64,000 nt of DNA from Mesorhizobium loti R88b. Its GTDB lineage: Bacteria > Pseudomonadota > Alphaproteobacteria > Rhizobiales > Rhizobiaceae. How positions within the stretch are numbered: the stretch's first letter is position 1; every line of letters starts with the position of its first letter. This document shows positions 1 to 64,000 of this stretch, piece by piece. A model generated the notes under the pieces. It had not been told where the DNA came from. It did no database searches and was given only the letters and a program-made list of their open reading frames with translations. Made by a program: the position numbers and the translations under genes. The stretch covers positions 6,697,001 to 6,761,000 of the forward strand of contig NZ_CP033367.1 in assembly GCF_013170845.1 (NCBI RefSeq), read 5' to 3'.

Positions 1-269
1 GCGAGCTTGCTCGCCTCGGCCCTGCGGGCGGGCGTCCACTCATTGAAGCGCTGGAGGGCATTGACGGAAATAATCCCAACGCCTGTGTCGGCGGCCGCAG
101 ACCGGACGTCCGCCGCCGGCTCGCCGCGTGCCATAGCATTGCTGCCCGGTTGGCCGCGGATCTGGACATCGGTTAGGCCCTGGTCGCGGGCAAAAGCGAA
201 AAGTGCCCTGACGTCAAGTCCGGGCGTCGCCATATAATCGAGTGCAAAGCGGGGCGATGCTTGGCGCAT
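1..269 (-). CDS. Sugar phosphate isomerase/epimerase (TIM-barrel), 5' part only
   Basis: An open frame on the minus strand starts at the ATG whose complement ends at 269 and runs off the left edge, so only about 89 residues are visible. A purine-rich ribosome binding site (GGAAGGAAA) lies just upstream. The peptide begins MRQASPRFALDYMATPG and contains ISVNALQRFNEW, which resembles the AP-endonuclease-2/xylose-isomerase-like family that includes MocC and IolE-type inositol catabolic enzymes. The substrate cannot be told from this fragment. The call rests on this N-terminal resemblance only. Confidence 0.6.
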   Translation of the reverse strand, partial: MRQASPRFALDYMATPGLDVRALFAFARDQGLTDVQIRGQPGSNAMARGEPAADVRSAAADTGVGIISVNALQRFNEWTPARRAEASKL

Positions 270-564
270 GGCTTGGCTTTCCTTCCATGAAACGGGCGTC
301 ATTCTCGGCTGACTGGCTTCTACCGTGCGTTGATTAGCGAGGGCCGATATGATGGGCATGAGCGAGGCGAGGCAGTCGTACTCACGTTTCTCTCACGCTA
401 TGTTTTTCTCTCATTTATGAGCCGACGTTCACCCAAACGGCGGTGCCGCGCCTCCTGAGACATGGCTTGAATAGGTGCAATGACCGAACTGGCTCGCAGC
501 CATCCAACTGCTTTCGCAAGGTACCCGCCAACCCTGAAAGATGCCCAATCGATCAGATTCAAAG

Positions 565-1215
565 TCAGGCAGCAGGGTGTTTCGCCAGAGCGAGGCCGAC
601 GCCCAGCGCGATCATCGCGCCGCCTGACGCCTCCCTCAGGCGGCGGATCAACCCGGGACGCGCTGCCGCGCCGTCTTGAATGCCGCTGGCCACGACGGCA
701 ACCACGATGTCGGCGAGCGTGTTGAGCGCAATGGACACGGAGCCAAGCACCGCGAATTGCAGAGCTACGAGCCCTGCGCTCGGATTCACGAACTGCGGAA
801 TGAAGGCGAGGAAGAAGACTGCCGTCTTCGGGTTGAGCGCCTCGACCAGTACCCCTTCACGAAACGCCCGCCGGGGTCCGACTGGACCCACTGCGGCGCC
901 GTCATCGCCGCCAGTCGCTCCCTTGAGGCGGGCGGCTTGAAAGGTGCGAAAGCCGAGCCAGACGAGGTAGACCGCGCCGAACAGCTTTAATGCGGAGAAC
1001 AGTTCCGAGCTCTCGAGCACGATCGCGGAAACACCTAAGCTTGCGGCGAGGACGTGGATCATGCCCCCCAACCCCGTGCCGAAGCTGGAAGCGATACCTT
1101 CCCGACGACCACCGGCGAGCGTGCGCGCGGCAACGTAGAAGATGCCCGGACCGGGGGTGATGGCGAGCACGGAGGCCGCGGCGAGGTACAGGGCGAGTGG
1201 GGTCAGTTCTGGCAT
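565..1215 (-). CDS. LysE/RhtB family amino-acid exporter
   Basis: 216 residues, the usual size for LysE/RhtB exporters, which are inner-membrane proteins with five to six helices that export amino acids or their derivatives. The family signature near the N-terminus is present (ITPGPGIFYVAARTL, about residues 19-33), followed by hydrophobic segments near 40-62, 66-90, 115-140, 145-172 and a C-terminal helix with GGAMIALGVGLALA. The gene ends 27 bp after the stop of the PaiB-like gene is passed in the same direction, so the two are probably co-transcribed. Substrate unknown. Confidence 0.85.
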   Translation of the reverse strand: MPELTPLALYLAAASVLAITPGPGIFYVAARTLAGGRREGIASSFGTGLGGMIHVLAASLGVSAIVLESSELFSALKLFGAVYLVWLGFRTFQAARLKGATGGDDGAAVGPVGPRRAFREGVLVEALNPKTAVFFLAFIPQFVNPSAGLVALQFAVLGSVSIALNTLADIVVAVVASGIQDGAAARPGLIRRLREASGGAMIALGVGLALAKHPAA

Positions 1216-1242
1216 GATGGTCGATTCCGACGAAGTTCATGA

Positions 1243-1866
1243 TTATTTTGGGATGAGAGCGGCGACGTCGCGGTCAGATGCCCGCTCGCTCGCCGCAAGG
1301 CCCGCCGCCACGCCAGCGCGGTCGGCCGCGTTCCGGTTCTGGCTCATTTTGCGCTTGCCCTCCAACCTCGTGATTGGCATGCGCAGGCCGACGATTCCGC
1401 GGAGTTGCGCCTGTACAAAATCCGGCGGCGCGTCCGACACGGCCCAAGGCGAGGCGCGCTCGCCCTCGTGGTGGTCGGTCAGCCGATTCACGACGTCCAG
1501 CAGTCTTCCCGCATCCTCGAAGAACTCGACCGGGCCATAGGCGTGGACGGCGACGTAATTCCAGGTCGGGACGACCTTCCCGGTTTCCCGCTTGGTCGCA
1601 TACCATGCCGGCGTCACGTAAGCGTCCGGCCCCATGAAGATGGCCAAGCCGTCGCCCAGCGGCGGAACACGGCACTGGGGATTGGCCTTCGCCAGGTGCC
1701 CGTAGATCACGCCGTGCTCGCCCTCGTTCTCGTTAAGGAAGAGGGGCAGTGGCGTTGCGAGCGGCCCTTCCGCCGTGACGGTAACGAAGTTCGCCAGCAG
1801 CGCCGCGCGAATGGTCGCGCGCAGGCATTCCTTGTCGTCGTCGCGGAAAGCGGGAGGGATGTACAT
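1243..1866 (-). CDS. PaiB-like FMN-binding negative transcriptional regulator
   Basis: 207 residues starting MYIPPAFRDDD, the diagnostic N-terminus of the PaiB family (split-barrel, FMN-binding fold). PaiB of Bacillus represses sporulation and protease genes; in proteobacteria the role is largely unassigned. The central YGHLAKANPQ and the later VPTWNYVAVHAYG motif are typical of the family. It lies directly upstream of the LysE-type exporter in the same direction (27 bp gap), suggesting a two-gene unit, perhaps of regulator or detoxifying protein plus exporter. Confidence 0.85.
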   Translation of the reverse strand: MYIPPAFRDDDKECLRATIRAALLANFVTVTAEGPLATPLPLFLNENEGEHGVIYGHLAKANPQCRVPPLGDGLAIFMGPDAYVTPAWYATKRETGKVVPTWNYVAVHAYGPVEFFEDAGRLLDVVNRLTDHHEGERASPWAVSDAPPDFVQAQLRGIVGLRMPITRLEGKRKMSQNRNAADRAGVAAGLAASERASDRDVAALIPK

Positions 1867-2363
1867 CGCGAAACTCCTTGCGTTACCAAGTCAGGTATCG
1901 GCAAGCTGGCCTGCTGGAAACAGCCAGTCAGAAGCTATTGAGGTAGTCCAGTTGATGAAAGATGGCATCGCGCGCCGGATCAGAGCACCGGAATCCCCGG
2001 TGCCGGTCCACGGTATGCGAATTGCTTGCCAAACCTTTTCGACGCAGCCAGCGATCCCGCAGGGTCGCGCTATGTGAGCCTGCGGCAAGCCCAATGAAAT
2101 CGATCCAACGCGAAGTGAACCATACATTCAAACAATCGTCGAAGAGTGAACCTACCGGCGGTGCTGGGCCATGCCGAGGGCGTGCGCGGGTCCTCATCGT
2201 AGCAGCTGACAACAGACGTCTACGCTTAGCCAACTGTCGGAGCCGACCAGTTCGTCCGATGTCAACGAAGTGCTTGTTCGCAGGGCGTAAACGGCCTGTA
2301 AGCCTTCATAAGCGAGACCACACAGGTACTGGCTGGGAAAGCAGGTCCATGCGATCTCGCATT
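1867..2363. other. Intergenic region between PaiB-like gene and nodB
   Basis: About 500 bases with no coding sequence I can support. A minus-strand frame near 1928-2233 is open but shows no family resemblance and no good ribosome binding site. It must hold the promoter of the PaiB-LysE unit and the 3' end of the nodB transcript. No terminator-like hairpin with a T-run was seen. Confidence 0.4.
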
Positions 2364-3023
2364 TCAGTGATGTTCTGGAAGCGAGCGAATTTCATATCCG
2401 CAGGCATCTAATGCAGGAATCAGATTGGACAGCGCCATAACGGTCTGGTTGCGCAGACTGGCTTGAGTGCTCCGTGTCGACTCGTCGGGAGGGCATCCGT
2501 CGTGCAAGAGCACGATTGCGCCGGGGCGTACCGAGGCGAGCACTGCATCGACGATCGCGTCGGTGCCGGGGCGCGACCAGTCTCTTGGGTCGATCGACCA
2601 ATGAAGGGCCGCCAGCCCTGCGATCTCTGAGGCAGTGAGCACTTCTTCGCTCCAGGCGCCGTATGGCGCGCGAATGTAGCGGATCGAGGCCTGCGGGCAT
2701 GCTAGCATGATGGCCTGGTTCGCCTCAAATACCTCACGTTGCACTTCGCCCAAGCCGCACTTGGACAGGTCCGGATGAGACATCGTGTGGTTGCCTACCT
2801 CATGCCCTTCTGCGATCATTCGCTGGATGAGATCCGGATGCTCTGCGGCGTAAGCACCAATGACGAAGAATGTCGCTGGCACCCGATTTTGCGCCAGCAC
2901 ATCGAGTATCTGTGGTGTGAAACATGGATTTGGACCGTCGTCAAACGTCAGATAGACGCTTCGACGCCCGGTGCCGTCAGCGCATTCACTCTGCACCTCC
3001 CATCTGTCATCGAGACGTCTCAT
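2364..3023 (-). CDS. nodB: NodB chitooligosaccharide N-deacetylase
   Basis: 219 residues. NodB removes the acetyl group from the non-reducing-end glucosamine of the chitin oligomer made by NodC, so that NodA can attach a fatty acid. The polysaccharide deacetylase motifs appear in order: TFDDGP (catalytic and metal Asp, about residue 27), GNHTMSHPDLS (metal His pair), RAPYGAW, DPRDW and VLLHDG. The gene stands alone behind its own nod box at 3305-3353, about 280 bp upstream, and is not joined to nodA and nodC. This separate nodB operon is the known arrangement in Mesorhizobium loti. Full length and apparently intact. Confidence 0.96.
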   Translation of the reverse strand: MRRLDDRWEVQSECADGTGRRSVYLTFDDGPNPCFTPQILDVLAQNRVPATFFVIGAYAAEHPDLIQRMIAEGHEVGNHTMSHPDLSKCGLGEVQREVFEANQAIMLACPQASIRYIRAPYGAWSEEVLTASEIAGLAALHWSIDPRDWSRPGTDAIVDAVLASVRPGAIVLLHDGCPPDESTRSTQASLRNQTVMALSNLIPALDACGYEIRSLPEHH

Positions 3024-3304
3024 AGCTGCGAACCCTTGCGGTCAATTGTTGTACCGGTCGGCCATTCGCAATCGGCATAACCCCGATCCTTGAGGTAGGG
3101 GCCTACGCTATCGGAGGGAGCTTGTCGCGAAGAGCCGACGCGATGCAGCTTGCCCCGATCACCGATGTACCTGGTCGAAAAGGGGATCGGCTCGCTTGAT
3201 GTTCGGCGCAGACCACACCAGAAAATGCTCCTCGGAGCCAACGCATGCATCGACAATCTCCTTAGGGCTGCATCCTTGAATTCTTCCTATGGGACGTTCT
3301 GTCG

Positions 3305-3353
3305 AATCGGCAAAATCGATTGTTTCGATGACAAGCATCCACGTTGCGGATAG
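3305..3353 (-). promoter_or_regulatory. nod box upstream of nodB
   Basis: Read on the minus strand this matches the conserved ~49-bp NodD-binding nod box: the ATCC...GCAACGTGGATG half, then ATCGAAACAATCGATTTTGCC (bases 3307-3328). NodD with plant flavonoid would activate nodB from here. The site sits between nodB and a divergent nodD fragment, the normal place for a nodD-nod intergenic box. Confidence 0.92.
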
Positions 3354-3354
3354 A

Positions 3355-3510
3355 TGAGACAAAGGCTTGGATCGCGCGCAACCTCACGGCGGCAGCAGCA
3401 TCAACCTTAGTCAGCCGGCCATGAGCGCGGCCGTCGCCCGGTCGCGCGACTATTTCAACGATGAACTGTTTATGATGAGCGGCCGCGAATGCGTTCTAAC
3501 CCGCGTGCGG
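3355..3510 (+). pseudogene. nodD: nodD fragment (residues ~20-68), frameshifted
   Basis: The plus strand encodes [20 protein letters not shown] followed by [11 protein letters not shown], the helix-turn-helix region of NodD (a LysR-type activator). Just before it, in another frame, RNLTAAA (3383-3403) continues the NodD match, so there is one frameshift. The fragment starts almost at the edge of the nod box and lacks the first ~20 residues and the whole inducer-binding domain. It cannot make NodD. See the matching N-terminal relic opposite nodA at 12157. Confidence 0.85.
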
Positions 3511-3523
3511 AACCGTCAGCGTC

Positions 3524-4993
3524 TCAGAGTCGAGCGACGACGTCGCGCAGCATCTCGACGCCTTTTTCGATCTGCCGGATGCTCAGGGCGGAATAGCCCA
3601 TGACAAGCCCGACGCGGTCGGCTTCGCCTGCTCCCGACTGCCGATGATAAAGCGGCGAAATCGGGTGCAGACCCAGACCCGCGTATTGGGCAGCTTCGAC
3701 CAACGCCGTTTCACGCGATCGCGGCAGGTCGTTGAACCATATGACGACGTGCAGTCCAGCCTCTGCCCCCTGGACGGCGATCCGACCTTGAAAACTCCGC
3801 TTCAGGGCGGTCAGCAATGCCTCCCGGCGCTCGCCGTTGATGCGGCGCACGCGGCGCACATGGCTTTCATAGCCACCGCTCTCGATCAGAGAGGCCAATG
3901 ACTCCTGCCCCGCCATCGGAGAATGCCGGTCGGCAAGCTGCTTGGCGGTTTCGAAAACCTGCAGGAATTCCGCCGGGACGACGAGATAACCGATCCGCAG
4001 CATCGGCGAGAGCGTCTTTGAGATGGTGCCGAGGTAGATGACGGCCCCATGATCCTCGAGGCTATGCAGCGGGGGAACGGGGCTGATATCGTAGCGATAT
4101 TCGCTGTCGTAGTCGTCCTCGATGACATAGGCGCCCTGCTCCCGCGCCCATTCCAGAAGCTGATGCCGCCGCGGGATCGGCATGACGCCGCCGAGCGGAA
4201 ACTGATGCGAGGGCGTCACATAGGCCAGCCGGGCCGCGACCCCCGCCAGTTGCTCCGTTTGCATGCCGTGATCGTCAACCTCGACGGGAACGGGCGTGGC
4301 ACCTGTACTGGCAAAGACCTGGCGCGCCATCCTGTAGCAGGGGTCCTCGATGACGAAGCTGTCCCCGGGGTCGAGCAGCAGGCGCGCGCAGAGATCGAGG
4401 CCCTGCTGCGAACCATTGACGATGACGATCTGCTCGGGGTCGCAGCGCACAGTACGGGCGCGCCAGAGATAGCCCTGAAGCGCTTGGCGGAGCCGGCTCG
4501 AACCGCACGGATCGTCATAGGCGAGCCGTGCCGGCCGCTGCGCCATCGCCGCGTTCATCGCGCGCTTCCAAACCGATGCGGGGAAATCTGAGGGCGCCAG
4601 GACGCCATATCGGAAATCAACCTTCAGCGTGTTCGGCAGGTAATCCGGCCAGCGCGGAGTACCACGCAGCCGTTCGCCATAGCTTGACAAGTGAACCGGG
4701 CCGAACCGTTTTGGGGGATTGGCGGTCAGCTCATGTCCCAGGAGTGAGGATGCGACACGAGGGCGCGCGCCTTGACGGATGTCGATGAAACCTTCCGCGG
4801 CCAGCTGCTCGTAGGCGACGGTGACGGTCGTTCGCGAGACTCCAAGTTCCTCGGCGAGACCACGGGAGGACGGCAGCTGGCTGCCGGTGCCGTAAACGCC
4901 TCTGAGGATCTGCTCGCGAAGCGCTTCGTAGATCTGGCGCGCCCCCATGCCATGCGAGCGGGTTGAAGCACCGGGACCTGGAGACTGGACCAT
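3524..4993 (-). CDS. MocR/PdxR-type GntR regulator with aminotransferase domain
   Basis: 489 residues from the ATG at 4993, which has an AGGAAAAG ribosome binding site; the open frame extends 40 residues further but without such a signal. Residues ~15-80 form a GntR winged helix ([20 protein letters not shown], then [15 protein letters not shown]). The rest is a fold-type I aminotransferase domain with [11 protein letters not shown] and the PLP lysine in [11 protein letters not shown]. Proteins of this family bind PLP and often control vitamin B6, GABA or taurine genes. It lies between the nodD relic and nolO and probably controls genes outside the nod set; its target is not evident. Confidence 0.9.
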
Positions 4994-5892
4994 TTCTTTT
5001 CCTGCCAACTGGACATTCCATATCAACCAGTTTGCAGCCACTCCTTCCGAAAGCCAAGAGCACGTCTGAAGCCGATGCCCGAGACCGCAATCCAAGACCG
5101 GAAAGTGGCACATCTGCGAACGATGCCAAATTCGGCTTCGCTACCCGCGCGATCCATCACCGGCTACGATCCGGCTGGTTTTCCCAATGCCGTTCAACCA
5201 CGCGCCTTCCTGAACTCGACCCACGATTGAAAGTGTCGCGGCGAATGAGGTCGCAGCCTTGGCGGCGCAATCCTCGGCGACGCGGAACCCCTCCACACGC
5301 TGTACGAAACCGCCGTGCGCTACATCACCGGCGCGGCGCTCCCGACTATGTCGGCCTTCCTGGTTCTGCGCGGGCTGAAAAGGACTCTCACGCTTCGCAT
5401 GGAATGGCACAGCACCACGGCGCTTGCAATCGCGCAGGCGCGCGACGGGCATTCGGCCGTGGGTTGGGTGAGCTCCCCTTCCTCGACTCGCATCCCGATC
5501 AGGCGATTGCCCGAAAGCAGATGTCGGGCATCGCCAACGCTAACCGCGCGGGTGGCCTTGACCAACAGATCTCGAGTCCTGAAGAAAGCGCCGGCGAAAT
5601 CCGCAATGGCGTCATAATTGGAAGGCGAAGGGTCAAGCCGCGCTAAGACATGATCGTCGCCCCACCAACGCATTTGGCCAAAAAGCATCTCAACGACGAA
5701 TATGCCGGCTTGGCGCGCCGTAGGGCCGCCGCCTTATCCCGCGAGCGGCGCAGCCCGCTCGCACGTCCCGTCCGCTATGCGTAACACCAGGCTGATGCCG
5801 GACACATAGGCAGTCACCGAACCGGGTCCGCCGTCGAGAAACGACAAGGACCGGTGTTTCGGCAACTGCTATCTGTCGTCCAGCGATTGGCA
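4994..5892. other. ~900-bp region without a recognisable gene
   Basis: Between the MocR-type gene and nolO. Several frames stay open (for example minus 5320-5688) but none has a family resemblance, good start signals and consistent coding character. It contains the promoter of the MocR-type gene and the 3' side of the nod operon. Likely decayed DNA. Confidence 0.4.
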
Positions 5893-7914
5893 TCAGTTTT
5901 GATCGACGCGAGCAGCTTGCGAGGGACGCATGCGAACGCGGCGCTGCTCCCACAACCGTCGCAGTTCTCCTGTGAGAGCCTCGCGCTGGGCCTGATCCAG
6001 CGTAATTGTATCGAGGAGATCCGCGAGCACGGCTTCGCCTTCGATCCGCGTCAGCAGATCGAACAAGTCATGTGAAATACGCACACCGTCACGGCTGGAG
6101 TGATCCGTTCGGATTTCGCAGACGGTCTCCTGGCGATCCAGCGCCGTGTGAGCGCGGACCTTATACAGGGATACATAAGGCGGCAATGAAACCGCGAGCG
6201 CAGTCCAATCCTCCAGCGTTGTGGCCCGTTTTTTGACGAGGAACGGCCCGACCACAAGTCCATCCAACCCTGTCGTCAGGAACGTGGCAATCGAGTCTGC
6301 AACTGAATCCACGATCGGCTCGGCATTGTTGTTAAAGGACGTATTGAGCAGAATTGGGATGCCAGTGCGCTGCTTGAAGGCATTGATGACGTCCCAGTAG
6401 GCCGGACTGGCCTTGCGCGATACTGTTTGCAGCCGAGCCGTACCGTCGACGTGCGTGATGGCGCCGAGCAAACCACGCTTGGAGTCGCGCACACGGACCA
6501 CGAAATTCATGAAGGGAAATTCGCACGCACTGCCTGGGAGGTCGAAAAATTCGCGCGCATCCTCCTCCAGCACTGATGGGGCGAACGGGCGATACCCTTC
6601 CCGCTTCTTGACCATGGCGTTGATCCGGTCCTTGTTTGTGGCGGGCCTGGGGTCGGCAAGAATGCTGCGATTTCCGAGCGCGCGCGGCCCGAACTCCGAA
6701 CGACCTTGCACCCAGCCGATCACGGCGCCACCGGCCATCCACTCGGCTGCCCTATCCGCCACCGCCTCAGTGCGTTCAAACTCCAGGTGCCCCGCCCATG
6801 CTTTTAGTTCCTCTTCGACAGCGTGATCGCTCGCGAGATCCGGCCCCCAATAAACCTCCTGCAGTCGCGCACGCGGCGCGGGGCGGCCCAGCTCACCAGA
6901 CACGATTAATGCAGCGCCCAATGCGCAGCCAGCGTCATGCGACGCGGGCTGCACGAAGATGTCTTCGAAAAGGCCTGAATAGAGCAGCTTGCCGTTCATG
7001 GAGCAATTGTGCGCAACGCCGCCGGCCAGGCACAGCCGCGTCATCCCGGTGGCCTCACGATGATGCCGAAGAATGTGAAACACGATGCGTTCGAGCGCTT
7101 CCTGTAACGACGCACTCACATCTTTGTGCTGCTGGGTGAATGGCATTCCCTTTTGCCGGACCTGAATGGTGCGAAGCAAAGTCGGACCGATGCGGTCCAG
7201 GTGGACGCGATACTCGCCGTTTGCAGACAGTTCATAGAACTGCTCGAAAAGCTCGCGATAGGGAACGGGATCGCCGTAGGGGGCAAGCCCCATTACCTTA
7301 TATTCATCGAACAAGCCGTAGCCGAGATACCGGATCACCTCGAGATAAAATAGCCCAAGGGAATTGTTCTCTGGGAAAGTCGCGAGTTGCGAAATTTCAG
7401 CACCAGATCCTACCGCCACAAGACCCGACTGGAAATCACCAGAGCCATCAATCGCGAAAATCAGACTTTGCTCGAAGCCCGACATTGCAAAAGCACTCAC
7501 GGCGTGCGCCTGATGATGACTTACGAATGAGATACGCGAAGGGTCGAGCTCGCTACCGAACTCCTGCGCCAACAGCTGCTGCACCAAAAATTTGGCATCC
7601 AACGGAATGGAGGCGTTCGGCTCGGAAGCAAGCATGTTTTCGAGCATGGCGTTGCAATAGGTTTCGGTAGCGTAGTACGCCACATGATCGATTTCGCTGA
7701 GCTGAACCCCAGCGGCTGAAAGACAGTATTGAACCGAACTGATTGGGAGCTTGTTGGAGTGTTTGATCCGATTGAGGCGCTCCTCTTCTACGGCCGCGAT
7801 GACCTGTCCGTCTCGGACGAGCACCGCAGCGCCATCGTGCATGAATGTATTCGCAATCTGGAATCGGTTTTCATAGACTTTGTCTAATCCGCCGCTCAAT
7901 CCTAGACACAGCAT
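5893..7914 (-). CDS. nolO: NolO Nod-factor 3-O-carbamoyltransferase
   Basis: 673 residues, matching the ~680-residue NolO class rather than the ~560-residue NodU. It carbamoylates the non-reducing sugar of the Nod factor using carbamoyl phosphate. The N-terminal half has the Kae1/HypF-like fold with the metal-binding HHQAHAVSAF and IFAIDGSGDFQSG motifs; the C-terminal half has GRSEFGPRALGNRSILADPR, the hallmark of carbamoyltransferases of this family. It is the last gene after nodJ in the nodACIJ-nolO order known from M. loti, although a 304-bp gap separates it from nodJ. NodU is the alternative name; N-terminus MLCLGLSGG and length favour NolO. Confidence 0.88.
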   Translation of the reverse strand: MLCLGLSGGLDKVYENRFQIANTFMHDGAAVLVRDGQVIAAVEEERLNRIKHSNKLPISSVQYCLSAAGVQLSEIDHVAYYATETYCNAMLENMLASEPNASIPLDAKFLVQQLLAQEFGSELDPSRISFVSHHQAHAVSAFAMSGFEQSLIFAIDGSGDFQSGLVAVGSGAEISQLATFPENNSLGLFYLEVIRYLGYGLFDEYKVMGLAPYGDPVPYRELFEQFYELSANGEYRVHLDRIGPTLLRTIQVRQKGMPFTQQHKDVSASLQEALERIVFHILRHHREATGMTRLCLAGGVAHNCSMNGKLLYSGLFEDIFVQPASHDAGCALGAALIVSGELGRPAPRARLQEVYWGPDLASDHAVEEELKAWAGHLEFERTEAVADRAAEWMAGGAVIGWVQGRSEFGPRALGNRSILADPRPATNKDRINAMVKKREGYRPFAPSVLEEDAREFFDLPGSACEFPFMNFVVRVRDSKRGLLGAITHVDGTARLQTVSRKASPAYWDVINAFKQRTGIPILLNTSFNNNAEPIVDSVADSIATFLTTGLDGLVVGPFLVKKRATTLEDWTALAVSLPPYVSLYKVRAHTALDRQETVCEIRTDHSSRDGVRISHDLFDLLTRIEGEAVLADLLDTITLDQAQREALTGELRRLWEQRRVRMRPSQAARVDQN

Positions 7915-8218
7915 CTCGCTCTCCGTTTATCGTACAGGAAGACTGAATTGGCCTGTCTCAAGGCCGTTTGATCAAAAACACAGGCTGCGTTGTCGTTCGC
8001 CGCCGCGAACGCCAGTCAGACATCACCAACCTCAAAGAAATTCTCTTACGCCTGGATCAACATGAGATCCTGTGATCGAGGTCCCGGGGCGTTCCATAAC
8101 GTTGAGAGATTGAGTGGATGCCACGAAGACCCTGGGTTGGATGCCGATTTGCGTTGGCGATGTCGTTTTTATTTGCAGCACGAAGTCCGTAGCGCATTGT
8201 TTATCTCACTCTCTTTCG
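7915..8218. other. nodJ-nolO spacer
   Basis: 304 bases without a coding sequence or terminator I can recognise. Long for an intra-operon gap; no nod box is present, so nolO is either read through from the nodA promoter or has a promoter I cannot see. Confidence 0.4.
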
Positions 8219-9007
8219 TCAGCGCATTAGTCGGCGGCGCAACAGCGCCATCGAGAGGAAGAATGGCAACAGCGCGTACAGGCCGAGCACACCGACGTGC
8301 AGGGCGATGCCGCTGATCGGGTGATCAAGCATAACCGGACGAATGAGGTCGATCGCATGTGACAGCGGCATGCATCGCGCTATCTGCTGAAAGGCGCCAG
8401 GCAGCTGGTTCAATGGGAAAACGGCGCCCGACAGGAACAGCATAGGTGTGAGGACAAGCGTCTGGTAAAACACGAAGTAATCGTAGCTGGGCGAAAGTGC
8501 GGTGACGATCATCGCGAGGCTCGCAAATACGCACCCTGTCAGAGCAATGATTGGCAGCGCATAGAGGACGGACGGCCAGGCGGCATAGCCCAAGGTTGCG
8601 GTGACGATGGTAATAGCCGTACCGGCCATGAAGGCCTTGGTGGCTGCCCACGCCAGTTCACCCAGAACGATGTCGCCGAGGGTAATGTGCGTATACAGCA
8701 TGGCTTCCCATGTGCGTTGAGAATGCATGCGAGCGAAAGCCGCGTACAATGTTTCCAGGGTAGAGGCGGTCATCGCACTTACCGCGACCATGCCGGCCGC
8801 CAAAAAGGCGATATACGACGCACCGTCGACGCGGCCGACCATTATGCCGAGGCCGGTGCCTAGGCCGAAAAGGTAGATCATAGGATCGGCGAGGTTACCG
8901 AGAAGCGACACGAGTGCGACTTTCTTCCATGCCAGATAGTTGCGTCGCCATACCGCAACCCAGTTCCACGCATTGGCCGGCAGCGCCGCCGCAAAACCTT
9001 CAATCAT
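8219..9007 (-). CDS. nodJ: NodJ, membrane component of Nod-factor ABC exporter
   Basis: 262 residues, an ABC-2 type permease with about six membrane helices (for example near residues 30-55, 65-85, 110-135, 145-170, 175-195 and 230-255). It pairs with the NodI ATPase to export lipochitooligosaccharide. Opening residues [15 protein letters not shown] and the [14 protein letters not shown] segment are typical of NodJ. It starts 3 bp after the nodI stop, so the two are translationally close. Confidence 0.95.
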
Positions 9008-9010
9008 CGT

Positions 9011-10078
9011 TCACTCCTCCATCTCGCGCCCGGTCAGCCGCAAGAAAACATCCTCGAGATTGGCTGGACGCAGAAGAAGACGCAGACCTGCTCGCCCCTG
9101 CAGTTGCGTGCGCACCTGGTCAGGGTCTGGCGCATAGCAATAAAGGGTTTCGCCGCTGACCTCGATGCGCTGGGAATGTGGCTTGACCAGCGAAAGCAAC
9201 TCGTGCGGATCGCCACCATAAATCTCCATGACCTGGCATCCGATATGCTCGTCGATCAGCGCCTGCGGGCCGCCTTCGGCGATGTTGCGGCCCTTTTCGA
9301 GCACGCACAGCCGATCGCATAATCGCTCAGCCTCTTCCATGAAATGCGTCGTTAGGATAATCGTCTTGCCACGTGCCAACAGGGCGCGCAGCCGCTCCCA
9401 GATCAGGTGGCGCGCATGCGGATCGAGGCCGGTGGTCGGCTCGTCCATCACAATGAGCTGGGGGTCGTTGATCAACGCCCGCGCCATTGTCAGGCATCGC
9501 TTCATGCCGCCGGACAGTTCCGAGACGCGCGCATCCGCCTTGCGCTCGAGGCGAGCGAACTCGAGAAGCGACGGGATGACCGCTTCGCTCTGACGTGTGC
9601 TCATGCCGAAGTAGCGTCCGAACACCAGCAGGTTCTCGCGTACGGTGAATTCCTGGTCAAGATTGTCGAATTGCGGGACCACGCCAATGCCCCTGCGTGC
9701 CAGCCGAGCGCGCGCCGGCACCGGGACGCCGAGCACCGTGATCGTGCCCGCGTCAGGGCATGTCATGCCGAGGAGCATACGCGCAATCGTGCTTTTGCCC
9801 GCCCCGTTTGGTCCGAGGAGGCCGAAACACTCTCCCGACGCAACGGAGAACGACAGTTCGTCGACAACGATCTTGTTCCCATACGACTTGGTTACGCCGG
9901 CAAAATCGACTGCCACGGTCGACAGAGAGTCAGGCACGGAGCTTTTCGCGCTTGTCTGCCCGTGAAACTCCCGTTCGATCGCAGGAGTCTCGAATCGCCG
10001 CAAATCCTCTGGGCCCAACTTACGCTTCAACACTTGATGTTTCTGGTCCTGGCTCAAAACTCTTCCACCTGAGATCAC
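9011..10078 (-). CDS. nodI: NodI, ATPase of Nod-factor ABC exporter
   Basis: 355 residues from a GTG at 10078; a shorter start is possible because the ABC domain proper begins near residue 53. Walker A is GPNGAGKST, the signature is LSGGMKR and Walker B is [12 protein letters not shown], followed by the H-loop TTHFMEE. The C-terminal ~70 residues match the NodI/DrrA family extension. Works with NodJ in Nod-factor secretion. Located 4 bp after the nodC stop in the nodACIJ operon. Confidence 0.94.
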
Positions 10079-10082
10079 GTGA

Positions 10083-11357
10083 CTATTGCTGTTCGCTGTA
10101 AGCTGCGTCAGATCCCACCAAGTTCGGCTTTGAACTGGTGCCGCCAGTGTCTGTCACATTGGCCGCAGAGCTGCGCGACAACCAATCGCTGTTGCTCAAT
10201 GTGCACAGCGCGTATGCTTTCAACGGGAGCAAGAGAAAGATGTTGATGAGTGTGTGGAGCGAGAATCCGAGAAATCGAAGTTGGCGCGCACGAAACGCTG
10301 CCACGCTGCAGCGAACTATAGTCATGGCTGCAATCATCAGGCATGCCGTCCAAGGCGCAGTACCTGTCGTTACCAATTGCGCGAGCCCCGCCAGAATCGA
10401 CAAAGAGAGCAATAATGGGCCAATATTCTGGCCAATCACGTCCAATGTGAGATAAATGTTAAGGCCGCGCAGCAGTTGGAACGCCAGCAACGTGTCACGG
10501 AAAGTGCTCCGGGCCCAGCGAAGCTGTTGGCGCAGATAGGGACCCATGCTGTTGGGAACGACTGTTGCCGCGACGGCCTCCGGGACATACTCTGTTCGAA
10601 AGCCTGCTTTCAGCATCAGGATCGTAAGGTGGCGGTCCTCGCCGAAGTCGCTCGGCTTCCCTCGAAAGCGCTGCGTCTCGTACTGATCCAGCAACGAAAC
10701 AAGCGCGGATCGCCGGTACATGGCACACGGACCGCAGCAACACATGACGGCACCGAACCGAGCCTGCGCTGCCCGCTCTTCGTTGCAGGCGAGCCAGTAT
10801 TCCATGTCGATCAACCGCGTCAGCCAAGTTTCACTGCGATTGCTAGCCGCCAACTGGCCCATGGCGGCGCCGACCGCTTGATCTTGCATCTTTAGCGCAA
10901 GCCTGGTGATGACGTCCGGGGCGAGTATCGTGTCCGAATCTACATTCAGCACCAAATCTCCGCACGAGCGGCGAATGGCGGCAATCTGCGCCTTGCGCTT
11001 TCCGACATTCTTTGGGAGCGCAATGAAGTTGAACCTCGGGTCGCCCGCGTATTCCTCGTGTACACCTACGAGGGCATCGCGGTTTGCAGAACCGTCATCA
11101 ACAACATAGACCTGCAGTTTACCGGCGTATTCCTGACTTGCAATGGAAGCCAGGCAGTCCGAGAGGGTGCGAGGCGCCTCGTTGTAGCACGGGATAATGA
11201 CATCGACGCTCGGCCAAGGCTCACCGCCGGGCGGGTCGCCCGAGGTCGGCGGTACGTTTGTAGGCAGGGTATAAAACACCTGCGCGGTTTTGTAGACGGT
11301 CGACAGTAGCGCATAAGAGCAGATGGCAACAGTACTGGCTGTGGCAAACAGGGTCAT
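10083..11357 (-). CDS. nodC: NodC N-acetylglucosaminyltransferase (chitin oligosaccharide synthase)
   Basis: 424 residues. NodC is a processive GT2 enzyme of the inner membrane that builds the chitin tetra- or pentamer backbone from UDP-GlcNAc. Visible motifs are VDDGSANRD (UDP binding), NVDSDT (DxD), GEDRHLT (catalytic Asp) and QQLRWARS (QxxRW processivity motif). There is an N-terminal membrane helix (residues ~5-25) and C-terminal helices after residue ~300. It follows nodA by 55 bp. Confidence 0.96.
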
Positions 11358-11412
11358 GAGATGTCAGATTTTTCTGTGAATTTGAGGAAGCGAGCGGATA
11401 CCAGATCCGCGG

Positions 11413-12009
11413 TCATAGCTCTGGACCGTTCCGATCGATCAAAGTGCCGGCCGGCCACTCGCTCATCGAGCGTCCAATTGGGAGCACCATGAGGAGTACG
11501 TCGTCGTCGACTCGCGTCGTGGAAGGCAGATCGGAGTACACGTCCGGGAGGGTTGAACGCACGCGAACGCCCGTCAGAATGTTCGCCAAGCCTTTGCGGC
11601 AGAACCTCGAAACATGGTTCCGGAGCGCCTGCCGAACCGTGCCGAAAGCGAATGGAACGCCAAGCTGCTGCAGCACTGGATACATGACGCTAATCGAATG
11701 GGCGATTCCCAGCCCCTCAAGATCCGGACGCACCCCGTATAGACCGAGTTCAGCGACCAGCAGATCAACGTCGCCAACTTTGATGTATCGGCGCAGCACG
11801 CCCATGTGAGCCGCTACCCCGTGCACATCATAGCCGATTGCGCGGAGTTCCGGCCTTGCACCGGCCCAACTTCGACCGCCTTCGAATTGCTTTCCATTGA
11901 AGGCTCCGGTCGGCTCATAGGTCTTCCGGAAGAACTCAGAGAGTTCGAGGTGATCGGGAAGCTGCAACTCATTTTCCCAGCATAACCTCCACTGCACGTC
12001 AGGGCGCAT
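11413..12009 (-). CDS. nodA: NodA N-acyltransferase
   Basis: 198 residues from the ATG at 12009; the open frame continues upstream through the nod box but the NodA family begins here ([16 protein letters not shown]). NodA transfers a fatty acyl chain to the amino group freed by NodB, a host-range determinant. Highly conserved blocks are [39 protein letters not shown] and the C-terminus [14 protein letters not shown]. First gene of the nodACIJ-nolO operon, about 90 bp downstream of a nod box. Confidence 0.96.
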
Positions 12010-12099
12010 GCGAAGACTTCCTCTTTTTCGGGTTCTTTTGTGCACCTCACGCGGTAGAGCAATGGCGGTGCATGTCATGGGTCTATGAACGACCCTCCC

Positions 12100-12148
12100 G
12101 GATTGGTAAAATTGATTGTTTAGATCGCGAGCATCCACGCTATGGATA
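12100..12148 (-). promoter_or_regulatory. nod box upstream of nodA
   Basis: On the minus strand the ATCCATAGCGTGGATGC half is followed by ATCTAAACAATCAATTTTACC and AATCC, a close match to the NodD-binding consensus. It drives nodACIJ-nolO. Immediately on its other side lies an N-terminal nodD relic. Confidence 0.92.
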
Positions 12149-12156
12149 TTAAAACC

Positions 12157-12205
12157 ATGCCTTTCAAAGGCCCTGATCTGAACCTTCTGGTCGTGCTCGA
12201 TTGGC
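12157..12205 (+). pseudogene. nodD: nodD N-terminal relic (first ~16 residues)
   Basis: The plus strand reads [16 protein letters not shown], matching the NodD N-terminus (MRFKGLDLNLLVALDAL), and then loses all similarity. It sits divergently to nodA across the nod box, where a full nodD lies in many rhizobia. The complementary part of nodD (residues ~20-68) is found 9 kb away next to the nodB nod box. Confidence 0.8.
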
Positions 12206-13238
12206 CCGATAAGCGGCGGCACCGATGGCAGCTGTCGGTGACACAACCTGATTCAAGAGCGGCCGCCAGCGCGTGGCTGCGCCCGTGCCGAAGCAGCGAT
12301 CAAGTGGAGGACGGCCCGACTGTTAGGCGTCAGCAAACGCGGCGACCGTTGGCGCACGCGATGATGCATGGCGATCGCGCAGCTCTGGATCGCCGGCGGC
12401 AAACAGGTTCCGCGAAGCTCTATCGCGCTCGCCAACAGGAATCGTCTGGTCAATGCTTTCGAGTGTTGCCGGTCAACCGGACTGTCGGTGAAAGCACCTG
12501 GAGAGCGGGAAGGAGCGCGCCCGGATGGCGCTACTTCGAACGAATTGTTTGAGGTTTTGGCCGACTGGAACACACAGCTTGAGCACCTGAGGCCTGAAGT
12601 GCGCAAAGGAGCTGGCCCCTAAGTCTTCATTCCGTGCGAGGGATCAAAGATCGCCGCACACAGAAAGGCAGCCTAAGGAGCGTCAGCACTTGCGCCGGCC
12701 GAAGGGCCGGGACGCGGGACTGACTGCAACGACGAGATCGGTTAAAAGGGCAGCCGTAGGAGTGTCAGCATAGCGCCGCATAAGGCGGGACACGGGACCG
12801 ACGGCCCCCGACGAGGAGTGCCGCTTTCCCGGCTAGGGATCACCTTTGAGGTTCGGTGGCGGCAGCCGTAGAGCCCGTCCCGCATAGGGAGCCATGCAAA
12901 ATAAGGACTTCGCTTCATCTGGGTATCTATGGGTCATTTATTGGGTAAAGCCGTTACGCAAAATGGCAGAGGTGGGGGAACGGTCACCCCGCCGCTTCCG
13001 AACCTGATGTCTGGACCGGAAAGGCTTCGGCCGACGTCTGGGGCCGTTGAGGTGGAAGCGGGCGAAAACCCCTCGAGGCTCGCGGCGCAGAACATCGAGC
13101 CGCATGAAGAAGCCGGATGTAGTCAGCAGTTGTTACCATCAACTGGATCCAGCTACTTGTTGCAATTGGGCGCTCTATACGTCCGCATATTGGGTCAGCT
13201 TGACACCACAGAAGCCCACACAGTTTCCAAGTGTTTTA
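12206..13238. other. ~1-kb noncoding stretch between nod units
   Basis: No protein gene is supportable. The plus frame 12929-13291 is open but has no family resemblance and overlaps the end of nodS. The stretch does hold the tandem structured repeat at 12667-12815 (separate entry) and a third partial repeat beginning GGCAGCCGTA near 12861. Confidence 0.5.
12667..12815 (+). repeat. Tandem ~70-nt repeat with conserved hairpin
   Basis: Two units, 12667-12735 and 12749-12815, share an order of blocks: GGCAGCC, AGGAG, GTCAGCA, GCGCCG, a hairpin, GGGAC, GAC-GC, CGACGAG. In unit 1 the hairpin is CCGGCC-GAAG-GGCCGG; in unit 2 it is CCGC/GCGG with loop ATAAG, so the pairing survives sequence change. 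That suggests a structured RNA or a protein-binding repeat. I do not recognise a known family. Confidence 0.55.
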
Positions 13239-13847
13239 TCAGGAAGCGGAAATCGGCTTTCGGAAGAGAGCCAGCAGGCAGTCTTCATTGATCGACGCGC
13301 CCCGGCACTCGATGCACTCGATCTCGGTCAACGATTCGTTCAGCATGGCGATGGTGGTCTCTGCACCAGCAGCGTGCCCCCAGCGTTGGCAATTGGCGTC
13401 ACGTGCCGATCCGAAAACCAGCTGCCCGCCTGGCGCAAGCAGACTTACCAGGTTGCGGACTGCCGCGCGGATCTGATCGAGGTCTCCGACGTAGTAAAGA
13501 ACCTCCGCAACGACGATCAGGTCGAACAGCTCATCACTCGAAAACTGTTGAACATCGGAAATTATCCAGCTGATGTGCGGCGTCTCCTTCATGCGTAAAC
13601 GTGCTCGCGTAATCGCTGGCTCGACGACATCGATCACAGTGAGCCGCTGGCAAATGGGGGCTAGCCGCTCCGTAAAAGCGCCGGCAGCGCAGCCGACTTC
13701 GAGCGCATTTGCGACTCGACCTTGCGCAAGTGACAACCGGAGAATTTGGGTGTGGCGCTCCCGCTCGAACGGGTTGCCATCAAGCCGCCATGGGTCGTCT
13801 GCGGCCATTTCTCGATTCAGCAGTTCATGATCGATTTTATGGGTCAA
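13239..13847 (-). CDS. nodS: NodS SAM-dependent N-methyltransferase
   Basis: 202 residues. NodS methylates the deacetylated amino group of the Nod-factor precursor using S-adenosylmethionine. The SAM-binding motif I is ALEVGCAAGAFTERL (about residues 48-62), followed by a LTVIDVVE acidic strand and FDLIVVAEVLYYV. The N-terminus HELLNREMAADDPWRLDGNP is typical of rhizobial NodS. It has its own nod box ~300 bp upstream. Confidence 0.93.
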   Translation of the reverse strand: MTHKIDHELLNREMAADDPWRLDGNPFERERHTQILRLSLAQGRVANALEVGCAAGAFTERLAPICQRLTVIDVVEPAITRARLRMKETPHISWIISDVQQFSSDELFDLIVVAEVLYYVGDLDQIRAAVRNLVSLLAPGGQLVFGSARDANCQRWGHAAGAETTIAMLNESLTEIECIECRGASINEDCLLALFRKPISAS

Positions 13848-14150
13848 ATTCGCACCTAGCTAAGGCAGCAATCACCGGCGCTGCAAATGCCGTCTGACGT
13901 CGGTAGGGTCGGGGCACGCTCATTCCGAGAAGCGGGGTCCTTCGTGAGACCCGATGTCAAAACACGAGTCCGCTTGACGCGCGACATAGACCCCGATGAG
14001 GAAGAACGTCCCGGCAGCAATTTCCACTGCCTTCGGGTCGTTGCATTCTGTTGCTCCTTAAGGCCCAGGTGGTTGGTGCTCAGGCTTTTTCGTCGGGCGT
14101 ACTGCGGGCCGAGGCACTTGATTTCGGTCACGCTCCTAATAGGGTCCGCA

Positions 14151-14198
14151 GGATTGGCAAAATTGATTGTTTGGATGACAACCATCCACGCGCTGAAC
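14151..14198 (-). promoter_or_regulatory. nod box upstream of nodS
   Basis: The minus strand reads GCGTGGATG, then ATCCAAACAATCAATTTTGCC and AATCC, a strong NodD-box match. The ~300-bp leader between box and nodS (13848-14150) and the 250 bp behind it (14199-14447) show no gene; unlike the other two nod boxes no nodD relic is visible here. Confidence 0.92.
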
Positions 14199-14447
14199 AC
14201 ATCGAAGGCGGGATTGGACGTGGCTGGGTCCACTTCTGTGTGGCGCCGGCCGACAAACGCTTTGCGGCGGTCGGGAATTCTGCACACACACGGCGATTGA
14301 CACGCTGACGATCTGCGATGGAAGAGGCTCGCGGCATTCAGCGGCCGCGTCTTCATCAAGCATGATCCCGCGCAGCCGCGACCGCTCACATCGAACCAAA
14401 CTCGCCAGACGCCAGCACGCTGACGATGATCCTATGACGACTGCGGT

Positions 14448-15629
14448 TCACCGCCTCAGCATGGCCGCAATGCCATGACGGACAAAGGGAAGATGTTGGC
14501 CGAGGCGCAGTCCTACATGCCTTGCAAGCCGTGCCGCCGGATGCTCGCTTAAGTAGAGTCCGACGAGGATATTCGTAGCATGGTAGAGCGGCGCCGCCGA
14601 CAGGCGCAGTCGGCTTTCATATCTGTGGAGCATGTCGGGGTCGGCAATGTCGCGACGGTCGCGCCATGCGGTCTCTATACCGCGGGCGAGCTGCTTCTGG
14701 CCGCCGAGGCCGATGTTGAAGCCATGCGCGGTCACCGGGTGCATGCCAATGGCCGCGTCGCCGATCAATGCGGCGCTCGGCGCCCGGAACCTGTGCGCCC
14801 AGGTCGTGACCAGCGGATAGATGTAGCGTTGGCTTGCCAGGCTCATGTTGCCGAGGCGCCCTCGACAGCGCTTTGTCAACTCCCTCAGGAACAACTCGTC
14901 GTCGAGGGCAAGCAGTCCGTCGGCCTCGTTTGAGGGCAAAGTTAGAAGCAGCGACGACACGCCTGGCGCGAGAGGCAACATCGCCACCGTCTGATGGTGA
15001 TCGAACCATTCGATCGCGATCTGGTGGTGGGGGCGCTCGTGCCTCACCCGGCAAATCAGCATCGAGTTGCCAAGCCGATTGATATCGGCGCCGATGCCGA
15101 GCAGATTGCGGGTGGCGGAAAAACGCGAATCGGCTGCAACGAGAAGCCGAGCGCTCAGCTGCCTGCCAGTGGAGAGCGTTATCATTGCTCCTTGACGGCT
15201 GTTTGTTGCACGCACGACCGAGTGGCCGCACAGCAGCCGGGCATGGCCCTGCAAGCGGATGATCTTGAACAGGGCATCGCGGATCTGGCAATTCGGGACC
15301 AGAACGCCCAGCGGTTCCGCGGATCCGCCGGGGGAATCGAAACACAACGCAAACGGGCTCGATCCGTTGAGGACGCGTGCGCCTTGAAGCGGTGACTTGT
15401 CCGAAGCGGAGATAACATCCCAGGCGCCGAGCTCGCGAAGGATTCCAATCGAGGCGTGGGTGAGCGCGATCTCGCGGCCGTCGAAAGCCGGACTTGCCAG
15501 TCTTTCCAGGGATTGCCCTTCGACAACCGCCAGTTTGAGCTGGCTATGAGCAAGCGATGCGGCGAAGGAAAGTCCGACCGGCCCGGCGCCCACGACAATG
15601 ATGTCGAAGCTGTCGTCACGGCCGGCCAT
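14448..15629 (-). CDS. FAD-dependent monooxygenase, UbiH/UbiM family
   Basis: 393 residues. An N-terminal dinucleotide-binding motif (IIVVGAGPVGLSFAASLA, about residues 10-27), the second FAD motif LVAADSRFSATR and the third motif LIGDAAIGMHPVTAHGFN place it in the UbiH/VisC/Coq6 aromatic hydroxylase family; the length and HGFNIGLGG pattern suit the UbiM-type ubiquinone hydroxylases. It probably hydroxylates a ubiquinone precursor or another aromatic. No neighbouring ubiquinone genes are seen, so the substrate remains open. Confidence 0.82.
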   Translation of the reverse strand: MAGRDDSFDIIVVGAGPVGLSFAASLAHSQLKLAVVEGQSLERLASPAFDGREIALTHASIGILRELGAWDVISASDKSPLQGARVLNGSSPFALCFDSPGGSAEPLGVLVPNCQIRDALFKIIRLQGHARLLCGHSVVRATNSRQGAMITLSTGRQLSARLLVAADSRFSATRNLLGIGADINRLGNSMLICRVRHERPHHQIAIEWFDHHQTVAMLPLAPGVSSLLLTLPSNEADGLLALDDELFLRELTKRCRGRLGNMSLASQRYIYPLVTTWAHRFRAPSAALIGDAAIGMHPVTAHGFNIGLGGQKQLARGIETAWRDRRDIADPDMLHRYESRLRLSAAPLYHATNILVGLYLSEHPAARLARHVGLRLGQHLPFVRHGIAAMLRR

Positions 15630-15901
15630 CAGCGTGCCGCCAGCGCGTCGGTTCTCTTGGTGATATGTTGGGGGAGTCGAGCCGCATGTCGTGCATTGAT
15701 TGCGCTGTGATCTATTGCCCGCATCGCCTCAAGCGCGTTTCTCACGTCGGTTCCTGGCTGGTGAAGCGTCATTTGCCTGCCGTATGATCTGGATTGTCAA
15801 GATGATGGAGGGACGACCAGGCTGTCGGTCAGCCCATGTGTTTTTCCCTTGTAGGACTGATCGATCAAACCACGCCGACAAGGGCGTGGCCTTGATCTGG
15901 G
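15630..15901. other. Spacer between flavoprotein gene and duplicated segment
   Basis: No gene or regulatory site recognised. It borders the left end of the duplicated segment. Confidence 0.35.
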
Positions 15902-16266
15902 TCAGTCGAGGCCCAACCGGCGTCGGATGACATAGCGGGCGAAGGCGGCGATCTCCTCATGGATGAAAGTCGGCAGGACGAGCCCGCAAAACAGCCCGTC
16001 CGACCGCAGCGCCTCGACAATTTCCTGGCGATCGACGCCGGCAAACATCGTGTCGTGGGCTTTTTGCGACACGCGAACCGGCTTTGCCCCACGCCAGTGC
16101 ATCCGGCGGGCCGGCATGGTGCGGGCGAGCACGAACATCGGCAGCCAGGCGGGGTTCTCGCGAATGTCCGACAGATAGGTCGGAATGCGCACGGCGATGC
16201 GGCGCAGCACGCCGCCGTTTCGCGCGATGGCCTCGAGACTGGCGGCGCCAGATTTGTCAGGGCTCG
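15902..16266 (-). pseudogene. Truncated copy of phytanoyl-CoA dioxygenase-like gene
   Basis: The minus strand encodes the same first ~105 residues as the intact gene at 36386-37360 (LRRIAVRIPTYLSDIRENP through HEEIAAFARY) with only a few changes, then switches to VIRRRLGLD and stops. The Fe-binding HxD and distal His of the enzyme are absent, so this copy cannot be catalytic. Confidence 0.88.
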
Positions 16267-16431
16267 GCCAACAGACAAACCGCGCCGGCCGACAGGGCGG
16301 CGACCGTCAGCAGCCGACAGGCTGCCCGCGCCAGGGGGCGAAGCCGGATGGCCGAGACCGCCTGAGCCTGGCGAAGAAAAAGCGGGCTCGGTTCACGAGC
16401 ACCCGGCACGCGCCGTCAGGCGCGCGGGCGC
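15933..16431. repeat. Deleted copy of a 37.0-41.4 kb segment
   Basis: 15933-16266 aligns without gaps to 37017-37350 and 16267-16431 aligns to 41201-41365. The join (GGCTCG then GCCAAC) therefore represents a precise loss of the 3,850 bases that lie between them in the other copy, including the ParB, DUF2958 and ArdC genes. The breakpoint shares only a 2-bp CG microhomology. Confidence 0.85.
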
Positions 16432-16569
16432 CGTCAAAGCTTAGGCCAAATTGCCGCTTTCCGCGGATGCGTGGATGCCATGCCTGCGCTGCGGTTATCA
16501 GGTCGCAGGGCTCAACGCTCGGTGCCCCCGCCAGGCGTGCGGGCGAGAAAGGCGCTGAACAGGAATTCT

Positions 16570-16591
16570 CGTTCCAGGAACGGTCGTTCCT
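16570..16591. promoter_or_regulatory. QseC-type operator copy without its genes
   Basis: Two overlapping palindromes, CGTTCCAGGAACG (16570-16582) and AGGAACGGTCGTTCCT (16576-16591). The same overlapping pair, differing at two positions, lies between qseC and qseM at 60742-60763. No qseC- or qseM-like frame flanks this copy. It may be a relic or a second site for the QseC repressor. Confidence 0.6.
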
Positions 16592-16719
16592 ATTCCATAA
16601 CGCGGTCGGCAGGTCGCCAGGGCCCCGTCGCTCGAGGTCCGATGCGAAGTGCGGTTACACATCCTGACGCAGCCAATAGAAAACATCCGCCGGTTTGAAG
16701 AGAAAGCCGGGATGCCTCG

Positions 16720-17395
16720 GTGCCAGCCGCTGATGCGAATCTGAAACTCCCCGACCTGTTCGGCGCTATCGACCGCATGCCGACGCCTGGCACGTTGTTG
16801 GGTTAGCGAAAGTTCGAGGGTTTTTATCCATCCACTAGCGAAGTGTTGGCAGAGCTACCCGACATGGGCGCTGAGGAGACGCGCTCGGCGATCGACGAGG
16901 CCTTATACCGCGCAGGCTGATGGGCGGCGTTTACCGCCCGGGATCGCAGGGACATGCTCTGGCGCTGGCATCAGCTGATCAAGACCATACCGACGACCTT
17001 GCTGCCATTCTTACGGCAGAGATTGGCAAGCCGCTTGGCGAAGCCAAGTCGGAGGTCTCGCATGCGGCGGCATATCTGCAATGGTAAGCCAAAGAGGCCA
17101 ACCGCATCTTTGGCGAGACGATCTCCCCGCCCTCGACTGACCGGGGCATGCTGGGTGATCAAGCAGCCAATCGGCGTTGTTGGCACGATCACGCTATGGA
17201 ATTTCCCGGCTTCAATGGTGGCGCGCAAGATCTCACCGGCTCTGGCGGCGGGCTGCACCGTGATCTTGAAACCTGCCGAACAGACGCCGCTCGTTGCAGG
17301 CGCAATGTGCGCGGCCGGCCTTCCCGACGGCGTCGTCAACCTGATCCATGCTTGCAAAGGCGATGCCGTCGGCCGCACACTGATTAACCGATGAA
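16720..17395 (+). pseudogene. Aldehyde (succinate-semialdehyde) dehydrogenase relic
   Basis: Across changing frames the plus strand encodes STSEVLAELPDMGAEET, AILTAEIGKPLGEAKSEVSH, then IKQPIGVVGTITLWNFPASM and LKPAEQTPLVAGAM, all from the N-terminal cofactor domain of GabD-like aldehyde dehydrogenases. Stops (about 16805, 16918 and 17085) and at least one frameshift interrupt it, and the catalytic Cys region is missing. It ends abruptly near 17390. Confidence 0.88.
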
Positions 17396-17585
17396 CTTGA
17401 TCCACAGGCGCTTGAACCATGCGACGATGGCCTTGAGCGCCTTCGGCCGGGTGCCGCGCTTGAGAAGGCGGTCATAGGCGCGGCCGGCTTCGATCTGCTT
17501 TTGATGAGGTGTAACGGAAATGACTGGAATGGGTCTATCATCGGTCTTGGAGCAAGGGCGTCTCGCACAATTTGGCTGACCTGGG

Positions 17586-20500
17586 TCAGCTTGTTCGGCG
17601 TTTGGTGTTTCGCGGACGCTCTGCTGACGTCGGCTGGTTTTCGCGATCCTTGGTGGTCAATTGCTGCGGACCGACAACGGACTTGCGGCCACCTGCAATG
17701 GGCAACTTCATCTGCGGGGCACGTCGAACCTCTTCCGGCGTCGGACGACGACGTGGCTTTCTTGTCTTCAGACCGGATTTGGCGTGCTCGTTGAATGCCT
17801 CACGCGCCAGATTGAGTTCTAGGAGATTTGCCAGGGCTTCATCTTCAGAGATATCCGCAGGCCAACCGTAGGCTCCGGCAACGGCGGCATCCAGGTCCGA
17901 GTGGGCGTCGACCAGCCACTGCGGACGCCGGTTGTAGAGGTTGGTCAGGGTACGGTCACGCAGGATTGCGTCCGACGCGATGTCCTTCGGAAGGATTCGA
18001 TCCGGATAGCCGGGCACGACCTCGGGCTTGATCTGGACAAGGTCGCTCGGATTGAGCCACGCGTTTCGTATGTCATCAAGTCTCTTGGCCGCCTTTGATA
18101 TGGCGATGGCTCGTGAATCCTTTTCATATCGGACAGCTGGGATATCCGGCGTGAGGCCCTCGGGGAACGGGAAGGTCTCGAATACCCCCGCACTATTGTA
18201 GGTTGGATCATTGCCGACGCCGTGCCACGAGCAAGTTCCGAAGCTCCAAGCCTCATGAAATCGGGAGTGAAGAATCCCGAAAAAGACATCGTCTGAGCGA
18301 GAAAACGCGAAGATGCGGGAGTCGGGCACTATCGCTTGATCAAGCCACACGAATGTCCGATGCTTTGCGACGCGAGGTGTTGCCATGTAACGCGAGTGGC
18401 CCTGCAAGGAAGCGTGAAAAGCCGGTCTCGGCTCCACGTGTCGCCACCAACGCTCGCGGTAGGCATCACGCCTGTTCTTTGAGCGCTCCGGAAACACATG
18501 CTCTCTAATGTGCTGGAACGGCGCCTCGTAGAGGGCAGCCTCCTGCTCGGACATCTCCCAGCCGAAATCCACAATCCACATGTCGCGGCCGCGGCGAGCG
18601 ACGTCCATTCCATTGCGCCATGGACGGAGCACATCTGAGTTTGGCCTACCGTTGGGATTCATCGGCATCGAGAGCCAGGCCCGCGCCAAGCTACCCGGGA
18701 CGTCGAAGGCACCGCCCTTCGTGTCGCCCATGAACGCTACGTTCTGGTTTTCAGACAGCCTGCGCGCCTTGGTCAAGTCGGTTACGCCGGCGGTAAGATC
18801 TGCGTTTATCTGTGCAACCGTCCTCCCATCGAGGCACAACGGGTCCTCGCCGTGGCCGAAGCAGATTAGGGATACTCGTACGGCTGCGCCATCGACGACC
18901 CACGGCTCGTCACTCCAGGCTTCGAATAGCCGGCTTTCGGCGATGATCCGATCCAACACCCTTCTGTTCGCTCCACCGCGTATGGAATTCGTCGTGACCA
19001 GACCCACTCGACGCGTTCGATCTGCTGCGACAGCGGCGCGGGATTTCTCCACCCAATAGCAGACGAGATCAGCCTCGCGAGAGACGCGCCCATCGTACAC
19101 ATCGAAAAGGCGATCAACCGTTGGATCGCCCAAGGCTTGCCGCATCAAACGCACGCCGACAAACGGCGGATTTCCTACGATGAATTCTGCTTCTGGCCAT
19201 TCTGCTTCAGCATCTTCCGAGACTGGTTGCAGTGCAGCAAGAAGGTCTCCTTGTGCGTCACGAGCTGTATCAACGTCTTGGGCCTGCCTGACCAAGGCGT
19301 CTCGCCTTTCGATTGCATCTAGCTTGCGTAGGATTGGTATCGATTTCGAGCGTATCCCATTCTTGATCTGCCACTGAATGTCTCCGATCCAAATGGTCGT
19401 GCGTGCAAGCTCGGCCGCCATCATGTTGATTTCGATGCCGCGCAGGATTTCAGGCCCTACGAGCGGAAGCTGAGCGGGCATGCCGAGCATCTCGCAGTCG
19501 AGGTTGGCGCGGTGTTCGATATCCTTCACACCCTGGAGAGCGAGGTATAGGAAGTTTCCAGACCCGCATGCCGGATCCAGGATGCGGAGCTTTCGCAGCC
19601 GTTCCGTGAACCGGGACCGTACTTCGGCGGCCGCTTCCTCCCGCTTCATCCGGCGGGATTGCTGCCTGCGCATTGGCGGCTTGCGATTGCCATTCAGGAG
19701 TTCGACAATCTCCCGCCTTGCTTGTTCCCATTCCTGTCTCAGAGGCCTCAGGATGACCGGATCGACAAGACGCATAATTTTTTCTGGATCGGTGTAGTGC
19801 GCGCCGATCTGGGCGCGTTTTTCCGGGTCCAGAAACCGCTCGAACAGAGTTCCGAAAATCGTCGGATCGATGAGGCCCCAATCGAGGCTGTCTGCGGCGA
19901 CAAGCAAACCAATGTCACCGTCATCGAGCCGTAGCGCTCGGCGACCATCAAACAGGCCGCCGTTGAACCATGTGATGTCGGTCAGGTCGAACTCGCCGCC
20001 GCGCTCCATTGCTTCAAACAGCTTGTCGAGGTAGCTCATGGCTCGTTCAGGAGCACGGGCCGATCGCTTCAGGAGCTTCGTGAACAGGCCATCAGGCAGC
20101 AGGCTGACACTCTGGGCGAAAAAGCAAAAGACCAGCTGATTTACGAAATGAGCAATCTCATCTGGTGTGCCTCGCCCCTGAACGCGGAGTGCGATCGCGG
20201 AAAACTTGTCTGCTGCCTCCTTGGTGACCGCCGCGCGTGTTCGGGTCGGCCTCAGCTTTTCCGGGCTGAAGAAGACGTTGTGCAACATCTCACGCGCTGA
20301 AGGTTCCGCGAGGTCATCTAGGGTGATCACGTATGTGGACGGAACGGTGTTCGTCCAAGCGGTATGGATGCGAAGGCGTTCGATGTCGCAAACGATGTGT
20401 AGCGGCGGGCTCAAAAGCGCCGGCGCGTATCGCATCAACTGGAGGAGGGCCTCGTCGAGGTTTCCCTTCTTACGCTTGTACTCCCATGCGAAGTGACCCT

Positions 20501-20732
20501 TCTTCCAGACGTCAGCAAAACCTTTACCCCCTCCGAGCTTGTTCGCACCTTTCTCGAACGCGAAGAACGCGCCGGTCGGGTCCTCATCGCTCGGAGACGG
20601 ATGGCCGACCAGCGAGCAGATATCGAGGAAGTGTTCTTGAGCTGCCTGCCGCTCGCCAAGTTCCGACTTCCTCCACTTCTTGATGAAAGCAGCAGGCGTT
20701 ATGGGCGTGAGCCCTGCGGCACCCAGACTCAT
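17586..20732 (-). CDS. MmeI-like (type IIL/IIG) restriction-methylation enzyme
   Basis: 1048 residues, close to the size of single-chain type IIL enzymes. The N-terminal ~200 residues carry a PD-(D/E)xK nuclease core (GFADVWKKGHFAWEYKRKKG, with E-x-K). A helical linker leads to the gamma-type N6-adenine methyltransferase: motif I LRILDPACGSGNFLYLAL and catalytic motif IV IVGNPPFVG. The C-terminal ~350 residues would hold the target-recognition domain (FGTCSWHGVGNDPTYNSAGV region). One protein would both methylate and cut DNA, so no separate partner is needed. Intact, alone in its transcript, at the left edge of the defence-type island. BREX PglX is the main alternative but is longer and needs partner genes not present. 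Confidence 0.85.
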   Translation of the reverse strand: MSLGAAGLTPITPAAFIKKWRKSELGERQAAQEHFLDICSLVGHPSPSDEDPTGAFFAFEKGANKLGGGKGFADVWKKGHFAWEYKRKKGNLDEALLQLMRYAPALLSPPLHIVCDIERLRIHTAWTNTVPSTYVITLDDLAEPSAREMLHNVFFSPEKLRPTRTRAAVTKEAADKFSAIALRVQGRGTPDEIAHFVNQLVFCFFAQSVSLLPDGLFTKLLKRSARAPERAMSYLDKLFEAMERGGEFDLTDITWFNGGLFDGRRALRLDDGDIGLLVAADSLDWGLIDPTIFGTLFERFLDPEKRAQIGAHYTDPEKIMRLVDPVILRPLRQEWEQARREIVELLNGNRKPPMRRQQSRRMKREEAAAEVRSRFTERLRKLRILDPACGSGNFLYLALQGVKDIEHRANLDCEMLGMPAQLPLVGPEILRGIEINMMAAELARTTIWIGDIQWQIKNGIRSKSIPILRKLDAIERRDALVRQAQDVDTARDAQGDLLAALQPVSEDAEAEWPEAEFIVGNPPFVGVRLMRQALGDPTVDRLFDVYDGRVSREADLVCYWVEKSRAAVAADRTRRVGLVTTNSIRGGANRRVLDRIIAESRLFEAWSDEPWVVDGAAVRVSLICFGHGEDPLCLDGRTVAQINADLTAGVTDLTKARRLSENQNVAFMGDTKGGAFDVPGSLARAWLSMPMNPNGRPNSDVLRPWRNGMDVARRGRDMWIVDFGWEMSEQEAALYEAPFQHIREHVFPERSKNRRDAYRERWWRHVEPRPAFHASLQGHSRYMATPRVAKHRTFVWLDQAIVPDSRIFAFSRSDDVFFGILHSRFHEAWSFGTCSWHGVGNDPTYNSAGVFETFPFPEGLTPDIPAVRYEKDSRAIAISKAAKRLDDIRNAWLNPSDLVQIKPEVVPGYPDRILPKDIASDAILRDRTLTNLYNRRPQWLVDAHSDLDAAVAGAYGWPADISEDEALANLLELNLAREAFNEHAKSGLKTRKPRRRPTPEEVRRAPQMKLPIAGGRKSVVGPQQLTTKDRENQPTSAERPRNTKRRTS

Positions 20733-20778
20733 TACACATCCCCTCCGACACAGTCATCGGACCCAGCAGAAGAGGTTG

Positions 20779-20800
20779 CCAATAAAACTCTGATTATTGG
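20779..20800. promoter_or_regulatory. Perfect inverted repeat upstream of the restriction-methylation gene
   Basis: CCAATAA and TTATTGG arms of 7 bp separated by 8 bp, 47 bp upstream of the start codon at 20732, in an AT-rich part of the otherwise gene-free 20733-21089 gap. It could be an operator or promoter element limiting expression of the enzyme. No controller gene is adjacent. Confidence 0.4.
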
Positions 20801-21089
20801 TTAATATTAGTCACCGATGCATCAATAATTTCCTCGCCCTGACCTATTATTGTGTAGCATCAGAAATAGGGGACACCATGCATTGTGGCAGCGGTGATCA
20901 CACGACTGGAGTGCATTTCCTGGTTTCCTGAAGCGCTTTCCATTCGACTTCCGGCGCGGAAAAAACGCGTCAGCGAGCGCCCGACTAATTAAAGCGCGGC
21001 GCGCTGGCACTGGACCGCGGCAGTTTGCGGGCTTCTACTCGTGTTCCGGTGGATGGCAACCCACGCTTTGGCTCAACATGGTTTGCCTA

Positions 21090-22115
21090 TTAATTGCCTT
21101 CGTGATGCCCCTCGGCGGCCAGCTTCTGCTTGCTCTTGCGTACTCGGATCTCGATACGACGCCTTTCTGGAGCGTCGCCTGACTGAGCTCCATCCGTGAG
21201 GCGATCATCCGGCAGGATCAGTTGGCCGCCTGACATGGGTAGGATGTTCAAATGATCAAACGCCGGTATCTTTTTCAGAACGGACGCGACGGATATCGCT
21301 CGCGCGAGGCCTAGCCCGGCATTATCACCCGGCTCCATTTCGCTGACGCTCTCATCCCCAGAGAGTACGCGCCCCAGAACGAAGTCCATGTTCGACTGCC
21401 TCGACAATCGCTGCTCGTCAGTGTGGCCAATGACCTCGACGACATCGACATCGTATTTTGCGACGATATCGGCAATCTGCTCGGCAATAGCGCCCTCAAG
21501 CTTGGCCTTAAAGGCCGGTTTGAGTTCGGCACTGCTGACTTCGAAGGAATAGCCCTTGGCTTCGCTCAGATTGATGATCGGTGGCAGATCCTTAGGCTGC
21601 CGTGTCGTTTCAGCGAGTTCCTTTTCGGCTTCAGCCAGCTTCCGTTCGGCTTCGGTCGCACGCTGATCTGCTGAGACTAGCTTGCGTACGTCGTCGGCTG
21701 AGAGATTGTTGTCTCGGACCGCGACTGTGGCTTCCGCCAGCTGAACTGCTTCGTCGGCCGACAGTCCCTTTTGCTCGATCTGCTCGATCGCTTTTTTGGC
21801 GAGGACGAGCTTTCGCCATTCCTCATCAGGCACTTTGTGCCCAGTGAACCGCTCCATGAGCTCGGCAACCTGGGCCAGCAGGTTCTTGTTCTCCTGCTTG
21901 AGTTGCTGAACCACTGCTTCGCTGCGGGATACCCTTTCAAGGGCAGTTTCCAATTCGGCCTTCTTCTTTGCGACAATGGCGCCTGCAACCAACAGCAGGC
22001 AGAAGACGAGCAGGAGCATCGTTTCGGCCATGGTGAGCCCGAGGATCAAGCCGCGGGCATAGCCTTTCTTTTCGTAGCCGACCGAAGCTCCGCCGGGTTC
22101 GTTCAGCGCCACCAT
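21090..22115 (-). CDS. MotB/ZorB-like membrane protein with OmpA peptidoglycan-binding domain
   Basis: 341 residues. One membrane helix at ~22-49 (GLTMAETMLLLVFCLLLVAG) with an acidic residue, Glu31, at the position where MotB and ZorB carry the ion-binding Asp. A long charged coiled coil follows (~50-185), then an OmpA/MotB-type domain (~190-330) with VIGHTDEQR and a closing RRRIEIRVRKS. This order is that of a stator B subunit anchored to peptidoglycan. Its start overlaps the end of the upstream four-helix protein gene by 13 bp. Last gene of a four-gene operon. Family assignment rests on architecture and short motifs. Confidence 0.78.
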   Translation of the reverse strand: MVALNEPGGASVGYEKKGYARGLILGLTMAETMLLLVFCLLLVAGAIVAKKKAELETALERVSRSEAVVQQLKQENKNLLAQVAELMERFTGHKVPDEEWRKLVLAKKAIEQIEQKGLSADEAVQLAEATVAVRDNNLSADDVRKLVSADQRATEAERKLAEAEKELAETTRQPKDLPPIINLSEAKGYSFEVSSAELKPAFKAKLEGAIAEQIADIVAKYDVDVVEVIGHTDEQRLSRQSNMDFVLGRVLSGDESVSEMEPGDNAGLGLARAISVASVLKKIPAFDHLNILPMSGGQLILPDDRLTDGAQSGDAPERRRIEIRVRKSKQKLAAEGHHEGN

Positions 22116-23365
22116 CTCGGCCTCGGCTGGACTTTCTCCACGATCGGCTGGGAGGCCTGCTGCCCGGCATCAGCGCCGTTGGCTGTTGCCGTTGCGCCTG
22201 GCTTCTCACCCTGCGCAGTTGCCGCCGAAATGGGGATGAAGATGGGAGGTTCAACAGACGGTTCATTGGCGTGCAAAGGTGCAACCGGAGGAATTTCGTG
22301 CGGGACGGACACACGATCGCGATCGAGGATGCGGGATAGCAGGTTCGTCGTACTGGCGTTTTGCTCAGCCTGCTTCTCAAGCCTCTCCAGGAGGAGCTTC
22401 TGATGCGCCGCCATCCTCAAGACGGTATCCGAAAGCTTGTCGGTCCTTTCCCCCTGCTCTTTGGAAAGCGCCTCAGCCCGCTCGGTGAACCTTCCGACAG
22501 ACGCTGCAAGCACCTTGAGAACTGTGACGACATCCGTCTTGAGGACCTCGTCCGGAATAACCACGTTGGCGAGCTTCCCGGCAACTATGTCGGCCTGCGC
22601 CTCGAACTTCGAGATCGTGCCAGCCATGGAGGCATTCGCCGTGTCGAGCGACGCTGCGACTGTGTCGACCTTTTCAGCGACACCTGAAAACCTGCTTTCG
22701 ATACGGCCGAACGTGTCATCGAGGCTTTTGGCTATCTTCTCCGAAGTCTCCTGGACGGGCTTTATCGCTTTGGCGGCCATACCCTCGAAGGCCTGTCGGA
22801 CCTGATCGCCGTTCTTCTCCGCCTGTCGGGCTATTTCGTCGAAGCCTTCTTCCAACATCTGATTGCAAACCCGGCGGAAGTCGGCGAACTCACGCGCTAC
22901 GCTTTCCATCTCGGTGCGCACGCGACGTGTCATGTCCGCGAGCTCGTGACGGGCAGCCCGTTCCACGTCGGCGGGGTCGCGTCGGACCTGATTGTGGAAG
23001 ATGCGCAGCGCGATGCCTGTGATGGTCGACGTCACGGCAATGCCGAAATTCCTGACGATTTCGTCGGTCGATGCGTCTGTGCCGAACTGGTAAAGCGAGG
23101 TGCCCAGGCTGGAGAGCGTGAACAGGAAGCCCATGTAATAGAGGTTGTCACCTGTCTGCTCGTCGTGAACGCGCAACTTCCCGACGTACCAGGAAAACGC
23201 GAAGTAGCCGATCATGATGCCGATCGGCACCGTTGACGAGATAACGGGGCTTATGCCGGCGGTCTTTGTGACGGCGATGAAAACGCACCCGCCTACCGTC
23301 AGCGCGATATAGAAAGCCTGCGGGAAGATCCACGTATCGAGGAAGGATTGTCTACGCGCGGCCAT
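22103..23365 (-). CDS. MotA/ZorA-like membrane protein with long helical tail
   Basis: 420 residues. Four membrane helices lie near residues 14-34, 38-62, 74-95 and 104-126 (the last two NLYYMGFLFTLSSLGTSLYQ and NFGIAVTSTITGIALRIF look like the pore helices of MotA/TolQ/ExbB proteins). After them a ~210-residue amphipathic, coiled-coil tail (REFADFRRVCNQMLEEGFDE ... KVDTVAASLDTANAS) and a Pro/Ala-rich end. A stator A subunit with a long cytoplasmic tail is the design of ZorA in the Zorya anti-phage system. Overlaps the MotB-like gene, so the two are translationally coupled. Confidence 0.72.
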   Translation of the reverse strand: MAARRQSFLDTWIFPQAFYIALTVGGCVFIAVTKTAGISPVISSTVPIGIMIGYFAFSWYVGKLRVHDEQTGDNLYYMGFLFTLSSLGTSLYQFGTDASTDEIVRNFGIAVTSTITGIALRIFHNQVRRDPADVERAARHELADMTRRVRTEMESVAREFADFRRVCNQMLEEGFDEIARQAEKNGDQVRQAFEGMAAKAIKPVQETSEKIAKSLDDTFGRIESRFSGVAEKVDTVAASLDTANASMAGTISKFEAQADIVAGKLANVVIPDEVLKTDVVTVLKVLAASVGRFTERAEALSKEQGERTDKLSDTVLRMAAHQKLLLERLEKQAEQNASTTNLLSRILDRDRVSVPHEIPPVAPLHANEPSVEPPIFIPISAATAQGEKPGATATANGADAGQQASQPIVEKVQPRPRWWR

Positions 23366-23368
23366 GGG

Positions 23369-24202
23369 TTACATCCCTTCCAGCTTTGTAAAGTCGCTGA
23401 GATTGCCCCCGTTCTCCGAAAACCACTGCGTCCAAAAATTGGCGTGGTCGACGGACGGGAACTTCCTTTCCGGCCTGTTGAAATAGAGAATGGTTACGTC
23501 GGCGCCGAGAAGATCGGTCCTAAAGCGCGAATTCGCTGGGCTTTTCTTGAAGGCGTTGTAGTCGGCGCCCGCTTTGTATTGGGAATAGGCGGGCGTGTTC
23601 TCCATCATGTCCGACACGAGGACCAACCGTTTTGGAACATTGTCGAACATGCCGTTGTCGAACAGGCTGAGCTTCAGTTTCTGGATGCCAGCCATGATCG
23701 GCGACTGATCAGCCTGGCTATCCGCCGGCAAGTGCTCCGGCAGTTCCTTGAGGGGCTTGTCGAAGGCCTCTTCCCAGATTCTCTGATGCTTTCCGGGATT
23801 GCTGGTCCAGACGTCAACCGTTGAGCCGTCTCCCGGATTGCATCGCGCGTACAGCTCTTTCAGGTCGCCAGGCACCGCTGTCAAGGTGCCAACCCAGAGG
23901 TAGCCGCCTTGCTTGATTGAGCCGGCAATCTGCCTGAATTTGTTGGCAAGATCCTCCATGGTCGCCTGCGGGACGGGATCAGAGGTGTCAAAAAGAACAG
24001 CGGTGACGCTGTTCGGTCCCGCCTTTGTCGGGCAGCCCGTCTTTGCGTCTGTTTCCAGCACGTCCCGGGCCTTTACGTTGAGCCAGACGTAGCCGGAAAA
24101 CATTGCGAGCGAGGCAAGTCCAAGCAGGATTGCTCCGACAATCGCTCCAACGCCTTTCCCGCGCGAGCTCCCTGCCCTGCGACGGCTTCTAGGCCTGGCC
24201 AT
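23369..24202 (-). CDS. Membrane-anchored von Willebrand A-like protein
   Basis: 277 residues. A basic N-terminus precedes one membrane helix (~19-42, GAIVGAILLGLASLAMFSGY). The rest resembles a vWA/MIDAS fold: TAVLFDTSDP (first metal loop, D-x-S-like), ADQSPIMAGI (second loop) and LVLVSDMMENT (third loop Asp), in the expected order and spacing. Such domains bind metal and mediate protein assembly. It ends 3 bp before the MotA-like gene and starts inside the end of the upstream gene (14-bp overlap). No other family is suggested. Confidence 0.68.
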   Translation of the reverse strand: MARPRSRRRAGSSRGKGVGAIVGAILLGLASLAMFSGYVWLNVKARDVLETDAKTGCPTKAGPNSVTAVLFDTSDPVPQATMEDLANKFRQIAGSIKQGGYLWVGTLTAVPGDLKELYARCNPGDGSTVDVWTSNPGKHQRIWEEAFDKPLKELPEHLPADSQADQSPIMAGIQKLKLSLFDNGMFDNVPKRLVLVSDMMENTPAYSQYKAGADYNAFKKSPANSRFRTDLLGADVTILYFNRPERKFPSVDHANFWTQWFSENGGNLSDFTKLEGM

Positions 24203-25706
24203 CGAGCGTCTCCGGATACAGCTTGTCGAGGTCGCGATACTTTTCGATCCCGGACTCGCATTCCTTGCCCACCTGCAGCATCTGCTCGTTCAGCGCCTGC
24301 TGGGCCGCGGCAATTGATGAAGCAAGATCGCTATCCTTGATCTCACCATCGTTTTGGACAATGGGCTTGGTCTTTTGGAGTTTAAAGGGCTGGGAGAAGT
24401 GTTTTGGAGCGGGAGTTTTGCGCGCCCGAATGTTTGCTTCGCGGTATTTTGAAAGCAGCTGGTTGCAACTCCTCTCGAGCTGCTCTTGATGTTCATTGAA
24501 CAGAGCCAAAAGCCGCGCACGGCTGGATAGGATTGCAGCGTGTTCTCTCCTACGGCTGCTTAGCCCCTTCAAGATGTCTTCGACCTTGGTATTGTGGTCG
24601 TCGCGCAATTCGATGAGGCGGTCTATGAGGTCGGCTTTGGTATCGGTGTAATCCTGCCGTCTCTCCCGGCGCCTTTTTTCCACGCCGGCATAACCTGGAT
24701 ATGGATCGAGAACGAACCAGCCGTCGATGAAGGCGATGATAGAAAAGAGCAGACCGACCAGGAAGAGCATCCACGATCTCACCTCCTCAAGCCCGAGCGG
24801 GTTATGGAGCATTCTCTGGACCGCAATGTTGCCAGCTCCGTCGGCGAGCGTTCCGCTGACCTCACGATAGTGCGCAAGCAGCAAGTTGATCCCGAGTGCA
24901 ATAGCGGCATAGAGCAGGATGAAAACGGTTCCGACAAGCTTCCCTCCCCAAGACCGATGGGTCACCCAGCGCACGCAGAAGATGGCGAAAATCAACGCGG
25001 ACACGATATTCACGAAGGAAAAGGCGAATGCTTCCGTGGCACCACCGAGGAAGCCTTGGTCGTTGCCCTTGGCCAGAAAGGATCCGTTGAGATACGTCTC
25101 GACCAGCAGGAGGAAAATAAGGAGTGCCACCCTGAAAAGATGGGCTGTTCCTTGCTGCAGCCTGGCAACGCGTTCCAAGCGGTGGTTCTTGCGGAAGCTG
25201 GAAAGCTCCGTGGTTGCCTCGTGAAGGTCGGTTCGCTTGGCGTGAAGGGTATCCAAACCGACCGCTATTTCTCCCTTGAAGTCGGACAGGCTTGAAGTAT
25301 TGGCTTGCTGAAGGAGGCCGAACTGCTCCTCAAGGCCCAGGTTCGCAACGCGGCCGGAGAAGAGGTGAAGCTGATCCTCAAGGATCTGGTGGGCCGCCTT
25401 TTTCTCGTCCTGCACCCTTTCGACGATGGAATGTTCGACCTCGTCGAGGGCCTTGGACGAGGACGATGGCTGGTCTTTTTCGCCATGCGCCGTTCCCTGA
25501 TCGTCGAGGTCCATATCCCGGGCAATCTTGTCGACGTTGAGACTCGGGAAAATGTCTGCCCCCACCCTATAGTCGTGGTTCGCTTCCATTATCCGATTGC
25601 GCAGCTTCTCGAGCGCTTCAAACCTCGCAACCAACGTCTTTACCCCTACGATCCAACCCTGGAAAACACATGCTTGCGGCACGCCGCGCGCTTCAGCGCG
25701 CAGCAA
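24189..25706 (-). CDS. Four-helix membrane protein with flanking coiled coils (unknown)
   Basis: 505 residues, no family I recognise. About 190 charged, helical residues come first, then four membrane helices near 193-213, 226-250, 260-283 and 312-336 (FRVALLIFLLLVETYLNGSF; GGKLVGTVFILLYAAIALG), then a second helical domain rich in Glu, Lys and Arg. First gene of the four-gene operon and overlapping the vWA-like gene by 14 bp. The start could be one of several Met codons within the first ~40 residues. It may form the base or sensor of the membrane complex. Confidence 0.65.
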   Translation of the reverse strand: MLRAEARGVPQACVFQGWIVGVKTLVARFEALEKLRNRIMEANHDYRVGADIFPSLNVDKIARDMDLDDQGTAHGEKDQPSSSSKALDEVEHSIVERVQDEKKAAHQILEDQLHLFSGRVANLGLEEQFGLLQQANTSSLSDFKGEIAVGLDTLHAKRTDLHEATTELSSFRKNHRLERVARLQQGTAHLFRVALLIFLLLVETYLNGSFLAKGNDQGFLGGATEAFAFSFVNIVSALIFAIFCVRWVTHRSWGGKLVGTVFILLYAAIALGINLLLAHYREVSGTLADGAGNIAVQRMLHNPLGLEEVRSWMLFLVGLLFSIIAFIDGWFVLDPYPGYAGVEKRRRERRQDYTDTKADLIDRLIELRDDHNTKVEDILKGLSSRRREHAAILSSRARLLALFNEHQEQLERSCNQLLSKYREANIRARKTPAPKHFSQPFKLQKTKPIVQNDGEIKDSDLASSIAAAQQALNEQMLQVGKECESGIEKYRDLDKLYPETLDGQA

Positions 25707-25918
25707 TCCCGCAATCGGCGTCTGTCATATCCGGCTTGCCCCACCCAGCAGAATGCAAAAAACCCATTCTGAATGTGCTCGATAGTACATCGACGCGCTG
25801 CGTGCAAACTAAAGTAGTGGTTCGGTCCCCGGAGCGATTCCTTGCAACCAGCGCGGGCCGGCCATGGTCTTTCGCATCCGCGTACTTTGAGGCCGCTACC
25901 GTTTGCTCCAGAGAGTTA

Positions 25919-25935
25919 TTGACACACTGTGTTAA
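25919..25935. promoter_or_regulatory. Operator-like palindrome between membrane operon and nuclease gene
   Basis: TTGACACACTGTGTTAA pairs at 7 of 8 positions around a central C and also contains a TTGACA -35-like hexamer for the plus strand. It lies in the 336-bp divergent gap (25707-26042) between the four-gene operon and the SNase gene, so one regulator could control both. No other structure was seen in the gap. Confidence 0.4.
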
Positions 25936-26042
25936 CGCGATCGATCAGCGCCCGGCCATACAGAAAGATTCTCAACCCTTGTCACCCGCCAAACCTAGAC
26001 CAGCGCCAAATTTGATAGCATTCTAGTGATGGGGAGAATAGC

Positions 26043-26870
26043 TTGGACAAATCTCGCTACAAAAATCGCTCGGGTCAGGGGCGCAAGGGCAATGGCGTGG
26101 GTCGATCACGCGCCTGGCGTCGCGCAAGCGTGCCGTTGAAACTGGTCTTTCTGACAGTGGCTGCCGCTACCGCCTTAGCCACGCAATCAGCCATGCAGCA
26201 CACCGACCGAATACCAGACATTGGCGTTTCGAACTGGTTCGGGTCGAAGCCGGAGCCGATCGCTGGCGTCGCGTCCGTTATCGATGGGGACACGATCGAA
26301 GTCCATGGCCAGCGGATCCGCTTTAACGGCATCGACGCGCCGGAGAGCAAGCAGTACTGCAGCGACGCCAAGGGATTCGACTATTCCTGCGGGCGCCGCT
26401 CAGCCGACGCACTGGACGCATTTCTAGCGGCCTCCAGGCCGGTGCACTGCACCTTCGTAACTTGGGACCGATATCACCGGTTTGTCGGTGATTGCCAGCG
26501 CGCGGATGGCGTCAGCGTCGCCTCCTGGATGGTCGAGCACGGCCAGGCTCTGGATTGGCCCCGCTACAGCCACGGGGCCTATTCAGCGCAGCAGGCGAAG
26601 GCGGAGGCCGCGAAGCTCGGTCTTTGGCTCGGAACGTTTCAGGCGCCCTGGGAATGGCGGGCTGTGCACGCCGGTGATGCGAGGCCGTCGAGCCAGCCAC
26701 TCGGCATCAGCAGCCGCCCACAGGTAGCGCAAAGCTTTTCATGCCAACCGCGGCGGACATGCTCGCAAATCAGCTCTTGCGACGAAGCCCAATGGTATCT
26801 CAACAACTGTCCATGGGGCGGCAAGCTGGATCGCGATGGCGACGGAATTGCTTGCGAGACACTCTGTTGA
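26043..26870 (+). CDS. Secreted thermonuclease (SNase) with Excalibur domain
   Basis: 275 residues. A basic N-terminus and a hydrophobic segment (~30-48, LKLVFLTVAAATALATQSAM) suggest export or anchoring. The SNase domain spans ~75-205 with VIDGDTIEVHGQRIRFNGIDAPE, the catalytic loop region and a late W-rich part. The C-terminus (~225-275) is an Excalibur calcium-binding domain ending LDRDGDGIACETLC with paired cysteines. The start is TTG-like at 26043. Divergent from the membrane operon. It would degrade nucleic acid outside the cytoplasm. Confidence 0.85.
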   Translation: MDKSRYKNRSGQGRKGNGVGRSRAWRRASVPLKLVFLTVAAATALATQSAMQHTDRIPDIGVSNWFGSKPEPIAGVASVIDGDTIEVHGQRIRFNGIDAPESKQYCSDAKGFDYSCGRRSADALDAFLAASRPVHCTFVTWDRYHRFVGDCQRADGVSVASWMVEHGQALDWPRYSHGAYSAQQAKAEAAKLGLWLGTFQAPWEWRAVHAGDARPSSQPLGISSRPQVAQSFSCQPRRTCSQISSCDEAQWYLNNCPWGGKLDRDGDGIACETLC

Positions 26871-26921
26871 TGGCGCTGGGCAAGATGCGGCTACAGTGCA
26901 AACGCCGTAGAGGCGGCGGGG

Positions 26922-27053
26922 ATGAGAGAGATGGTGTTCTTTGCAACAATCGGACTTCTTGTCATCGCCGTGAGCATCCCCATTGCCGCCATGTACGCCT
27001 GCGGACAGTTTGTCGGACAGAAACCGGCGGCATGTCCGTTTCCGAGTGGGTGA
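26922..27053 (+). CDS. Small single-helix membrane protein
   Basis: 43 residues, MREMVFFATIGLLVIAVSIP then a short polar end. It has one clear hydrophobic helix and a GGCGGGG stretch just before the ATG. It follows the SNase gene by ~50 bp on the same strand and its stop lies inside the next small gene. No family is recognised. Could be a chance frame, but the paired overlap with another hydrophobic peptide supports it. Confidence 0.4.
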   Translation: MREMVFFATIGLLVIAVSIPIAAMYACGQFVGQKPAACPFPSG

Positions 27054-27148
27054 TGCTGGCGTGGGTTGCCGGATCTGCCGTTACCGGCCAGGTCGCCTTG
27101 CTGGAATTGCTGAGCCGCAAGCCTCTTTCGTCGCCCGCAACTGACTGA
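27032..27148 (+). CDS. Small single-helix membrane protein, overlapping the previous
   Basis: 38 residues, MSVSEWVMLAWVAGSAVTGQ then VALLELLSRKP. One hydrophobic helix. The start overlaps the preceding 43-residue frame by 22 bp, the kind of overlap seen with translational coupling. It ends 5 bp from the convergent end of the minus-strand membrane protein gene. Confidence 0.38.
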   Translation: MSVSEWVMLAWVAGSAVTGQVALLELLSRKPLSSPATD

Positions 27149-27153
27149 CAGTT

Positions 27154-27819
27154 TCAATCCGCTGACTCTTGCTTGCCTTGGGTCGTGATCGGTGAGGCCT
27201 CATGCCGTTGACCCATCGCCACAGCACGCCAGTGCATCGCGAGCGCAATAATGCCCGCGAGGGTTAGCGCGCCAAAGATTGTTGGCTCAAGGCCCGGCAG
27301 CACCGTCGCGCTGCCGATACACGGCTTGTCGAGCCCCTTGTCAAATTCAGTGCAGATACGAGCGGGATCGTTCAGCGTCCGGAGCTCCGACCAATCCCAA
27401 AGGCTGGCGCCTGGGTCCTTCTTGCCGTCGTTCAGCATTACCGTCGCGGAGAGAAACGTACACCAGAAATAGACCAGCGCGATCGCGGGCAGCACGGAGA
27501 AAACCACAATCATCGCGCCTTGATAGACGCGGCCTTCTCGCGAGCCCGTCTCGATCGCGTCGAAGCCGACAACCGGTATCCGCGCATGCCAGTGCGAGCC
27601 GCCGCGTGGGGCATAGACGCGTCCAACAAGTGAGGTTAGTGCGAGCAAAATCGAACATATCGGGATTGCGATCATTACTGCAGGCACCCTCGCCTTCATG
27701 ACCAGCTTTGCACCGAAAATCTCTTCCCCGCCTTGCGCTACCACCCAAGAATTCAGGGTGTAGTAGAGAAGCAGCGCACTGAACACAAACCAAACCTTGC
27801 TAAGTTGCGATTGCGTCAT
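27154..27819 (-). CDS. Hypothetical membrane protein with four helices
   Basis: 221 residues from the ATG at 27819, preceded by AGGGGT. Hydrophobic helices near 8-27, 45-65, 100-124 and 190-208 (ALTLAGIIALAMHW). Between the last two is a soluble loop of ~60 residues with Cys at CTEF and PCIG. No family is recognised. It lies downstream of the DUF4403 lipoprotein gene in the same direction and may share its transcript. Confidence 0.6.
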   Translation of the reverse strand: MTQSQLSKVWFVFSALLLYYTLNSWVVAQGGEEIFGAKLVMKARVPAVMIAIPICSILLALTSLVGRVYAPRGGSHWHARIPVVGFDAIETGSREGRVYQGAMIVVFSVLPAIALVYFWCTFLSATVMLNDGKKDPGASLWDWSELRTLNDPARICTEFDKGLDKPCIGSATVLPGLEPTIFGALTLAGIIALAMHWRAVAMGQRHEASPITTQGKQESAD

Positions 27820-27927
27820 TTGCACCCCTTTTTCGTTTGGTGGGCCGTCCCTGGCCTTGGTCAGCGACAGCCTATTTGCACCCATGCATCGTCAACTCGT
27901 GAGATTGCAACTCATTCGGCATACGGG

Positions 27928-29595
27928 CTATTGACCTACTAAATCAGCTGATAGCGCCATATCGAAATTCATTTTGAGGCGCGCACTGGCAATCAGATTT
28001 TTTGGCCCGACAGTGATATCGAGTAGTTCGATCGACGGCGTGTCAGCGGAAATCTTCAATCCCGGAACGTTGGTATTGTGAACGGCCTTCAAAATCTCAT
28101 CGGACGCGTCGTTGAACTGCTTGTTGAGATCGACTCTCGAATGAGCCTCTAAATCTGCCAGGATCTGGGTTTCGAACAGGGATTGTGCAGCCTTCCAGAA
28201 AGCGTTGTCCAGGACGGTCGCGAAATGCAATTCGTTGATGGAGATCGCTGTTCCAGTTTTCTCGACGCGGGGTAGGCCTGAGAGGTAAACCCAGCCGGTC
28301 GTATTCAGGAACTCGCCCGGCAGCTTTGCCTGTACCTTCAAGCCCACCACGACAGAGCTGGCGCTAGGATAGAGGTCAACATCCTCGACCTTCACATCGA
28401 CGGCGCCGGCCGGTGTCTGCTGCTGAAAATCGCGACCCTTAAGGTTCTTTGACAGCTCGTCCAATAGCAATCCGTAGGGAGCAGCTGCTTGCACGGTGAT
28501 ATCGGCTTGACTTCGATCGGCTGATGTTTTGCCCAATGGCGGCAGAGACAGGGACTGTGTGGCAACTGGCTCTGCGGCAAGACTGGTCTTTGCTGCGACA
28601 CGCACGGTCATCTTCATGCCTTGCGCTTCACCGACCAGGCCCGAAAAGCTCGCCGCTGTGGGGACGATGTTGAGATAGACGGGCGTGCTATCCGGGCGGT
28701 CGATCTTGATCGCAATGGCGTGCCATTGGGCCTCAACCTTTGACCGAAGCGCACCACAAGGCAGAGCTTTGGTGATGGCATCCTGTATCTTGGCGCGGTG
28801 GTCATTGATCTGGCCGTTCAACACGTCAGCCAGTCCAAGATTGATTGGCCCTGCGCAGACCTCTGGGTGGCCTAGGCTCCCAAAATCAAAGCCGAGACAG
28901 TTTTTGCCCACGACTTCCACCGAAGCACTGCTCACCCATCTGCCGGTCGGGGTTCCCGTGAGCACGGGGCACCACTTATCGTTCATGTCGAGCTGCAGAT
29001 CGACGCCGGGGACCAGCCGAGCCTCGAAGTTCTTTCCGGAAAGCGAAAGCAGTTTGGCAAGGTCGCCGCCTACGCCGGCCTGACCGCTGACAAACAGCGG
29101 CTGTTCGACGTGAACGCCATTGCCCGCCTGGGCCACGACAAGAGGGCCATCCGTTTTGATGTCAGCGTGCCAATGATATTCGGCGCATTGGTTCGTAGTG
29201 CCAAGGCTCGGAGCGGTAATATCTGGTACTTCAGCGCAAATACGGACACCGATCCAACGGCACTCAGTATGATGTCCCACGTGTCCGGGATTAATATGAG
29301 GAATACCGACACATCCGATTTGACCATCTCCTTGCACTGGAACGGATTGCGGTATCTTCGATTGGGCTGCTTGCACTAGCGTCTCGTACGGGATTTGCGC
29401 CAACAGCGTGAGAACGCTGTCCGACACGGGTGCCGGTGGCACATCGGCAGTGCCACCATGGGGTGGCGCCTGGAAGAGATTTTTTTCGCAGCCCGAAACG
29501 CCAACCAAAATGAGAAGGCCCGGAGCGAACCGACGAGCGGCGGCGGCAAAGTGAGCGACACGCAACTTCGTGTCCGGTCTGGTACGCGCTGTCAT
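27928..29595 (-). CDS. DUF4403 family lipoprotein
   Basis: 555 residues from the second Met (a start 5 codons earlier is possible). A lipobox LILVGVSGC places the mature Cys near residue 35, so it is likely a periplasmic or outer-membrane lipoprotein. The body fits DUF4403: an N-terminal TLLAQIPYETLVQAAQ segment, paired beta-rich halves, and a C-terminal LKISADTPSIELLDITVGP repeat. DUF4403 proteins are thought to have lipid-binding TULIP-like folds; function is unassigned. Divergent from the trypsin-NucA gene across an AT-rich gap. Confidence 0.75.
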   Translation of the reverse strand: MTARTRPDTKLRVAHFAAAARRFAPGLLILVGVSGCEKNLFQAPPHGGTADVPPAPVSDSVLTLLAQIPYETLVQAAQSKIPQSVPVQGDGQIGCVGIPHINPGHVGHHTECRWIGVRICAEVPDITAPSLGTTNQCAEYHWHADIKTDGPLVVAQAGNGVHVEQPLFVSGQAGVGGDLAKLLSLSGKNFEARLVPGVDLQLDMNDKWCPVLTGTPTGRWVSSASVEVVGKNCLGFDFGSLGHPEVCAGPINLGLADVLNGQINDHRAKIQDAITKALPCGALRSKVEAQWHAIAIKIDRPDSTPVYLNIVPTAASFSGLVGEAQGMKMTVRVAAKTSLAAEPVATQSLSLPPLGKTSADRSQADITVQAAAPYGLLLDELSKNLKGRDFQQQTPAGAVDVKVEDVDLYPSASSVVVGLKVQAKLPGEFLNTTGWVYLSGLPRVEKTGTAISINELHFATVLDNAFWKAAQSLFETQILADLEAHSRVDLNKQFNDASDEILKAVHNTNVPGLKISADTPSIELLDITVGPKNLIASARLKMNFDMALSADLVGQ

Positions 29596-29610
29596 GGACA
29601 TCTCCCCCAA

Positions 29611-30018
29611 GAATGCTCTGCACCCGTTGAAGCGGCGGCACTGAAAGTCACCGCTTTGTGATCTCTACGTGATCGAATGACCTTCAGGTCCCCCTATGCG
29701 CAGGCAGGCACCGAAGCTCCTGCCGCCAAAGACAGCCGAACAAGCGATCCCGCCATAGAACTCTATTCTTCACATTGACCGCACATTACTCTTTGTTGCA
29801 TAGTGACGTAAGAGGAGGTTTGGATTTTTTTAGAAATTTATAGAGGAAGAGCGAGTTCATAATGACCATCGTTTGCAAATCTGTTAGCCGCTTAAATATT
29901 AAATCGTTTGAACTATTCATCCGTTGAAGTTTAATCGTTTAACGTAGAATCTCTTAATCACTATCATCAAATAGAGTCCGCTAGACTTTCCCTATTTCCT
30001 TGGAGGAAGGAATCTCCC
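29611..30018. promoter_or_regulatory. AT-rich divergent promoter region
   Basis: About 400 bp between two divergent genes. The part 29780-29990 is far more AT-rich than its surroundings. It holds a repeated motif, TAAATCGTTTGAA (29900-29912) and TTAATCGTTTAAC (29931-29943), 31 bp apart, which could bind a regulator. A strong ribosome binding site (GGAGGAAGGAA) precedes the plus-strand gene. Confidence 0.4.
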
Positions 30019-32103
30019 ATGGTTACGACTAATTTGTTCGACGAGCGCCGCCGCGCGGTAATGATTGCGGCTGCAAAACGATGGAAAGCGCAACCCCCAA
30101 CGCCCGCGACGACGCAAGTGACGCCTTCGGAACAGGCGCGCTACGACGCTCGCCGTTCGAGCTTTGATCAGGCGAGTGAACTGAAGGCACAAGGCCGTCT
30201 TCCGGTGTTCGTCGAGCGGAAGATGGGGCCTACCCTTGACTGGTACACCTTGCCGCCAGACGATGCTGCCCGAGCCGCTGGCCGGCCGGTCGCCCGCATC
30301 GTGGCCAACGTCGATCCGAAGGTCGACCCGGTCGGGTTTGCGACCGGGTTCATGGTTTCACCTAACGTTCTTCTGACAAACTGGCATGTGTTTCCGGATC
30401 CCGGCTCGGTACGAGGAACCGGCGCAAATTTTCTTCATGATGAGACGGCATCAGGTGTCGCCCGCGGCATCATTTTCGAGTTTGATCCGGACGCCCTTTT
30501 CTTCTCGGCGGAGGATCTCGATTTCGCGCTCGTCGCGGTGAAGCCGAAGGCAATCACCGGCGAGCTTCTCTCCTCTGTCAACTTCCTGGCGATCAACGGA
30601 TCGCGGTCAAAGATCCTGCCCGGAATGCCTATCCGGATGATCGAATATCCTGATGGCGGGCCAAAACGCTATGCGATGGAGAATTGCCGGCTGCTCGAGC
30701 TGCGGGAGGACGGTTTCCTCCGGTACGAGACCGACACCGAGGAAGGATCGTCGGGCTCGGCCTGCTATTCGGAAATGTGGGAGGTCGTCGGTTTGCACCA
30801 CGCCTCCATTCCAAAAATGCGTGGCAATACTATTCTCAATAAGGACGGTTCGGCATGGTCACCTGGCCAGCCGGATGACGGGATAGACTGGATCGCGAAT
30901 GAGGGTGTGCGCATAAGTGCGTTGGTAAAGGCCTTCGGCGGGCTTGTACCGACCACGCCCGCCTCCAAGCATCTTTTGGACGAATTGCTGGCCAACACGA
31001 CCGATCCTACCGATGAGGTCGCGAAGCTAGCGACGCCTCGCGCGCCAGAAGCCCTTAGTCCTGTGTTACCTGATCCCTCCAAAATTTTCGCAAACACGAA
31101 AGGAAACGTGATGGGCGGCGTTACCATGAATTTTTCCGGACCAGTGACGATTTTCGTTGGTAGCGGTGTGCCGGCATCACAGCTTCCACAGGCGACGGCC
31201 GCAGTCGCGACAGACGAGGCGCTCGAGAAAGCACTGCGCTTCGACCCCAATTACGACGATCGAGAAGGCTACAACCCTGACTTTCTCGAAAACGATATCA
31301 CCGTGCCGCTGCCTCGCATTTCGCAGGAGCGGGACCAGGAGATGTATAAGGAGAATGGCCAGATCGTCGTGCTCAAGTACCATCACTTCAGCCTGGCGAT
31401 GAACGCTTCCCGGCGCATGCAGATGTGGTCGGCGGTGAATGTCGATTACGATGCATCGAAAAGGACCTCCAGCGGCCGCGCCTTCTTCGGTCAAGATCGT
31501 TGGGTGTTTGACCCGCGAATTCCCCAGAAATACCAGTTGGGCGATCCCGACATCTACGCGCCCGCCAAACAGATCGACCGGGGTCATATCGTGCGTAGGG
31601 AAGACAATGCCTGGGGTGATGCGCCGACGGAAATCGAGTTTGCCAATTCCGACACGTTTCACTTCTCAAATTGCACGCCGCAGCACGCGGCCTTCAATCG
31701 CTCCCAACCGGGAAAGCAATGGCCGGGAGTTCAAGGCTTGTGGGGCGGTTTCGAAAACCACATTCAACGCGACTTGCAATCAGGTGACACGCGCGCCTGC
31801 ATCATAGCGGGTCCGATCTTGCACCCGAACGATCCATCCGAAGATTTCGGGACCGGCCCGGTGCAGTATCCTCTTGTCTTTTGGAAAGTGGTTGCGGTCT
31901 CGACGCGCGATACCAATGGGCGCCGGTCGCTACGCACCTACGGCTTCAGGCTTTCCCAAAAGGATGTCGTCGACCGGTTCGGAGTGGAATTCGCGCCCGG
32001 CGAGTATGCACGCTATCAAGTCGCCCTGTCAGCCATAAGCGATGAGGCCGGCGTTATTTTTGACGATGTTCTCTTGCGCGCCGATACCCACGCCGACGCG
32101 TAA
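30019..32103 (+). CDS. Trypsin-like protease fused to NucA-type DNA/RNA endonuclease
   Basis: 694 residues. A trypsin-like domain (~90-300) shows the triad His in VLLTNWHVFPD, Asp in EDLDFALVAV and Ser in EEGSSGSACYSE. A linker with a Gly/Val-rich segment follows (~365-395). The C-terminal part (~430-690) is a beta-beta-alpha metal nuclease of the NUC1/EndoG kind with DRGHIVRREDNAWG (catalytic His) and FSNCTPQHAAFN then LWGGFENHI. No signal peptide is visible. Both active sites look intact. The fusion suggests that the protease part activates or releases the nuclease, a suicide or defence effector design, but this is inference. Confidence 0.86.
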   Translation: MVTTNLFDERRRAVMIAAAKRWKAQPPTPATTQVTPSEQARYDARRSSFDQASELKAQGRLPVFVERKMGPTLDWYTLPPDDAARAAGRPVARIVANVDPKVDPVGFATGFMVSPNVLLTNWHVFPDPGSVRGTGANFLHDETASGVARGIIFEFDPDALFFSAEDLDFALVAVKPKAITGELLSSVNFLAINGSRSKILPGMPIRMIEYPDGGPKRYAMENCRLLELREDGFLRYETDTEEGSSGSACYSEMWEVVGLHHASIPKMRGNTILNKDGSAWSPGQPDDGIDWIANEGVRISALVKAFGGLVPTTPASKHLLDELLANTTDPTDEVAKLATPRAPEALSPVLPDPSKIFANTKGNVMGGVTMNFSGPVTIFVGSGVPASQLPQATAAVATDEALEKALRFDPNYDDREGYNPDFLENDITVPLPRISQERDQEMYKENGQIVVLKYHHFSLAMNASRRMQMWSAVNVDYDASKRTSSGRAFFGQDRWVFDPRIPQKYQLGDPDIYAPAKQIDRGHIVRREDNAWGDAPTEIEFANSDTFHFSNCTPQHAAFNRSQPGKQWPGVQGLWGGFENHIQRDLQSGDTRACIIAGPILHPNDPSEDFGTGPVQYPLVFWKVVAVSTRDTNGRRSLRTYGFRLSQKDVVDRFGVEFAPGEYARYQVALSAISDEAGVIFDDVLLRADTHADA

Positions 32104-32174
32104 CGTGACACTCGGCGTGGCAACGATGGCCAGCCGTCGCATGCTGTAGACGCTTCGGTCCAGAAGGCCGCCGC

Positions 32175-32286
32175 TCACGCGGCGGCTGCTTCGGAGGCGC
32201 TGAAGCGCAACAGATAGTCTACGGCGCGTTGCGCGTGCGCGGCGGCGGCGGCGAAGATCGCTCGTTTATCGTCCTTCAGCGCGGCC
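32175..32286 (-). pseudogene. C-terminal relic of an ArdC-type antirestriction gene
   Basis: On the minus strand KDDKRAIFAAAAAHAQRAVD followed by YLLRF and a stop matches the C-terminus of ArdC proteins (compare REDNRAIFRAASLASKAADF in the intact gene at 40035). Upstream of 32286 the similarity stops exactly where the TIR-type coding sequence begins on the other strand. A perfect 8-bp GC-rich hairpin (32167-32186) lies in the same place but has no T-run. Confidence 0.7.
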
Positions 32287-32331
32287 GACTTCGACGCCCT
32301 CGCCTTCGAGCTCGACATCGGCAAATGGGAG

Positions 32332-32868
32332 ATGAATCGCACGCACTGGGCGATCAAGGACGTCAACCTGCCGAAAGAACTGCACGCTGCGCGGGGCATT
32401 GCCTTGCCCTCGTGGACGCGGCAGGCCAGCCGCGCCGTCGACATCACCCAGCACCATTTCGATGTTGGTCTCTCGTTTCCCGGCGAAGCCCGCGGGCTGG
32501 TCGAGCAGGTGGCCCGCGAGCTCGAGGCGAGTCTCGGCCCCAACGCCTATTTCTACGACAACAACTACGTCTCCCAGCTTGCCCGGCCATCGCTCGACAC
32601 CCTGCTGCAGGACATCTATCGCAACCGCTCCAAGCTCATCGTAGTCTTCATCGGCGCCGACTATCAGCGCAAGGACTGGTGCGGCGTCGAGTTCCGCGCG
32701 ATCCGCGAAATCATCATGGCTCGGGACGAGCAGCGCGTCATGTACGTGCGCGTCGACGACGGCGCCGTCGATGGCGTGTTCCGCACCGACGGCTACGTCG
32801 ACGCGCGACGCTTCAATCCCGCTGAGATCGCCCAGTTCATCACCGAGCGCCTCGCCCTCATCGCCTAA
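32332..32868 (+). CDS. TIR-domain protein
   Basis: 178 residues from the ATG. TIR domain ~43-175: FDVGLSFPGEARGLVEQV (strand A), YFYDNNYVSQLARPSL, KLIVVFIGADY and RKDWCGVEFRAIREI, in which Glu120 sits in the W-C-x-x-E motif that holds the catalytic Glu of NAD-cleaving TIR proteins. The same frame stays open upstream (DFDALAFELDIGKWE) to the ArdC relic border but has no start codon there, so the gene may have lost its 5' end. Many bacterial TIR proteins are anti-phage NADases; the partner sensor is not evident. Converges with the HTH gene, overlapping 4 bp. Confidence 0.85.
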   Translation: MNRTHWAIKDVNLPKELHAARGIALPSWTRQASRAVDITQHHFDVGLSFPGEARGLVEQVARELEASLGPNAYFYDNNYVSQLARPSLDTLLQDIYRNRSKLIVVFIGADYQRKDWCGVEFRAIREIIMARDEQRVMYVRVDDGAVDGVFRTDGYVDARRFNPAEIAQFITERLALIA

Positions 32869-33620
32869 TCGTCGGTGAGCCAGCCCGGCGTCACGGCGAC
32901 CGTCCGGCGGTCGACCAGGACGCGACGACGCCTCGGCGCGCCGGGATCGGTGAGGCGCGGCGTCACCGAGACAATGGCGACCTTCCAGTCAGGCATGCCC
33001 GGCTGGGGCGCGGCCATGACACCGGACAGGACCGTCAGCCCGCGGCGCTCCAGCTCGGACACCGCGGCAAGAATGTCATTGTAGAGCTGGCGCCGCCCTC
33101 GCCCCGACGACAATGGCTCCTCGACGATGTCGGAGAGGATGAACGAGGCGAGATCGAGCCATTCGCCGAGATTAGCGATGTGGTCGTCATGGGTGTCGGG
33201 CACGCCGGGACGGTGGATGAGATAGGCGTCGCACTTCGCGGCATCGCGGATGGCCTTGTGCGTCTTCATCGGCGACACCGCCACCGGTTCGAGATGGCCA
33301 AACGCCTCGACGAGGTGTTGTTCGGCCGCCTTGTCCGGACCGATCGGCAGGCGCGGCGTGGTGAACGCGCCCGGCGCGTGGCCGAGCGCTTGGGCGATGC
33401 GGTCGAGCGCCTCGTCGCTTACCTTCTTCGCGCGTTCGACGCGCTCGACCGTCGACAGCGAGACACGCGCGAAGTCGGCGAGCGTGGTGGCTTTCCACTG
33501 CTTGAGATGGCGACCCCAGCGCACCACCATGGCGACGAGCTCGATCGCCGGCGGCGTGGGCACATCGACCGGCTTGTTGGGCAGTTCCTTAATCTTGTCG
33601 AGAAGTTCCTGGGCATTCAT
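32865..33620 (-). CDS. XRE-type helix-turn-helix protein with C-terminal domain
   Basis: 251 residues from the ATG at 33620, chosen because the family-like part begins there (MNAQELLDKIKELPNKPVDV). An HTH lies at ~40-90 (LKQWKATTLADFARVSLSTV, ERVERAKKVSDEALDRIAQAL). The remaining ~150 residues are an unassigned domain. It lies downstream of the Shedu-like gene on the same strand (69-bp gap) and may regulate the AbiE/Shedu-like operon or the TIR gene. Confidence 0.68.
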   Translation of the reverse strand: MNAQELLDKIKELPNKPVDVPTPPAIELVAMVVRWGRHLKQWKATTLADFARVSLSTVERVERAKKVSDEALDRIAQALGHAPGAFTTPRLPIGPDKAAEQHLVEAFGHLEPVAVSPMKTHKAIRDAAKCDAYLIHRPGVPDTHDDHIANLGEWLDLASFILSDIVEEPLSSGRGRRQLYNDILAAVSELERRGLTVLSGVMAAPQPGMPDWKVAIVSVTPRLTDPGAPRRRRVLVDRRTVAVTPGWLTDD

Positions 33621-33689
33621 GGACGAGGTCTCCTTTCGTGCCCGCGAACATGCCTCAACTCCGCCGAGCAAAAGAGGTCGAAACGCCCT

Positions 33690-34664
33690 TCAGCACGCAT
33701 CAGCTCCCGACGCATCCCCGCCGCCCGCGCACCTGTCGGTTGAATCCCGCCGGTCTGTGCCACGCTTGTCAGCGCGTTGCCCCAATCCGGCCGAGCCCGC
33801 GCGCTCCGTCAGCGAGACGATGATTCTGTCGAGGCGGCGGAGCAGATCGTCGTAGGGGACGATGTCCATCATATTCACATATTTCCGCTTGATCACCTCC
33901 AGGTCGAACGATTGGTTCTCGGTGAGCCCGCCCGTGCCGTCCGTTCGGCGATCGCGGCCGAGCAGAAGCAGCGCCTTGGGATTGGTCACCCGGATCTGGA
34001 GGCCGGCGGGAAGTGCTGACCCGTATCGCTTCGACAGTTCGCGCTCCCCCTCAACGCCCCATTTGGAGAGGTGGAACAGGTATTTCTCGGCCTGCATGAT
34101 GGTGCCTGACAGCTCCTTGGTCGGAACGCTGTTGCCACGATACAGGCGTATCTCGAGCAGCTCGCCGAAGGCCTCGACGGCGATGCTGTCGACCCGGTCG
34201 CCGCCAACGACGATTTCGCTGCCGGGCTTCAGCTTTGCAATGCGCCGAAAGATGCTGATATTGCGCTCGGCGACAAAGACCTTCCGGTCCGGCGCGATCC
34301 CCTCCGCGACGATCAGCACATCGTTGTCGATCCCCAGGATCCGCCCGGGAATGCGGTGATATCCGTCTTTTGTGGTCGCGAACCGAAACCGATAGAGCGG
34401 TCGATCGTCCTCGTCCGCCTCGTCGTCGTGAGCGGCACCGTGCGCCGTCTCCGCCACGAGGTCGGAACTGCGGAAGAAGAAGACCCGGCTCAGCGTCACC
34501 TTGCCCGCCGCCTTGAGCTCCCGCGTCACCCAGGCATTGCCACCGAAGTGCGGTTCGTATTCGAGCGTCACGCCCTTGCTGCCGACCTCAACGAAATCAT
34601 CACACGTGCTCCTGCACTGGCTGCCACCATCCTCTTCAACCGGCGCCACGACTAATGGCGACAA
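33690..34664 (-). CDS. Shedu-like (DUF4263) protein with altered nuclease motif
   Basis: 324 residues. The C-terminal half resembles the SduA/DUF4263 PD-(D/E)xK domain: a GELLEIRLY strand (~178-185), a following SGTIMQAEKYLFHLS helix with the conserved Gln, KALLLLGRDRR, and a closing FDLEVIKRKYVNMMDIVPYD then DLLRRLD. The usual E-x-K of the nuclease is E-I-R here (Glu181, Arg183), so activity is uncertain. The N-terminal ~150 residues form a separate, unassigned domain. Starts 29 bp inside the upstream nucleotidyltransferase gene. Shedu is a single-gene anti-phage system; here it is embedded in an operon. Confidence 0.68.
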   Translation of the reverse strand: MSPLVVAPVEEDGGSQCRSTCDDFVEVGSKGVTLEYEPHFGGNAWVTRELKAAGKVTLSRVFFFRSSDLVAETAHGAAHDDEADEDDRPLYRFRFATTKDGYHRIPGRILGIDNDVLIVAEGIAPDRKVFVAERNISIFRRIAKLKPGSEIVVGGDRVDSIAVEAFGELLEIRLYRGNSVPTKELSGTIMQAEKYLFHLSKWGVEGERELSKRYGSALPAGLQIRVTNPKALLLLGRDRRTDGTGGLTENQSFDLEVIKRKYVNMMDIVPYDDLLRRLDRIIVSLTERAGSAGLGQRADKRGTDRRDSTDRCAGGGDASGADAC

Positions 34665-35334
34665 ACCGGTCTCGCACTATATCGGTCCGCCCTGCCGGGC
34701 CGCGGACATTTCCCTCAAGGAAATATTCGAAGTCGCCGTTCTGAAGCAGGACTGTGAACTGTTCGGCGATGAACCGGTGGACTTCGGCCTCTGCAGCAAG
34801 AATCTCGTCCACGATCTCCGGCCGCCCGTCGACAATGAGGAGGATATCTTCCATGTCACGGCTCATGAACAGATCACCTGCGCCGCGCCCGAGATAAGCT
34901 TCCAGCTTTGTCGCGACAAATAGTTCCGGGGAAAGCTTTTTGATCCTGAGCGTATCGGTCAATTCATGGGTTACTGCCGTTTCGATCCCAGCTGCGTACC
35001 AGTGGCTAGTGAAGCCGAGTATGCCGGCATCGTCCGGCATAAAGTCGACCTTGAGGTCCCGCAGCCGCATCCGGCAGATGACGTTGTCCTCGGGGGACTC
35101 AGCGAAACCTCGCTGCCTCAATTCTTCCCGCAACTGCGCCCACTCTCCATAACCGGCAAGATCGACGATGAGGTCGACATCGTCAGTCGCCCTCACATCC
35201 TCAAGGGTCACTTCGTCTGTTATAAAAAGAGCGGTTGTGCACCCGCCGACAAAGACCAGCCGTTCCCGGAAGTCTTCCCCCAAAGCTTCCGCCACCGTCT
35301 GCAGCATCAGGAGCAATTGGCCTCGGACCGTCAT
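34636..35334 (-). CDS. AbiEii-like nucleotidyltransferase
   Basis: 232 residues. A minimal nucleotidyltransferase core is visible: FVGGCTTALF (G-G-x-x-x) and ATDDVDLIVDL (paired Asp), then KVDFMPDD (third acidic position). A later KLEAYLGRGAGDLFMSRDMEDI helix is typical of AbiEii/toxin-type nucleotidyltransferases. Start ATG overlaps the stop of the upstream gene (ATGA). The pair is probably a toxin-antitoxin or phage-abortive module of the AbiE kind. Confidence 0.78.
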   Translation of the reverse strand: MTVRGQLLLMLQTVAEALGEDFRERLVFVGGCTTALFITDEVTLEDVRATDDVDLIVDLAGYGEWAQLREELRQRGFAESPEDNVICRMRLRDLKVDFMPDDAGILGFTSHWYAAGIETAVTHELTDTLRIKKLSPELFVATKLEAYLGRGAGDLFMSRDMEDILLIVDGRPEIVDEILAAEAEVHRFIAEQFTVLLQNGDFEYFLEGNVRGPAGRTDIVRDRFVAISRGAG

Positions 35335-35909
35335 TTTTTCAGGAACCTCTCCGAAAGCCGCTGTCCAGCCAGGCCCGCTTGGCGCTGATTGCCGAGCCGG
35401 ATGGCATCAACGAGAGCAAGATATTCGTAGAGCCGTTCATCTTTCTGGACTGCTTCAGGCACACTCTTGAACAAAGGTGCAACCGACTGCCCCATGTCCC
35501 GCCCTTGGGCATAGGGCCATATGTGTATGTACTCGCCTCCGCTGACCAATAGCCCCTTCAGCATCGGCGCGGCGAACGCCGTCGGAATACCGCGCGTCAT
35601 CGCGCCTGCCTTCGCGGGAAACACGAACTTCAGGCCGTGGACGATAAATTCATAGAGATTGCGGCGGTGAGGATTGGCCCGTCCCGTATCCCGGTCTTTA
35701 ATGGCCAACCCCGATGAGAGACTGCGCTTTAAGGAGGCGTTGATCTCCGTCTTGCTGATACCTGTTAGGGATTCCAGCCCGCGAACAGAGAAGGGGTCCT
35801 CGCCCGCAAAGCCCCTACGCTGTTCCCCATGGCCCGCGAACTCTCCTTGCTCCTGCAAGCTCACGAGCTTCAGAAGCACCACGATATCCTGACTTTTCAT
35901 TCCAATCAT
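35331..35909 (-). CDS. AbiEi-like winged-helix antitoxin/regulator
   Basis: 192 residues. N-terminal ~90 residues look like a winged helix (DIVVLLKLVSLQEQG, SVRGLESLTGISKTEINASL, then RRNLYEFIVHGLKF). First gene of the overlapping operon with the nucleotidyltransferase (4-bp ATGA overlap), where AbiEi-type repressor/antitoxins are usually found. Exact family not certain. Confidence 0.65.
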   Translation of the reverse strand: MIGMKSQDIVVLLKLVSLQEQGEFAGHGEQRRGFAGEDPFSVRGLESLTGISKTEINASLKRSLSSGLAIKDRDTGRANPHRRNLYEFIVHGLKFVFPAKAGAMTRGIPTAFAAPMLKGLLVSGGEYIHIWPYAQGRDMGQSVAPLFKSVPEAVQKDERLYEYLALVDAIRLGNQRQAGLAGQRLSERFLKK

Positions 35910-36385
35910 TGCAGCTTGTCCTCTGTCCTAGGACCAAGGACATTCCATCATTCGATGTCTCTCCTGTCAATGAGAACGCTAGGAGGGCGCCGCGGAAAGC
36001 CCAAAATACGTCGTTTTGAGCCGCCGGTACGTGGTTCGCCGGCAGCATGATGATTGGCTCAGGGCGCTCACCCTAGCGAAAGAGCATTCAAACGTCGTCG
36101 TCCGACTGGCGAGCGCCGCCGGCAGCATTGAAGCGGTCAATATCGTCGGCAGAAGAGCGTCCGAAAAGGGCTGTCGGTTGCTTCATCGTGGGAACGAAAA
36201 AGCGAGAGAAGCAGAACTTTCGTGTGCGATTTTTGCACCAGGCCCGTAACTGGCTGATTTTCCTTAAGTATCTGTCCAGTCCCGTCATGCGCCAGCTGAT
36301 CCCATGACGACGCCATGGCACCAGCCAGCCCAAGGAAGAACCAGGCGTCTGATCTGGGGAAGGCTGTTTCAGGACTTTTGCGAGA
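35910..36385. other. Spacer at the right edge of the defence-type island
   Basis: 476 bases with the promoter of the AbiE-like operon. No gene supported; a minus frame at 36088-36408 is open without resemblance to anything known. Confidence 0.35.
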
Positions 36386-37360
36386 TCAGCGAATAACCGG
36401 CTCGCCATGGAAGCGCCGGCGCGAGGGCGGCGAGACGCCGAAGCCGACTTCCATCATCAGCCGTGGCGTGCGCGACGGTACGGTGCCCATATGAAAGCCG
36501 AACGGGTCTTCGACGAAGCCGAGGCCGGCTTCGCCGGTCAGCGTGACGGGGCTGTCATCGCCATAGACCTTGAGAACTTCCTGCGCCGGATGGCCGACAA
36601 GCAGCGTCAGCTGATGCTTGATGGCGCGGCGGTTATGACTGCCCCGCACATAGACATGCGGGCCGGTGCCTTCGTCGACCGGCGTCAGGTAGAAGAAGAA
36701 TTTCAGCATCCTCCAGTCATCGAGATCGAAATGATACTTGCCGAGCGAGGCACGGTTCTTGTCGGCGTCGGAGGCCTGGCCGGTCGGGAAGCTCCACCAC
36801 ACCCGTGTGGTGATCAGTTTCGCCTGAGCGCCCAGATAATGCGCGGCGATGTCGAGCAGCAGCGGGTCGTTCTGGATGGCGACCGCTGCCTTGCAGCCGA
36901 GGATGTGTTCGAAAAAGTGGCCGCTGAGCAGCGAGCGGCCGAAACGCTTCTCGGCCTCGGCATGGTCCTCAGCCATGAATTCGAGACGGCGATCGAAATT
37001 GCCGAAACAAGGCGTGTAGCGGGCGAAGGCGGCGATCTCCTCATGGATGGAAGTCGGCAGGACGAGCCCGCAAAACAACCCGTCCGACCGCAGCGCCTCG
37101 ACAATTTCCTGGCGATCGACGCCGGCAAACATGGTGTCGTGGGCATTTTGCGACACGCGAACCGGCTTTGCCCCACGCCAGTGCATCCGGCGCGCCGGCA
37201 TGGTGCGGGCGAGCACGAACATCGGCAGCCATGCCGGGTTCTCGCGAATGTCCGACAGATAGGTCGGAATGCGCACGGCGATGCGGCGCAGCACGCCGCC
37301 GTTTCGCGCGATGGCCTCGAGACTGGCGGCGCCGGATTTGTCAGGGCTCGAAAGGGTCAT
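36386..37360 (-). CDS. Phytanoyl-CoA dioxygenase-like Fe(II)/2-oxoglutarate oxygenase
   Basis: 324 residues. The 2-oxoglutarate oxygenase fold is indicated by KYHFDLDDWRMLKFFFYLTP (Fe-binding His-x-Asp), EGTGPHVYVRGSHN, the distal His in FGFHMGTVP and the Arg in TPRLMMEVGF that would bind 2-oxoglutarate. The first ~110 residues are an N-terminal extension also found in the truncated copy at 15902-16266. Substrate unknown. It precedes the ParB/DUF2958/ArdC module. Confidence 0.82.
   Translation of the reverse strand: MTLSSPDKSGAASLEAIARNGGVLRRIAVRIPTYLSDIRENPAWLPMFVLARTMPARRMHWRGAKPVRVSQNAHDTMFAGVDRQEIVEALRSDGLFCGLVLPTSIHEEIAAFARYTPCFGNFDRRLEFMAEDHAEAEKRFGRSLLSGHFFEHILGCKAAVAIQNDPLLLDIAAHYLGAQAKLITTRVWWSFPTGQASDADKNRASLGKYHFDLDDWRMLKFFFYLTPVDEGTGPHVYVRGSHNRRAIKHQLTLLVGHPAQEVLKVYGDDSPVTLTGEAGLGFVEDPFGFHMGTVPSRTPRLMMEVGFGVSPPSRRRFHGEPVIR
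37017..37350. repeat. Duplicated segment, left part (copy at 15933-16266)
   Basis: Gap-free match to 15933-16266 with few substitutions; covers the first third of the phytanoyl-CoA dioxygenase-like gene. Confidence 0.88.
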
Positions 37361-37603
37361 GAAGGTCCTCAGCTATGAATGCAATATGATATCGACGAAG
37401 CATCGGTTCTCACTGCCTCGCCGCTGGTCCAAGCCCGATTCCCGCAACGGAAGGACGTTTAGGCGCGCGTCGGATTTTGTGCAACGCACAATAGCCTTGT
37501 GCGTGGCAAAAGCTGTTCGGATCGCCGTGCGCATCAGCCAATATTCCAGCGGCAGGCAAACGGGGCGGCGGCACTTAGAAAGAGCCGCCGCCCGGCTTGG
37601 CAG

Positions 37604-39334
37604 CTATTGGCGGACGAACAGCGGCTGGACGCTCGCCCATTGATCGGCGGTGCGGAAGCCGCCGCGTTTCGTGTAGCTTTCGACCGGGAATTTCATCCAG
37701 TTGGGCAGCCAGTTGTCGATCTTCTCGCGGCCGTTCTCGCCCGACAGGCAATCGCGGATGATCTTCTTTTGCGTCTTGACCTTCTCGGCGACATTGCCGT
37801 CGGCGACAGGCTTGCCGGCGAGGTCGGCCAGCATTGCATTGGCGATCTCCCTGTCGCGCAGCAGGTCGAAGAAGGCGTCGTCCGCTTGCCACCACGCGCC
37901 CATGTCGATGCCCAGATGGTTGCCGAGGGCCTCGACGATGGCGCTGCCGGCTTCGAGCGTCTCGGCCATGGCAAGGCTGAGAACGCGCATGACGTCATCG
38001 TCGCAAAGTGCCAGCAAACGGGCGAAGACGGCGGCAAGCGCAAAGGCGTCGCCATTGCCGCCGGCTATCGCACCCTCCTCGTCGGGCTGCCCAAGCAGCG
38101 CAAGCACCGCGCGCCGTTTTTCGGCGAATACAGCTTCGGCCCTGGACGCGGCAATGCTTGCCGCCACCGCTTCATTGGCGGTGCGCTGCGGCTCGCGGCG
38201 AACCTGCCACAGGCCCGAGCCTGCGATGGCATGCGCCACCATCAGGCGCAGCGCGACATCCGGATGGTCGAGCATGGCGGTACGCACGGCTCCGTGGCGG
38301 TGCAGATCGACATAGTTCTGCATCGGCCCGGTGAGTTCCGGCCGCGACGGCCTGGCTGGCGTTTCGTCGGGCTCGCCGCCCTCGCCTTGCGCGCGGGCGC
38401 GGCGGGCCTCCTTGCGCGACAGCCAGCCCTCATGGCACTCGACCGCGCCGCGATGCGAGACTGATATGAAGACCTTGCCGCCCTTCTTCCTCGGCGTCTT
38501 TTCGTGGTCCCAAGACTGGAAATGCTGGCCCGGTTCGAGCACGGCCACCTCGGGCCAGCCGGCTTCCAGATAGGCATCGCGTTTGGCGGCGATGGCCTCG
38601 TTCTGCTTTTGCCAGAACAGGTCGGCATCGGCGAAATAGCTGTCCTCGCCGAACAGGTCGCAGACGATCAGGCCCGGATAGTCCTCGATGGCAAACAGCG
38701 CCATCTTGGTGGAAATCGACTGGCCGCCGAACAGCCATTGCTTCAACTGGTGGCCTTGCGGCGCGTATTGCTCGGGGTCGGCATAAAGCGCCAGCCAATC
38801 CTTCTGCTGCCCCTTGGAGGCCATGGTCAGATGGCGCGCCGTCTCGGCGTCGATGTCCTCGCGCCGATAGGCCTCGCGGATTTTGGGCAGAAGATCGCCG
38901 AGCGCCAGAATGCGTTTGACCAGAAGCTCGGTGACGCCGAAGGTTGCGGCGATATCTGGAATGGTGCGGCCTTCCCTGATCAGCCGCGAAAACGTCTCCC
39001 ACTGCGACACCTCGTCGGGATCGAGCCGGGCGAAGTTTTCGATCAGCGAGGCCTCGAGCGCGTCGGCGTCGTCGCCGTCCTCCATGATGGCGCAGGGCAA
39101 GGCATTGCGCTGGCCGCGCTCGTCGGCGAGCGACTTCGCGGCGAAATAGCGGCGCCGGCCGGCGACGATCTCGAAGCTTTCCGGCGTGCCGTTGGGCCGC
39201 ACCAGAAGCGGCACCAGGACGCCGCGCGCGCGAACCGATGGCAAGATATCCGACACGTCGGGCGCGCGTTTGGAATGGCGCATGTTGAGCGCGGAAATGT
39301 TGAGCTTATCAAGCGGAATGTGGGCAAGTTGCAT
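37604..39334 (-). CDS. ParB/RepB/Spo0J-family protein of accessory-element module
   Basis: 576 residues from the ATG at 39334; the longer open frame upstream is not ParB-like. The ParB N-terminal domain has NMRHSKRAPDVSDILPSVRA and the IVAGRRRYFAAKSLAD nucleotide-binding motif. An HTH follows (TIPDIAATFGVTELLVKRIL). The long C-terminal ~350 residues are specific to this rhizobial plasmid/ICE subfamily. It probably binds DNA; with DUF2958 and ArdC neighbours it forms a conserved accessory module, not a chromosome partition pair, as no ParA is present. Confidence 0.88.
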   Translation of the reverse strand: MQLAHIPLDKLNISALNMRHSKRAPDVSDILPSVRARGVLVPLLVRPNGTPESFEIVAGRRRYFAAKSLADERGQRNALPCAIMEDGDDADALEASLIENFARLDPDEVSQWETFSRLIREGRTIPDIAATFGVTELLVKRILALGDLLPKIREAYRREDIDAETARHLTMASKGQQKDWLALYADPEQYAPQGHQLKQWLFGGQSISTKMALFAIEDYPGLIVCDLFGEDSYFADADLFWQKQNEAIAAKRDAYLEAGWPEVAVLEPGQHFQSWDHEKTPRKKGGKVFISVSHRGAVECHEGWLSRKEARRARAQGEGGEPDETPARPSRPELTGPMQNYVDLHRHGAVRTAMLDHPDVALRLMVAHAIAGSGLWQVRREPQRTANEAVAASIAASRAEAVFAEKRRAVLALLGQPDEEGAIAGGNGDAFALAAVFARLLALCDDDVMRVLSLAMAETLEAGSAIVEALGNHLGIDMGAWWQADDAFFDLLRDREIANAMLADLAGKPVADGNVAEKVKTQKKIIRDCLSGENGREKIDNWLPNWMKFPVESYTKRGGFRTADQWASVQPLFVRQ

Positions 39335-39411
39335 GGTTTGTCTCCTTGGTTGAGGGGTGGGATTTCCCGCCGCAGAGGCTGCAAGCCGGCGCGGCGGGAC
39401 GGTTTTCGCGC

Positions 39412-39831
39412 CTAGCGGCGCGTCTGTTCCGCCGTGTCGGGCGGAAGCTTGGAATGGGCGTTGCCAAGGGCCTCTGCCGCCTGTCGCAGCAACCGCTCGG
39501 CTTCGGTGATGTGGCCGGCGCTGCACGCTGCCTGGGCGTAGACGGAGAGCGGAAACTCGGCCTTGAAGCCGAGGTCGCGCTCGATGCCGAGGCCAAGCCG
39601 CCCCTTGACGCTTGCAAGCTCGGCAAGGCTGACGCTGCCGAGTTCGGGGAAGCCGAAGCCGAGGTCGCAAAGGCCGAAAAGGGTGTCGCCGTCGGCGTCG
39701 AGTTCAGTGAGAAGCCAGGTTGCTGGCCCGGTCGGATCGAACAGTTTGACCACCGGGACATGGTCGGTTTCGGTGTCGGTTGCGCCATTGGCGAGCAGCC
39801 GGGCGCAAAGCTCGTCGGTGATCAGGATCAT
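39412..39831 (-). CDS. DUF2958 family protein
   Basis: 139 residues beginning MILITDELCARLLANGA, with DHVPVVKLFDPTGPATWLLT and ELDADGDTLFGLCDLGFGFP, the hallmark of DUF2958 proteins encoded on conjugative elements. Function unknown. Sits between the ParB-like and ArdC genes in the same direction, as in many rhizobial elements. Confidence 0.85.
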   Translation of the reverse strand: MILITDELCARLLANGATDTETDHVPVVKLFDPTGPATWLLTELDADGDTLFGLCDLGFGFPELGSVSLAELASVKGRLGLGIERDLGFKAEFPLSVYAQAACSAGHITEAERLLRQAAEALGNAHSKLPPDTAEQTRR

Positions 39832-40034
39832 GGGAAACTCCTCTCAAAACGGTTCGAGTTGATTTCTGGCGTCATCGAACAGCCCGATATCGAGCGGCTT
39901 TTGCGCCGCGCGCGGGCGCATCGGCGCGTCCGCCAAAGGGCAAGGCGGTCGCGCGTGGTGAGCGGCCGGACACCGGGAATGAGCGTCTGCTCGCGGTTTC
40001 GGTTCGGTCTGCAGGGTGTCGGGATCGCGCGCGC

Positions 40035-40997
40035 TCATGCCGCGATCTCGTCTTGTTGCGCGCCTTGGGCCTCGGCGTTGAAGCCCAGAAGAAAATCGGC
40101 GGCCTTGGAGGCAAGGCTGGCGGCGCGGAAGATGGCGCGATTGTCCTCGCGCAGCATCGTCAGCCATGCGCCGATATAGTCGGCATGGCGCACGCTCGGC
40201 TCGATGCCGAGGGTCGAACAGACAAAGGCTGCGGTGATTTCGGCAACCAGTTCCTCGCGCGCATAGGCCTTGGAACCGAAGGCGCTGGAGAGGTCGCGCG
40301 CCAGCCGCGCCGGGTGGCCCGTCCAGTGGCCAAGCTCGTGGAAGCAGGTGCGGTAATAGTCGATCTGCTGAAAGAATGCGGGCTGCGGCGGCACCTGAAT
40401 GGTGTCACTGCCCGGCATGTAGAAAGCGCGATCGCCGCCGATGCGGAAATCCGCGCCGCTTGCTCGAATAAGCGCCTCGGCTTGGGGGATGATCTCGCGT
40501 TCGGGCAGCGGCTCGACGTTGCGGTAAAGGTGCGCGGGCAGGCCGTCGCACTGCGCGACGTTGAAGACGGTGAAGCGCTTCAAGAAAGGCACCGCCTGCG
40601 GCTCGTCGCCGTCTGTCCTGGCGCGCTCCTGCTCGCCCTTTGGGACAAAGCGGTCGGCATGCACGATTGTTGTGCCGCGCTCGCCCTTCCTGACATTGCC
40701 GCCAAGGGCAAGCGCCTGCCGGAAGGTCAGCCAGTTCTGGCCGGGATAGCTGCGCTCGATGACGGCGCCCCACAGGATGAGGATGTTGATGCCGGAATAG
40801 CGGCGCCCGGTGGCCGCGTTGCTGGGCAGGCCGAGGTCGGCCTTTGCGCTGCCCCATGGCTTGACCCATGGCACGGTGCCGCGCTCCAGTTCGGCAATGA
40901 TGCGGTCCGTGATTTCCTGATAAAGGCTGGCGCCCGGGCGCCCGCCCCTGCCCGCGCCAGCCTCTCGGCTGCCGGAACGCTGGTGTTTTGCACGCAT
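40035..40997 (-). CDS. ardC: ArdC-type antirestriction protein (ssDNA-binding plus zincin)
   Basis: 320 residues. The N-terminal ArdC domain (~22-150) starts LYQEITDRIIAELERGTVPW and includes NAATGRRYSGINILILW; the C-terminal zincin-like metallopeptidase has the zinc motif FHELGHWTGHP. ArdC protects incoming conjugative DNA against host restriction. Upstream end of the ArdC-DUF2958-ParB module on the minus strand. Confidence 0.92.
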   Translation of the reverse strand: MRAKHQRSGSREAGAGRGGRPGASLYQEITDRIIAELERGTVPWVKPWGSAKADLGLPSNAATGRRYSGINILILWGAVIERSYPGQNWLTFRQALALGGNVRKGERGTTIVHADRFVPKGEQERARTDGDEPQAVPFLKRFTVFNVAQCDGLPAHLYRNVEPLPEREIIPQAEALIRASGADFRIGGDRAFYMPGSDTIQVPPQPAFFQQIDYYRTCFHELGHWTGHPARLARDLSSAFGSKAYAREELVAEITAAFVCSTLGIEPSVRHADYIGAWLTMLREDNRAIFRAASLASKAADFLLGFNAEAQGAQQDEIAA

Positions 40998-41421
40998 CGT
41001 CTGGTCCTCCGCTCTTCAATCCCGCGCCTTTCCCCGGAAGCGGGGTGGGCGGCGAGACGCGACCGGAAAGGCCCGCCGTCGGAGGCGGACCGCATCCGAA
41101 GGACCGGAACGAAGAGGAGGACCCGAAGCGAAGCGAAGGGTTGCGGGATGCCGCGGCGGGCCTAGAAGGGAGTGCCGCCCACCCCGCGCCGCCGGGAACG
41201 GCCAACGAACAAACCGCGCCGGCCGACAGGGCGGCGACCGTCAGCAGCCGACAGGCTGCCCGCGCCAGGGGGCGAAGCCGGATGGCCGAGACCGCCGGAG
41301 CCTGGCGAAGAAAAAGCGGGCTCGGTTCACGAGCACCCGGCACGCGCCGTCAGGCGCGCGGGCGCATCAGATTTCTGCGCCGTGCGGACATCGGTTTGGC
41401 GTTCCGGTCGCACTCGTTCAA
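40998..41421. other. GC-rich leader of the ArdC module with repeated segment
   Basis: No gene. 41201-41365 recurs at 16267-16431. The rest is very GC-rich and would contain the promoter of the ardC transcript and the 3' end of the omptin gene. Confidence 0.5.
41201..41365. repeat. Duplicated segment, right part (copy at 16267-16431)
   Basis: Near-identical to 16267-16431. Together with 37017-37350 it defines the ends of the segment whose middle is missing in the 16-kb copy. Confidence 0.85.
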
Positions 41422-42390
41422 TCAGAACGAGGTCTTGATGCCGACCATCACCGTCGCCGCGGCAAAATCGCCGCCGATCCAGTCGTCTTCGCCGCCAGTC
41501 TCTGCGCCGGTCGCAATGTCATAGGTGTTGTAGTCGCCGCGAGCGGTGAACACCTTTTCGTAGGAACCGGAGACGAAGAAGCTGGTCCGCTCGTTGTACT
41601 GGTAGCCGACGCTGCCGCCGACCATCAGAACCGGCGCCGCTTCGAAATCATCCTCGAAGCGCAGGTCACGCATCCAGTGATGATCGGTAGCGCCGGCGGA
41701 GAAGGTCGTGCCGCCCTTCAGCGCAAAGCCGAAGTTCCAGCGATCCTGGACATAGGTCGCATCGATGCCGGCGAAGGCGACCGGCAATTTCTGCTGGTAG
41801 CTGATGGCCTTTGCGTCTCCTGGGAAGTCGCCAACCGAATCCCGGAAGCCGGCAACGCTGTAGACATAGGAGCCGCCATAGGCAGTCCACTTGACCGAGG
41901 TGTACTTGAAACCACCGTTGACGTTGATCAGCAGCTGGTCGCTGACCTGGAAATCGTGGCCGAGCGCGACGGTTGCCGAATAGAAGTAATCAAGATCGGT
42001 GTCGGAATGGCGCGAACGGTCGCTCCAGTCGTTCCAGCCATCATTGGTCGAGAATGGCGGGATCCAGTCATAGTCTTCCATGTAGCTGTTGCCGCTGAAG
42101 GCGATCTGGCCGGAAAGCTTGGCGGTCCAGCCGGCCTCGCTGCGCGCCGTCATCTCGGCTGAAATGACCGCAGAGGTGCTTTCCCAGATAAGGTGGCTCA
42201 GCTTCGAGCCGCTGCCGGGAGCCTGATAGACTAGCTCGTTGGCCTCGATGTCGATGACGCCGACGCCGCCAACGAAAGAGAAATTGGGATTGTAGGGCGC
42301 CGGTTCGCTCGCCACCGCGTCGCTGGCCATCGCCGGCCAGGCAGCGAGCAACGCTGCCGCTCCACCAAAGACTTTCGCGTACAATTTCAT
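41422..42390 (-). CDS. Omptin-family outer membrane protease
   Basis: 322 residues from the ATG at 42390, which opens a signal peptide (MKLYAKVFGGAAALLAAWPA, cleavage after MAS-A) and has a GAGGG binding site. The mature part is a ten-strand barrel ending in Phe. Omptin active-site features are visible: MEDYDW (Asp pair) and TDHHWM (Asp-His). Omptins cut peptides between basic residues at the cell surface, and in pathogens degrade host antimicrobial peptides; in a rhizobium a role against plant peptides is possible but unproven. Confidence 0.88.
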   Translation of the reverse strand: MKLYAKVFGGAAALLAAWPAMASDAVASEPAPYNPNFSFVGGVGVIDIEANELVYQAPGSGSKLSHLIWESTSAVISAEMTARSEAGWTAKLSGQIAFSGNSYMEDYDWIPPFSTNDGWNDWSDRSRHSDTDLDYFYSATVALGHDFQVSDQLLINVNGGFKYTSVKWTAYGGSYVYSVAGFRDSVGDFPGDAKAISYQQKLPVAFAGIDATYVQDRWNFGFALKGGTTFSAGATDHHWMRDLRFEDDFEAAPVLMVGGSVGYQYNERTSFFVSGSYEKVFTARGDYNTYDIATGAETGGEDDWIGGDFAAATVMVGIKTSF

Positions 42391-42478
42391 GGGACTACCC
42401 TCATAGGAATCATCGTCGGCTATACGCAGCGTAACCGGGTGCACGTCAGGTGCGGTCGTCTATGCAGCGCCCCTGTAG

Positions 42479-42703
42479 GTGGCGAAATTGCCGCCCTCGG
42501 CTCTGTTCCTCAACACTCAAGGAAACGCCGTTGACGTGACCCGATTGACGGCGGTTTTTGCCGATGCGTTCCGGGCGGCCGGCGTGACGGGAACCCTGCA
42601 TTATCCGAGGCACACATTTGCGATGACGATGCTGGTACGATTGCAGCGTCAGGCAGCGACCACGCCGGACCTCAATCCGCTGAGATCGTGCAGGTTGCTT
42701 TGA
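42479..42703 (+). pseudogene. Phage-type tyrosine recombinase relic (C-terminal part)
   Basis: ALFLNTQGNAVDVTRLTAVF then HYPRHTFAMTML matches the H-x-x-R box region of a tyrosine integrase. Nothing upstream continues it and the catalytic Tyr segment is missing. A dead remnant of an integration event. Confidence 0.7.
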
Positions 42704-42727
42704 GCAGCCCATAGCAAACTCTCTAGT

Positions 42728-43183
42728 CTAGATAATCCGATAGAGCCGAGGGCCGAGTTCCTCGAACCCGTTGCGCAGATAGAAATCGAGCGTGCGCTTC
42801 CATTTTGGTTGCCTGGGCGCTGCAAGCTCAAGTCGCTTCCAACCACGCGCACGGCCTTCCCGCGAGGCGACCTCAAGCAGATGAGGGGCAATCCCTTTGG
42901 AGCGCTTTTCGGGTCGAACATACAGCTCCGAAATATAGCCGAACTTACCTCCTGCATAGATCGCCGTGCATTCATTCAGCACCATGATGCCGACCGGCTC
43001 GTCATCTGCACTTGCGATCACGGCGACCACGCCAGCGTCGGCAAGCATTATCTGCGCGCTTTGTCTCACGTCGTCGGGCGCGGGCGCTTTCCCGCCAGTG
43101 AGTTCATCGAGTAGCGCGTGAATAAAACGGACGACCGTCCCTGCGTCCGTTGCGTTGGCGCGGCGCGTAGATATGGAAGGCAT
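42728..43183 (-). CDS. GNAT family N-acetyltransferase
   Basis: 151 residues with the GNAT acetyl-CoA motif ISELYVRPEKRSKGIAPHLL (motif A) and DFYLRNGFEELGPRLYR at the end. The substrate is not evident. Monocistronic, following an AT-rich region. Confidence 0.85.
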   Translation of the reverse strand: MPSISTRRANATDAGTVVRFIHALLDELTGGKAPAPDDVRQSAQIMLADAGVVAVIASADDEPVGIMVLNECTAIYAGGKFGYISELYVRPEKRSKGIAPHLLEVASREGRARGWKRLELAAPRQPKWKRTLDFYLRNGFEELGPRLYRII

Positions 43184-43572
43184 ATTTTCTCCTGCTAGTG
43201 GTCAAAATCCCGAGTCACGCTGCTATCCGCGCAGATCCGACTCACTCTTTTAAGTAACTCTGACGAGTGAACAGCATTTTTCATCGAAAATATGATAAAA
43301 GAATGCAAAATATATATTACAAGCATGCAGGATTACGGATGACTTGAGGTCAATTGCGCAGATAGGGGACCTTCTTACAAAAAATCAACCCGGTCACATC
43401 GCAACTGCACGGTGAAGCCCCTTGCCGAGGTAAGATGAAGCTGCAAGTCGAAAAGGGCCTGAGACAAAAGATGCAGCCTGAGATGCTCGTGCGGCCAGAA
43501 CGCTCGGACAATGCAGTCGAGCAAAGAGGACATCCGTAACGGGCGGCGAGAGCGCTCGACGGTCGCCACAAC
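43184..43572. other. AT-rich spacer
   Basis: About 390 bases; 43255-43330 is notably AT-rich and would hold the GNAT promoter. No gene recognised. Confidence 0.35.
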
Positions 43573-44688
43573 TCATTCGGCGCCAGCCGGAACACGAGCC
43601 GAGCCGACCGGTGCGCAGAGGCTGGTCGCCGCGCCGATCAAGTCGGACACGTCGGCCTCGGTCGTCGCGAAAGAGGTGACGAACCTCACGATCCCGGGCT
43701 CCCAGCGATCATGGTAGAAGCGGAATCCCATGTCGAGCAGCCCCCGGATCAGGGACGTGGGAAGTCGGCAGAACAGTATATTGGCCTCGGGCCGCTGCTG
43801 GATTTTCACGCCTGGCACCAGGGCCAACCCCCGCGCGAGCGCCGATGCCATCGCATTGGCATGGACCGCGTTGCGAAGCCAGACACCGTCCCTCAGATAA
43901 CCGTCCATTTGCGCCGCCATGAAGCGCATCTTGGAACTCAACTGGCCGGCCCGCTTGCGGCGAAAGGCGATCGTGCTCGCGAGATCTCTGCGAAACGAGA
44001 CGACCGCATCGACCCCAAACGTTCCGTTCTTGGTGGCGCCAAACGACACTAGGTCGACGCCGGCCTTCCACGTCATCTCGGCCGGCGAGCAGCGCAGAGT
44101 GACGAGGGCGTTGGCGAAGCGAGCACCGTCCATGTGGAGCGGCAGGTTCGCTGACCGGCAGATATGTCCGATCGCCCTGATTTCGTCGAGCGCGTAGACC
44201 GATCCCATCTCGGTCGCCTGCGTGATGCTGACGCTGGAGGGCTGGACCGAGTGGATATCGCCCACCATGCGCGTTGCATTGGCCGCCAAGGCGTCGATGG
44301 CGATTTTGCCAGCCTCGCCTGGAAGCTGCACCAACTTCGCACCGGCGGTGTAGAACTCCGGCGCGCCGCACTCGTCGCGGTTGATGTGTGCGTCGGCGTG
44401 CGAGAGGATGCTGCCCCATGGCGGCGTAATCGCCGCGAGCGCCAGCGCGTTCGCCGCCGACCCCGTCGAAACGAGGAACACGTCGACCGCATGCTCGAAC
44501 ACCTCGGCGAGCTGGCGCTCGACGGTATGCGTCAGCTCATCGTTGCCGTAGGGAAGCGCCTGACCCGACGCGCACGCGGTGATGGCTGCGATCACCTCGG
44601 GGGAGACGCCGGCGATGTTGTCGCTGGTGAAGCCGCGGGGGCGGGTCTGCTTGCTGTCGCTCATGGTCTTGACGCTCGTTTCATCCAT
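43573..44688 (-). CDS. Low-specificity L-threonine aldolase-like PLP enzyme
   Basis: 371 residues; a start nine codons in (MSDSKQTRPRGF) is possible. The family motifs are FTSDNIAGVSPEV (N-terminus), the strand with HMDGARFANAL and the PLP lysine in VSFGATKNGTFG. It would cleave threonine or allo-threonine to glycine and acetaldehyde, feeding the glycine pool used by GlyA. It lies 47 bp downstream of the AraC-type regulator on the same strand and is probably its co-transcribed partner. Confidence 0.87.
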   Translation of the reverse strand: MDETSVKTMSDSKQTRPRGFTSDNIAGVSPEVIAAITACASGQALPYGNDELTHTVERQLAEVFEHAVDVFLVSTGSAANALALAAITPPWGSILSHADAHINRDECGAPEFYTAGAKLVQLPGEAGKIAIDALAANATRMVGDIHSVQPSSVSITQATEMGSVYALDEIRAIGHICRSANLPLHMDGARFANALVTLRCSPAEMTWKAGVDLVSFGATKNGTFGVDAVVSFRRDLASTIAFRRKRAGQLSSKMRFMAAQMDGYLRDGVWLRNAVHANAMASALARGLALVPGVKIQQRPEANILFCRLPTSLIRGLLDMGFRFYHDRWEPGIVRFVTSFATTEADVSDLIGAATSLCAPVGSARVPAGAE

Positions 44689-44735
44689 TGAGCGTCCAAG
44701 CTAGACGGTTCGCCGCGCGCTTTATTGAACGATAT

Positions 44736-45527
44736 TCAAACGGAGAGGTAACGCGCCGGCGTCACCCCCAACACCGCTTTGAAGTGCCGGGTCAGGTGGC
44801 TCTGGTCCGCGAACCCTACCGCGACGGCGACCTCGGCGACCTGCTGACGTCGCCTCAGCAGCCGTCGCGCCTCGTCGATGCGGACCTGGATCAGGTAGCG
44901 GGTGGGGGGCAACCCGAAATGCGCCTTGAAGCCATCGATCAACGTCGCCTTGGAGCATCCGGCGAGGGCGGCCAGGGCGGCGAGCTGCAGGACTTCGTCA
45001 AAGTGGGCATGGATGAAGTCACGCACGTCGCGGAACCTCGGCGGCACGAATTTTGGCCCAGCAACGCGCGACCCGCCGACTTGTGCGAAAACGCGGCGCA
45101 GGAAGCGGATCAGATGCTCCTCGATCTCCAGTGCCGAGCTATGCTCATGTTCAAGGAGGCGCCAAAACGCGCTGAGGCCGTGTGCAACTGGGGCATTCTC
45201 CTGGAACGGGCTTTTGAAGTCGATCGTTCCGGGTTCGGTTTGGCTGCTGTCCTCAAGGACTTGCCGGACAAGGCCTTCGGGCATGTAGAAGATCTTCTGG
45301 CTCCAGCCAAGATCGTCACCAGCGCCCCCGAAATGCGGTTCGCCGGGCGCGAAGGTCGCGACGGTGCCGCTACCGGCGTGCCAAACCTCACCTCGGCACC
45401 AGACATCATGGACGCCTCGCTCGATCAGCCCGATCAGATACTCGTTGTGGATATGCTTGGAGAAATCCTGCCGGTGATAGTCCGCCGCCAGGTAATCGAG
45501 CCCACCAAGGACATCGGAGTGCTTCAT
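44736..45527 (-). CDS. AraC-family transcriptional regulator
   Basis: 263 residues from the ATG at 45527 (the frame is open further upstream without similarity). An N-terminal cupin-like sensor (~10-100, HIHNEYLIGLIERGVHD) is followed by the two-HTH AraC domain (~160-260) with LAALAGCSKATLIDGFKAHF and VAVAVGFADQSHLTRHFKAV. Likely controls the threonine aldolase gene just downstream. Confidence 0.88.
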   Translation of the reverse strand: MKHSDVLGGLDYLAADYHRQDFSKHIHNEYLIGLIERGVHDVWCRGEVWHAGSGTVATFAPGEPHFGGAGDDLGWSQKIFYMPEGLVRQVLEDSSQTEPGTIDFKSPFQENAPVAHGLSAFWRLLEHEHSSALEIEEHLIRFLRRVFAQVGGSRVAGPKFVPPRFRDVRDFIHAHFDEVLQLAALAALAGCSKATLIDGFKAHFGLPPTRYLIQVRIDEARRLLRRRQQVAEVAVAVGFADQSHLTRHFKAVLGVTPARYLSV

Positions 45528-45786
45528 CACCGCACGATTGCGCGGCGGCCGGCCCGGAGGTTCAGAACGGCCACGCGCCTTTTCGTCGCATTCTACGGCG
45601 GTATCGGCCACTTGATGGATCAATCCAGGTCGGTCGTCACAACGATATCGTGCTCTCGTCGCGAATTTCAAACCGAAGCAGGATTAATTGCCGCCCGAAG
45701 AGGGGCCTGCTGCAGGGCGGGCAGCGGATTGGCGGGATTAATCGTGTTTCAAGCTTGGGAAGTGGACCCGAGCGACGCGTGGCCGG

Positions 45787-46140
45787 ATGGCCGATATCGA
45801 GAAGAAGACCAAGCGCTATCCTCTCCGATCTGACGGATGAGGAATGGTCGCGGATACAACCGTTCCTGCCGGGCGCGGCCAAGACCGGGCGGCGCGTGGT
45901 ATTGAACGCGTTCCGCTACATGGCCCGATCGGATGGCGGCTGGCGCATGCTGCCAAAGGATTTCCCGCCCATATCGGCCGCGGTCGAGACGCCTTACGGA
46001 TACGCCCACGGACTGCGCGAACTGGCTGGAACGTTCCCCGGCCTGACGACCGAGCAGCAGGCGCCGATCAAGGCGCTGAACGCAGAATACGCCAAAACTC
46101 GAAGCCGAGGACGAGCGTGCCAACGAACTGCCGGCCGATG
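45787..46140 (+). pseudogene. IS5-type transposase relic joined to a ParB relic
   Basis: MADIEKKTKRYP then, after a frameshift, SDLTDEEWSRIQPFLPGAAK and AFRYMARSDGGWRMLPKDFP match the N-terminus of an IS5-group transposase. From about 45980 the frame switches family: YGYAHGLRELAG, LTTEQQAPIKALNAEYAK and, after another frameshift, ANELPADVDERL match a ParB-type protein of conjugative elements. Both halves are dead. Confidence 0.75.
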
Positions 46141-46259
46141 TTGACGAACGGCTCCCAGGGGCGGCTACGGCTGCACTCATTGTCGGATCTTCGACGAAGT
46201 CGGACATCCGACACAGCGCTATCGGAGTGACCGCATTGTTCTGCAACGATTTTCTCATT

Positions 46260-46274
46260 TGGCACGACACATGC
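46260..46274 (+). promoter_or_regulatory. Sigma-54 (-24/-12) promoter of ompW
   Basis: TGGCACGACACATGC matches the RpoN consensus TGGCACG-N4-TTGC at all but one position with the correct GG-GC spacing. It lies ~100 bp upstream of the ompW-like gene. In rhizobia such promoters serve NifA in bacteroids. No perfect NifA TGT-N10-ACA site is present, only a one-mismatch candidate near 46178. Confidence 0.65.
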
Positions 46275-46374
46275 GGGGGCTATCCCGCATGAGCGCTCCG
46301 TCAATCTCGATTGATGCGAGCAGGATTCAATCAAGGCGCAGTGCGTCGCTTCTGAAGATCAAGGAGAGAAAAGT

Positions 46375-47067
46375 ATGGCGAGAGCGCGAATTGGCGTGGC
46401 GCGGGCAATGACAGCGGCTGTCGTCCTCATCGTTGCGGGACAGGCCGGCGCGGCAGATGTTGGGCAAGCCGCGAGCGTCCCGCAGGCAGAAGCCTGCGTC
46501 GCGGAAGCGCCAAGCCCCTGGCAGATCCGCCTGCGTGCGTTGGGGGTGATCACCGAGGATTCGGGCTATGTCAATGCGGTGCCCGGCTCCGGTCTTTCGT
46601 ATTCGAACACCGTGACGCCGGAACTCGATATCTCATATTTCTTCACGGACAACATCGCCGCCGAACTCATACTCGGCACCACCTATGCCAACATCGATGG
46701 CCAGGGTGCGATCGGCGGGCTGGGCAAGGTAGGCAAGGTTTGGCTGCTGCCGCCCACGCTCACATTGCAGTATCATTTTACCGATTTCGGCGCCTTCGAG
46801 CCCTATATCGGCGCCGGCGTGAACTATACGATCTTCTATCATCAGCAAGCCGGCAGCGCCGATGATCTCAAGGTCAAGAACACATTCGGCGCCGCGCTGC
46901 AGGTCGGATTCGACTACATGGTGGACGAGCACTGGGGCGTCAACTTCGACGTGAAGAAGCTTTTCCTCAAGCCCGACTTCGACGTCACTGTCGCCGGCGC
47001 CAAGCTCACGGGCAAGGCCAAGCTCGATCCCTGGTTGATAGGCGCAGGTCTCACCTACCGCTTCTGA
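46375..47067 (+). CDS. OmpW-family outer membrane protein
   Basis: 230 residues with a signal peptide (to about GQAGA-A). OmpW is an eight-stranded barrel that may pass hydrophobic small molecules. Family features are WQIRLRALGVITED, ELDISYFFTDNIAAELILG and PYIGAGVNYTIF, with a C-terminal aromatic (TYRF). A clear AAGGAGAG site precedes the ATG, and a sigma-54 promoter lies upstream. The P450 gene follows by 97 bp on the same strand. Confidence 0.9.
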   Translation: MARARIGVARAMTAAVVLIVAGQAGAADVGQAASVPQAEACVAEAPSPWQIRLRALGVITEDSGYVNAVPGSGLSYSNTVTPELDISYFFTDNIAAELILGTTYANIDGQGAIGGLGKVGKVWLLPPTLTLQYHFTDFGAFEPYIGAGVNYTIFYHQQAGSADDLKVKNTFGAALQVGFDYMVDEHWGVNFDVKKLFLKPDFDVTVAGAKLTGKAKLDPWLIGAGLTYRF

Positions 47068-47163
47068 GGACGAAGCACACTGGGGGGGGCACTTTTCGAA
47101 GTCCGCGCGCGGATCTTCCGTGCCGAGAAGTGGACCCGCGATGGTCTTGAAGGAGTTGTTGGC

Positions 47164-48396
47164 ATGCGTGTAGAAAACGATCATTGCGACGTGATCGGTG
47201 TGCCGGCCGCTCCCACGCAACTTGATCGTCTTTCTTCTGCGATTCTGCGGCAGGGGGGGATGGCGCGAGTGTCGCTGCCAGGCGATGTGGTGACCTGGGC
47301 GGCAGCCCGTCACCAGACGCTCAGGCAGATGCTTTCCGACCAGCGTTTCAATAAGGACTGGCGACAGTGGCGGGCGCTGCAGGACGGCGAGATTCCCGAG
47401 GATCATCCGCTGATCGGGATATGCAAAGTGGACAACATGACCACGGCGCACGGCGCCGATCACCGGCGCTTGCGCGGCCTGCTGTCCAGCAGCTTCGCGC
47501 CCAGTCGTATCGCCTTGCTGGCGCCACGGATCGAACAATGCGTCGATCGACTCCTGGCCGAGATGGCGCAGCGCGGCGGCAGTGCCGATCTGATGTGCGA
47601 GTTCGCCGCTCCGCTGCCCACCAACGTGATCGCCGAACTGTTCGGTTTGCCGGACGAACAGCGCGAAGAGATCGTCGCGCTCACCTACAGCCTGGCCAAC
47701 ACCTCCGCCACAGCCGAAGAGGTGCGACAGACGCGGCAGCGCATCCCGGAGTTCTTCCGTCGCCTGATCGCGCTCAAGCGGGGCCAGCTCGGCGATGATC
47801 TGGCTTCGGCCCTGATCGTCGCGCGTGACAAAGGCGAGCTCGTTTCCGACACCGAGCTCATCGACATGCTGTTCATGGTGCTCTCTGCGGGCTTCGTGAC
47901 CACCGCCGGCGTCATCGGCAATGGCGTGCTGGCATTGCTGACGCATCCGCAGCAACTGCACCTGGTGCGCAGCGGCCAAGTTCCGTGGTCACAGGCGATC
48001 GAGGAGATCCTGCGCTGGGGCAGCTCAGCGGCCAATCTGCCGTTCCGCTATGCCACCCAGGACGTGGAGATCGACGGATGCATGGTCCGCCGCGGCGATG
48101 CCGTCCTGATGGCGTTCGATGCGGCGAACGGGGACGAAAAGGCCTTCGGTCCTGGCGCCGACAGATTCGATGTCACCCGGCGGCACAACCCGCATTTGTC
48201 GTTCGGCGAGGGGCCGCATTCCTGCCTGGGCGCTGCGCTGGCGCGCCTGGAATTGCGCTGCGCCTTCCCCGCGCTGTTCGGGCGGCTGGAGGATCTGGCG
48301 CTGACCATCGCTGCGGAGGACGTCGTCTACATGCCGTCTTACGTCATTCGCTGCCCGCAGCGCCTGCCGGTCAGCTTCCGCCCTTCCGTCGCTTAG
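47164..48396 (+). CDS. Cytochrome P450, CYP115-like
   Basis: 410 residues with an intact P450 core: I-helix SAGFVTTAGVIGNG, K-helix EEILR, and heme loop HLSFGEGPHSCLGAALARLE with its Cys ligand. The ribosome binding site is AAGGAG. The reason for the CYP115 call is context: a CYP112 relic follows at once, and in rhizobial gibberellin operons CYP115 is the gene that precedes CYP112. CYP115 performs a late oxidation converting GA9 to GA4. The identity is inferred, not proven, from the sequence. Confidence 0.7.
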   Translation: MRVENDHCDVIGVPAAPTQLDRLSSAILRQGGMARVSLPGDVVTWAAARHQTLRQMLSDQRFNKDWRQWRALQDGEIPEDHPLIGICKVDNMTTAHGADHRRLRGLLSSSFAPSRIALLAPRIEQCVDRLLAEMAQRGGSADLMCEFAAPLPTNVIAELFGLPDEQREEIVALTYSLANTSATAEEVRQTRQRIPEFFRRLIALKRGQLGDDLASALIVARDKGELVSDTELIDMLFMVLSAGFVTTAGVIGNGVLALLTHPQQLHLVRSGQVPWSQAIEEILRWGSSAANLPFRYATQDVEIDGCMVRRGDAVLMAFDAANGDEKAFGPGADRFDVTRRHNPHLSFGEGPHSCLGAALARLELRCAFPALFGRLEDLALTIAAEDVVYMPSYVIRCPQRLPVSFRPSVA

Positions 48397-48397
48397 A

Positions 48398-48660
48398 GAG
48401 TGCCGCATTCACCCCGGATTCGGTGATTCTCGGTTCGCCGGGGTGGCTGGTCTCGCACGAGGGGGGCGAGCATGCCCGGTTACGCACGATCGTGGCGCCG
48501 GCCTTCAGCAATCGCAGGGTGAAGCTGCTCGCGCAGCAGGTCGAGGCGATCCCCGCGCAGTTGTTCGAGACGCTGGCGGCCCAGCCCCAGTCCGCCGACC
48601 TGAGGCGCCACCTCTCCTTTCCGCTTCCGGACATGTTATCAGCGTGCTGATGGGCGAGTG
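48398..48660 (+). pseudogene. CYP112 (gibberellin operon P450) relic
   Basis: Starting inside the stop region of the preceding P450, the frame encodes AAFTPDSVILGSPGWLVSHE and HARLRTIVAPAFSNRRVKLL through HLSFPLP, which I recognise as CYP112. A frameshift near 48635 leads to ISVLMGE and then the match is lost. N-terminus, I-helix and heme loop are missing. Confidence 0.72.
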
Positions 48661-48939
48661 CGCAAGCACGCTGAGCAAAGCCGAGCGGGGAACAAATACC
48701 GGGATTCCCGGCGGACCGTGACGGCCTCGCCCCACTTTACGCTCTTGAGCCCGGCGACCTCGATCTGATCCGGCGTCGCCGATGGGGACAAGGATCTCTC
48801 CGAGCCTGCACTGATAAGAGGCGGCATCGTAAGCGGCTTTGGGCGAAAGAGACCGATCAGCGCAAGGGCACTATTCGCATCATCACATAAACATCTCGTT
48901 ATATGTATTGACAAGGAGCGAAGCTGCTGTGATTGTGCG

Positions 48940-49125
48940 CATGTCGTGGTTCTCCGCGCGGCACTGCCGTAGCGGAGCTAAGAGGGAAGCCGGTGCGATG
49001 CCGGCGCTGCCCCCGCAACTGTTAGCGGCGAGCCAAGCCCATTGGTGTCACTGAGGCGAACGGCCTCGGGAAGACGGGCAGAGGCTTTGACCCGCGAGCC
49101 AGGAGACCTGCCACGACGAACAACG
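48940..49125 (+). promoter_or_regulatory. Cobalamin riboswitch controlling metE
   Basis: Conserved pieces appear in order: GTGGTTCTCC, GAGGGAAGCCGGTG, GCCGGCGCTGCCCCCGCAACTGT, and the B12 box AGCCAGGAGACCTGCC at 49097-49112. The element precedes metE by ~100 bp. Adenosylcobalamin binding would shut off the B12-independent methionine synthase when the B12-dependent MetH can work. One of the best supported elements in the window. Confidence 0.95.
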
Positions 49126-49221
49126 TCCACGGGCGGGGTGTCTCGGTGGCCGCAGTAGCCCGGCTTCGTGCCGCCTGCTCGCGCGTTCCTTGTCCCCACG
49201 CCCCAACCATCGGGGTATGGC

Positions 49222-51576
49222 ATGACTGTCTCTCAACAAATTCCTGTGGCAACGCTCGGCGTGCCGCGTATCGGTCGACGGCGGGAACTGAAATTCGCGC
49301 TTGAAAGCTACTGGTCCGGAAAATCTCCCGCTGCCGACCTGCTCGCGACGGCGAAGGCGCTACGCGCCGCCAGCTGGAGGGAGCAGCACGATCGCGGCGT
49401 GTCGAAAATCCCGTCCAACGATTTCTCGCTTTATGACCATGTGCTCGACACCGTCGCCATGGTCGGCGCCGTGCCGGCACGATACGTCTGGACTGACGGC
49501 GAGGTCCCACTCGATACCTATTTCGCCATGGCGCGCGGCAACCAAGATCAGGCCGCTGATTGCGGACATGCCGGTGACGAGCATGCGGCCAACGGGCATG
49601 GCCTTGCCGCGATGGAAATGACCAAATGGTTCGACACCAACTATCACTACATTGTGCCGGAACTTACCGACGATCAGAGCTTTGCCCTCTCGTCGGCGAA
49701 ACCGGTCGATCATTTCCTCGAGGCCAAGGCGCTCGGCATCCACACGCGCCCGGTCCTGCTTGGACCGGTTACCTTTCTCAAGTTGGCGAAGTCACCTGAG
49801 GAAGGTTTCAACCCTATCGCGCTCCTGCCACGGCTGCTGCCCGTCTACGAGGAGCTCCTGCGGAGGCTGAAGCTCGCGGGAGCCGATTGGGTGCAGATCG
49901 ATGAGCCGGCGCTCGTGGTCGATCTGGTTCCCAACGAACGGGATGCGCTCCAATTCGCCTACTGCCGGCTGTCAAAAGCAGCACCGGAGTTGAAGATCAT
50001 GGTCGCTACCTATTTCGGATCGCTGGGAGACAATCTCGAGACCGCGATTTCTCTGCCCGTGGCGGGACTGCACGTCGATCTCGTGCGCGCTCCAGAGCAG
50101 TTGGAGACCGTCGGCCGGCTCGCGCAGAAGGACCTTGTGCTCTCGCTCGGGCTGATCGACGGCCGCAACGTCTGGCGCGCGAACCTGCCTGCCATGCTTG
50201 ACCGCATCAAGCCGATCGTCGCCGGTTGGCCGCGGGACCGCGTGGAGATCGCCCCGTCCTGCTCGATGCTGCATGTGCCGATCGACCTGGACATGGAGAC
50301 GGCACTCGATGCGGATGTGAAATCGTGGCTCGCCTTCGCGGCGCAAAAGACCGACGAGCTGGTCGTGCTCGCCCGTGCGCTGGCCGAAGGCCGGGACGCG
50401 GTCGCCGCCGAACTAGAGGCGTCGGCTGAGGCTGCCGCCGCTCGCGCGACATCCGCTAAGGTGCATGATCCGCTCGTCGAAGGTCGGGTCGCCAGCATCA
50501 AGGTCGCCATGACGCGCCGGAAGAGCGCATTCGACGTGCGCTCCAAGCTTCAGGGCGACACGTTTGGCTTGCCATCCTTCCCCACCACGACGATCGGCTC
50601 CTTCCCGCAAACAGCCGAGGTTCGCAAGGCGCGGGCAGCCCATGCCAAGGGCGAGCTGAGTTACGTCGACTATGAGGCCTTCCTGAAAAAAGAGATAGAA
50701 GCCGCCGTTCGCTGGCAAGAAGAGATCGGACTCGACGTGCTGGTCCACGGCGAATTCGAGCGCAACGATATGGTGCAATATTTCGCTGAGCAGCTCCGCG
50801 GCTTCGCCTTCACGCAACACGGCTGGGTGCAGAGCTATGGCTCGCGCTTTGTGCGCCCCCCGATCATCATTGGCGATGTGTCGCGACAACAGCCGATGAC
50901 GGTACACTGGTGGCGATATGCCCAGTCGCTGACGCCGAAGCCGGTGAAGGGCATGCTTACCGGCCCGGTGACGATCCTCAACTGGTCCTTCGTCCGAGAC
51001 GACCTTGCCCGCTCAGCCGTCTGCCGCCAGGTCGCGCTCGCCATTCGCGATGAAGTGAGCGACCTCGAAAAGGCCGGCGCCGGGATGATCCAGATCGACG
51101 AAGCCGCACTGCGCGAGGGCTTGCCGCTGCGCGAGGCCGAGTGGCAGGCCTATCTCGACTGGGCCGTCGAATGCTTCCGGCTGGCTTCAACGGCGGTCGG
51201 CGATGCGACCCAGATCCACACCCATATGTGCTACTCCGAGTTCGGCGATATCGTGGACGCGATTGCCGCAATGGATGCCGATGTGATCTCCATTGAAACC
51301 TCGCGCTCGCAGATGGAACTGCTCGATACGCTTCGAACCTTCAAGTATCCGAACGAGATCGGTCCTGGTGTCTATGACATTCACTCGCCGCGAGTCCCGG
51401 AAGTGGGCGAGATTTCCAACCTTATCATGCTTGCGCGCGATCGATTGTTGGATGGCCAACTGTGGGTGAATCCCGACTGCGGTCTCAAAACGCGCAGATG
51501 GGAGGAGGTCCGCCCTGCCTTGGTGAACATGGTGGCTGCAGCACGCGCAATTCGGGAAAAAGCGCGGACGGCGTAG
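49222..51576 (+). CDS. metE: Cobalamin-independent methionine synthase MetE
   Basis: 784 residues from the ATG at 49222 (a start 18 codons upstream lies in the riboswitch linker). MetE transfers the methyl group of 5-methyl-tetrahydropteroyl-triglutamate to homocysteine. N-terminal repeat and C-terminal barrel are both complete; PSFPTTTIGSFPQT begins the catalytic half and zinc ligands lie in IHTHMCYSEFGD and WVNPDCGLKTR. Under cobalamin riboswitch control. It supplies methionine for the metK gene 5 kb downstream. Confidence 0.96.
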   Translation: MTVSQQIPVATLGVPRIGRRRELKFALESYWSGKSPAADLLATAKALRAASWREQHDRGVSKIPSNDFSLYDHVLDTVAMVGAVPARYVWTDGEVPLDTYFAMARGNQDQAADCGHAGDEHAANGHGLAAMEMTKWFDTNYHYIVPELTDDQSFALSSAKPVDHFLEAKALGIHTRPVLLGPVTFLKLAKSPEEGFNPIALLPRLLPVYEELLRRLKLAGADWVQIDEPALVVDLVPNERDALQFAYCRLSKAAPELKIMVATYFGSLGDNLETAISLPVAGLHVDLVRAPEQLETVGRLAQKDLVLSLGLIDGRNVWRANLPAMLDRIKPIVAGWPRDRVEIAPSCSMLHVPIDLDMETALDADVKSWLAFAAQKTDELVVLARALAEGRDAVAAELEASAEAAAARATSAKVHDPLVEGRVASIKVAMTRRKSAFDVRSKLQGDTFGLPSFPTTTIGSFPQTAEVRKARAAHAKGELSYVDYEAFLKKEIEAAVRWQEEIGLDVLVHGEFERNDMVQYFAEQLRGFAFTQHGWVQSYGSRFVRPPIIIGDVSRQQPMTVHWWRYAQSLTPKPVKGMLTGPVTILNWSFVRDDLARSAVCRQVALAIRDEVSDLEKAGAGMIQIDEAALREGLPLREAEWQAYLDWAVECFRLASTAVGDATQIHTHMCYSEFGDIVDAIAAMDADVISIETSRSQMELLDTLRTFKYPNEIGPGVYDIHSPRVPEVGEISNLIMLARDRLLDGQLWVNPDCGLKTRRWEEVRPALVNMVAAARAIREKARTA

Positions 51577-51674
51577 GGCTCGGTGCCACTCGCCGGCGGT
51601 GAGCGGCAACGCCACACACCGGGCAATCTTGGGGTGAGTCCATCCGGCGCACCCAAGGCAATCGAGCTGCCCGT

Positions 51675-51853
51675 GACGAAGCGCCTCGGCAAGCTTGGCC
51701 TGGCCGCGGCCCTTGTTACGGCGCGTCGAAGTCAGCTTTCCAGACGCCGGCGTTGGCTGGCGATCGAAGCAGGCTTCGGTCTCAAATGAGCCGGCCAGAA
51801 ACGAGGCGGCTCACCGCCAGCCAGTTTCGGATTATTCCGTATTGGGATAATCC
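51675..51853 (-). pseudogene. Relic of an XRE gene 5' end with its operator
   Basis: 51675-51828 aligns at roughly three bases in four to 60176-60333, the 5' end and leader of the XRE gene at 60039-60284 (shared CGCCGGCGTTGGC, GCGATCGAAG, CCGGCCAGAA). The reading frame is broken. Beyond it lies the inverted repeat GGATTATTCC-GTATT-GGGATAATCC (51829-51853), matching 9 of 10 pairs. Confidence 0.65.
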
Positions 51854-52295
51854 AGTGTCACTATCATCTCCCCGACCTTGGTCGCCGAACCCCGGTCCCG
51901 ACCATCGGGAGAGGCATTGGCGATCACGCGCCGCCGGTCCGCGGAGCGTGTTCCGGGAAATCGGATGCAGGGCCAAGCTGGGGGAAGGTTCAAACGGCAC
52001 TTCCGGAGACTGTTGAAGCGGCATCGACGCTCCGCCATCTGCAGCGGGCCAATTCCCGCTCGATGGCTCCGTCTCCTCTGGCTGCAATCACGATCACCGC
52101 GACGGCGAAGCCGAGCGGCCGCAGCTGGCTGGCGGACCCTTGTGTTTTGATGGTGGAAGATCAGGCGCCGGACCAGGAAAGCCGTCGCGGAAAGAGCGGG
52201 GTTGGCTTGCTCCTGGCGGATGCCGGCAGAGGTATTCGGACCGCGCTCAATCGCGATGCGCAGATGGCCGAAATTCACGAGCGGCGTCCCAAATC
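51854..52295. other. Gene-free stretch downstream of metE
   Basis: About 440 bases. Frames are open in both directions but none shows a family, a start signal or steady coding character. Likely decayed DNA; no terminator for metE recognised. Confidence 0.35.
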
Positions 52296-52562
52296 TCAAT
52301 CGCTGCGCAGAATGCGTGCTTCAAGTGCGGCTGCGACGAAAGCTCGTCGAGCGGCTGGTGGATGGGTCTTACCGCGTAACACCTGCAGACAGGTGTCCAT
52401 CGCTATCCTGCGTTTATCGGTCGCATGATGCAGATCCCGGAGCAAGATAGCGGCCGCGTCGTTGACGTCGAACACGACACGCTCCGAGCTGCGGCGGCTA
52501 AGCTGAACTACGACTGGCCTCTCAAATCTGATCAACCCGGTCATCCCCTCCTCCACAGCCAC
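52296..52562 (-). CDS. DUF982 family protein
   Basis: 88 residues (or 82 from MTGLIRFERPV). RFERPVVVQL, NDAAAILLRDLHH, AMDTCLQVL and ARRAFVAAALEA are the DUF982 pattern, a small family expanded in rhizobia with no known role. A second member lies 250 bp upstream. Confidence 0.72.
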   Translation of the reverse strand: MAVEEGMTGLIRFERPVVVQLSRRSSERVVFDVNDAAAILLRDLHHATDKRRIAMDTCLQVLRGKTHPPAARRAFVAAALEARILRSD

Positions 52563-52814
52563 TACTCGGCAAAAAGCCCGGGCCGCCTTTCTTTACTCAG
52601 CCGAACGCGACCGCTGCACCTGCGCCATTGAGCCTGGCCATTGGCGGGCAAGCGATCGCCATGAGGCGCGTCCGGCCATGGTCAGCTTGCGTGCGATCTG
52701 CGGTTGTGCAGTCGATGGTGAGGAACTGCTTCTCATTCGCGTGGTCTAGCTGTGAAACCTGGACATAGTGCACTGTTTGACGCGCCTCGCCAGTCTCAAA
52801 CATGTCGTCGATGT

Positions 52815-53117
52815 CTACACCTGCACTTTTCCACTGCCCGATCTGCAGGCGGCGATCCACTGCATCGCGGAGGTTGCATCTTCCAATATGGCGACCCGCT
52901 TCGCAAAGCCGAAAAAGGCATTGCGCGCCGTGCTTACCGGCTTGCGCCCATCGTATGCATCGTAGCATGCCCTCAGGGCGGCTTCGTGGATCAGGTCTCT
53001 GCGGTCTTCCGGCCATTCGTTGAGAAAATCGATTGCATCCGCAAGGCCGGCAATCTCTTGGATGATGTGGGTTGCGCGTTTCACAAAAAGGGGGCTGCTG
53101 AAAGCCTCAGCGTTCAT
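52815..53117 (-). CDS. DUF982 family protein
   Basis: 100 residues from the ATG at 53117 (MNAEAFSSPLFVKRATHIIQ). LADAIDFLNEWPEDRRDLIH, AALRACYDAYDGRK and ARNAFFGFAKRVAIL fit DUF982, and this member keeps the W-P motif better than its neighbour. Confidence 0.78.
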   Translation of the reverse strand: MNAEAFSSPLFVKRATHIIQEIAGLADAIDFLNEWPEDRRDLIHEAALRACYDAYDGRKPVSTARNAFFGFAKRVAILEDATSAMQWIAACRSGSGKVQV

Positions 53118-53359
53118 TGGTTTCTCCCAACTTTCTAAATAGCCAATTTGCGGTGAAGAGGCGCCGCATCGACACGGCGACCATGGCACAATGTGTTGTC
53201 AGGGCGATGACGGTTCAAGAGGAGATCCGCGACCGCGGCCGGGCGTGCAGCGATCCGCCAACACATCATGCAATGGCTTGGTTGCTATCAAACGCCGTCG
53301 TCACTATTAAGCTACGAAGTGATTCTCACCGCCTAGTCTAAGCCCGCAGGAGCGTTTTT

Positions 53360-53824
53360 ATGACCGAAGAAACCGAGAGCAAAGCTGACAGCCTCATCGA
53401 ACTCACCGCCCATGTCGTCTCAGCCTATGTTTCGAACAATCCGGTTCCCGTCGGTGAACTGCCTGGGCTTATCGGCCAGATCCACATCGCATTGAAAGGC
53501 ACTGCTGGTGGGGCCGCACCAGAAAAGCCGGAAGCTCTCAAGCCTGCCGTACCGATCAGAAAATCGGTTACACCCGACTACATTATCAGCCTTGAGGACG
53601 GTAAGAAGTTCAAGTCGCTCAAGCGTCACCTGGCTACCCACTATGGCCTTACACCCGACGAATATCGCGCGAAATGGGAGCTGCCGGCAGACTATCCCAT
53701 GGTGGCGCCGAACTACGCTGCGGCGCGCTCGGCATTGGCCAAGACCATGGGTCTGGGCCGCAAGCCGAAGGAACCGGAAACGCCGGCACCGGCCAAGCGT
53801 GCCGGCAAGAAAGCCGCAGCCTGA
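53360..53824 (+). CDS. Ros/MucR-family regulator lacking the first zinc Cys
   Basis: 154 residues. N-terminal oligomerisation part ([20 protein letters not shown]) and a C-terminal DNA-binding domain ([40 protein letters not shown]). In Ros and MucR the first zinc ligand is Cys in DYIVCLE; here it is Ser (IISLE), leaving only the two His and possibly Asp. Such zinc-less Ros/MucR proteins are known from Mesorhizobium loti. They bind AT-rich DNA like H-NS and control surface polysaccharide and symbiosis genes. Confidence 0.9.
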
Positions 53825-53924
53825 CCGCAGTTTTTCAGGATCGGCTAAGCGGATCCGGCATCATTTCGCACTCGCGAGATAAAATTTGTGCGTTGCAATA
53901 TCCGCGGCGATCGGTATGATAATG

Positions 53925-54044
53925 TTGTCGGCCATCTACTCCTCCCAGATGTGGTGCCGACGCTGAATGGGGCGCACCTCCTCCCGCGTCTCATTCGAAA
54001 TCGAGCCCGCTGCCACCTCCTCCCGGCAGCGGGCTTTTTTATTT
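53925..54044 (+). ncRNA. Cuckoo-type (alpha-r14-like) sRNA with anti-Shine-Dalgarno loops
   Basis: Three hairpins in ~120 bases each expose a C-U-C-C-U-C-C-C loop: CATCT/AGATG around ACTCCTCCC (53933-53951), a second around ACCTCCTCCC (53977-53986), and the terminator hairpin around ACCTCCTCCC (54015-54024). This is the layout of the cuckoo RNA family of Rhizobiales, in which the motif pairs with ribosome binding sites. A TATGATAAT -10-like box lies at 53915-53923. It lies between the mucR homologue and the cold-shock gene. The 5' end is approximate. Confidence 0.78.
54004..54044 (+). terminator. Rho-independent terminator of the cuckoo-type sRNA
   Basis: Perfect 11-bp stem AGCCCGCTGCC / GGCAGCGGGCT followed by TTTTTT (54035-54040). 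The loop carries the third anti-Shine-Dalgarno motif. Confidence 0.92.
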
Positions 54045-54080
54045 GTTGAGCCGCGATTTCGGTAGAGCCAACGCATTTGG

Positions 54081-54683
54081 CTAAGCGAGGCGAATGCTCC
54101 GAACTTCCAGGCCCTTCTTGCCCTGACCGCATTGGACAAACACCTTCTGGCCCTCCATCAGCATGCTCAGTCCCGAGCGGGTCAGCGCGGTGGCATGAAC
54201 GAAGATGTCCTTCTCACCGTTTTCAGGAGCAATGAAGCCGAAGCCTTTTTCAGGATTGTACCACTTGACCGTGGCCTCGCTCTCCAACTGGGCACTCGTC
54301 CCGGCGGTGGACTCTCCAGCGCAACGCGTATGTAGCTGAGTTCTCGCGGTCTGATCGCCGACCTCCAGCACTTGCGCGACCTGATGACCACCTCTTGGAC
54401 TTTCTTCCGTTGTGACCTTGAGACGCGTTCCCTCGGAAACACCGCGGCTCCCGGCCGCCTCCAGCACCCGGATGTGCAGATAGGCCTGGATGCCCTGCGG
54501 CAGTTTGACAAAGCCAAAACCCTTGCTGGTGTTGAACCACACCACTTCGGCGTCGACAGGGTCCGCGGTTACGATCGACGGACGCTGAAAGTAGCTTGGC
54601 TCGGAAGGCCGTTCCGTAAAAGAAGCCGCGTCATCGTCATGACGATGCCGGCGTGGCTCACGATGGTCCTTATATTTGCCCAT
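54081..54683 (-). CDS. Double cold-shock-domain protein
   Basis: 200 residues with a charged leader (~1-35) and two cold-shock domains: ~42-105 (VVWFNTSKGFGFVKLPQG) and ~132-198 (ATVKWYNPEKGFGFIAPENG, DIFVHATAL). The first domain lacks the full RNP2 motif (AYLHIRVLEAAG replaces the usual FVH). Two-domain Csp proteins of this type are common in rhizobia and bind RNA or ssDNA. Confidence 0.9.
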   Translation of the reverse strand: MGKYKDHREPRRHRHDDDAASFTERPSEPSYFQRPSIVTADPVDAEVVWFNTSKGFGFVKLPQGIQAYLHIRVLEAAGSRGVSEGTRLKVTTEESPRGGHQVAQVLEVGDQTARTQLHTRCAGESTAGTSAQLESEATVKWYNPEKGFGFIAPENGEKDIFVHATALTRSGLSMLMEGQKVFVQCGQGKKGLEVRSIRLA

Positions 54684-55052
54684 GATCGTCCGACTGGCTT
54701 GAACAACGCACTGCGCTCCCGGCGGGATAATCTCAATCGGGCGATGCGTTCATGTCAATTCACCAGTTGGCCGCTTACCCGCTCGATCGCATCACGATCC
54801 CGACCTGTTGCCACACGCGGTCGATGATGGCGGGTGAGCAATATATGCGACAGGTCGAGCTGCCGATCGAAACGCTTCCCTATATCGCACGGCAGAAGGT
54901 TCGCACTGGAGGGCGACAACGCCATCAACGTTTCGATCATGATATGCCGCGGGCTGCCGTCTCACGCGGATGCGCATCCGACATTTCGATTTACGCGCAC
55001 TTTTCCGCACAGCCCCCAGGAGGGCAGACGGGCAGCTCGTCATTAACGCCCC
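54684..55052. other. Spacer between cold-shock and adenosine kinase genes
   Basis: About 370 bases, promoter region of the cold-shock gene and 3' end of the glyA-metK-adenosine kinase unit. Nothing recognised. Confidence 0.35.
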
Positions 55053-56060
55053 CTACAACAACCCAGCCTGCTCGGCCTCGCGGCGCAAATTCTGCCGTGG
55101 CCTTGGGCCGATCTGCTGGATCACCAATCCGGCCGCCAGCGAGCCAAGGTCGCCGCAGGTCTTCAGGTCGCGGCCTTGCGTGTAGCCATGCAGGAAACCG
55201 GCGGCATAGAGGTCGCCGGCACCCGTGGTGTCGACCAGTTCCTTGATCGCGGTCGCCTGGATGACCACGGTCTCGTCGCCGCGCACGATGACCGAGCCCT
55301 TTTCCGAGCGGGTCACGGCGGCGATCTTGCAGTCCTTGCGGATCTGCGCCAGCGCCTCGTCGAAGGAGGCGGTCTGGTAGAGCGATTTGATCTCGTGGCT
55401 GTTGGCAAAGACGATATCGACCGTGCCCGAGCGCATCAGCTTGAGGAACTCGTCGCGGTAGCGGTCGACGCAGAACGAATCCGACAGTGTCATCGACACC
55501 TCGCGGCCGGCGGCATGCGCGAGCTTCGCCGTCTGCCGGATCGCCTCCTTGGCGCGCGGCGGGTCCCACAGATAGCCCTCGAAATAGGTGACCGCCGCAC
55601 CCGAAGCCTTGTCGGCCTCGACATCCTCCGGCCCGAGCTCGGTGGCGGCGCCGAGATAGGTGTTCATCGAGCGCTCGCCGTCGGGGGTGACGAAGATCAT
55701 CGAGCGCGCCGTCGGGGGTAGACCCGCCAGCGGCCTGGTGTCGAAGGCGACACCCTGCGCATGGATGTCGTGCGCGTAAATCTCGCCCAGCGCATCGTTC
55801 GAAACCTTGCCGAAGAAGGCGGCACGTCCACCGAAGCTGGCAACGCCGGCCGCCGTGTTGCCGGCGCTGCCGCCGGAGGCCTCGATCGCCGGGCCCATGC
55901 GGCTGTAGAGTAGTTCGGCGCGATGGGTGTCGATGAGGTTCATCGCGCCCTTGATGATGCCGTTGGTCTCGAGGAATTCCTCGTCGCACTGGGCGATGAT
56001 GTCGACAATGGCATTGCCGATGCAAAGCACGTCATAATCCGGCATCAATGTCTCCGCCAA
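55053..56060 (-). CDS. Adenosine kinase (PfkB family)
   Basis: 335 residues. PfkB signature 1 GGSAGNTAAGVASFGG (~63-78) and signature 2 DTTGAGDLYAAGFLHG (~275-290) with the catalytic Asp are present, and the N-terminus YDVLCIGNAIVDIIAQCDE is typical of bacterial adenosine kinases. It would convert adenosine, released when S-adenosylhomocysteine is split, to AMP. Last gene of the arsR-glyA-metK unit, 85 bp behind metK. Ribokinase-type sugar kinases are the alternative. Confidence 0.87.
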   Translation of the reverse strand: MAETLMPDYDVLCIGNAIVDIIAQCDEEFLETNGIIKGAMNLIDTHRAELLYSRMGPAIEASGGSAGNTAAGVASFGGRAAFFGKVSNDALGEIYAHDIHAQGVAFDTRPLAGLPPTARSMIFVTPDGERSMNTYLGAATELGPEDVEADKASGAAVTYFEGYLWDPPRAKEAIRQTAKLAHAAGREVSMTLSDSFCVDRYRDEFLKLMRSGTVDIVFANSHEIKSLYQTASFDEALAQIRKDCKIAAVTRSEKGSVIVRGDETVVIQATAIKELVDTTGAGDLYAAGFLHGYTQGRDLKTCGDLGSLAAGLVIQQIGPRPRQNLRREAEQAGLL

Positions 56061-56145
56061 CTACCCACCGGCTTTCTGCTATGCCGGCCAGGCGCGGGTC
56101 TAGCGAGTTGAAATGGGTTGCCGCATGCGCTTGATCCAGCGGCCC

Positions 56146-57321
56146 TCACGCAGCTGCCGGTCCTGCTTCACGCAGCAAGTCGTCGGCTCTGTCCGTCTTC
56201 TCCCAGGTGAACTCAGGCTCTTCACGGCCGAAGTGTCCGTATGTCGCGGTCTTGCGGTATATCGGGCGCAAGAGATCAAGCATCTTGATGATGCCTTTCG
56301 GTCGGAGATCGAAAAGCTCAAGAACAAGGCACTCAATCCTTTTTTCGTCAATCCTTGCGGTTCCGAAGGTATTGACCATGACAGAAACCGGACTGGCCAC
56401 GCCGATCGCGTAAGCAAGCTGAACCTCGCAGACCTCCGCAAGTCCGCTGGCAACGATATTCTTCGCGACATACCGGGCGGCGTAGGCTGCCGAGCGGTCA
56501 ACCTTGGATGGGTCCTTGCCCGAAAAGGCGCCGCCGCCGTGACGCCCCGTTCCACCGTAGGAATCGACGATGATCTTGCGTCCAGTGAGGCCGCAGTCGC
56601 CGGCCGGCCCACCGACCACGAACCGCCCTGTTGGGTTGACCAGGAATCTGATCTCCGAAGTATCCAGATGGGTCGGCAGGACCGGTTTTATGATCTCCTC
56701 AATGACGCCTTCGCGGACTGTATCTTGGGAGACCGCCCCGTCATGCTGCGTTGACAGGACTATGGTGTCCAGTGCCACCGGGCGGAGACCCTCGTAGCGT
56801 ACGGACACCTGAGATTTCACGTCCGGACGCAGCCAGCCAAGCTGTCCTGTTTTCCGGACCTCCGCCTGTCTTTTCGTCAAATGGTGAGCGAGTTGGATCG
56901 GCAAGGGCATCAATGTATCCGTCTCGTTGCATGCGAATCCAAACATGAGGCCCTGATCCCCCGCCCCCTGCTCGAGATCCTGCCCTCGTCCTTCATCAAC
57001 GCCCTGGCTTATGTCGGGCGACTGCTCGGTGAGAGCCAGAATGACGGCGCAACGTCGACCATCAAAGCCGATGGCATCGTCGTCGTAGCCAATATCGAGG
57101 ATCGTATCGCGGGCAACTTGAGTGTAATCGATCTCCGCGTGGCTGGTGATCTCTCCAGCCAGAACGACCATCCCTGTCTTCACCAACGTTTCACAGGCGA
57201 CGCGCGCCTTCGGGTCGGTGCGGAGGATGGCATCGAGGATGGCATCCGAGATGTTATCTGCCATCTTATCGGGGTGTCCCGCGCCGACGGATTCGGAAGA
57301 GAACACGAACTGCCTGGTCAT
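56146..57321 (-). CDS. metK: S-adenosylmethionine synthetase
   Basis: 391 residues. MetK makes SAM from methionine and ATP. Signatures include [20 protein letters not shown] (N-terminus), [16 protein letters not shown] and [21 protein letters not shown] start six codons upstream is possible; the one at 57321 matches the family. The second gene of the glyA-metK-adenosine kinase unit. The extra copy in the island would raise SAM supply for NodS and TraI. Confidence 0.95.
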
Positions 57322-57378
57322 GGAATGTCCTCGCTTCAAGTGTTGGAGTTGGGTGGGAGTTTCTGGACTGGGGCGGTC

Positions 57379-58716
57379 TTACCGGTCGCTGATGCCGGGG
57401 ACGTCGAACGCAGCGCAGAAGTCGGCAACGTCCCTTCGCACGTTCGCATGAACTTCCTCGTCGTCGGGCTGGCGGCAGACCAGATCAATAAAAGCGGCGA
57501 TCTGCACCATTTCCCCTTCACGCATGCCCATGGACGTCACTGCCGGCGACCCCAAGCGGATCCCGCTTGTGACCGCCGGGTCGCGCGGGTCGCCCGGCAC
57601 CATATTAAAGTTCGTAATAATGCCTGCCCTTGCCAGGCGCTCGGCATAGGCTTTCCCTGACAGCGGCCGGCCCCGCAGATCAAGGATCAGCATGTGATTG
57701 TCAGTGCCGCCGGTGACCAGGTCATAACCACGGTCCAGAAGCGCCTCGGCCAGAGCCTTGGCGTTGTTGACGATCTGCTGACCGTAGACACGAAAGGACG
57801 GGTTTGCTGCTTCCTGCAAAGCGACGGCAAGCGCGGCGACAGTATTCATATGCGGTCCGCCTTGCAGGAGAGGGAACACGGCGCGGTCTATACGTTTGGC
57901 CAGATTGTGTTTGGTCTTCGGATGATAGAGGGGCTGATAACGGTCTTCATCCCTTGACAAAATGAACCCACCACGGGGGCCGCGGATCGACTTATGAGAA
58001 GTGCTGGTGACTACATCGCAATGGCGCACGGGGGTCGGATGCACTCCTGCGACAACTAGGCCGCTGATGTGCGCAATGTCGGCCACGAGATAGGAGTTCG
58101 CCTCCGCAGCGATTTCTGCCATTGCCGCGTAGTCAAAGACGCGCGGGTAGGCAGTTCCGCCGACCCAAATGAGTTTCGGCCGTTCCCGCCTGGCGGTCTC
58201 GCGCAAGCGGTCATAGTCAATTTGCTGCGTCTTTTCGTGCAGCCCATAGGGGACGCGTTGATAATCAGTGCCGGAAAAGTTGACGGACCACCCATGAGTC
58301 AGATGGCCGCCTTCGGGCAAAGGCAGCCCCATGACTTTGTCACGGGGGCTCAAAAGCGCGCGATAGACCGCCTGGTTGGCTGGTGAGCCCGAATAAGGCT
58401 GGACGTTGGCGTGCTCACTGCCAAATAGCGCTTTCAGGCGCTCGATCGCGAGGGTCTCAAGCTCATCGACGATCTCGTTTCCCGCGTAGTAGCGCGCACC
58501 CGGGTAGCCCTCGGCGTATTTGTTCGCGAAGATAGAGCCGGTCGCTTCCAGTACGGCTGAGGAGGCAAAGTTCTCAGATGCGATGAGTTTGAGCATCGTC
58601 CGCTCTTGCCGCCTCTGTCGTAGAAGCAGTTCGTGAACGCGGCAATCGACATGGACCAAGGAAGACCGTCCGAATGTGCCGGGCTCTGCGATGGCTACGT
58701 CAGCGGAGTTATTCAT
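57379..58716 (-). CDS. glyA: Serine hydroxymethyltransferase
   Basis: 445 residues with an N-terminal extension of ~25. GlyA makes glycine and methylene-tetrahydrofolate, the source of the methyl group for methionine. Family blocks are LKLIASENFAS, EGYPGARYYAGNE, and the PLP lysine in VTSTSHKSIRGPRGG. Start overlaps the stop of the ArsR-type gene (ATGA), so the two are coupled. Confidence 0.95.
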   Translation of the reverse strand: MNNSADVAIAEPGTFGRSSLVHVDCRVHELLLRQRRQERTMLKLIASENFASSAVLEATGSIFANKYAEGYPGARYYAGNEIVDELETLAIERLKALFGSEHANVQPYSGSPANQAVYRALLSPRDKVMGLPLPEGGHLTHGWSVNFSGTDYQRVPYGLHEKTQQIDYDRLRETARRERPKLIWVGGTAYPRVFDYAAMAEIAAEANSYLVADIAHISGLVVAGVHPTPVRHCDVVTSTSHKSIRGPRGGFILSRDEDRYQPLYHPKTKHNLAKRIDRAVFPLLQGGPHMNTVAALAVALQEAANPSFRVYGQQIVNNAKALAEALLDRGYDLVTGGTDNHMLILDLRGRPLSGKAYAERLARAGIITNFNMVPGDPRDPAVTSGIRLGSPAVTSMGMREGEMVQIAAFIDLVCRQPDDEEVHANVRRDVADFCAAFDVPGISDR

Positions 58717-59099
58717 GGTAGTTTCTCACTCCCACCTAGGCGGATCTTTTCACGATTAAGCAGCAGTCCCCTTCGACCACGCGTCTGTACCGCCTCGAGC
58801 CGCTCCAGGTCCCGCTTATGATACCCATCGTCGTGGGGCAGGAGATCGACCAGGAATTGAACCAACCCTCCGTCCTTGCCCCCTGCATTGAGATGATATG
58901 AGGACCAAGGACGTTGTCCGTTGCCGCAAAGAAAGTCGGCTCTGGCCAGCATCCGGACGTGTCGCGCGACGCGCTCCCGACGAAGATCGAGAATCTCCGC
59001 CAGTTCGCGGACAGTCAGGTCGGCATGCGCGCAAAGGCCCAGGATCCGTAGGCGATCAAGATGTGCTGCTGTCATCAGGCGATCGACAAGTATCATCAT
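58713..59099 (-). CDS. ArsR-family regulator of the methyl-cycle operon
   Basis: 128 residues, a winged-helix with RLRILGLCAHADLTVRELAE then ILDLRRERVARHVRMLARAD. Only the DNA-binding domain is present: the SAM-methyltransferase-like C-terminal domain of the longer ArsR proteins linked to methionine genes is absent. It heads the operon with glyA and metK; SahR/SamR-type ArsR proteins control methionine cycle genes in proteobacteria, so autoregulation is a reasonable inference. Confidence 0.8.
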   Translation of the reverse strand: MMILVDRLMTAAHLDRLRILGLCAHADLTVRELAEILDLRRERVARHVRMLARADFLCGNGQRPWSSYHLNAGGKDGGLVQFLVDLLPHDDGYHKRDLERLEAVQTRGRRGLLLNREKIRLGGSEKLP

Positions 59100-59559
59100 T
59101 GGTCAGCACGGCGCCAAATAGAAGAACCGAACCCCTCGTCCTGCTCGCTTTTTCATGTCGGGCTCTTCGCAAATGCTGTTCGGCAGCGGAACATAACCAC
59201 ATCAGATTTCTGCCACCACTGAACTTGAAAGTTGTGGTGAGCGTACCATTGACAGCGATTTGTGGTCGCAAAGATTCCATAAATTTCCTTGAAGGATCTG
59301 TTGCAAGGCCTAAACAAGAACGCAACGAGACTGGCGAGGTGGCTGGTAAGACGGCAAGCTGGCAAACTGCTTGGCCAACAGGGAGGCGAGCGGCGCCACC
59401 TCTACCTAGGCGACAGTGCTAACCTGTATCGTGCACCTGATCCGTCATCTGTTCGTGTCGCGGAAGGTCGCGAAGCCGTTGTGCCGACGCTCAGCGCCCT
59501 CTGCCGGGGGCGGACGCTAAGCCGGCATGAAGGCTCTGCAGGACTTCGAGGCCGGCGAC
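59100..59559. other. Promoter region of the methyl-cycle operon
   Basis: About 460 bases with no gene. I looked for SAM and SAH riboswitch features on the minus strand and saw none. Confidence 0.4.
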
Positions 59560-59717
59560 ACCCGGCGATCACTCAGAGCTGGCGGCGCGACTGGCAGCAC
59601 GTCGTGCCGTTCTTCGCCTATCCGAGTGTGCGCAGCATCATCTACATGGTGGATGCGGTCGAAATGTCCGCGGCGCGTTGGCGCCATTTCCAAATAGCGC
59701 TTATCCTGGTCAGTTAG
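59560..59717 (+). pseudogene. IS256 (mutator-type) transposase relic
   Basis: SWRRDWQHVVPFFAYPSVRS then IIYMVDAVEMSAARWRH resembles the C-terminal W-P-FFAFP...IIYTTNAIE block of IS256-family transposases, with decayed ends. Confidence 0.65.
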
Positions 59718-59895
59718 GTCGCACCCCTTCGATGTGGCTGACACGGAGGGCTTGTGCCAGTTCATAAAGCCTGACGATGGTGGTTCCTTTTGCCCTTCTC
59801 CAGCCCGCTGATGTACTGCTGGCTGAAGCCGGAGATCTGGGCAAGCTGCTCCTGCGTCAAGCCGGCCTTCTCCCTGATCCTGCGTGCATTTCGTC
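59710..59895 (-). pseudogene. XRE regulator relic (one-base frameshift)
   Basis: NARRIREKAGLTQEQLAQIS, GFSQQYISGLEKGKRN, then in the next frame TIVRLYELAQALRVSHIEGV and RPN-stop. A single missing base near the EKGKRN-P-T join would restore an intact HTH gene, but a stop also lies just upstream of NARRI, so the start is gone as well. Confidence 0.75.
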
Positions 59896-60038
59896 AGACC
59901 AGCTTGCGCTCTCCATGCGAAGGTCAGCAAGTCAAAGCCATTGAGTTTATGCCATCGATGTGCCCGAACCATCTGCCGCCGGGGCAGCAAATCCAGGGCT
60001 ACGATTTTGGTGACTTGTCGCTTGCCAAGCAGCACAAG

Positions 60039-60284
60039 CTATCGGTCACGCAAGCGACGCACACGTGCGAGAACCTCGCAAGGGTCGATTTCGAGCGCTT
60101 CCGCTACATCGAGGAACTCAATGACGTCCATGCGACGTTCACCGCCCTCATACTTGGCCACGAAAGACTGCGGGCGGCGAAGCGCTTCGGCAACCTTGGC
60201 CTGGGTTAAGCCCTTGTTCTTGCGCGCCGCTATCAGCTGTTCCAGCAGCCGGCGTTGGCGGGGCGATCGAAGGGATTTCGGCAT
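60039..60284 (-). CDS. XRE-family helix-turn-helix regulator
   Basis: 81 residues from the ATG at 60284. The HTH spans RKNKGLTQAKVAEALRRPQS and FVAKYEGGERRMDVIEFLDV. A degenerate copy of its 5' end is found at 51675. The upstream inverted repeat at 60338-60354 may be its operator. Target unknown. Confidence 0.8.
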   Translation of the reverse strand: MPKSLRSPRQRRLLEQLIAARKNKGLTQAKVAEALRRPQSFVAKYEGGERRMDVIEFLDVAEALEIDPCEVLARVRRLRDR

Positions 60285-60333
60285 CAGATGAACCGGCCAG
60301 AAGGGAACCGGCTCATCAACTAATCCCAGTTTC

Positions 60334-60354
60334 GGATTATCCCATTTTAGGATA
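60334..60354. promoter_or_regulatory. Operator-like inverted repeat before XRE gene
   Basis: TATCC (60338-60342) and GGATA (60350-60354) arms inside GGATTATCCCATTTTAGGAT. The corresponding place in the relic copy (51829-51853) is a longer palindrome. Confidence 0.4.
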
Positions 60355-60499
60355 TATTTGCAATCCACAAGGCAAACCGCGCCATGGAGCAAACTGTATG
60401 GTCGAGACCATGTCGAAGAAAAGCGGGCTCAGTTCATGGGCGGCGGTTGCGCGTCATCCAGATGGATTTCGGCAATCCGGGATGGACTGATCGCCTTTG

Positions 60500-60712
60500 T
60501 TACTGCGGCGGCCTAATCAACTCACAAGGATCAACGTCAAACGCTTTTGCGAGCCGGCCAAGCACACTGACACTTGCGGAAACCCGAGCACGCTCGATCG
60601 AGCCCACATAGCGCATGCTCAGTTCTGCGCGGGCAGCCAATTCTTCCTGCGTCAGGTCCTGATCATGGCGCAAACGACGCATGTTGATCGCCATGACTTC
60701 CGTGAGGTCCAT
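60500..60712 (-). CDS. qseC: QseC-like HTH repressor of the ICE switch
   Basis: 70 residues, a stand-alone XRE HTH (INMRRLRHDQDLTQEELAAR, ELSMRYVGSIERARVSASVS). Divergent to a DUF2285 gene across palindromic operators, exactly the qseC-qseM arrangement known from ICEMlSymR7A, where QseC represses or activates qseM depending on its level. Confidence 0.85.
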   Translation of the reverse strand: MDLTEVMAINMRRLRHDQDLTQEELAARAELSMRYVGSIERARVSASVSVLGRLAKAFDVDPCELIRPPQ

Positions 60713-60741
60713 GGCGAGATAGGGACCAGAACCGGAACTAT

Positions 60742-60763
60742 CGTTCTAGGAACGATCGTTCCT
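60742..60763. promoter_or_regulatory. QseC operators between qseC and qseM
   Basis: Overlapping palindromes CGTTCTAGGAACG (60742-60754) and AGGAACGATCGTTCCT (60748-60763, perfect 16 bp). They sit 30-50 bp from both starts. A near copy is at 16570-16591. Confidence 0.8.
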
Positions 60764-60795
60764 ATTCGCTATGGTGAGCCAACCGAGGAGAAGCC

Positions 60796-61089
60796 GTGCC
60801 CGATCACAACAAACCCCAAACCGGCAAGAGGGTCGCGATGAAACGCAAAGTCCAAGACGAAGTCCCATGGTCGGACAGCCTGACCGCTTACGACAATGAG
60901 CACTTCACCATCTATATGAGGCTCCTGGACGCGTCCGCCGACGACGCCAGCGAAGACGAGATGGCGCAGCTCGTCCTTGGCATCGATCCGATGCGAGAAC
61001 CTGAGCGCGCCCGAATGGCGGTTCGCAGCCATCTCGATCGGGCAAACTGGATGGTTACGACTGGATACAAAGAACTGTTCGCGCGCTGA
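60796..61089 (+). CDS. qseM: QseM-like DUF2285 antiactivator
   Basis: 97 residues from a GTG with a GAGGAG site; an ATG 14 codons later (MKRKVQDEVPW) is the other candidate. The C-terminal half is DUF2285-like (AQLVLGIDPMREPERARMAV, RSHLDRANWMVTTGYKELF). QseM of ICEMlSymR7A binds TraR and FseA and keeps transfer off in most cells. Position beside qseC supports the name. Confidence 0.85.
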   Translation: MPDHNKPQTGKRVAMKRKVQDEVPWSDSLTAYDNEHFTIYMRLLDASADDASEDEMAQLVLGIDPMREPERARMAVRSHLDRANWMVTTGYKELFAR

Positions 61090-61118
61090 CCGGCTCCAGG
61101 TGAGCTATTCCAATCATC

Positions 61119-61679
61119 TTAGACGAGGAAATCCCGATAGCCACGATCCATGAGCATGTGACCGCGCCGGACGGCACGGCGGATTCGATCGCGAAGGTGG
61201 TTGCGCGGATCCGTCCAGTCGGCCTGGACGCGTTGTCGAGCCAACAGGGCCATTGCGATTTGGCGATGCGATGCCCCGCCTAGCGAGCCGTCGAGCGCCT
61301 GAAGAACAAAGCGCAGACGGCTAGCGCGCGCTTCGGGGGGAAACAGCCTGTCGGGAAATTGTCCAGTCGCGTGAAAAGCATTGAGGCATTCGAGCGCATT
61401 CAGGTGCTGCCTCATTCGATCGGCGGGCCAGATCGCGTCGACGGAAAGCCGAACGGGGCGCAAAACCTCCGCGCCCTCCACGACAAGTTGGAGGTCCCGG
61501 TGAGCATTTCGCAGCATGACGTGCTGTCGACCGTCCGCCGTGATCATGAGTGCCGCCCGACATGGCAATCTAGCGAGATCAAACGAAAGCGTTTCGGGCG
61601 ACAGTGCCTTTTTCGCAATGACCGGCAGGACATGCGGGCATTGGCGGGAGCACCAGAACACAGCCGCATCAGGCCTCAA
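61119..61679 (-). CDS. msi171: Msi171-like DUF2285 protein (FseA second part)
   Basis: 186 residues from a TTG at 61679. DUF2285 features in the C-terminal half: RFVLQALDGSLGGASHRQIA, LRDRIRRAVRRGHMLMDRGY, RDFL. The frame overlaps the end of the preceding small gene by 11 bp in the +1 frame, and in ICEMlSymR7A the two are joined by programmed +1 frameshifting to give FseA, the activator of the excision factor gene. A plain TTG start with no good ribosome binding site fits a product made mainly by frameshifting. Confidence 0.87.
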   Translation of the reverse strand: MRPDAAVFWCSRQCPHVLPVIAKKALSPETLSFDLARLPCRAALMITADGRQHVMLRNAHRDLQLVVEGAEVLRPVRLSVDAIWPADRMRQHLNALECLNAFHATGQFPDRLFPPEARASRLRFVLQALDGSLGGASHRQIAMALLARQRVQADWTDPRNHLRDRIRRAVRRGHMLMDRGYRDFLV

Positions 61680-61920
61680 CGAGCTTGCGAAACAGGAGCC
61701 CCCACTGCGTGAGATCGAGCGACGATCTCACCAGTTCTACCTCGAACCACCTTTCTGCAAATTCTGCGTGCTCAAGCGCGTGCCTGCAGTCACGCTGGAA
61801 GGCCGGATTGCGCCGCAGGAATTCCCAGGCCCAGCCGCGTCGCGTCAGGTGCCGCGTATAGCGATAAGATTTCTCATCCTGCCAGTCCGGCCAGTCGGCG
61901 TCATTACCTATCATAGCCAT
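61669..61920 (-). CDS. msi172: Msi172-like DUF6499-type protein (FseA first part)
   Basis: 83 residues from the ATG at 61920, 1 bp after the traI stop. WPDWQDEKSYRYTRHLTRRG, WAWEFLRRNPAFQRDCRHAL and LTQWGLLFRKLVEA-stop. The shift into the downstream frame would take place around CGCAAGCTCGTTGAGGCC (minus strand) before the TGA at 61669-61671. Confidence 0.87.
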   Translation of the reverse strand: MAMIGNDADWPDWQDEKSYRYTRHLTRRGWAWEFLRRNPAFQRDCRHALEHAEFAERWFEVELVRSSLDLTQWGLLFRKLVEA

Positions 61921-61921
61921 G

Positions 61922-62554
61922 TCAGGCGCCCGTGCAGAGCACTGGCGCCCACAGGACGGGACCGCCAAGACTGCCACTGTGGCGGACCGCAGCAAGGCTC
62001 GCCTCTGAGACATCCAAACAGCCGGCAACTGCGCACGTGGTGCCGATTGTCTGGGGCGGACCGATCCGGGCCAGCGGCCATCCGGCGCGACGCAGGATTC
62101 GCTCCATGCGCAAATCCGTAACCGTGACGATATGGGTAAGCTGCCGCGACAAACCGAACTCGATCATGCCAGCGAGGAGTTGATAGGTCGCAACAGCAAT
62201 ACTCCCACTGCCCTTCGGTGAAGACGGTGGAAGATCAAGGGCGAAACGGCTGCTTTCCCAGACGCTCGGTTCCTCGGGTGCCGTTCTCTCCTCCAACAGC
62301 CTCGAAAAGACATCTCGCAACATCGTCGGCCCCGTCGAGGGCAGAAGGCGTACGCCGCTCCCGACGCGACCGGCGGAATCGCACAACACAAGATAGTGCG
62401 GTTTCAGGGAATCGAATGAATCGATCTCGAAGCCGCCGGTCGTGCTCACGTTCCAATCGAGGCGCTCCTTAAAGACGCGGTAGCGCAGGCGGTGCATTTC
62501 GTGAAGTTCGTAGGCAAAGGCGCCGTGCCAGCCGGGCGCAATAAGCTCAATCAT
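61922..62554 (-). CDS. traI1: LuxI-type acyl-homoserine lactone synthase TraI
   Basis: 210 residues from the ATG at 62554 (GGAGA site). LuxI hallmarks: RLRYRVFKERLDW, EIDSFDSLKPHYLVL, VGSGVRLLPSTGPTML and the SSRFALD region. It makes an AHL from SAM and acyl-ACP. A tra box lies just upstream; msi172 follows at 1 bp, so the three genes form one TraR-activated operon. Confidence 0.93.
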   Translation of the reverse strand: MIELIAPGWHGAFAYELHEMHRLRYRVFKERLDWNVSTTGGFEIDSFDSLKPHYLVLCDSAGRVGSGVRLLPSTGPTMLRDVFSRLLEERTAPEEPSVWESSRFALDLPPSSPKGSGSIAVATYQLLAGMIEFGLSRQLTHIVTVTDLRMERILRRAGWPLARIGPPQTIGTTCAVAGCLDVSEASLAAVRHSGSLGGPVLWAPVLCTGA

Positions 62555-62612
62555 GATGGTCTCCTCGCAGGTATGACCCTGCCATTGGAGGCGAACCTTC
62601 ATGCCGCGACTG

Positions 62613-62630
62613 CCTGTGCATTTGCACAGG
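62613..62630. promoter_or_regulatory. tra box (TraR-AHL binding site) upstream of traI1
   Basis: CCTGTGCA-TT-TGCACAGG, two perfect 8-bp arms, 59 bp upstream of the traI start, in the 100-bp gap between traR and traI. It would let TraR-AHL activate traI1-msi172-msi171 in a positive loop. Confidence 0.88.
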
Positions 62631-62654
62631 TCGATCAAAGAGGGATTCTGTCCC

Positions 62655-63380
62655 TCAGAGAATTGATGATCGTGAGGAGGCCAGCAGTGTCACTGCCTGA
62701 TTTTTGGTGCGCACGCCGAGCTTCTTCTTGGCATTGTCCAAATGGAAAGCGGCCGTGCGCTCCTTGATTCCCAAGATACAGCCGATCTCCCAGGCGGACT
62801 TGCCCTTCGCCGTCCACTCCAGGCATTCGTACTCACGGGGCGTCAACGAAACACCATCCACCGCCAGACCACACGAAAGCTTGCGGCGAACGCCAATGTG
62901 AAAGCACATCGCCATAATCTCGAGCGCCTGCTCATACTTCTCGGCGACGCGCAGGAAGGTCGGATCGAGCCTGTCTGCCGCGAAGGTCATCGCAGCGACA
63001 CCGCCGCGGCGATCAACAAGTGGTATCGTCAGTCCGCAGCAGATGCCGAATTCGGCAGCCTCATCGAAAAGCTGTTGCTGTCGCGTTGAAATGCCAGCAT
63101 GGCCGAAATCAGGTCCCCACTGAAAGGGATATTCGCTGCACCTTGCCCATTCTATGACTGGGTCGATCCTTTCATATTGGTGGCGCAAGTAGTGCGACGT
63201 CCAGCCAGAATGATAGTTCGATATCAGCCTGGGTTTTGTGACGCGATCAGACACCAGAGACAGATAGGCAAATGCGGGAATGTCGAAGGCGCCGGCGGCG
63301 CTGGCCAGTGCGTTATGGAAGTCGACTTCATCAACACTCAAAGACAACTGTTCCAGCAAAGTTTCGAAGACGAGCTGCAT
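62655..63380 (-). CDS. traR: LuxR-type quorum-sensing activator TraR
   Basis: 241 residues. AHL-binding domain ~20-160 (YHSGWTSHYLRHQYERIDPV has the conserved W, Y and D positions; PFQWGPDF the next W) and a LuxR HTH ~170-235 (SLTPREYECLEWTAKGKSAW, EIGCILGIKERTAAFHLDNA). Next to traI1, tra box between. Intact and likely the activator of conjugative transfer. Confidence 0.93.
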   Translation of the reverse strand: MQLVFETLLEQLSLSVDEVDFHNALASAAGAFDIPAFAYLSLVSDRVTKPRLISNYHSGWTSHYLRHQYERIDPVIEWARCSEYPFQWGPDFGHAGISTRQQQLFDEAAEFGICCGLTIPLVDRRGGVAAMTFAADRLDPTFLRVAEKYEQALEIMAMCFHIGVRRKLSCGLAVDGVSLTPREYECLEWTAKGKSAWEIGCILGIKERTAAFHLDNAKKKLGVRTKNQAVTLLASSRSSIL

Positions 63381-64000
63381 TTTCTCCTGCGGCTGTTTTC
63401 AATTAAACCTGGGACTTTCCGGCTTCTTGGCAGCTACGGCGAGAGGACTCGCCCCCCGAGATGTTCGACGCTGGAGAAAATTCACCGCGGTGACTACTCC
63501 CCGGACCTTCGATCATATGAAAGGAGGTGCATGCGACCTCGACGCCGGCTGCCGTAAGCCGCGGGTCCGAAGCTGCGATTGTGGGCGGTCGCCATGGTGT
63601 ATAAGAATTATCGAAGCTCGATGTGCCATCCGGATATGCAGATGACCTCCTTCTCGAACTGTCGATTGCGGAGGCGCTACAATCACGCAGATCCAGCGGG
63701 CCACCCAGATCCAGCGGGTCAAAAAAGGCGCCCTGCCGGCGGGGAGGTACATCGGCAGGGCGCGCCGCACAAACACCCTGGTCGTTGGGCAACAGGACAG
63801 CGGCGGCAGAACTGATTTGGTTATCGCTTGCGATCAAAGGTATCCGAAGCATGCTTAGAATCCGACGGCTTCAAGTTCAGCAGTTTCGGTCGGCTCGGCG
63901 CGAAATGCGCTGTCAACCCGCCTTCACCAATGGGACACCGTGGGCGACAGGCTGACGTCAAAGCGTTTGGTCCGTGGGAAAGTTCCTCCCAGGGACCACT
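63381..64000. other. Region upstream of traR to the window end
   Basis: No gene supported; the open frames on both strands overlap each other and lack family features. Short direct repeats (AGATCCAGCGGG at 63690 and 63708) and the terminator below are the only structures seen. It must contain the traR promoter. Confidence 0.4.
63719..63761 (-). terminator. Rho-independent terminator on the minus strand
   Basis: 9-bp stem GCCCTGCCG / CGGCAGGGC (63753-63761 and 63730-63738) with a T-run (the A6 at 63721-63726 read on the minus strand). The loop reads ATGTACCTCCCCGC and so carries an anti-Shine-Dalgarno-like ACCTCCCC. It may end a short transcript that begins between here and the window edge. 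Confidence 0.6.

What the first reader, a model, noticed from the sequence alone, without database searches (positions are those of the whole stretch)
21090..25706. Four-gene membrane operon resembling a Zorya-type stator with unfamiliar partners
Seen: four overlapping or abutting minus-strand genes (14-bp overlap, 3-bp gap, 13-bp overlap) coding for a four-TM coiled-coil protein, a single-TM vWA-like protein with three MIDAS-like loops, a four-TM protein with MotA/ExbB-like pore helices and a ~210-residue helical tail, and a MotB-like protein with an acidic residue (Glu31) in its one TM helix, a coiled coil and an OmpA domain. Known: ZorA/ZorB of Zorya combine a tailed MotA-like and a peptidoglycan-binding MotB-like subunit. 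Inference: an ion-driven, cell-wall anchored complex in which the vWA and four-TM proteins replace ZorC/ZorD/ZorE. It lies among defence genes. I know no named system with this gene set.
Basis: partly seen in the sequence, partly recalled or inferred. Interest (0 to 1): 0.85.

Follow-up and report, generated by a model that had tools for sequence, protein, structure and literature searches.

The report
Cell-wall-anchored motor with exported nuclease
A set of bacterial genes that looks like an ion-driven, cell-wall-anchored membrane machine often comes with a DNA-cutting enzyme placed outside the inner membrane, sometimes fused to the machine itself, which suggests a barrier against incoming DNA.

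Summary
The four genes are real and form a conserved set: a coiled-coil four-TM protein, a periplasmic vWA protein, a MotA-like protein and a MotB-like protein, in this order in 27 genomes checked (10 families) and 8 plasmid loci. The vWA fold is confirmed by structure prediction. The MotB TM motif GLTxAE with its Glu is near-invariant. The MotA fold rests only on a model resembling ZorA's membrane core; profile searches found no homology.

An exported staphylococcal-type nuclease gene (26043-26870) lies divergent to the operon. This nuclease family is within about 6 kb in 15 of 27 four-gene genomes (about 0.2 expected) and beside the operon in 6 of 8 plasmid loci. In relatives the nuclease is fused behind the OmpA domain of the MotB-like protein: 24 of 97 homologues found carry SNase, 27 of 97 an HNH (GmrSD_C) domain. 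The nuclease would therefore sit in the periplasm.

Best reading: a Zorya-like motor turned outside-in, cutting DNA that crosses the envelope. It fails Zorya membership. The defence role is inferred; enrichment of known defence genes nearby was not significant, and 12 of 27 genomes show no SNase nearby. Nine literature searches listed no paper on this gene set.

The parts
24189..25706 (-). Four-TM protein with long N- and C-terminal coiled-coil parts (505 aa from the listed TTG; in-frame TTG at 25634 gives about 481 aa)
   Evidence: no Pfam or PADLOC family at E up to 1, only chance-level NCBIfam and PHROG matches (0.037, 0.022)
23369..24202 (-). vWA protein: one N-terminal TM helix, then a vWA domain (periplasmic by inference) with D72/D75, S167 and S197-D198 loops and an invariant Cys pair (C57, C121)
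   Evidence: invariant columns in 35 of 35 rows; model and fold matches; no D/E/H in the TM core in 35 of 35 rows, more positive charge on the N side in 34 of 35
22103..23365 (-). MotA-like protein: four TM helices with very short loops, invariant T83, S86 and T114 in TM3/TM4, then a helical tail, cytoplasmic by inference
   Evidence: sequence profiles find no MotA/ExbB homology
21090..22115 (-). MotB-like protein: one TM helix with Glu31 (motif GLTxAE), coiled coil, OmpA-type domain (VxGHTDE ... RRRIEIR)
   Evidence: (OmpA 25.6 bits, cut-off 27.2)
26043..26870 (+). Exported SNase-Excalibur nuclease, divergent from the operon; proposed effector
   Evidence: PF00565 and PF05901 over their cut-offs; N-terminal hydrophobic segment (the same ORF in L005); conserved D.DT..R..GIDAPE residues
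25707..26042 (.). Intergenic stretch between the divergent nuclease gene and the operon, where both promoters would lie
   Evidence: ORF coordinates; promoters not tested

Best explanation
It is a five-part envelope machine. The MotA-like protein (pore ring with a cytoplasmic tail) and the MotB-like protein (TM Glu31, coiled coil, peptidoglycan-binding OmpA domain) form an ion-driven, wall-anchored complex. The four-TM protein and the periplasmic vWA protein are its partner module, the vWA domain gripping a ligand through its metal site. The effector is a nuclease on the periplasmic side, either secreted from a neighbouring gene or fused behind the OmpA domain. Most likely, disturbance of the wall by an injecting phage or a mating channel triggers the motor, and the tethered or recruited nuclease cuts the DNA while it crosses the periplasm. 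SHOWN by computation: the parts, their linkage and the fusions. INFERRED: topology (from charges, Cys pair, signal-like N-termini), 5:2 assembly, ion flow, triggering, and the DNA-barrier role.
For: The four genes keep one order in the 27 genomes (own included) and 8 plasmid loci checked. All 13 strong MotA-like matches in 297 genomes of the order lie beside a vWA match. SNase within about 6 kb of the vWA gene in 15 of 27 four-gene genomes against 0.18 expected, and in 7 of 17 outside the own genus against 0.11. SNase beside the operon in 6 of 8 plasmid loci. Of 97 MotB-like homologues listed, 24 carry SNase (one is the query itself) and 27 GmrSD_C; 23 of 24 keep the SNase active-site pattern and 26 of 27 a DH[LIV][VI]P motif. 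The two fusion loci opened carry the whole operon (L123, L124). Net positive charge before the TM in 90 of 90 MotB-like N-tails tested. Sporadic spread: 20 of 119 genomes of the genus, 24 plasmid records.
Against: No function was tested. MotA homology is not visible by profile, and Foldseek E-values for its model are not significant. Known defence genes are not significantly enriched nearby: about 7 of 120 neighbours against about 2 of 120 controls, P 0.17. 12 of 27 four-gene genomes have no SNase nearby; one of them, G414, has the HNH fusion instead. 2 of 8 plasmid loci show no SNase. 46 of 97 homologues carry neither nuclease domain. The nuclease gene varies in position and strand. The counting distance was chosen after seeing the data, and the genomes are not independent. 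No match in the phage collection.
Confidence: 0.5

Rival explanations
1. Zorya-like system with cytoplasmic output: the motor signals inward through the MotA-like tail, the four-TM/vWA pair replaces ZorC/D/E, and the exported nuclease is an incidental neighbour.
For: Long helical tail as in ZorA (PMC11890865, section 6 part 1 and section 10 read). 12 of 27 genomes and 2 of 8 plasmid loci have no SNase nearby.
Against: SNase proximity far above chance and 51 of 97 listed MotB-like homologues carrying a nuclease domain. No nuclease or other catalytic family in the four-TM and vWA proteins.
Confidence: 0.13
2. Exclusion system of large plasmids and islands: the same machine is aimed at conjugating DNA from competing elements rather than at phages.
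For: 24 plasmid records, 11 typed conjugative. Two four-TM/vWA pairs without motor genes lie beside VirD4/TraG-type coupling proteins (L074, L127).
Against: Not confined to plasmids: copies lie on contigs of 7.2, 6.9 and 4.1 Mb (own genome, G050, G085). The coupling-protein neighbours belong to the pair-only form, not the five-part one.
Confidence: 0.17
3. Scavenging system: the ion-driven complex helps bring extracellular DNA through the envelope and the nuclease degrades it for phosphate or nucleotides.
For: Exported nuclease plus a motor of the TonB/ExbBD kind would fit; a gene annotated as ComEC lies about 6 kb from the operon in one plasmid locus (L160).
Against: Sporadic presence (20 of 119 in the genus). 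No TonB-dependent receptor or nucleotide transporter is named in the 8 annotated plasmid loci; genome neighbours were not searched for these.
Confidence: 0.1
4. Envelope-maintenance machine with no role against foreign DNA; the nuclease merely cleans the periplasm of stray DNA.
For: vWA proteins paired with 5:2 motors have been proposed as force transducers (PMC12204202, passages).
Against: Accessory distribution, plasmid carriage, and the fusion of nuclease domains to the wall-binding subunit in relatives.
Confidence: 0.1

Closest known systems
Zorya (ZorAB motor with ZorCD or ZorE)
   Same: Tailed MotA-like and peptidoglycan-binding MotB-like subunits with a TM carboxylate; a nuclease as effector; here too among defence genes in this window.
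   Different: No ZorA/ZorB family hit at curated cut-offs; Glu instead of Asp in the TM; vWA and four-TM partners; nuclease exported or fused on the periplasmic side, whereas Zorya recruits it in the cytoplasm.
vWA force transducers paired with TolQ-type motors (PMC12204202, passages read)
   Same: TM-anchored vWA protein encoded beside a 5:2-type motor gene.
   Different: Here the vWA TM core has no His or acidic residue (0 of 35), the pore partner is a separate OmpA-type MotB, and a four-TM protein and a nuclease are added.
SNIPE membrane nuclease (PMC13190303, passages read)
   Same: Membrane-located nuclease that cuts foreign DNA while it enters.
   Different: SNIPE is a single DUF4041/GIY-YIG protein with the nuclease on the cytoplasmic side; here SNase or HNH domains sit on the periplasmic side with a motor. 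A DUF4041 protein that matches PADLOC PD-Lambda-1 lies beside this system in L153; that PD-Lambda-1 and SNIPE are one system is recalled.
MotAB / TolQR / ExbBD 5:2 motors
   Same: Model of the MotA-like membrane part aligns with TolQ, ExbB and PomA chains.
   Different: No profile homology to 34 PF01618 proteins; only a few residues between TM2 and TM3, where MotA has a large cytoplasmic part (recalled).

Membership tests
Zorya | ZorA family protein | tested here: not met
   NCBIfam ZorA_1 11.7 bits against cut-off 190, ZorA_3 8.3 against 250; PADLOC ZorA matches (best 2e-6) start at residue 134 or later, the tail, not the TM core
Zorya | ZorB family protein with TM Asp and OmpA-type wall-binding domain | tested here: inconclusive
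   PADLOC ZorB1 8.1e-7, best of two stretches 191-276, the OmpA part; OmpA domain present; the acidic residue is Glu in all 94 of 97 homologues where the motif was found, never Asp
Zorya | ZorC/ZorD, ZorE or other named Zorya partners | tested here: not met
   vWA and four-TM proteins match 0 PADLOC families at E up to 1
5:2 ion-driven motors | MotA/ExbB-type membrane fold | tested here: inconclusive
5:2 ion-driven motors | conserved TM carboxylate in the B subunit and Thr/Ser in TM3/TM4 of the A subunit | tested here: met
   Glu31; T83, S86 and T114 invariant in 22 of 22 rows
5:2 ion-driven motors | 5:2 stoichiometry and ion flow | not testable with these tools
   no complex prediction or experiment available
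vWA domain | vWA fold with MIDAS-type loops | tested here: met
   first loop is D-x-[ST]-D rather than the classical DxSxS (recalled)
vWA force transducers of PMC12204202 | SHLS/His motif or pore Asp in the vWA TM helix | tested here: not met
   0 of 35 TM cores contain D, E or H
SNase nuclease | family match and active-site residues | tested here: met
   PF00565 34.1 bits, cut-off 21; D[GA]DT ... R..G[IV]DAPE visible in 18 of 18 aligned proteins by eye

The most novel reading that the evidence does not exclude
An outside-in immune machine: a peptidoglycan-anchored, ion-driven rotary complex that carries its nuclease in the periplasm and mechanically brings it to DNA crossing the envelope, destroying phage or plasmid DNA before it reaches the cytoplasm. 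To my knowledge it would be the first immune system to place a motor-coupled nuclease outside the inner membrane.
Probability: 0.38. Interest if true: 0.93.

Novelty: new variant of a known kind. Interest (0 to 1): 0.8.

Why it matters
Zorya is described as a unique case of a flagellar-type motor used in immunity (PMC11890865, section 10), and how the motor drives its effector is open. A system in which the nuclease is covalently tied to the wall-binding subunit makes that testable, because the place of the effector is fixed by the fusion. It also points to the periplasm as a place where bacteria could cut foreign DNA without harming their own chromosome, and offers a testable role for genes now mostly annotated as hypothetical.

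Tried and rejected
Homology of the MotA-like protein to PF01618 by profile: local and global hhalign of its membrane part against 34 PF01618 proteins gave no hit. PDB profile searches gave coiled coils and other helical matches outside the membrane part for the full-length profile (best 60 of 351 seen) and nothing for the membrane part alone. By Foldseek E-value no row is a safe MotA match. The full-length vWA profile found no PDB sequence match of note.

Weak MotA-like matches in 33 genomes (E above 1e-6) cover tail positions (139 onward) only and were dropped as coiled-coil noise; the 13 strong ones were counted.

Defence-island enrichment: 120 neighbour ORFs of 20 of the 27 loci against 120 ORFs from one other region of the same 20 genomes. 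140 were picked in each set (ORFs over 1100 aa excluded) and I dropped one per locus, mostly the farthest, in some cases the longest, to meet the residue limit. PADLOC at 1e-30 gave 19 against 4 matching families. The tool does not give the number of proteins; I estimate at least 7 against 2 from the model names. Fisher P 0.17: not significant.

Other nuclease types in loci without SNase: Pfam scans of some neighbours found none. Most neighbours were not scanned. G005 has an Excalibur-domain ORF near its operon.

Long ORFs that run over real genes (898 aa in L064, 499 aa in L065) were read as overlong high-GC frames, not as fusions.

tRNA genes as an island border: none in the window.
Full report
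WHAT IS THERE. The window lies in a 7.2-Mb genome; loci encoding an identical or nearly identical vWA protein are in Mesorhizobium loti, M. helmanticense and M. erdmanii. None of the four proteins reaches a curated cut-off in Pfam or NCBIfam. The MotB-like protein has an OmpA match just under its cut-off (25.6 bits, cut-off 27.2), and the MotA-like tail gives coiled-coil matches only.

CONSERVATION. In 297 genomes of the order 22 have the vWA protein and 13 a strong MotA-like match, all 13 beside it. I opened 21 of the 22 (the other, G083, lies at a contig end): 13 have four-TM, vWA, MotA-like and MotB-like genes in that order, and 8 have only the four-TM/vWA pair, one of them (L080) with a rhodanese gene between. 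Further loci give 4 more four-gene genomes, 3 pair-only ones and 2 with an OmpA protein, a five-TM protein and a vWA protein, and then 10 more four-gene loci. In all, 27 four-gene genomes in 10 families were checked, the own one included; two (G209, G537) carry near-identical loci. Eight plasmid loci also have the four genes in order. The vWA protein is in 20 of 119 genomes of the genus, 4 of 119 and 2 of 120 in two other families and 13 of 398 across the phylum; these samples overlap. It is on 24 plasmid records and on no phage record.

THE MISSING PART. The divergent gene at 26043-26870 is an SNase-Excalibur protein with an N-terminal hydrophobic segment. The same family lies beside the operon elsewhere, upstream, downstream or divergent. 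Mapping SNase in 44 genomes: within about 6 kb of the vWA gene in 15 of 27 checked four-gene genomes and in 0 of 13 others (11 pair-only, 2 OmpA/five-TM/vWA). Chance gives 0.18 (Poisson P 3e-24); outside the own genus it is 7 of 17 against 0.11, P 3e-11. The distance was set after looking, and relatedness is not corrected. Of 24 plasmid records I read 8: an annotated thermonuclease lies by the fourth gene in 6 (L153, L154, L155, L156, L159, L160) and not in 2 (L157, L158) (confirmed by profile). The fourth gene is named OmpA family in 6 of the 8. All 18 SNases aligned, one of them the fused one, keep the active-site pattern.

FUSIONS. In L124 the MotB-like protein (588 aa) ends in an SNase domain; in L123 (601 aa) it ends in an HNH-type GmrSD_C domain. 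Both loci carry the other three genes in order. A search with the L124 protein listed 97 homologues (7990 candidates scored, a capped set): 24 carry SNase, the query's own record included, 27 carry GmrSD_C and 46 neither (counted from its Pfam column; the query favours SNase-bearing proteins, not HNH-bearing ones). One of the 46, P0253, has a weak SNase match. The few with names are Rhodobacterales genera as far as I recall. Two unrelated nuclease folds on the same subunit argue that cutting DNA is the shared job. N-tails before the TM motif are net positive in 90 of 90 tested, of 97, so OmpA and nuclease domains should face the periplasm.

HOW IT MOST LIKELY WORKS. By analogy with Zorya, where wall binding by ZorB, ion flow and the ZorA tail are needed and a nuclease in the cytoplasm is the effector (PMC11890865, section 6 part 1 and section 10 read), disturbance of the wall would start the motor. 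Here the output is on the other side: the nuclease, secreted or tethered, meets DNA in transit. SNIPE is a precedent for cutting phage DNA at entry, on the cytoplasmic side (PMC13190303, passages). A DUF4041 protein matching PADLOC PD-Lambda-1 sits beside this system in Sinorhizobium fredii (L153); DUF4041 is the SNIPE domain, and that PD-Lambda-1 is SNIPE is recalled. The vWA/four-TM pair may grip or gate something in the envelope. It occurs without the motor genes, and two of the three such loci whose neighbour I scanned in Pfam (L074, L127; not L080) have a VirD4/TraG coupling protein there, which suggests a role of its own.

DEFENCE SETTING. The window holds an MmeI-like type IIG enzyme (17586-20732) and a Shedu gene (33690-34664). 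A controlled count over 20 loci was not significant. Defence therefore rests on distribution, anatomy and single contexts, and plasmid exclusion is a serious rival.

AGAINST KNOWN SYSTEMS. It fails Zorya membership on ZorA and on partners, and is inconclusive on ZorB. It is not one of the vWA transducers of PMC12204202 (passages): the vWA TM core has no His or acidic residue in 35 of 35 rows. The passages seen of PMC12505986 on MotAB relatives name no such set. Nine literature searches over open PMC papers listed nothing with this gene set; two searches showed 20 of 135 and 20 of 43 papers, and preprints and most subscription journals were not covered.

Noticed in passing
window 15933-16266 and 37017-37350; 16265-16431 and 41199-41365: Two direct repeats (97.6% over 334 bp, 98.2% over 167 bp) bracket the block with the type IIG enzyme, the operon, the nucleases and Shedu; related copies occur in many genomes of the genus. 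They may mark an accessory block. The right flank 27154-29610 has long matches in only 3 of 41 genomes of the genus.
   Followed up: partly
window 30019-32103: Trypsin-like domain fused to a DNA/RNA non-specific endonuclease, a second nuclease near the operon; no obvious signal peptide at its start (by eye).
   Followed up: no
L074:6919-8544 and L127:8080-9891: Four-TM/vWA pairs without motor genes lie beside VirD4/TraG-type coupling proteins (PF02534 2.9e-68 and 2.4e-37).
   Followed up: no
L128:9687-13602 and L129:956-4987: Outside the class, a three-gene set of OmpA protein with glycine zipper, five-TM protein and vWA protein, with no MotA-like match.
   Followed up: partly
L062:6452-7651, L146:12972-14180, L150:12657-13835: A gene directly after the MotB-like gene in several loci of the own genus; DUF4236 was matched in L146 and in L121, the twin of L062; the L150 gene was not scanned in Pfam.
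   Followed up: no
L006:8838-10092: The MotA-like gene of this copy lies in two frames (213 and 260 aa), a frameshift in the strain or in the assembly.
   Followed up: no
L123:11787-14027: Neighbouring 746-aa protein with weak TOP6A/Spo11 Toprim and HATPase matches, no PADLOC family at 0.001.
   Followed up: partly
L072:11989-13089 and L148:13930-15027: Similar-sized proteins (366 and 365 aa) with exported-looking N-termini and no Pfam family, near operons that lack a nearby SNase or have it about 5 kb away.
   Followed up: no
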